Shown here piece after piece: positions 1-23,697 of a stretch of 23,697 nt of DNA. Each line of letters opens with the position of its first letter. The first letter of the stretch is position 1. Origin of the DNA: a virus; IMG/VR virus record IMGVR_UViG_3300027749_000480, positions 1 to 23,697 of that record. The stretch is one strand, 5' to 3'. Below the pieces are notes generated by a model. The model searched no databases. It worked only from the letters and a program-made list of their open reading frames with translations, and was not told the DNA's origin. Position numbers and translations under genes: made by a program.

Positions 1-1
1 C

Positions 2-412
2 GCGCCAGCCAGTGTATCTGAACTACAAAATCTTAAAAAGATTATTAGTCATTTAAAAACAAGAATGTTGCCAGGTATGGATACATCAATGTTGTTCACA
101 TTTCCTGATGTTTGTGATATTGAGTTTGGTCCCAATAAAGATAAACCATATAAAATAAAAAGATGCGTGATGGAAAGTATCAATGTTAACTATACACCAA
201 TGGGATCGCCAGCATTTTTTAAAACAGGCGATCCTGTAATGGTCGACATACAAATGACGTTTAAAGAAACAAGCGTGTTTACACGTGTTGATTTACCTGC
301 GCCTGAGACACAAAATCAAAGTGATGCAGAAACAGATAGATTAGCAAGAAAACCAGCACCCACACCTCCTACTAGGACAGCTACTGATCCAGGTGCTGGT
401 AATGCGAGATAA
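2..412 (+). CDS. Baseplate tail-tube cap protein (gp48/gp54-like), C-terminal part
   Basis: The frame is open from the left edge of the window: codons from base 2 run in phase into the ATG at 65, so that ATG is internal and the gene begins outside the window. About 137 residues are visible. The segment around residues 40-95 (FPDVCDIEF, KRCVMESINVNYTPMGSPAF, MTFKETSVFTRVD) has the pattern of the tube-like domain of T4 gp48/gp54, which nucleates tail-tube assembly on the baseplate: a Cys followed by a strand, an xNYTPxG turn, then a strand ending in F-x-E-T. The last 40 residues are Pro/Thr/Ala-rich and probably flexible. The gene lies directly upstream of gp53, which fits. I cannot separate gp48 from gp54 without the N-terminus. 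Confidence 0.6.
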   Translation, partial: APASVSELQNLKKIISHLKTRMLPGMDTSMLFTFPDVCDIEFGPNKDKPYKIKRCVMESINVNYTPMGSPAFFKTGDPVMVDIQMTFKETSVFTRVDLPAPETQNQSDAETDRLARKPAPTPPTRTATDPGAGNAR

Positions 413-421
413 AGGATAATC

Positions 422-1264
422 ATGTCAGGATACTTTAGTTTTTTTCCTTCATTACTCTATGCAAACACCGCTGCATCTAACCTTATTGCAAAAGTAGAGT
501 TTGATCAAGCGGTGTTTAAACGTGCTGCAACATACTACCCTTATACGGTACTTAATGATGAGCGTCCGGATCAAATTGCTGAAAATTATTATGGTGATGC
601 CTCATATGATTGGATAATTTACCTTGGCAATAGCATCATTGATCCCTTAAATGAGTGGCCAAAATCTGAAAATGTTTTCAACGATTTTTTGACATTGAAG
701 TATGGTAGTGTTGCTAACACAATACAACAGACAGCTTTTTACCAAGTAAGTTACGATTTGGATGATAGAGTTCTATCTACAAGCACTTACAATGATCTCT
801 CTGCAGGGCAAAAGAAATATTGGTCTCCTAATATAAACAATCAAAATCAGGTAATTAATTATCAGCGCAAACAGCTTGATACAGTTGTTGAAACTAATCA
901 AATAGTTATGTTAACCGGTACTTTTAGTGGTATAAATGTATCAAATGTTATTGACCAATCGAGCTCTGTTTATGGTACGGTCGCGTTTTCTAATTCTTCT
1001 ACCTTAATGCTAAAGCATGTTGTCGGTACATGGACTAATGCATCACCTGTATACTTTAAATCTTCAGGTGCACTTGCTAATGCAACTATAGCAACAGCAA
1101 ACATTGTTAATCAGACCATACCTCTTGATGAAATTCCCTATTGGTCACCTGTTACCGTCTACCAAAATGAATCACTAATTAATGAAAATCGCAAACATAT
1201 TAAACTTTTAAATTCAGCTTATGTTAACCATGTAGAGCGTGACATGAAAGATCTTCTAGGATGA
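422..1264 (+). CDS. gp53: Baseplate wedge protein gp53
   Basis: This 280-residue protein is a baseplate wedge component that in T4 joins wedges around the hub. The N-terminal 80 residues are diagnostic: SGYFSFFPSLLYAN, then YYPYTVLNDERPDQIAENYY and DWIIYLGNSIIDP (about residues 63-75), which is the LysM-like region of gp53 homologues. The next region keeps the pattern of the family (WPKSENVFNDFL). Residues 150-240 are a less conserved Ser/Asn-rich beta segment. The protein ends in a conserved-looking ENRKHIKLLNSAYVNHVERD stretch, as expected for gp53 C-termini. The start is supported by an AAGGA sequence at 412-416, five bases before the ATG. The stop overlaps the next start (ATGA at 1261), suggesting translational coupling to the hub gene. 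Confidence 0.88.
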   Translation: MSGYFSFFPSLLYANTAASNLIAKVEFDQAVFKRAATYYPYTVLNDERPDQIAENYYGDASYDWIIYLGNSIIDPLNEWPKSENVFNDFLTLKYGSVANTIQQTAFYQVSYDLDDRVLSTSTYNDLSAGQKKYWSPNINNQNQVINYQRKQLDTVVETNQIVMLTGTFSGINVSNVIDQSSSVYGTVAFSNSSTLMLKHVVGTWTNASPVYFKSSGALANATIATANIVNQTIPLDEIPYWSPVTVYQNESLINENRKHIKLLNSAYVNHVERDMKDLLG

Positions 1265-2505
1265 CAAAAATAGTAGAGCCAGGAGATGTTGATATTAAGT
1301 ACGTTGAACTTTCAAATAAAAATTTCAAGGCTTCAATGAATCCTATTGGTCAATTGATAGGTGTTGATATATTTGAAGATATGTCAAAGCCCACGATGTA
1401 TGCTGAATTTACTTTTCAGGATAACTTAAATCTATTAAAGAATTTTCCAATTATAGGGGAAGAGGATATTTCAATCGAAATACAAACACCTGGAATGTCT
1501 AAATCAGCAGTGTTTAAATTTCGGACCTTTGAAGTAGCTAATGTTACAAGAGATAGCAACGACAAGGGGATGACATATACAGTTCGTTGTGTAAGTGATG
1601 AACATTTAAGAGCGGGTTCATCTTTGATAAAAGAATCTCAAACGGGAACAGTGGATAAAATGGTTCCCTACATTTTATCAAAATATTTGGATAGTTCAAA
1701 ATCTATTATTATTGATGAGGCAAGAGGTATACAAACAGTTGCTTTTCCAAAACAAAATCCATTAATGGCGATTGATATGTTGAGACAGCGCGCAGTAAGC
1801 AAGCAATATGCTGCATCTGCATATGTTTTCTTTGAAAATCAAAGCGGTTTCAATTTTAAAACTATAGAGGGTTTAATAAAGGATGGAAAGCCCACAATTG
1901 GATCAAGGGTTTTTAACACACAGCAAAATCAAATGGGTACAAAAGTATCCCAAGCAAATTCATACAGAACAATATTAAAACATGAAAACATAAAAAAAGC
2001 AGATGGTAATGCAAAAGCATCAATGGGTATTTACAAAGCTGTTACAAAAACTTTTGATATGAATACAAAAAGTTTTACAAGCATTGATTTTAATCTTAAA
2101 GAAGTGTTTGATAAATTTCAAAAACCAGCCGCCGGTAAAGCACAAATCCCTAATTCAGATGATTTTATAAAAACATATGGTGAAGGTGTACCTAAACAAT
2201 TTTTTACATTAAAAGATACAACACGTCCTGACACATTTATTGATACAGCAATGGCTGTTAGAAATTCTTTTACTATGTTACTAAATTCTGACATCACACG
2301 TATTCTTGTACATGGCGATACGGGACTAAAAGCTGGAGATTTAATTACATTGGATTTTGCTGATCCTACAGGTACAACAGATAAAAAGAAAAATGATGCA
2401 ATGATGTCGGGAAATTATTTAATAGTAAGACTTAGACATATGATAACACCAAGCACAAAAAGCAAACATGAAATTTCATGTGATTGTGTAAAGATGGGAA
2501 TTTAA
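1261..2505 (+). CDS. Baseplate hub protein, gp27-like (tail-hub/gpD fold)
   Basis: This 414-residue protein lies between gp53 and the gp5-like spike, the position of the hub subunit in marine T4-like phages. The N-terminal half looks like the beta-barrel domain of tail hub proteins (gp27, gpD, VgrG N-terminal part): ISIEIQTPGMSKSAVFKFRTF, then a strand TYTVRCVSDEHLRA. The middle has a helical linker and FFENQSGFNFKTIEGLI (about residues 188-205), which resembles the hub motif in which an aromatic strand precedes 'f.ti..L'. The C-terminal end (ILVHGDTGLKAGDLITLDF, YLIVRLRHMITPSTKSKHEI) is typical of hub second barrels. In T4, three gp27 form the ring that accepts the gp5 spike and the tail tube. 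The ATG overlaps the gp53 stop. Family assignment is from motifs and context, so alternative names such as 'virion structural protein' are possible. Confidence 0.65.
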   Translation: MTKIVEPGDVDIKYVELSNKNFKASMNPIGQLIGVDIFEDMSKPTMYAEFTFQDNLNLLKNFPIIGEEDISIEIQTPGMSKSAVFKFRTFEVANVTRDSNDKGMTYTVRCVSDEHLRAGSSLIKESQTGTVDKMVPYILSKYLDSSKSIIIDEARGIQTVAFPKQNPLMAIDMLRQRAVSKQYAASAYVFFENQSGFNFKTIEGLIKDGKPTIGSRVFNTQQNQMGTKVSQANSYRTILKHENIKKADGNAKASMGIYKAVTKTFDMNTKSFTSIDFNLKEVFDKFQKPAAGKAQIPNSDDFIKTYGEGVPKQFFTLKDTTRPDTFIDTAMAVRNSFTMLLNSDITRILVHGDTGLKAGDLITLDFADPTGTTDKKKNDAMMSGNYLIVRLRHMITPSTKSKHEISCDCVKMGI

Positions 2506-2506
2506 A

Positions 2507-3316
2507 ATGGCGACAAAAGAAGTTGGGCAAGAAGGGTTTAGATGGTTCATCGGAGTCGTTGAGGATAGAGATGATCCTGAAAAACAAGGCCGTGTAAGAG
2601 TACGGATCTATAATGTACATGGTGATATCGTTGAAACCCCAAAAAAGGATTTGCCGTGGGCGGTTACATTGATGCCAGGGTTTAGCTCAAGCTTGAAACA
2701 GGTTGGTGTTTCTGCTACAGGATTACAAATTGGTTCGACGGTTGTTGGTTTTTTTATGGATGGTAATGATGCATTCATGCCGGTTATTTTTGGTATAATG
2801 CCTGGTAAAAATGATATGCCAAAATTAGCTGTTGGACAAAACAATATAATTAAGCAACAACTAGGACCTGAACCAGCTAGTGCATATAATGCACAATATC
2901 CCTTCAATAAAGTAACGCAAACCGAATCGGGACATGTTATTGAGGTAGATGATACACCAAATTTTGAGAGACTGCATACATTGCATACAAGCGGTACATA
3001 CAGTGAAATAGACCACACGGGTCGCCGCGTAAACAAAATTGTCGGAGATGATTACGAAATTGTTCAAAAAAATCAAGAAGTTTATATTAAGGGTAATGTA
3101 AATATAAAGGTCGATGGCAATTATACACTAAACGTGACAGGTAACATTGTTGTTAATGGCAAGACTATCAATATGAACCGCGGAACACAAGGTGCAGCCC
3201 GTATTGGTGATACTGCCGACACTGGAGATGCTGGTACAGGCAGTCATTATGATACCAATTCAGCGGGTACAAACGTAATCGAGACTGGCTCAGGTACAGT
3301 ATTCATTGGAGATTAA
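2507..3316 (+). CDS. gp5: Baseplate central spike protein, gp5-like, without lysozyme domain
   Basis: This 269-residue protein has an N-terminal OB-fold like that of gp5 and gpV (about residues 10-100: GFRWFIGVVEDRDDPEKQGR, RVRIYNVHG, DLPWAVTLMPG, GSTVVGFFMDGN, PVIFGIMPG). After a linker, residues 190-220 show short alternating strands (VYIKGNVNIKVDGNYTLNVT) like the gp5 C-terminal triple-stranded beta-helix. It ends in TGSGTVFIGD. T4 gp5 carries a lysozyme domain of about 170 residues between these two parts. Here the linker is only about 90 residues and shows no lysozyme motif, so the protein is probably a pure membrane-piercing needle. It starts one base after the hub stop, and the trimer would sit on the hub ring. 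A GGGA upstream (2496-2499) is a modest ribosome site. Confidence 0.85.
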   Translation: MATKEVGQEGFRWFIGVVEDRDDPEKQGRVRVRIYNVHGDIVETPKKDLPWAVTLMPGFSSSLKQVGVSATGLQIGSTVVGFFMDGNDAFMPVIFGIMPGKNDMPKLAVGQNNIIKQQLGPEPASAYNAQYPFNKVTQTESGHVIEVDDTPNFERLHTLHTSGTYSEIDHTGRRVNKIVGDDYEIVQKNQEVYIKGNVNIKVDGNYTLNVTGNIVVNGKTINMNRGTQGAARIGDTADTGDAGTGSHYDTNSAGTNVIETGSGTVFIGD

Positions 3317-3319
3317 CAA

Positions 3320-3748
3320 ATGGCAATCGTAGCACAAAAAAAAGCACAAACTAGCCGCTCTATACAACCAGAATACTTTTCTGATTTTCTTAGCAGTTTT
3401 GATGTTGATTCTGTAAAACAAGATTTATACAGAGTTACAAACGAGGAGGCAGTAAAGTCTTCTATACGTAATTTGCTTCTTACTAATACAGGTGATAGAC
3501 TTTATGATTCAAAACTAGGAAGTAATATAAGGTCAATTCTTTTTGAAAATTTCTCACCAGCAATGGATTCTGTTCTTGAAGATCTAATTCGCACTACGAT
3601 AGAGAATTACGAACCAAGAGCAAAGATTGAGCAAGTATTTGTTAATAGCGAAATAGATGATCATTATGTTGTAGCAACGATAGTTTTTAGCATAATAAAT
3701 AAAGAGGAACCTATAACTCTTGAACTTTTTCTTAACAGGATTCGGTAA
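3320..3748 (+). CDS. gp25: Baseplate wedge protein gp25
   Basis: This 142-residue protein is gp25, the small wedge component that in T4 forms the inner wedge core with gp6 and contacts the sheath. The family signature is clear: LYRVTNEEAVKSSIRNLLLT, then TGDRLYDSKLGSNIRSILFE, then IRTTIENYEPRAKIEQVFV, with the EPR motif near residue 112. The short C-terminal strand pair (YVVATIVFSIINKEEPITLE) completes the fold. The length is close to T4 gp25 (132). A good ribosome site, GGAG at 3308-3311, precedes the ATG. The stop TAA at 3746-3748 directly touches the gp6 ATG, so the two partners are probably translated in tandem. Confidence 0.93.
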   Translation: MAIVAQKKAQTSRSIQPEYFSDFLSSFDVDSVKQDLYRVTNEEAVKSSIRNLLLTNTGDRLYDSKLGSNIRSILFENFSPAMDSVLEDLIRTTIENYEPRAKIEQVFVNSEIDDHYVVATIVFSIINKEEPITLELFLNRIR

Positions 3749-5536
3749 ATGGCCAACACTAATATTGACTTAGTTGGTTTAGATTTTAACAGCCTCAAAA
3801 ACAACTTAAAATCTTTTCTCAAAAACAACACACAGTTTAAAGACCTTGATTACGAGGGGTCTAATATTAACGTGTTGCTTGACGTTCTTGCTTATAACAC
3901 TTATTTGAATGCATTTTACACTAACATGGTTGCTAGTGAGATGTTCCTGGATACTGCTCAACTACGGGACAGTGTTGTATCACATGCAAAAGAGTTAAAC
4001 TATACTCCTCGCTCCTTTGCTTCTGCACAAGCACAAATAACTGTTGACATTACACCAGCATCAGCTGTAACATCAATTGTCGTTCCTCAATATACCTCCT
4101 TCACAACCCGCGTTGGTTCAAACACATATACGTTCTCCACAAACGACACTCAGACAATTACAAAAGCAAACAACGGGATATATTCTATAAATCTTACTGT
4201 GTATGAAGGTATTATTACAACCGAAACGTTTGTTGTAAGTTCTGCTAATAGTCAACAAAGATTTGTTCTTTCTAACCCAACAATTGATGTATCTTCGCTT
4301 GTTGTTAGTGTATATGAAGATGGCGGCCAAAATATACTTACATACCTAAAACAAGATAAGTTATTGGACATAACAAATTTTTCTCCTGTATATTTTGTTC
4401 AAGGTGCAGAAAACCAACAATATGAATTAGTGTTTGGTGATAATGTTTTTGGTAGAAGACCAAAAGATGGATCTACGGTTGTTGTAAAGTATAGAATAAG
4501 CTCGGGTCAGCTACCAAACGGAGCAACTACTTTTGTTCCTGATAGTGCAATTGATGGCCAAACAAATATAACTGTAAAAAATGTCACGATTGCATCAGGT
4601 GGTTCTGTAAGCGAAACGATTGATTCTATTAGATACAATGCTCCTCGTAATTTCCAATCACAAGAGCGCGCTGTAACATCACATGACTATGAAACACTTT
4701 TGTTAAGCAAATTTTCTGATATACAAGCAATAAGTGTTTATGGCGGTGAAGAAGTTAACCCTCCTCAATTTGGTAAAGTTTTTATCAGCGTTGATTTGTA
4801 CAATACTGATGGAGCATCAGAAGCAAGAAAGAGAATTTTTAAACAATATATTTCCGATAGATCACCACTAACAATAGATCCTGTGTTTGTCAATCCGACA
4901 TTCATGTATGTAAAACTTGTATCAAATGTTTACTATAATGTAAACAACACAACAAAATCGGGTTCTGATATACTAACAGCTGTTCAAGCGGCGATTAGTA
5001 ATTATAGTAAAACACAGCTTGAAAATTTTAAGACTACTATGTATTATAGTAGTCTTGTTAAAGATATAGATCAAAGTGATCCGAGTATATTGAGCAATGA
5101 TACAACAGCTTCAATTGTGTTAAAATTTATACCAGTAACAAATGCTGTAAATAATATTACAATTGATTCCTATAACGCAATACGATCAATACAAGGGGTT
5201 GTTCAAACTGCGGCCGATGTCCACTATGGTGAGAACCTCACAAGCTCTACGTTTACATATCTAAATGTTAGATGTATACTTGTTGATGATATGTTAGGTA
5301 ATATTTTTATTGCTGCTTTGCGTTCTGACTACATTGAGACTCTACAGAAAATAGGTACTATTGATTATGCTCTGGGACGCGTCCAATTAGTTAATTTTAA
5401 CATTTCGTCATTTGATGGCAATTCGATTGAAATATATCTTGTACCCCAATCAAAAAACATTAGTGGTGTTAAAAACATTATAACTGAAATAAATCCGAGA
5501 GATGTAACAGTAAACGTTATTGGTATATTGACATGA
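3749..5536 (+). CDS. gp6: Baseplate wedge protein gp6
   Basis: This 595-residue protein is gp6, which forms the inner iris ring of the baseplate (gp6 dimers plus gp25 and gp53). The N-terminus is highly characteristic: GLDFNSLKNNLKSFLKNN, DYEGSNINVLLDVLAYNTYL, NMVASEMFLDTAQLRDSVVS and HAKELNYTPRS, all within the first 90 residues. The middle has the VFGDNVFGRRP and RNFQSQERAVTSHDYETLL segments of the baseplate J-like core (about residues 225-315), followed by AISVYGGEEVNPPQFGKVF. The length is close to T4 gp6 (660). An AGGA at 3737-3740 serves the start. The stop overlaps the next start in an ATGA at 5533. A perfect inverted repeat lies inside the gene (5030-5056). Confidence 0.93.
   Translation: MANTNIDLVGLDFNSLKNNLKSFLKNNTQFKDLDYEGSNINVLLDVLAYNTYLNAFYTNMVASEMFLDTAQLRDSVVSHAKELNYTPRSFASAQAQITVDITPASAVTSIVVPQYTSFTTRVGSNTYTFSTNDTQTITKANNGIYSINLTVYEGIITTETFVVSSANSQQRFVLSNPTIDVSSLVVSVYEDGGQNILTYLKQDKLLDITNFSPVYFVQGAENQQYELVFGDNVFGRRPKDGSTVVVKYRISSGQLPNGATTFVPDSAIDGQTNITVKNVTIASGGSVSETIDSIRYNAPRNFQSQERAVTSHDYETLLLSKFSDIQAISVYGGEEVNPPQFGKVFISVDLYNTDGASEARKRIFKQYISDRSPLTIDPVFVNPTFMYVKLVSNVYYNVNNTTKSGSDILTAVQAAISNYSKTQLENFKTTMYYSSLVKDIDQSDPSILSNDTTASIVLKFIPVTNAVNNITIDSYNAIRSIQGVVQTAADVHYGENLTSSTFTYLNVRCILVDDMLGNIFIAALRSDYIETLQKIGTIDYALGRVQLVNFNISSFDGNSIEIYLVPQSKNISGVKNIITEINPRDVTVNVIGILT
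5030..5056. other. Perfect intragenic inverted repeat (stem-loop) in gp6
   Basis: AAGACTACTAT (5030-5040) is followed by the 5-base loop GTATT and the exact reverse complement ATAGTAGTCTT (5046-5056). The 11-bp stem has no mismatch and lies inside the gp6 coding frame (codons for KTTMYYSSLV). There is no run of T after the downstream arm on the + strand, so it is not a classic intrinsic terminator. It could be an mRNA structure or a chance event constrained by codons. The geometry is certain, the function is not. Confidence 0.6.
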
Positions 5537-8500
5537 TTGATGTAGAAAAAATTATATCACCGTTAGTTAAAAATCAATTTCCTGAGTTTTACGTTTCGGA
5601 AGGCAATCGTTTTATTGATTTTGTTCGTCAATATTACGTGTGGATGGAGTCTCAAAATCAAACTACAAACAGATCACGTAGTTTATTTGATTATAGAGAT
5701 ATAGACAAAACGTCCTCAGAATTTATATCTCATTATAAAAACAAATACCTTGAAGGGTTTTCTCTTAATACTACAGCAAACACCCAACAATTAGTCAAAC
5801 ACTCAAAGGATATTTACAGCGCCAAAAGTACTCACAAAGGCGTTGAAATAACAATGAGGTCGTTGTTCAATCAAGATACTGAACTTTATTTTCCTAATTC
5901 AGATTTATTTAAAACATCGGATGGTGTTTGGATTAAGCCAATCTATCTTGAAATTTCTACAAACGCGTCCAAAACAAAAACTTTTTTAGGTAGACAAATT
6001 GTTGGAAACAAATCAGGGGCAATTGCTTTTGTCGAATCACTCATTACAAAAAGAATTGATGGAAGATTTATAGAAGTATTATATTTAAGCCAACTGCAAG
6101 GAAATTTTGAAACAAATGAGTATATAACAACGACTACTGATTTGGTTTTAGATGGATGCCCAAGAATTCTTGGCTCATTGTCTTCGCTGACCGTTGTAAC
6201 GGGTGGTGCCAATTTTAAAGTAGGTGACATATTCACCATTACTACCGGTTCTGGTAAAAATGCAAAGGCACGTGTTTCTGCTGTTAGCAACCAAACAGGA
6301 AAAGTTAGCTTTATATTTATTGATGCGTTTACATCGGGTGGTTGGGGGTATAGCCTTTTTAACAGTGAAGTGCTCGTTGCACAGAAAATGTTACAAGTTT
6401 CCAACATAACAAATTCCAATGCTGAAATAACAAACTTTGCGCAATTTGAAGGGATATCTCAACGATTTGCAAATCTTGCATATAATACCGCAAGACCAAA
6501 TAATGCAAATTATAGTGTTGGTGCTGTAATAGAAAATTATTATGCTAACGGTACTGTTTCTGCAAACGCTACAATTGTTGCAACAAACAAATCAAACACA
6601 ACAGCTGGTTATGTTATAGTCGCACCTAACTTTGGCAATGTCGTTACAAGTGATACGGTTTTTTCAATAAAAGGAACAGGTACCTCTGCTACTTTTAATG
6701 CTAATTCTGGTGTAGCAAATTCAAGCGAATTTATTACAACCACGTCTGCACATGGTTTTGTTAATGGTGATATAGTTGTCTACTCAATACGTACAGGTAA
6801 TACAGCTCTAGTGGCTTTGAGTACAGATGCGGCGTATTATGTTGTTGGTGCTAATAGTACGGCTTTACAGCTTTCAGATGCGTTGGGTGGTGCAGCTTTG
6901 AATCTAACAGCCGGATCAAACGAATCGGGCCATTTTCTTACAAAATCATTAGGGTCAGGTGTAATTACCGCATATACAGACCGCACAGCAATAGCAACAG
7001 TTATTGGAGCTAATTCAGAGTATGTTGGCGTCGTAAATATATCAAGTAATGGTTTTATCATTACGCCCTACTCCTCAATTGTTGGTGCTGTGACTAACAC
7101 GGTAGCTACTATTGCAAATACAGGTACGGGATCAGGAGCTACATTTAAAATAAGTCTCTTGACTGATACCGAATCCGTTTTCCTTTCACCTGATTTCTTA
7201 CATAGCAACAACATACAAAATGTTCAATTTTCTACCATAAATTTAAACGCAAATAACTCCGGCCTCGTTCATACAACTGTTCCTCATGTAATTAATGGAG
7301 GTGTTCAATATGTGTTTAATGCTAATTCTGGCGTAGCAAACACAACTGAAATAATTACAACGACAACTGCACATACTTTCTCTAATAACGATCTAGTTAA
7401 ATATTCAGTAGCATCCACCAATACTGCAATTGGTGGTTTAGTATCAAATGGAACCTATTATGTAATAAATGCGGTTAGTGGAGGAACTACGCTTAGTCTT
7501 TCGACTACATTAGGCGGAGCACCAATTAACATTACAGCGGGATTAAATCAAACAGGACACTCGTTATCAATAGGTGACTTGTGTTATGGTGGCTTTGGAT
7601 TTGTAAAATATCCTAATTCTAGCATTGACAGTACAATACTTGATTGTTTAAGATTTGATAATGATACTATTGGTTCTATTGCCGCTATATCTGGCTTTAA
7701 TCCTGGAAACGATTACAACATAGACCCTTTTGTTGTTGTTCATAATCCATATGTGTCGGGATATACAAAACAAGATTATAACATGGTAATTTCATCTGTA
7801 ACAGGTGCCTTTATTGAACGAGAGCAAATTTTACAAACATATAATAGTCCCGCAATACAACTAACAGTTAGTAATTTTTCTGGAACAGCAGCAAATGGTA
7901 CACCAACAACAACTGTAATTACATCGGAAAGAATTTTTCAACTTTATGCAAATGGTGCAACAAGAGCAGAGGGGTTTGTTGTCGAATCGGGTATTTCAAG
8001 CGGAGCAGGAACACTAAAACTGACGGGCGTTACAGGTACTTTTGTTAATACGGCAAATGCATCTACGTTAATGAGGTCACTATCAAGTGGTGGTACGGCT
8101 AATATATCTCTCGTATCGACAGTCACTCTTGCAACAACCGCACGTGCTATTATTAAACAAGTTGCAAATACAACATTCTTAAAATTAAAAAGAATAAACT
8201 TGGAAAATACTTTTCAAGTCAGTAATACAATTATTGGTCAAGTATCGGGCGCGACAGCAACTGTAAGTGTTATAGACGTAGACACGACACAGCCATTTTT
8301 AGGTTTAAATGCAAGAATAACTGCTAATGTACAAACAGCTAATAATGTTGCTACAAATCTTGATATTTTTGATTCGGGGTTTGGGTATGTTGATTACGAA
8401 ACCGTTACAATGTCTAATGAAGGTAGTAATTACACAATAACAGCTATCGTTCGTCTTGGAAAAGAAGGTCACGGGGAAGGGTTCTTTCAAACAACAAAAG

Positions 8501-8709
8501 GATTTTTAGACTCGGATAAAAAATTACATGATAATGATTACTATCAAGAATATAGTTATGAAATTATTTCAAAAATTCCTTTCGATAGATATGTTGATGT
8601 TCTTAAAAAAATAACTCACGTTGCAGGTACAAAAGCGTTTGGTAGATTATCAATTTTATCAACACCTAACGTGCAAATGTCTGCTATAAATAGCATCACA
8701 CTCTCATAA
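5533..8709 (+). CDS. Large baseplate wedge protein in the gp7 position (mosaic of beta modules)
   Basis: This 1058-residue protein sits between gp6 and gp8, where T4 has gp7 (1032 residues), but I see no direct gp7 sequence signature. The N-terminus (MIDVEKIISPLVKNQFPEFY, then FIDFVRQYYVWMES and LFDYRDIDKTSSEFISHYKN, residues 1-75) is the conserved head of a wedge-associated structural protein of marine T4-like phages. The middle is a string of beta-rich modules: a GGANFKVGDIFTITTGSGKN segment (about 225-245), two copies of an 85-residue module (387-470 and 594-679) also found in the downstream fibre, and an NTIIGQVSGATATV segment near 900. The C-terminus (DNDYYQEYSYEIIS, VAGTKAFGRL) is again conserved. 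It probably links wedge core to periphery. It overlaps the gp6 stop by ATGA and has no obvious ribosome site of its own, so coupling to gp6 is likely. Confidence 0.7.
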   Translation: MIDVEKIISPLVKNQFPEFYVSEGNRFIDFVRQYYVWMESQNQTTNRSRSLFDYRDIDKTSSEFISHYKNKYLEGFSLNTTANTQQLVKHSKDIYSAKSTHKGVEITMRSLFNQDTELYFPNSDLFKTSDGVWIKPIYLEISTNASKTKTFLGRQIVGNKSGAIAFVESLITKRIDGRFIEVLYLSQLQGNFETNEYITTTTDLVLDGCPRILGSLSSLTVVTGGANFKVGDIFTITTGSGKNAKARVSAVSNQTGKVSFIFIDAFTSGGWGYSLFNSEVLVAQKMLQVSNITNSNAEITNFAQFEGISQRFANLAYNTARPNNANYSVGAVIENYYANGTVSANATIVATNKSNTTAGYVIVAPNFGNVVTSDTVFSIKGTGTSATFNANSGVANSSEFITTTSAHGFVNGDIVVYSIRTGNTALVALSTDAAYYVVGANSTALQLSDALGGAALNLTAGSNESGHFLTKSLGSGVITAYTDRTAIATVIGANSEYVGVVNISSNGFIITPYSSIVGAVTNTVATIANTGTGSGATFKISLLTDTESVFLSPDFLHSNNIQNVQFSTINLNANNSGLVHTTVPHVINGGVQYVFNANSGVANTTEIITTTTAHTFSNNDLVKYSVASTNTAIGGLVSNGTYYVINAVSGGTTLSLSTTLGGAPINITAGLNQTGHSLSIGDLCYGGFGFVKYPNSSIDSTILDCLRFDNDTIGSIAAISGFNPGNDYNIDPFVVVHNPYVSGYTKQDYNMVISSVTGAFIEREQILQTYNSPAIQLTVSNFSGTAANGTPTTTVITSERIFQLYANGATRAEGFVVESGISSGAGTLKLTGVTGTFVNTANASTLMRSLSSGGTANISLVSTVTLATTARAIIKQVANTTFLKLKRINLENTFQVSNTIIGQVSGATATVSVIDVDTTQPFLGLNARITANVQTANNVATNLDIFDSGFGYVDYETVTMSNEGSNYTITAIVRLGKEGHGEGFFQTTKGFLDSDKKLHDNDYYQEYSYEIISKIPFDRYVDVLKKITHVAGTKAFGRLSILSTPNVQMSAINSITLS
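6691..6945 (+). repeat. Shared 85-residue module, copy A (in the gp7-position protein)
   Basis: Residues 387-470 of the 1058-residue protein start TFNANSGVANSSEFITTTSA and end in a NESGHFLTK strand. The pattern is FNANSG-[VI]-AN, ITT...AHGFVN-x-D-x-V-x-Y, GNTA, YYVV, LQLS, GGAALNLTAG, N-E-S-GH. It matches copies B (7312-7569) and C (18145-18402) over its whole length, so it is one domain reused three times in two genes. Confidence 0.85.
7312..7569 (+). repeat. Shared 85-residue module, copy B (in the gp7-position protein)
   Basis: Residues 594-679 of the same protein repeat the module of 6691-6945: VFNANSGVANTTEIITTTTA, then NNDLVKYSV, NTAIGGL, YYVINAVSG, LSLSTTLGGAPINITAG and NQTGHSL. In its first 20 residues it looks closer to the fibre copy (18145-18402) than to copy A. 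Confidence 0.85.
8685..8692 (+). promoter_or_regulatory. Candidate T4-type late promoter box (TATAAATA) before gp8
   Basis: TATAAATA matches the T4 late-promoter -10 box exactly and is the only exact + strand copy I found by eye. It lies in the last codons of the preceding gene, 20 bases before the gp8 ATG at 8713. In T4 geometry, transcription would begin near base 8698 and leave a leader of about 15 nt. Against it, the box is within coding sequence of an AT-rich genome, and the leader lacks a clear ribosome site. Confidence 0.35.
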
Positions 8710-8712
8710 AAA

Positions 8713-10488
8713 ATGTCAACACAACAAATTACCAATTATTTTCGCTTACATAACGTAAAGCAATTTCAAGAATCTATTAGCGAAGTAGCTAACAGTGTGT
8801 ATTATGTGTTTGCGGGCAAGTCAACTCCTTATTCAGCCGGAGATGCTACTATTCCTGCTATTATCAAAAGTGATAAAGAAACGTATTATGATCCATATGA
8901 TAACATGGTCTTTGGTAAACGTGTTATACCTTCAAGTGTAGCTGTTGTAGCTCCTCGATACAATTGGACAGCAGGTACAAAGTATAATGCTTATAGAGGA
9001 AATGAGGATTTATCAACCAAGCAATATTACGCTTGTGTTAACACTGGTTCAACATATGCTGTTTTTAAATGTTTAGATAATTTTGGTAATTCAGCATCAA
9101 CAATACCACCCGATCCAACGCAAACGGGCCCCAACGATGAGTATTATAGCACATCGGATGGTTATGTTTGGAAGTATATGTATGAAGTTGATGCAACTAT
9201 TTTTAACACATATGCAACAACACAATATTTACCAATTTTAGCCAATAACGATGTTGTAGCCAATGCAGTACCTGGCGCCATTGAAGTTTATTCTATTACA
9301 TATCCTGGTTCAAATTATAACACGTTTCTAAGTAACAACTTTACATCGGCAGATTTGCGTGTTGGTGGATCCACAGTTACATACAATATTGCTAATAACG
9401 CTGTTAATAGTGTAAATTTTTATAAAGATAGTTTTATATACTTAGCATCAGGTCCAGGTGCAGGCCAGGGTAAAAAAATAGTTGATTATCAAGTTTTAGG
9501 GTCATTAAAAACAATTACAATTGAATCGGCTTTTACTACACCACCAACAGCTGCAACAACATATGAGATTACACCAAGCGTTTTAATTAGTGGCGATGGT
9601 CGCAATGCTATTGCACGTGCTATTGTTAATACATCTTCATCAAATTCAATTGTTAGAATAGAAGTTTTATCAAGAGGTAACAATTATTCATACGCAACGG
9701 CCACTGTGGTGGGTAATACAGGAGGAGTATCAAACGCTGCTTCTATCATACCAATACTTGGACCTAAAGGTGGACATGGATCTGATCCTGCATATGAATT
9801 GGGAGGCACCGCACTTTGTATAAGTGTCTCCTTTGCCAATACTGAAACAGGAACCATTCCTGTAGCAAACGATTACAGACAAATTGGTTTAATAAAAGAT
9901 CCATTGTTTGCCAATGTTGTCATAACAACACTAAATCTTAGTGGATCGTTCGTTGTAGGTGAAACAGTAACACAAGCAAATACAGGTGCTACAGGAGTAG
10001 TATCATCATGGGACAGCATTAGTGCGTTACAGTTAACTAACGTCAATGGTATTATTTTAACAGGAAACACAACTGTTAATTATTTGAGAGGTGGGTCATC
10101 AAATACCACCGCTTCTGTTTCAACCTATCAAGTTGGTGGTGCATCAAAGAACTTCAACACCTTTGACCAGCGCCATAGATATACATTTAACCCAATATCT
10201 GGTGTCTTCATTCAAGACGAACAGGTATTTCAAACAGACATACAGCTTGCTAACGCCTTTTTCCATAGTAATTCGGCATCAACATTGTCTTTAACAAATC
10301 AAAGAGGTAACCTAAATACAGGTAATACAATTATTGGTCAGCAAAGTAGTGCTTCCGCTAATTTATTGTTCCATTATCCTCCTGATTTGATTGTTGGTTC
10401 GGGAGAAGTATTATTCCTTGAAAATCAATATCCAATATCTCGCTCTAACAGTCAGACTGAAACAGTTAAACTTATCTTGCAATTCTAA
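8713..10488 (+). CDS. gp8: Baseplate wedge protein gp8
   Basis: This 591-residue protein is gp8, a dimeric wedge protein joining the inner wedge to the periphery. The N-terminal part has the family features: TNYFRLHNVKQFQESIS, YYVFAGKSTPY (about residues 28-38), YDPYDNMVFGKRV, YNAYRG, and YYSTSDGYVWKYMYEVDA (about 144-161). Residues 190-560 hold beta modules common to these phages: YPGSNYNTF, GPGAGQGKKIVDYQ, LSRGNNYSYA, and FVVGETVTQANTGATGVVSS, followed by GNTIIGQQSSASANL near 540. The C-terminus (GEVLFLENQYPISRS, then QTETVKLILQF) is typical of the long marine version, while T4 gp8 is only 334 residues. It starts three bases after the preceding stop. A candidate late promoter box lies just upstream at 8685. 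Confidence 0.87.
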   Translation: MSTQQITNYFRLHNVKQFQESISEVANSVYYVFAGKSTPYSAGDATIPAIIKSDKETYYDPYDNMVFGKRVIPSSVAVVAPRYNWTAGTKYNAYRGNEDLSTKQYYACVNTGSTYAVFKCLDNFGNSASTIPPDPTQTGPNDEYYSTSDGYVWKYMYEVDATIFNTYATTQYLPILANNDVVANAVPGAIEVYSITYPGSNYNTFLSNNFTSADLRVGGSTVTYNIANNAVNSVNFYKDSFIYLASGPGAGQGKKIVDYQVLGSLKTITIESAFTTPPTAATTYEITPSVLISGDGRNAIARAIVNTSSSNSIVRIEVLSRGNNYSYATATVVGNTGGVSNAASIIPILGPKGGHGSDPAYELGGTALCISVSFANTETGTIPVANDYRQIGLIKDPLFANVVITTLNLSGSFVVGETVTQANTGATGVVSSWDSISALQLTNVNGIILTGNTTVNYLRGGSSNTTASVSTYQVGGASKNFNTFDQRHRYTFNPISGVFIQDEQVFQTDIQLANAFFHSNSASTLSLTNQRGNLNTGNTIIGQQSSASANLLFHYPPDLIVGSGEVLFLENQYPISRSNSQTETVKLILQF

Positions 10489-10497
10489 GAGAAAAAT

Positions 10498-13400
10498 ATG
10501 CCATTAGAAAATTCATTAAATGTAAGTCCTTATTTTGACGACTACGATCAAGCAAAAGAATACTACAAGGTACTTTTTAAACCAGGTGTTTCTGTACAAA
10601 CACGTGAGTTGAATCAATTGCAAACAATGTTACAGAATCAAATTGAAAAATTTGGTGATAACATATTTAAGTCAGGTACAATACTTAGCGGTATCAATTT
10701 TTCTTATTTACCAAACTATTCATATGTAAAAATACTTGACATTCAAACGGACGGCGAACCTTCACAGCCTTCTTCTTATGTTAATTATTTTGTTAAATCA
10801 GATCTTAATTTATCAGCTCGTATTGTAAATTCAGTGGACGGTCTAGAGTCAAAAACTCCTGATCTTAAAACGTTGTATCTTCAATACACCAACAGCTCAG
10901 ATAACGATACTGCCAATTCAAACACATCATATACGACGTTTTCTCCTGGTCAAAACATTACTGTCTTTAGCAAAGATTATCCAATTTTTAAAGTGACAGT
11001 TGATAATGGTGGTTTGGGTTTCTCTAATGCTGATACCGTCGTTGTTTTAAGTTCCATTATAGTAACAGGCAATACGGTCGCTTTTTCAAATGGCGAAACG
11101 CTCACATCATCGGCGCCTGGTTCACCTAAAGTAACAATTGCTTCAATTAATACGACAGCGATTGCTAACACAATTATCATTCAAGTTAAGCCAAGAACAG
11201 TTGATTTAACCAACAATTCTGTTAATTCTGTTTCGTGGTCATTATTGACTGGTTATAATATTTCTGGTAACACTAGCGGCGCAACCGCTAATCTAGTATC
11301 TTTTATTGGCAGTAGTGCTACAGGTTTAATAACAACAGATACACAAGGTATTACTCAAACCGTAACATTGACTAATCAAGGAAGTAATTACACTTTCTTA
11401 CCAACGTTCACTGTTAAAACAGCTAATGCAACAGCTACTGTAAGTAATATTAGCCTTACACCACAAAATTATAAAACAGTTATTACTGTTGCAAATGCAT
11501 CATCAAATGCAATTGGTACAGGATATGCTTTTGGTATATCCAGTGGCGTAATATATCAAAAAGGATTTTTTCTTAATGTAAATCCTCAAGTAGCTATTAT
11601 AAGCAAGTACGACATATCACCTAATAATGTAGCTGTTGGCTTGATTACAGATGAAAACCTTATTACTTCTTTTGTAGATGAATCGTTATATGACAACGCT
11701 TCTAATACTACCAACTTTGCTGCTCCCGGTGCTGATCGTCTTCAGCTCTTACCAGTATTGACGGTGGTCAGCAATGCATCAAGTTTAGGATCAAACGCTA
11801 ATTTTCTTACTTTGGTTGAATGGAAAAATGGAGCACCATTCAAAGAGAATAAAACTACTGTATATTCAAACATTGGCGATGAGATGGCACGCCGTACAAA
11901 AGAATCGCAAGGTAATTTTGTAATTAACCCATTCGAAGTTAGTTCAAGAGAATTACCAACAGCTAATCTTACTAATTTTGAAGTTGTTGTGGATCCAGGA
12001 ACAGCTTATGTTGAGGGTTACCGCGTAGCATCTCAATACAACACCGTATTGACCGCCGCTAAAGCAAATACATATGATACAGAAACAAGCAGATCAATTA
12101 CCGTTAGTTATGGTAACTATGTTTATGTAAACTGCTTGGTTGGTTTATTTAACTTTAAAGCTGGAGCAACAATAAGTCTTCGTGATACAGCTAAAACATA
12201 TATCTCTACAGCAACGATAGGCTCTGATTCCAACATTACACCAGCTGGTAGTGAGATTGGCACTGCTCGTATGCGTTCACTTGTTATTGACAGTGGTAAT
12301 CCAGGTACATCGACGTGTGTATACCGCTTATATCTTTTTGATGTACAGATGAATGCTGGACAATCGTTTAGAAGCGTTCGCAGTGTTTATTATGATAGTG
12401 GTGCTGATGGTGTTGCAGACATTGTTCTAACATATGATGCAACAACAGCTACTAATATTGCTGTTATACAGGACAATACAAAAGATAAAATGTTATTTCC
12501 GGTTGGGGTTGATGCTGTAAAAAGTATTTCAAGCATTACATACCAATACAGAACAAGCTCAGATAGCTCATTACAATTAACTTCTGGCGGAACTTTGCAA
12601 ATTGGACCATTGGGTGCAGGTCTGACGTTCCCATATAGCGATGGTGTTCTTTCTTCAACGCAAGAAAGAGATTTCATTATATTTCCATTAGCCAATACGC
12701 AGGCTGCGGCTAATAGTGGAGGATCAATTACAGTAACAAACAATAGCAACGTTGTATCTGGTTCATCGACAACATTTGCTTCTGATTATCAAGTTGGTGA
12801 TTTTGTTAAGTTTGCTAATAGTACAGCAAGCATCGTTAGACAAATATCTTATATTACAAACAACACATCGATGGGGTTGACAACCAACGCTTCGGCTTCT
12901 TTTACAGCAAACGGCGTTTTGTTTTATCCAGCAATGTATCCACTATCATTGGAATCACGCGCTGATAGAACAATTACAATATCAGGTACCAGTAAAACAG
13001 CAACGTTAAACTTGACAAAAACATTATCAGGTACAGTGAATGCGGTTGTTACATATAACGTATCAAAAATTGGGGCAACTCCTGTAGCAAAAACAATTAA
13101 TAGAAATTTATTTGTTAAGATACACACTAGCAACAACGTTGCCGGTGCAACGGGCCCGTGGTATCTTGGTGTACCAGGTATTGCAAGATTGAAAAAAGTT
13201 TATTTGGGTAGCAACACAACTGTTAATACATCAAGTACAGATGTTACAAAATATTTCTTTATTAACACTGGTGATGATCAAAATGCATATCGTAGTGGTC
13301 AATTGGTACTTGCAAATAAATCTGGTGTAACGCTTACTGCTAATCAATTTCTCATGGTTCAGTATGATGCGTTTACAACAAACGGAGCTGAAGGATTTTT

Positions 13401-14889
13401 TACTGCAGATTCATATAACATTAATGATACAGCTAATCTTGCAAGCTCTACAGCAACCATTAACACTCTTGAAATACCTGAGACAGTAACAAAAACTGGT
13501 AATTACTATGATTTACGAGATGTTTTTGATTTTAGACCTTATGGAAATAACACAGCCATTTTGACAGCAACATCTGGTAGCGCATCTATTAATCCGGCAA
13601 ACACCTTTGCATTAAGTGGAGATGACCAATTTTTTCCTGTTCCTGACTCAACAGTATCTTATACTGTACAACATTATTTGCCACGCATAGATTCTGTTGC
13701 TGTTGATACAAGTTCAACGTTTAGTTATATTCAAGGCTCTCCAGCCATGGTACCAAAAACGCCAAAAATAAGAGATAACTTACTTTTGCTGGGATCTGTG
13801 TATGTACCTCCTTATCCTTGTTTACCTCGTCAGTTAAATTCACAGACATCAACGTTTGCAGATAAACAAATTGGTAATGATAAAGGACCAATTACAACAC
13901 GTGTTTCCTCTTATAGAGTAAAAACGGATACGTATGTATACCAGCCTAAAAGATATACCATGGCTGATATTGGTAAAATAGTTGACCGTATTTCTTCCAT
14001 TGAATATCAGATATCGCTTGGTCAAGTAGAACAAGCCACAGCTGGGTTGAGTTTACCAAGCGCAATAACACCAACAACATCTCGTTTTAATAGTGCTTTT
14101 TTTGTTGATACATTTGATAATTTTTCAAGATCAGCGACAGCATCAAGAGAATATTCTGCGTCTATTGATACCGTTAGATCAGAATTGCAACCGTTAAAAA
14201 GACAGTTAAACTTTGAGTGTTATTTTGATAGAACAGATTCTACAACTGCTAATAGTATTGTAGGATCAACTCTAATGCTTCCATATACACAATCTGTGTT
14301 TATTGATCAAACAATAAAGAGTGATGTTTTAGGAGTTGATGGCCACGCAATTCAATTTGTGGGTAATATGTTATCATCACCTGCTTCATTCTCATTGCTT
14401 GCTCAAGTTGAAACAATACTTGATCCACCAATTATTACTGTTAATGTACCGGGAGCACCAACGTATGTTTATGTAGATCCTCCTGCTCCAAGTAATGATG
14501 GTGGAGGCGGCGGTGGAGGTGGCCATTTCTTACCGTTCCTTTTTGGTAATAGCCGTGTTATTTGCACACATTTCTATCGTAAGGGTATGCTCGATAGAGA
14601 CGTGTGGAGAGCAGATATTGAATTTACATTCAAACATCTTTCACCAACAACAATACGTGGATATCAATTCTGGGCTATTCCTTATGTACGTTTAATGCGC
14701 AAATCATCACTAGCTGAAAAAGTTATATATCCATTAGCTAAATGGCGCGCCAAAGAGCTTGCGTATCAAATGGGTGTAACTAAAAAAGGAAATATAAAAG
14801 GTAAAATTGTTAGGGCTATATGTGAACCTATTTGTTTTGCAATAGGTCTATTTGTTGGAGAACAAAATTGGAAAGCTTTGTGGGCATGA
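10498..14889 (+). CDS. Very large virion structural protein, DUF4815-type
   Basis: This 1463-residue protein is the longest in the window. The N-terminus (NVSPYFDDYDQAKEYYKVLF, KPGVSVQTRELNQLQTMLQN, QIEKFGDNIFKSG, residues 8-63) is the DUF4815 signature found in baseplate-periphery or fibre-base proteins of marine T4-like phages. Residues 140-440 carry beta modules (DNGGLGFSNADTVVV, NISGNTSGATANLVSF, TNQGSNYTFLPTFTV). Residues 741-811 carry a VSGSSTTFASDYQVGDFVKF module that recurs in the 677-residue protein. After DLRDVFDFRPYG (about 1005) comes a conserved-looking region, then a proline-containing linker and eight glycines (1335-1342). The last 115 residues (FYRKGMLDRDVWRADIEFTF, HLSPTTIRGYQFWAIPYVRL, CEPICFAIGLFVGEQNW) form a separate cap domain. 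An AAGAGAA precedes the ATG. The function is structural, and the exact position in the virion is inferred. Confidence 0.78.
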   Translation: MPLENSLNVSPYFDDYDQAKEYYKVLFKPGVSVQTRELNQLQTMLQNQIEKFGDNIFKSGTILSGINFSYLPNYSYVKILDIQTDGEPSQPSSYVNYFVKSDLNLSARIVNSVDGLESKTPDLKTLYLQYTNSSDNDTANSNTSYTTFSPGQNITVFSKDYPIFKVTVDNGGLGFSNADTVVVLSSIIVTGNTVAFSNGETLTSSAPGSPKVTIASINTTAIANTIIIQVKPRTVDLTNNSVNSVSWSLLTGYNISGNTSGATANLVSFIGSSATGLITTDTQGITQTVTLTNQGSNYTFLPTFTVKTANATATVSNISLTPQNYKTVITVANASSNAIGTGYAFGISSGVIYQKGFFLNVNPQVAIISKYDISPNNVAVGLITDENLITSFVDESLYDNASNTTNFAAPGADRLQLLPVLTVVSNASSLGSNANFLTLVEWKNGAPFKENKTTVYSNIGDEMARRTKESQGNFVINPFEVSSRELPTANLTNFEVVVDPGTAYVEGYRVASQYNTVLTAAKANTYDTETSRSITVSYGNYVYVNCLVGLFNFKAGATISLRDTAKTYISTATIGSDSNITPAGSEIGTARMRSLVIDSGNPGTSTCVYRLYLFDVQMNAGQSFRSVRSVYYDSGADGVADIVLTYDATTATNIAVIQDNTKDKMLFPVGVDAVKSISSITYQYRTSSDSSLQLTSGGTLQIGPLGAGLTFPYSDGVLSSTQERDFIIFPLANTQAAANSGGSITVTNNSNVVSGSSTTFASDYQVGDFVKFANSTASIVRQISYITNNTSMGLTTNASASFTANGVLFYPAMYPLSLESRADRTITISGTSKTATLNLTKTLSGTVNAVVTYNVSKIGATPVAKTINRNLFVKIHTSNNVAGATGPWYLGVPGIARLKKVYLGSNTTVNTSSTDVTKYFFINTGDDQNAYRSGQLVLANKSGVTLTANQFLMVQYDAFTTNGAEGFFTADSYNINDTANLASSTATINTLEIPETVTKTGNYYDLRDVFDFRPYGNNTAILTATSGSASINPANTFALSGDDQFFPVPDSTVSYTVQHYLPRIDSVAVDTSSTFSYIQGSPAMVPKTPKIRDNLLLLGSVYVPPYPCLPRQLNSQTSTFADKQIGNDKGPITTRVSSYRVKTDTYVYQPKRYTMADIGKIVDRISSIEYQISLGQVEQATAGLSLPSAITPTTSRFNSAFFVDTFDNFSRSATASREYSASIDTVRSELQPLKRQLNFECYFDRTDSTTANSIVGSTLMLPYTQSVFIDQTIKSDVLGVDGHAIQFVGNMLSSPASFSLLAQVETILDPPIITVNVPGAPTYVYVDPPAPSNDGGGGGGGGHFLPFLFGNSRVICTHFYRKGMLDRDVWRADIEFTFKHLSPTTIRGYQFWAIPYVRLMRKSSLAEKVIYPLAKWRAKELAYQMGVTKKGNIKGKIVRAICEPICFAIGLFVGEQNWKALWA

Positions 14890-14934
14890 AACACCTTTAT
14901 AATATCAGTGTAAATATAAACGAAAGTAATACAA

Positions 14935-15483
14935 ATGTCTAGTTCAACAGTAAAATACGTAACCCGTGATCAAGTGTTTACAATGACACTTAGTGGTCTT
15001 ATGCCTTTGACTGTCCATTATGTTTACATGGATAACAATCTCATTGCAAGTTCAAAAATTAAACCACAGGGCGGTAGTATTGGGGATGCTTTAAAAACCA
15101 ATCAAAACGGACAAGTTACTTTTGATTTTTATTATAGTGGCGGTCTCATGTCTGACTCAACACCGTGGGCTGAGTCTGAAAAAATACAATCTAACTTAGC
15201 AGCATCTAAAAAAATTGTAATTGCTAGCAAAAGCATATCGACGTTAGATACAGATTATGAATCAACATATCTTTCATATGCTTCTATTACTATTAAGGTA
15301 GACGTAGCAACGAGTACATCGTTCATTCCTACAGCTGCTATATACCAAACTGTCGAAGTTCCAGGTCCTGTGATTACGCAAGAAAGAGCACCTCCTCCTG
15401 CTCCACCACCTGAACCAGAAGCACCGCTCCGTGACCGGCAGCATGGCGACGGCGGCGGCCCTGGCGGCGGCCGCAGCCGATAA
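14935..15483 (+). CDS. Small virion protein with Pro-rich and GC-rich Gly/Arg tail
   Basis: This 182-residue protein has an N-terminal beta domain (about 1-140: TLSGLMPLTVHYVYMDNN, KIKPQGGSIGDALKTNQNGQ, VTFDFYYSGG). The pattern resembles the 'L-x-P-x-T-x-H-Y ... G-D ... T-x-x-x-G-x-x-x-F-x-F' module that, as I recall, lies inside one large structural protein in cyanophage relatives, between the DUF4815 and DPLAQTF parts. Residues 147-165 are proline-rich (PPPAPPPEPEAP) and the last 18 residues are Gly/Arg/Asp-rich. The last 60 coding bases are far more GC-rich than the surroundings (49 of 60 are G or C at 15421-15480). It follows the DUF4815 gene after 45 bases that hold no hairpin, and a GAAAG before the ATG is a weak ribosome site. 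The function is unknown. It is probably a linker or baseplate-periphery subunit. Confidence 0.65.
   Translation: MSSSTVKYVTRDQVFTMTLSGLMPLTVHYVYMDNNLIASSKIKPQGGSIGDALKTNQNGQVTFDFYYSGGLMSDSTPWAESEKIQSNLAASKKIVIASKSISTLDTDYESTYLSYASITIKVDVATSTSFIPTAAIYQTVEVPGPVITQERAPPPAPPPEPEAPLRDRQHGDGGGPGGGRSR
15421..15480 (+). other. GC-rich island at the 3' end of the 182-residue protein gene
   Basis: Within an AT-rich genome, 49 of these 60 bases are G or C, including runs of GGC repeats and a GCGGCCGC palindrome at 15467-15474. The reading frame stays open and encodes LRDRQHGDGGGPGGGRSR. The codons are all GC-ending here (GGC, CGC, GCC), whereas the other glycine run in the window (14500-14523) uses mixed GGT, GGA and GGC. 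The composition break is certain, its origin is not. Confidence 0.8.
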
Positions 15484-15522
15484 AAGATCATCGATACATA
15501 CTATATAAACAAAGGAAACTAA

Positions 15523-17556
15523 ATGGCCGGGTTTGATTTAGCACAAACATTTTATATTGATCCTGCTGCTGCACAGCAAGCACCTTCAATATGGATAACT
15601 AGTATAGATTTGTATTTTTTTGCAAAGCCTGTAGAAGGAAAGACGCAATCGGGAATTTATTCTCCAGGAATAACAATGTATGTTGGAGATGTAAACATAG
15701 AAGGTATTCCAAATCTTGATTCTTACAAAAGCGATGTGGTAGCTCGTGTTGAGTATGCTGACATAACAACAAGTGCAGACGGTACATCAGCGACTACATT
15801 TACGTTTAGTAGACCAATCAATTTAAAAACAGGTGTAACAGCAGCATTTTTACTTAAATTTGATGGTAAAGATTCGGGCTTTAAACTTTGGTATAATAAA
15901 GCAGGTGAGTATCAACTAGGAACATCTACAAAAACATCTGTTACCTCTGGTAAGGTGGATGGTAGTTTGTTTATAGTTACAAATGGTACTCAACTTACAG
16001 CACAAAAAGATGCTGATATATCTTTTAAAATGAGAGTAGCTAATTTTACAACAGGGTCTACGCAATTTAAAATTTATAATAGACCATATGAAATTCTTAA
16101 AGTAGCAAGCACAACAGGCTCTTTTTTAGGCGGTGAAAAAATTTATGCTGTTGCTGCAAATGCATCGGGATCTATTGCTGTTTCTACAGCAAGTAAAAAT
16201 ATTACAGGAACAGGCACATCCTTTACATCTTTATCTGCTGGCGATGCCTTTGTTATTACAGATGGTACACCAGGAAATACAGAAGTACGTACAGTAACAA
16301 GCGTAACCAATACAACGTATATGGCTATTGATGTTGCTCCTACATTTACAAATACTGCAGCACACTATTATAAAACAGTTACCGGCCAAGTTTATTACAC
16401 ATCAAACCAAGCTGACTATCTTGTTATTCAAGACTCAACAGCTAACTCATCAATTTATCTAACCAATGGCAACGTGCTCTATGGAGTAGATTCGCTTGCA
16501 ACAACAACGGTGGCCAATATTACAGCTTTTGGTGTTAATAGTGTTATACCAAGTTTTGTAGTTGGTGTTCCTTCAGGTTCAAGTATCAATACAGTAATTG
16601 GTTTTGCAAACAGTAATTTTGCCTACTCAAGCACGACAGAAAAAAATGTTGTAATTGGCCAGAGATTGCCAGTAACGGATTACCCCGCAGTTGTTGCTTC
16701 ACGTACAACAGAAGTAACAACCGGTGTACCTTTCAGATCTTTAAAAAGTACATTGACTTTAACAACAAGCAATCCATACACAACACCATATGTTGATGAA
16801 AACAATCTTGATATGTTTATTGATACGTATGCAATAAACAATGATTCGACCAATGAATATCTTGGTATTGGTAATGCTGCAGCTCGTTACGTATCAACGA
16901 TGACGTCTCTTGCGGCTGGTCAAACTGCTGAGGATATAAAGGTTTACATTCGTGCATATCGTCCCGTTGGCACAACAATAAAAACATATGTTCGTTTTCT
17001 TAACAGCCAAGATATTGAAACAATAGAAGTTAAAAATTGGACAGAATTAGTAGCTAATACAAATGCTAATTCGTATAGCAGTGCTATAGATAGTTCTGAT
17101 TATTTACAAATACAATATGATGTACCTTTTCAACCTAGTGGAACACTTCAGGCAGGAGCATTTACAGCAGCTTCTGGCAACTCTATAATTATAGGCACCT
17201 CAGGTACTGTTAATACCAATATTACAGTAGGAAGCGTTGTTCGTGTTTATAGTCCATTGTTTGCAAATAGTTATTTTATTGACACGGTGCAAGCATCAAA
17301 TACGTCAACATTTACCGTTACAAACCCTGTGTCAAATGCAGCAATGGTAGGAAGTGGTTTATTGGTTGATGTTGTAACAAGAAAAAATGACGGATACTTA
17401 GACGTACAACAACAAAACGTTTTAACATATTTTAATACATCACTGGCAAAATTCAAAGGATATGATAGGTTTGCTGTAAAGATTGTTCTCCTTTCTGAAA
17501 ACGGATATGTCATTCCTCGTGTCGATGATGTTCGAGCAGTGGCAGTAACAGCATGA
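15523..17556 (+). CDS. Virion structural protein with DLAQTF head module
   Basis: This 677-residue protein begins MAGFDLAQTFYIDP and continues WITSIDLYFFAKP (about 26-38), the module that in marine T4-like phages reads 'DPLAQTF ... ITSIDLYF' and follows a DUF4815 protein. Next come VVARVEYADITTSADGTSAT, TTFTFSRPINLKTG and FKLWYNKAGEYQLGT (to residue 133), a jelly-roll-like domain. Residues 214-286 carry the NITGTGTSFTSLSAGDAFVI module shared with the 1463-residue protein. The C-terminal 200 residues (VYIRAYRPVG, YLQIQYDVPFQPSG, YDRFAVKIVLLSENGYVIPR) are the usual terminal domain. A strong ribosome site (AAAGGAA, 15511-15517) precedes the ATG. The stop overlaps the next ATG (ATGA at 17553). 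A role in the baseplate periphery or fibre base is inferred. Confidence 0.72.
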   Translation: MAGFDLAQTFYIDPAAAQQAPSIWITSIDLYFFAKPVEGKTQSGIYSPGITMYVGDVNIEGIPNLDSYKSDVVARVEYADITTSADGTSATTFTFSRPINLKTGVTAAFLLKFDGKDSGFKLWYNKAGEYQLGTSTKTSVTSGKVDGSLFIVTNGTQLTAQKDADISFKMRVANFTTGSTQFKIYNRPYEILKVASTTGSFLGGEKIYAVAANASGSIAVSTASKNITGTGTSFTSLSAGDAFVITDGTPGNTEVRTVTSVTNTTYMAIDVAPTFTNTAAHYYKTVTGQVYYTSNQADYLVIQDSTANSSIYLTNGNVLYGVDSLATTTVANITAFGVNSVIPSFVVGVPSGSSINTVIGFANSNFAYSSTTEKNVVIGQRLPVTDYPAVVASRTTEVTTGVPFRSLKSTLTLTTSNPYTTPYVDENNLDMFIDTYAINNDSTNEYLGIGNAAARYVSTMTSLAAGQTAEDIKVYIRAYRPVGTTIKTYVRFLNSQDIETIEVKNWTELVANTNANSYSSAIDSSDYLQIQYDVPFQPSGTLQAGAFTAASGNSIIIGTSGTVNTNITVGSVVRVYSPLFANSYFIDTVQASNTSTFTVTNPVSNAAMVGSGLLVDVVTRKNDGYLDVQQQNVLTYFNTSLAKFKGYDRFAVKIVLLSENGYVIPRVDDVRAVAVTA

Positions 17557-17765
17557 TGGATTTGACGAGCAGTAAAAATGGCAAATTTGTCAGACAACCT
17601 GATAGTAAAGCTGTCATAAATATAGATACGGACGAATACAATAGGTACAAAGCTGAGAGAGAGAAAATATTACAGCTCAATCAAGTTTCTCATGAAGTAC
17701 AACAATTACAAAAAGATATGGGTGATATAAAAATGTTACTCCAACAATTAGTAAACGGAAAATAA
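17553..17765 (+). CDS. Small coiled-coil virion-associated protein
   Basis: This 70-residue protein begins MMDLTSSKNGKFVRQPDSKA, then VINIDTDEYNRYKAEREKIL, and continues as a charged, heptad-like helix with LQLNQVSHEVQQLQKDMGDI and MLLQQLVNGK (about residues 38-70). Small proteins of this design occur between the structural and fibre genes in many marine T4-like phages. The coiled coil suggests that it oligomerises or binds a partner fibre, but its role is unknown to me. Its start is fused to the upstream stop by an ATGA, and the fibre gene follows after one base, so all three are probably co-translated. It is in frame, free of shadowing by a longer frame, and matches a known pattern, so I regard it as real. 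Confidence 0.75.
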   Translation: MMDLTSSKNGKFVRQPDSKAVINIDTDEYNRYKAEREKILQLNQVSHEVQQLQKDMGDIKMLLQQLVNGK

Positions 17766-17766
17766 A

Positions 17767-20391
17767 ATGGCAAGAGCAATATCGAATGTTGTTATATCGG
17801 TCGACTCGTTTGCAACGTGGGTCGGCGTAACCAACATTATGGCAGACGCATTTACAAACTATGCGTTAACAGCCAATAATTCAACCATAGGTGCCAATGT
17901 TTCGGGTAACTCTAGTCTTATAGGCATCTTCAACGCTAACACAGTTGCTGTTGGTGATGTTTTACGTGGCGGTTCGGTCAACGCATCTGCCAATCTTAAT
18001 ATAACTTCTAATGCTTTATTTACTGGCGCAAACGTTTATATTACAGGCAATACCTACATTATAAACACAAACACAAACATTAACAGCGCTTCTTTTTCTA
18101 TTGTTACGGGAGGCGCAATTGTTAATACAGTTAGCTCTAACACCACATTCAATGCAAATTCAGGCATAGCAAACACAACAGAGATTATTACAACAGCTTC
18201 AGCGCACGGATTTGTTAACACGGATATAGTTACGTATTTTGTTAGTGCTGGTAATACAGCAATTACTGGTTTAGCTAATAACACAAGCTATTTTGTTGTT
18301 AATGCAGCAAGTGGTAGTTCTACATTACAGCTTTCTACAACATCTGGTGGTTCTGCAATCAATATTACAGCGGGCGTTAACGAAACAGGTCACACGTTAA
18401 CAAGATATGGCCGGGTTAATGTTAGTGGTGGTGTTACCAACGTAACATCAAATGTAAGCATACTAAATTCCAATACGTATATTAATGCTTCTTCTTTTAA
18501 TGTTATTGGTGGTTTGGCAAACGTAACATCAAACGTATCAGTAACAAATGCGAACACCAATATAAATGCAACAGCGTTTGGTGTCCAAGGTGTTTCAACA
18601 ATCGTTGGTAATACAACACTACAAGCAAATAGCTCACTGACAAGTTTTGCTCTTACATCTAATACAACAATAAGCAATCTTGCAATAAGTGTTAACCAAG
18701 TAACCGTTGCTGGCAATGTTAACATTGATAGTGGTACGTTGTTTGTTGATGCTGCTAATAACAGAGTTGGTTTCAACAATACAACACCAGATGCAACAGT
18801 TACAATAACAGGGTCGGCAAATATATCCTCAGCTTTAAGGATTGGAACAACGCTTGATGTTGTTAATGCTACATCGATTGGTAACAATTTTACCGTAACA
18901 GGTACAGCAAATGTATCTACAACAATCAATGTTGGTGCAAATGTAAACGTATCCACAACTCAGTTAAACATAGGCAATACAACATCTAATGCGGTTTTAA
19001 ATCAAACATTACTTAATATCGGTACTGCAACGAGCAATGTACAAGTTACCACATCTAGTTTAAATTTAGGTAATGCAACAACCGGTACTGCCAATATGTT
19101 TGCTCTTAATGTAGGTGCAAATGTAAACGTATCTACATCACAACTAAACATTGGTAATACGACATCTAATGCTGTTGCTAATCAAGTGTCATTAAGCATT
19201 GGTACTGCAACGAGCAATATTCAAATTAATTCCGCAAGTTTAAATTTAGGCAATTCGACAACAGGTACAGCTAATATGTTTGCCCTTAATGTAGGTGCAA
19301 ATGTAAACGTATCCACAACAAGATTAAACATTGGCAACTCGACAGGTAATAGCGTATTAACTCAAAATACATTAACAGTTGGCAATACAACAACAGGAAC
19401 CGTTAATGCATTTGCATTAAATATTTCAGGTATAACCGCAACAGGTAATACTACAGTAACTGGTTTTATTAACGCTAGTTCTTATGGTACATACAATGGT
19501 GTTGTCAACGCTACATCGTTCAATTCTACAGGTACTGCTACATCAACGTTTGCTAACAACGTCACCATTACCGGTGTAGCAAACACAGTATCGTTCAATC
19601 AAACGGGTGCAACTACTTCAACGTTTGCAAACAATTTAACTATTACCGGTGTCACAAATACCGTATCGTTTAATTCGACAGGTGCTGTTACAGCGACATT
19701 TGCTAACAATGTAAGTGTAACTGGTACTGCTAATGTTTCCACATCAGTTAATGTAGGTGCTAACGTCAATGTATCTACATCGCAGATAAACATTGGTAAC
19801 GCAACTGTAAACACTGCTGCTAGCAGCAACTCAATTAGACTTGGTAACACAACAGTCAATACTGTATTTACAGGTAGCTCAATTAGTACGAACGGTACGC
19901 TAGATGTAACAGGTAATTCTGGTCTTGTAGGGGCTGCAACGTTCTCTAATACAATTGCGGTAACAGGTAATGCTACATTTTCTAATGTAGTTTCAATTAC
20001 AGGCGCTACAACGCTTACAGGTGCTCTTTCAACAGCTGCAAACACCACTCTTCAAACAGATGTTGTGCTTGCTGTCATATCCAATACTAATATTGGTACT
20101 TCAACAGTAAGTGCAATAGAAATATTCAATTTTCCAATTGGAACATACACCGGCGCTAAGTTTACGGCAAGAATTACAAATTCTAGCGGTGCAAATGCAG
20201 CTGTTCAAGAAGTTATTTTGACACAAAATGGAACCGATGTTTACACTACAGTCTATGGTACAGTTGTCGCACCAACATCAGCTAATTTAGGTATATTTTC
20301 CGCTACGATAAATACAACAGCTGTTGCTGTAAAATTTCAGCAAACAGCTGCTAGTTCAAGCGTAAAGCTGTTCACACAATTAATAAAATAA
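17767..20391 (+). CDS. Repeat-rich tail fibre protein 1
   Basis: This 874-residue protein begins ARAISNVVISVDSFATWVGV and continues TNIMADAFTNYALTANNSTI, the base-attachment segment of marine T4-like fibres, with VLRGGSVNASANLNITSN at about 60-77. Residues 127-212 are the 85-residue module also found twice in the gp7-position protein. Residues 389-556 are near-perfect 60-residue repeats (VGANVNVSTTQLNIGN...TANMFALN). Residues 593-667 are three 25-residue repeats (STFANNVTITGVANTVSFN...). The composition is dominated by Asn, Thr, Ser, Val, Ala and Gly, suggesting a long beta-solenoid or triple beta-helix shaft. The last 110 residues (IEIFNFPIGTYTGAKFTARI, EVILTQNGTDVYTTVYG, VKLFTQLIK) form the beta-sandwich cap seen at the end of many such fibres. 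The ACGGAA at 17755-17760 may act as ribosome site. Confidence 0.82.
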   Translation: MARAISNVVISVDSFATWVGVTNIMADAFTNYALTANNSTIGANVSGNSSLIGIFNANTVAVGDVLRGGSVNASANLNITSNALFTGANVYITGNTYIINTNTNINSASFSIVTGGAIVNTVSSNTTFNANSGIANTTEIITTASAHGFVNTDIVTYFVSAGNTAITGLANNTSYFVVNAASGSSTLQLSTTSGGSAINITAGVNETGHTLTRYGRVNVSGGVTNVTSNVSILNSNTYINASSFNVIGGLANVTSNVSVTNANTNINATAFGVQGVSTIVGNTTLQANSSLTSFALTSNTTISNLAISVNQVTVAGNVNIDSGTLFVDAANNRVGFNNTTPDATVTITGSANISSALRIGTTLDVVNATSIGNNFTVTGTANVSTTINVGANVNVSTTQLNIGNTTSNAVLNQTLLNIGTATSNVQVTTSSLNLGNATTGTANMFALNVGANVNVSTSQLNIGNTTSNAVANQVSLSIGTATSNIQINSASLNLGNSTTGTANMFALNVGANVNVSTTRLNIGNSTGNSVLTQNTLTVGNTTTGTVNAFALNISGITATGNTTVTGFINASSYGTYNGVVNATSFNSTGTATSTFANNVTITGVANTVSFNQTGATTSTFANNLTITGVTNTVSFNSTGAVTATFANNVSVTGTANVSTSVNVGANVNVSTSQINIGNATVNTAASSNSIRLGNTTVNTVFTGSSISTNGTLDVTGNSGLVGAATFSNTIAVTGNATFSNVVSITGATTLTGALSTAANTTLQTDVVLAVISNTNIGTSTVSAIEIFNFPIGTYTGAKFTARITNSSGANAAVQEVILTQNGTDVYTTVYGTVVAPTSANLGIFSATINTTAVAVKFQQTAASSSVKLFTQLIK
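18145..18402 (+). repeat. Shared 85-residue module, copy C (in tail fibre 1)
   Basis: Residues 127-212 of fibre 1 read TFNANSGIANTTEIITTASA, then HGFVNTDIVTYFVSAGNTAI, SYFVVNAAS, LQLSTTSGGSAINITAG and NETGHTL. It is the same domain as copies A and B in the 1058-residue baseplate protein more than 10 kb upstream. Confidence 0.85.
18931..19432 (+). repeat. 180-bp tandem repeats in tail fibre 1
   Basis: The sequence encoding VGANVNVST starts at 18931, 19111 and 19291, exactly 180 bp (60 residues) apart. The first two units are complete. The third is shorter, lacking one internal sub-repeat before it runs into VGNTTTGTVNAFALN. Each unit is built from 16-18-residue sub-repeats of the type LN[IL]G[NT]-x-T. 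Neighbouring units differ mainly at synonymous or conservative positions. Confidence 0.88.
19543..19767 (+). repeat. 75-bp tandem repeats in tail fibre 1
   Basis: Three units begin at 19543, 19618 and 19693, exactly 75 bp apart, and encode STFANNVTITGVANTVSFNQ-type 25-residue repeats. The third unit grades into a VGANVNVSTSQINIGN segment, the same element as in the 180-bp repeats. Confidence 0.88.
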
Positions 20392-20399
20392 GGTAAACA

Positions 20400-21869
20400 A
20401 TGGCTGCTGGTAACACAAAATTTAGAGCGGAGAATGGATTAGACGTTATTGGTAGTGCCAATGTTAGCGGTTTGCTACGTGTAGATGGTGATTTATCTGT
20501 TGGTGGTAATTTAGCATTTACTGTAACAACATCTGGTGATCTAAATCCATCATCGAATAACACTTACAATCTTGGTACCGCCAATTTTCGTTGGGGTGTT
20601 TTATATGGAAACACGGCATATCTTTCAGGCAATTTAGACGTTACAAATACAACCTCGCTTGCCAATGTTGCAATATCTACAGCTGTTATACCAACAGCCA
20701 ATAATAAGGCTTTTGGTAATACAACAAGACTTTGGGATTTGTATGCAAATAATGCAAGTTTAATTTCTGCAAATGTTGGTGCAAACGTTAACCTATCAAC
20801 AACACAACTAAGCATTGGTAATGCAACGGGTAACAGTGTACTTACACAGAGCGCGCTGACTGTTGGTAACACAACAACAGGTACAATTAATGCTTTTGCT
20901 CTAAACGTTTCTGGACTAGTTGCAACGGGCAATACCACAACCACGGGGTTTATCAACGCAAGCTCCTATGGATCGTTTGGTGGTGTTGTTAACGCATCAT
21001 CTTTTAACTCGACATCCACCACTGCTCTATCGACGTTTGCTAATAATGTAACTGTTACAGGTGTAACAAATACAGTCTCGTTTAATCAAACAGGCGCTAC
21101 GACATCGACATTTGCTAATAATGTTACCGTAACTGGTGTATCTAATACTGTATCGTTTAATCAAACTGGTGCAACCCTTTCAACATTTGCCAATAGTGTT
21201 ACAATAACTGGTGTAACAAATACAGTCTCGTTTAATCAAACAGGCGCTACGACATCAACATTTGCTAACAATGTGAATGTGACCGGGACAGCAAACGTTT
21301 CTACCTCAATTAATGTTGGTGCAAACGTAAACGTTTCCACTACACAATTAAATATTGGTAATTCATTAAGCAATAGTGTATTAACGCAGACAACGCTAAA
21401 CGTTGGTAATTCAACTGTAGGTACAATTAATGCGTTTTCTCTTAACATAGTAGGAACAGGCAATTCAACTTTCCGTACAGACTTACTTACGCTTGATGGT
21501 ACAAATAATAGAATAGGTTTAAAAACAGGTCTTGCAAGTCTTTCAAGTGCCGCGTTAGCCACAATTACAGGTAACTTAGAATTCAGTACTATTAGTACGG
21601 GTTTGCGTTTACAAACATCGAATACGTCGATGAATGCGTCTGTTATGATGACAGGTAATACAACAAATACGCGAGTTACTTTTAACACTTTTGATTCAGG
21701 TATTTCAGGAACAACAACCGGTGGCTTTTCTTTTACGGGAACAAATGCGACTGCAACGCAAACATTACTGGACATCAATAGCACCTCTCTTCAATATAAG
21801 TCAGGAAATGTTGCATATTCTGGAAACTTTGGAATTTACAATGTCAGTGGCACACGTGTAGGACCATGA
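20400..21869 (+). CDS. Repeat-rich tail fibre protein 2, paralogue of fibre 1
   Basis: This 489-residue protein begins MAAGNTKFRAENGLDVIGSA, then LLRVDGDLSVGGNLAF and DLNPSSNNTYNLGTANFRWG (residues 25-68). This is the 'nominal structure then RW-LY' head common in phage fibre shafts. From residue 126 (VGANVNLSTTQLSIGN) to about 330 it parallels residues 509-690 of fibre 1, including VGNTTTGTINAFALN, TGFINASSYG and the 25-residue repeats, here in four units. The C-terminal 125 residues (DLLTLDGTNNRIGLKTG, GYSGNF-like end GNVAYSGNFGIYNVSGTRVG) differ from fibre 1, so the two share a shaft but not a tip. An AAGG at 20390-20393 is the ribosome site. It may be an alternative or partner fibre. No chaperone domain is visible. 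Confidence 0.8.
   Translation: MAAGNTKFRAENGLDVIGSANVSGLLRVDGDLSVGGNLAFTVTTSGDLNPSSNNTYNLGTANFRWGVLYGNTAYLSGNLDVTNTTSLANVAISTAVIPTANNKAFGNTTRLWDLYANNASLISANVGANVNLSTTQLSIGNATGNSVLTQSALTVGNTTTGTINAFALNVSGLVATGNTTTTGFINASSYGSFGGVVNASSFNSTSTTALSTFANNVTVTGVTNTVSFNQTGATTSTFANNVTVTGVSNTVSFNQTGATLSTFANSVTITGVTNTVSFNQTGATTSTFANNVNVTGTANVSTSINVGANVNVSTTQLNIGNSLSNSVLTQTTLNVGNSTVGTINAFSLNIVGTGNSTFRTDLLTLDGTNNRIGLKTGLASLSSAALATITGNLEFSTISTGLRLQTSNTSMNASVMMTGNTTNTRVTFNTFDSGISGTTTGGFSFTGTNATATQTLLDINSTSLQYKSGNVAYSGNFGIYNVSGTRVGP
21030..21329 (+). repeat. 75-bp tandem repeats in tail fibre 2
   Basis: Four units begin at 21030, 21105, 21180 and 21255, exactly 75 bp apart. Units 1-2 and 3-4 share a perfectly identical 47-base stretch (21060-21106 and 21210-21256, 150 bp apart), which points to a recent duplication or gene conversion of a two-unit block. 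Confidence 0.88.
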
Positions 21870-21870
21870 A

Positions 21871-23697
21871 ATGGGAAGACCGCTTAGAGCATTATATGCA
21901 AACACAACGTATAGCACTGGTGTTCAGGAGATGTCAGATGCAGAGATTGCTGATGTAATTGCTCCCCTCATTCTTAATTACATCGTTGCTAATCCAGATA
22001 CTAGTTATGGTAGCAAAGTACGTACTGTAGGTACAGATCCTTATGCTGTTAGTAGGGGATCAGCTTCCGACAGCATTAATGCTGCCGTAGGTACACACCC
22101 ATCAAGCAATAGCTCTTCAACAGCTGGAACAATATATCAAACACAAAGAACATTGACTAATTCTTTTAGTGTTCGTCCTGTTCATTATGTAATGAATGGC
22201 AATGAAGTTCAAATACAGGAAATGACCGACTCGGATTTAAATACATATTTTTATCCTTCTATTGTTAACACCATGCTAACCGGTGGCGTTGGTGCTTATT
22301 TTTTGGGGCCAACAGCTACTGGTGCTCCTGTGACCGGAACATGGTCATCTTACGGAACAGTAAATGACACATATTACGTTGGAAGCACACTAACAACTGT
22401 TTCACATACATTGTGGCAACGAACAGATGCAGCAACTGTTGGAACAGTTCGTCCTTTACGTTATAATACATCAGGTTCAAATCCTGTTGTATATCGTTTG
22501 GATGAAATGCAAAATTCCGACATTCAAGCATTAGCTGCGGGCGTTGGTGAATATATTAGAACAACGGGTATTGGTGTATATGCGTTCCAACCTTCAGCTC
22601 CAGGTAGTGGAACATGGGTTAGTAGAGGATCATTTACTGATAAAATAAATAATTTAACAGATACATCATATGCTGGTGCATACGTAGGTTCCTATGCAAA
22701 TAGTTTTACCGGTGTATATGCAGGTACTTTTACTGGTGTTTTTGTAGGTTCATATAGTAGAATTTGGACCGGCGCTTTTACAGGAATTTATACAGCAACT
22801 TATACAGGCAATTGGACAGGAGCATATGCAGGATCCTATCAAGGGAATTTCTCTGGTTCATATGCAGGCACTTATTCAAGATTATTTACGGGATCCTATA
22901 CTGGTAACTGGACAGGAACATATACAGGTGCATACATTGGATTTTATGCTGGATCTTATACGGGATCCTATCAAGGATTTTATGCTGGTGCTTATGCTGC
23001 TGCTTATGCAGGGAGTTATGCAGGATCCTATCAAGGATCTTTTACGGGATCCTATCAAGGATTTTATGCCTCTGCATACACAGGCTATTGGAACGTCTCA
23101 TACACAGCAGGTGCTGCCTGGACTACACCCTATCCTCAAGTGTACACCGGTGTATATGTACGTCCATCTCGTGGAGCAAACTTTTATTTTACCGGCAATT
23201 GGACTGGTACTGGAGGATCTAGCTCTTATACAAACAATACATGGACTCGAACTGCATTTAAATCATATGCAGGCAATGTACAAAGAGACACATTAGGTTA
23301 CGACCCATTTTCTGGGCAGCCAGCTTATTATACGGGTTATTTTGCAGCTAACTTTGTAGGAGCATATGAAGGTGCAACATATGTGTCATTCTTCAATACT
23401 GCTATAATGCACCAACGGATTATAGCATACACAGGGAATTACACAGGCATCTATTCAAGATTATTTACAGGATCCTATCAAGGATTTTATACGGGGTCAT
23501 ATACAGGCACATATGCTGGTGCATATTTAGGAAGCTACATAGGATCCTATCAAGGATCATATACAGGGGTATATGCTGGTACTTATTTGGGAGCATATGC
23601 AGGATCCTATCAAGGAAATTTTACAGGTACATTTGCTGGCACATATTCATCATTGTTTACAGGATCATATGCTGGTACATATGTAGGGTTATACAAT
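21871..23697 (+). CDS. Tyr-x-Gly-x repeat fibre/adhesin, open at the window end
   Basis: A frame starting at ATG 21871, one base after the fibre 2 stop, stays open for 609 codons to the last base, so the C-terminus lies outside the window. AGGA at 21860-21863 gives a good ribosome site. Residues 1-265 contain three related units of about 95 residues, each with an RP[LV][RH] start (residues 3, 102, 194) and an EM motif followed by Asp or a similar residue (20-21, 117-118, 212-213); two also have GTW (156, 247). This head resembles the 'RPLRYN...EMTDAEI' heads of marine phage fibres. Residues 267-411 have an aromatic residue at every fourth position without exception, in a Y-[ATQ]-G-[SATN] pattern. 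A non-repetitive island follows (412-519), then the repeat resumes (520-608). It is probably a distal fibre or receptor-binding protein. I do not recognise a described family for the repeat. Confidence 0.85.
   Translation, partial: MGRPLRALYANTTYSTGVQEMSDAEIADVIAPLILNYIVANPDTSYGSKVRTVGTDPYAVSRGSASDSINAAVGTHPSSNSSSTAGTIYQTQRTLTNSFSVRPVHYVMNGNEVQIQEMTDSDLNTYFYPSIVNTMLTGGVGAYFLGPTATGAPVTGTWSSYGTVNDTYYVGSTLTTVSHTLWQRTDAATVGTVRPLRYNTSGSNPVVYRLDEMQNSDIQALAAGVGEYIRTTGIGVYAFQPSAPGSGTWVSRGSFTDKINNLTDTSYAGAYVGSYANSFTGVYAGTFTGVFVGSYSRIWTGAFTGIYTATYTGNWTGAYAGSYQGNFSGSYAGTYSRLFTGSYTGNWTGTYTGAYIGFYAGSYTGSYQGFYAGAYAAAYAGSYAGSYQGSFTGSYQGFYASAYTGYWNVSYTAGAAWTTPYPQVYTGVYVRPSRGANFYFTGNWTGTGGSSSYTNNTWTRTAFKSYAGNVQRDTLGYDPFSGQPAYYTGYFAANFVGAYEGATYVSFFNTAIMHQRIIAYTGNYTGIYSRLFTGSYQGFYTGSYTGTYAGAYLGSYIGSYQGSYTGVYAGTYLGAYAGSYQGNFTGTFAGTYSSLFTGSYAGTYVGLYN
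22669..23103 (+). repeat. Tetrapeptide (aromatic-x-Gly-x) repeat block 1
   Basis: Residues 267-411 of the last protein place Tyr, Phe or Trp at all 37 consecutive period-4 positions, with Gly two residues later in nearly every unit (exceptions include N277, R297, A309, R337, A377 and S401). SR[IL][WF]TG variants at residues 296-301 and 336-341 are 40 residues apart, giving a higher-order period of ten units. Confidence 0.9.
22831..23615 (+). repeat. Seven identical 14-mers GGATCCTATCAAGG
   Basis: The exact 14-mer starts at 22831, 22963, 23023, 23047, 23470, 23542 and 23602, always in the same frame (Gly-Ser-Tyr-Gln-Gly). Ser is always TCC and Gln always CAA, although neighbouring repeat units use several codons for the same residues. 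An eighth GGATCC is at 22891. The identity is at DNA level, not just protein level. Confidence 0.9.
23428..23697 (+). repeat. Tetrapeptide (aromatic-x-Gly-x) repeat block 2
   Basis: Residues 520-609 resume the same period-4 pattern with 23 consecutive aromatic positions up to the window edge. Relative to block 1 the phase is shifted by one residue because of the 108-residue island between them. SRLFTG (529-534) and SSLFTG (593/594-598) variants recur 64 residues apart, again a multiple of four. Confidence 0.9.

Follow-up and report, generated by a model that had tools for sequence, protein, structure and literature searches.

What is the protein encoded by the last open reading frame of this virus contig, and how does its Tyr-x-Gly-x repeat fold? 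The DNA analyzed here (the window) is 23,697 bases long and is the entire contig IMGVR_UViG_3300027749_000480, so the frame, which we call the array ORF (21871-23697, + strand), is cut by the contig end: 609 codons are open and reach the end of the record without a stop. An AGGA lies 7 nt 5' of the ATG, and the stop of the preceding gene is at 21869. Aromatic residues occupy 37 period-4 positions in a row at residues 267-411 (26 Tyr, 7 Phe, and 4 Trp) and 23 further ones at residues 520-608. The +2 position is Gly in 29 of 37 quartets of the first run and in 20 of 22 of the second, and small or polar residues occupy +1 and +3. The longest period-4 aromatic run in same-composition shuffles of the protein (5,000 trials) was 8-9. 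These counts bear out the original prediction, which had described an open frame with a ribosome site, the two aromatic runs, and Gly mostly at +2.

The window array uses all four Gly and both Tyr codons, and Tandem Repeats Finder detected only short imperfect stretches in it. Thus, the regularity of the array is kept at the protein level, and the array is not merely a young DNA repeat.

The array gene, its neighbors, and its relatives

The window contig carries T4-type baseplate genes: a Gp5 OB domain, gp8, and a DUF4815 gene in the gp10 position. Judged by their domain matches, the gp8-like and DUF4815 genes (8713..14889, + strand; PF09215 4.7e-13, PF16075 9e-47, PHROG 438 8e-79) place the array gene within a T4-type baseplate/fiber cluster. 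The gp6-like product of the contig is 38-39% identical to its nearest relatives, which come from alphaproteobacterial T4-superfamily phages (e.g. Sinorhizobium phiM12/phiN3, Caulobacter Cr30). Two fiber-like genes precede the array gene on the + strand: an 874-aa gene with NVSTSQLNIGN-type repeats, two genes upstream (17767..20391; its counterpart in L002 is at 6905-8779), and a 489-aa gene directly upstream (20400..21869), which ends in 'NFGIYNVSGTRVGP' and whose position is conserved in relatives. Repeat blocks of the NVSTTQLNIGN/NQTGATTSTFANN type are common to both neighbors (17767-21869), suggesting exchange between the two genes.

The gene order in longer relatives is fiber-like genes, array gene, second array gene, small gene, and modifying enzymes; in L055, gp13-like and gp14-like neck genes lie downstream of the array genes and the modifying enzymes. 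In the relatives' loci, the array gene has gp8/gp10-type baseplate genes on one side and gp13/gp14 neck genes on the other, a position that we take to be where T4 has genes 12 and wac. Tandem pairs of array genes occur in many lineages (L002:10001-15358, L005:3037-6737, L008:8570-12651, L055:10001-13305, L057:7215-13023), and the second gene is about twice as long as the first, or longer, in L002, L057, and L059. From this arrangement, a second array gene is expected immediately beyond the window end.

Genes found after the array genes (L055:13879-16083, L002:15807-19188, L057:13481-16858, L004:16951-18448) encode glycosyltransferase-like, 2OG-Fe(II)-oxygenase, and methyltransferase-like proteins; a 'GTGRSGST' P-loop gene, with a sulfotransferase-like motif and no Pfam hit, also lies downstream. 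These enzymes might modify the Tyr-rich fibers. The gp10-position protein of L002 (29-3718) has a Gly-rich linker followed by a C-terminal Hint (hedgehog/intein)-like segment (CFTADTLVTL...VYNLMLENGFTHYANG...VHN), in which Pfam reported no Hint domain; the tail of the homologue in the window differs from it. psbA, a host clue, is absent from ten family-carrying records, including two of 151 and 167 kb.

A search of IMG/VR returned 30 loci, and later searches added 15, 9, 3, and 2 loci, some of them repeated. Full-length relatives range from 317 to 2,121 aa, with period-4 aromatic runs of up to 128. GenBank holds one member, WJE88074.1 of Phage C48C1 (OQ984149.1, Kyanoviridae), annotated as a 'hypothetical protein'. 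It shares with the family the N-terminal domains (258 aa aligned with L029 at 40% identity), a YxGx array, and a C-terminal YTLYVRVA. Unlike the others, it is ~3,350 aa long and has several globular insertions and many Arg-rich quartets, and the mirrored register described below was not detected in it. The literature yielded nothing for either Phage C48C1 or a YTGSYTG string. No relative turned up in the bacterial and archaeal genome contigs scanned with L005, and an exact 26-mer from near the contig end, sought for the 3' end of the window ORF, matched no other IMG/VR contig. The sequences in alignment A4 diverge too much to support a pattern scan. We also discarded Vibrio phage F23s1 (L033, OK483201, 1-430), an unrelated record in which a perfect 24-nt tandem repeat at the start gave spurious array matches.

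The absence of a named family with this strict repeat had been predicted, and our searches agree: Pfam, NCBIfam, PHROGs, PDB (sequence and fold), and BFVD hold no named family for the array protein, profile searches put the repeat in no well-described family, and Foldseek against the PDB and BFVD gave no match at E<=0.001. The sole PDB chain similar in sequence was the low-complexity C-terminal stretch of an exoribonuclease. Glycine-zipper models (PF05433, PF13441, PF13488) resembled window residues 542-583 at 16-20 bits, below their cut-offs of 24-29; these matches are composition-driven, and the families describe a helical membrane motif. A glycine-zipper identity was rejected (Pfam 19.7 bits versus a gathering threshold of 24.2; low complexity).

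In L003, a separate 1,143-aa protein (6564-9992) combines a two-armed Tyr/Gly/Lys array (335/385 residues) with a glycine-rich PHROG 2056 domain, annotated 'tail fiber; host specificity' (E 1e-10). By annotation, this fusion is the family's most direct link to fiber function, and it suggests that the array is a mobile module. We describe the window ORF, from its sequence relationships, as the cut-off start of a T4-superfamily phage fiber protein family without a name; the earlier assignment as a fiber of the baseplate/tail region is supported. The first array gene of L059 (1281-3753) is in two frames (1281-2150, 2179-3753), through a frameshift, a pseudogene, or a sequencing error. L029:9815-11125 belongs to a subfamily in which very short YxGx arms flank repeats (residues ~290-396) of the hexapeptide NYAGPT and the decapeptide NYLGEASGAV.

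Domain copies and the placement of the array

HHalign revealed that window residues 1 to ~260 are three copies of one ~85-aa domain, all encoded on the + strand: copy 1 at residues 1-96 (21871..22158; E 7e-10 versus copy 2, 2e-11 versus copy 3), copy 2 at residues 97-185 (22159..22425; E 1.3e-15 versus copy 3), and copy 3 at residues 186-263 (22426..22659). Such tandem N-terminal domains with a QEMSDAEI-type motif are a family trait that the window protein shares (alignment A2, HHalign). Copies 1 and 2 close with a YxLWxRT-type strand ('TLWQRT' in copy 2); copy 3 does not. In complete members, the strand missing from copy 3 is the C-terminus of the protein (YTLYVRTA, KLWLRTA, TFWKRIA). Such a C-terminal strand, of the YxLYxR(T/V)A type, is a further family trait. 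Whatever the array length, the first array aromatic lies 10 residues past a conserved Asp (or its equivalent) of copy 3, and the last lies 19-21 residues ahead of the final Arg. Because the closing strand sits at the C-terminus and both ends are anchored, the array is an insertion within the final hairpin of copy 3. A giant insertion in a hairpin must go out and return, and the chain of the window protein can be divided accordingly (+ strand): an outgoing arm at residues 267-411 (22669..23103), a non-repeat tip at residues 412-519 (23104..23427), and a return arm from residue 520 to 609, where the contig ends (23428..23697).

The idea, raised in the original prediction, of a sticky fiber binding sugars or an S-layer stays conjectural. 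The tip, rather than the array, is the likeliest receptor-binding part, a role that its place between the arms would suggest. Tips in the equivalent position measure about 83 aa in L003 and 18 aa in L005. The tip of L057:9133-13023 (residues ~710-815) consists of three tandem ~35-residue copies with the core RRTFGGRQENFYAGSYIMGYG, and L002 has related copies; from their sequence, the L057 repeats are a candidate variable receptor-binding part.

The two arms are nearly equal in length. Outgoing/return lengths in complete members were 96/92, 68/64, 60/56, 56/52, 438/430, 871/895, 78/83, 165/174, and 460/456; these nine members represent Gly-rich lineages, and the measure fails in Arg-rich lineages, where the largest aromatic-free gap is no reliable tip. 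In L003 (2,093 aa), the breaks in the 4-residue phase are also mirrored around the tip: 771 of 791 paired positions agree, none of 300 segment shuffles was as good, and the local composition is mirrored too (P=0.0018). This test was significant for L003 only (20/300 in L002a, 117/300 in L006, 176/300 in L007). Charge pairing across the L003 arms only alternates with register parity, and we set it aside as not decisive. Duplication or inversion of DNA cannot give a mirrored protein order; we thus prefer structural selection as the origin of the mirroring.

AlphaFold2 (AF2) models were informative outside the arrays. The N-terminal domains of the window protein mostly fold well (copy 1 pLDDT mostly 70-90, down to 43 at residues 71-80), and pLDDT falls below 50 from residue 261 onward. 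Isolated bridges every 4 residues (331-363) in the window array were disregarded at pLDDT below 50. The model of the 488-aa relative L005 has base strands at 243-272 and 456-486 (pLDDT 72-89 at residues 471-488) and a tip hairpin at 337-351/375-389, with strand sums consistent with a hairpin. Across the arrays, pLDDT was about 20-35, and near 20 in the arms of L005, as a disordered chain would give. On whether the base domain resembles the gp12 collar or gp37 D10 in fold, all Foldseek hits in the PDB had E>1, and the best VIA-align match was the P2 domain of perforin-2 (Z 5.3).

Residue pairing between the arms

We compared the arms residue by residue in three long paralogues, L057b, L059b, and L002b. 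When aromatic position i of the outgoing arm holds Phe/Trp instead of Tyr, position c-i of the return arm tends to hold Phe/Trp as well, where the constant c is the register. At one register the mirror correlation reached r = 0.66, 0.77-0.79, and 0.82 (n = 97-115 pairs), versus 0.37-0.49 at the best other register; the parallel orientation had no comparable peak, and block shuffles never reached the observed value (P<=5e-5). At the best register, the 312 regular pairs of facing +2 positions (115+97+100) comprised 183 Gly-Gly, 129 Gly-other, and 0 other-other, with about 17 other-other expected. Of 54 Gln residues at +2, 53 had Phe or Trp on the c-2 diagonal. The 308 aromatic pairs included 182 Tyr-Tyr pairs whose -2 positions were both Gly and 90 Phe-Phe pairs with one or two non-Gly there. 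In our interpretation, this pairing of aromatics and Gly seems to compensate for volume within a single face of an antiparallel sheet. Gly-rich arrays follow the Gly-complement rule clearly, and the Lys-rich L003 follows it weakly; members of the family are related, so pair and member counts are not independent.

The register follows from the ends of the array. With lo and hi as the first and last array aromatic and up to 241 registers scanned per member, the best Phe/Trp register was c = lo+hi+4 in all nine regular members (L057b, L059b, L002b, L003, L004, L005, L053, L005b, and L006). L003 fits only when lo is taken as 254, the second array aromatic and the start of its first run; the strict Asp+10 anchor, 250, gives an offset of 4. 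A pairing score trained on L057b, L059b, and L002b was then applied to other members. It ranked the expected register first in L006, L050b, and L059a (563 = 55+504+4) and missed it in L005, L053, L005b, L003, L057a, L002a, and others. In a general mutual-information scan of 22 members, the top register came no more than 8 away from the expected value in about half, several of these being Arg-rich; the expected register did not show up in C48C1, nor in L007, L012, L029, and L010, the members with the least length or regularity.

For the window protein, the trained score picked register 923 (6.9 versus 2.8 for the next), with P=0.0046 over all registers when the return-arm quartets were shuffled. 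Phe pairs face each other at 327/596, 339/584, and 391/532. At this register, the window protein has the period-4 aromatic array in two mirrored arms that characterizes the family. A register of 923 would carry the return arm to residue ~652 and the stop of the ORF to ~673-674; the window ORF is thus predicted from its sequence to end about 64-65 codons beyond the contig edge.

A probable needle-like fiber and its alternatives

Taken together, these results make it likely, in our judgment, that the array protein is a needle-like tail fiber of a T4-superfamily phage, in which the YxGx chain forms one giant antiparallel hairpin. The three small N-terminal domains would anchor the protein as a base. 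An outgoing beta-strand of Tyr-x-Gly-x quartets, 137-145 residues long in the window protein, would leave the third domain; the chain would form the non-repeat tip of ~108 residues and then return antiparallel, donating the last strand of domain 3. Residue by residue, the arms match, aromatic opposite aromatic and Gly opposite Gly. Where Gln, Arg, or Ser takes the place of a +2 Gly, the facing residue stays Gly and a nearby Tyr-Tyr pair becomes Phe-Phe, a switch that may keep the packing volume roughly constant. Three chains would probably assemble into a needle of six strands, resembling the T4 gp37 stem, and the tip would contact the host.

The original prediction had favored an extended beta structure that places Tyr and Gly on the same face, and our analysis upholds this much. 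The forms first proposed, a beta-solenoid or stacked sheets with a helix as the alternative, gave way to the hairpin. A beta-solenoid or a silk-like stacked-sheet rod with an aromatic ladder would account for the strict period of 4, for Tyr and Gly alternating on one face, and for the small or polar residues between them. However, it gives no reason for equal arms, mirrored breaks, and i+j=constant pairing over >400 residues, and neither Foldseek nor VIA-align matched one (the array model is poor); we regard such a rod as very improbable. The equal arms, the mirrored breaks, and the pairing of Phe/Trp and non-Gly residues likewise favor a two-armed antiparallel hairpin over a helix. The low pLDDT of the arrays and the exoribonuclease stretch as only PDB sequence match are what one would expect if the array were a disordered, sticky Tyr/Gly-rich linker of the prion-like or elastomeric low-complexity type, periodic by chance. 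Such a linker predicts no pairing, whereas a register held over hundreds of residues, mirrored covariation, and fixed anchors need defined pairing, and we give the disordered chain hardly any credence.

A further reading accepts the antiparallel hairpin and disputes its assembly: a single two-stranded ribbon or another arrangement, e.g. a head/neck whisker, instead of a baseplate receptor-binding fiber. The position of the gene, adjoining neck genes and presumably where T4 has gene 12 and wac, would suit a whisker. We think this rather unlikely: a bare two-stranded ribbon of 45-290 nm would leave one aromatic face exposed, the array in L003 is fused to a host-specificity fiber tip, and the T4 gp37 stem shows a trimeric solution (PMC6957217).

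The closest solved object to the array protein is, by analogy, the distal D10-D11 needle of T4 gp37. There, D11 (882-1009) is inserted in D10 (811-881 + 1010-1026), and a tip (932-959), probably holding the receptor-binding sites, lies between stem arms 882-931 and 960-1009 (PMC6957217). In the core of the trimer, Gly 921 packs against Phe 970 from a different subunit (PMC6957217); we note that 921+970 = 1891 = 882+1009, the register sum of the stem ends. As in this needle, the array is an elongated domain within a globular domain that is closed by a C-terminal segment, and the stem is two equal antiparallel arms with a tip inserted between them. In contrast to gp37, where residues 882-1009 contain 7 HxH motifs and 14 His, the eight family arrays checked have no HxH and 0-1 His; gp37 for its part has no period-4 aromatic run >3 in the entire protein, and arms are 52-895 residues long in the family versus 50 in gp37. 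Pfam, PHROG, NCBIfam, and the PDB gave no sequence homology to gp37 or to the gp12 collar domain, and remote homology is possible. By this comparison, the array protein would work like the gp37 needle but cannot be classed as one.

As a rule, long phage fibers are trimers and difficult to predict from their sequence. An extended strand spans about 0.33 nm per residue. If fully extended, the arms would span an estimated 45-48 nm in the window protein, about 150 nm in L057b, and about 290 nm in L003/L004; the short and long fibers of T4 measure about 40 and 145 nm. On balance, we favor the view that the family is a new phage fiber class: a self-paired beta-ribbon whose arms measure 52 to about 890 residues each, the longest an estimated 290 nm, and obey a cross-strand code that is close to deterministic (Tyr-Tyr with Gly/Gly, Phe-Phe with Gly/Gln-Arg-Ser). 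Length would then be set by the number of quartets and changes in one arm matched in the other. This would give phages a simple way to make stiff fibers of nearly any length. Because both arms covary within the same protein, a single sequence is enough to read off how the strand of a >400-residue arm pairs. If the hairpin is right, it offers a packing code, open to testing, by which a very long beta needle is built; it also presents a difficult target that defeats AlphaFold2 and poses an evolutionary puzzle, namely how arms hundreds of residues apart lengthen and shorten together. 'Hypothetical proteins', including that of Phage C48C1, would then be annotated as fibers, and host specificity would best be sought in the tip.

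A structural protein of Synechococcus phage S-RIM2, AGH06777.1 (L064, HQ317290, 4390-10128), is encoded directly upstream of a neck-protein gene. Like the family, it has a period-4 repeat with Gly at position 3. Unlike the family, its repeat is [VL]TGN, with Val/Leu for the aromatics and no period-4 aromatic run; its arms are unequal by eye, and no matching N-terminal domains were seen. The S-RIM2 hits were rejected as family members, their repeats not being aromatic, and the [VL]TGN repeat is perhaps an aliphatic analogue of the array.
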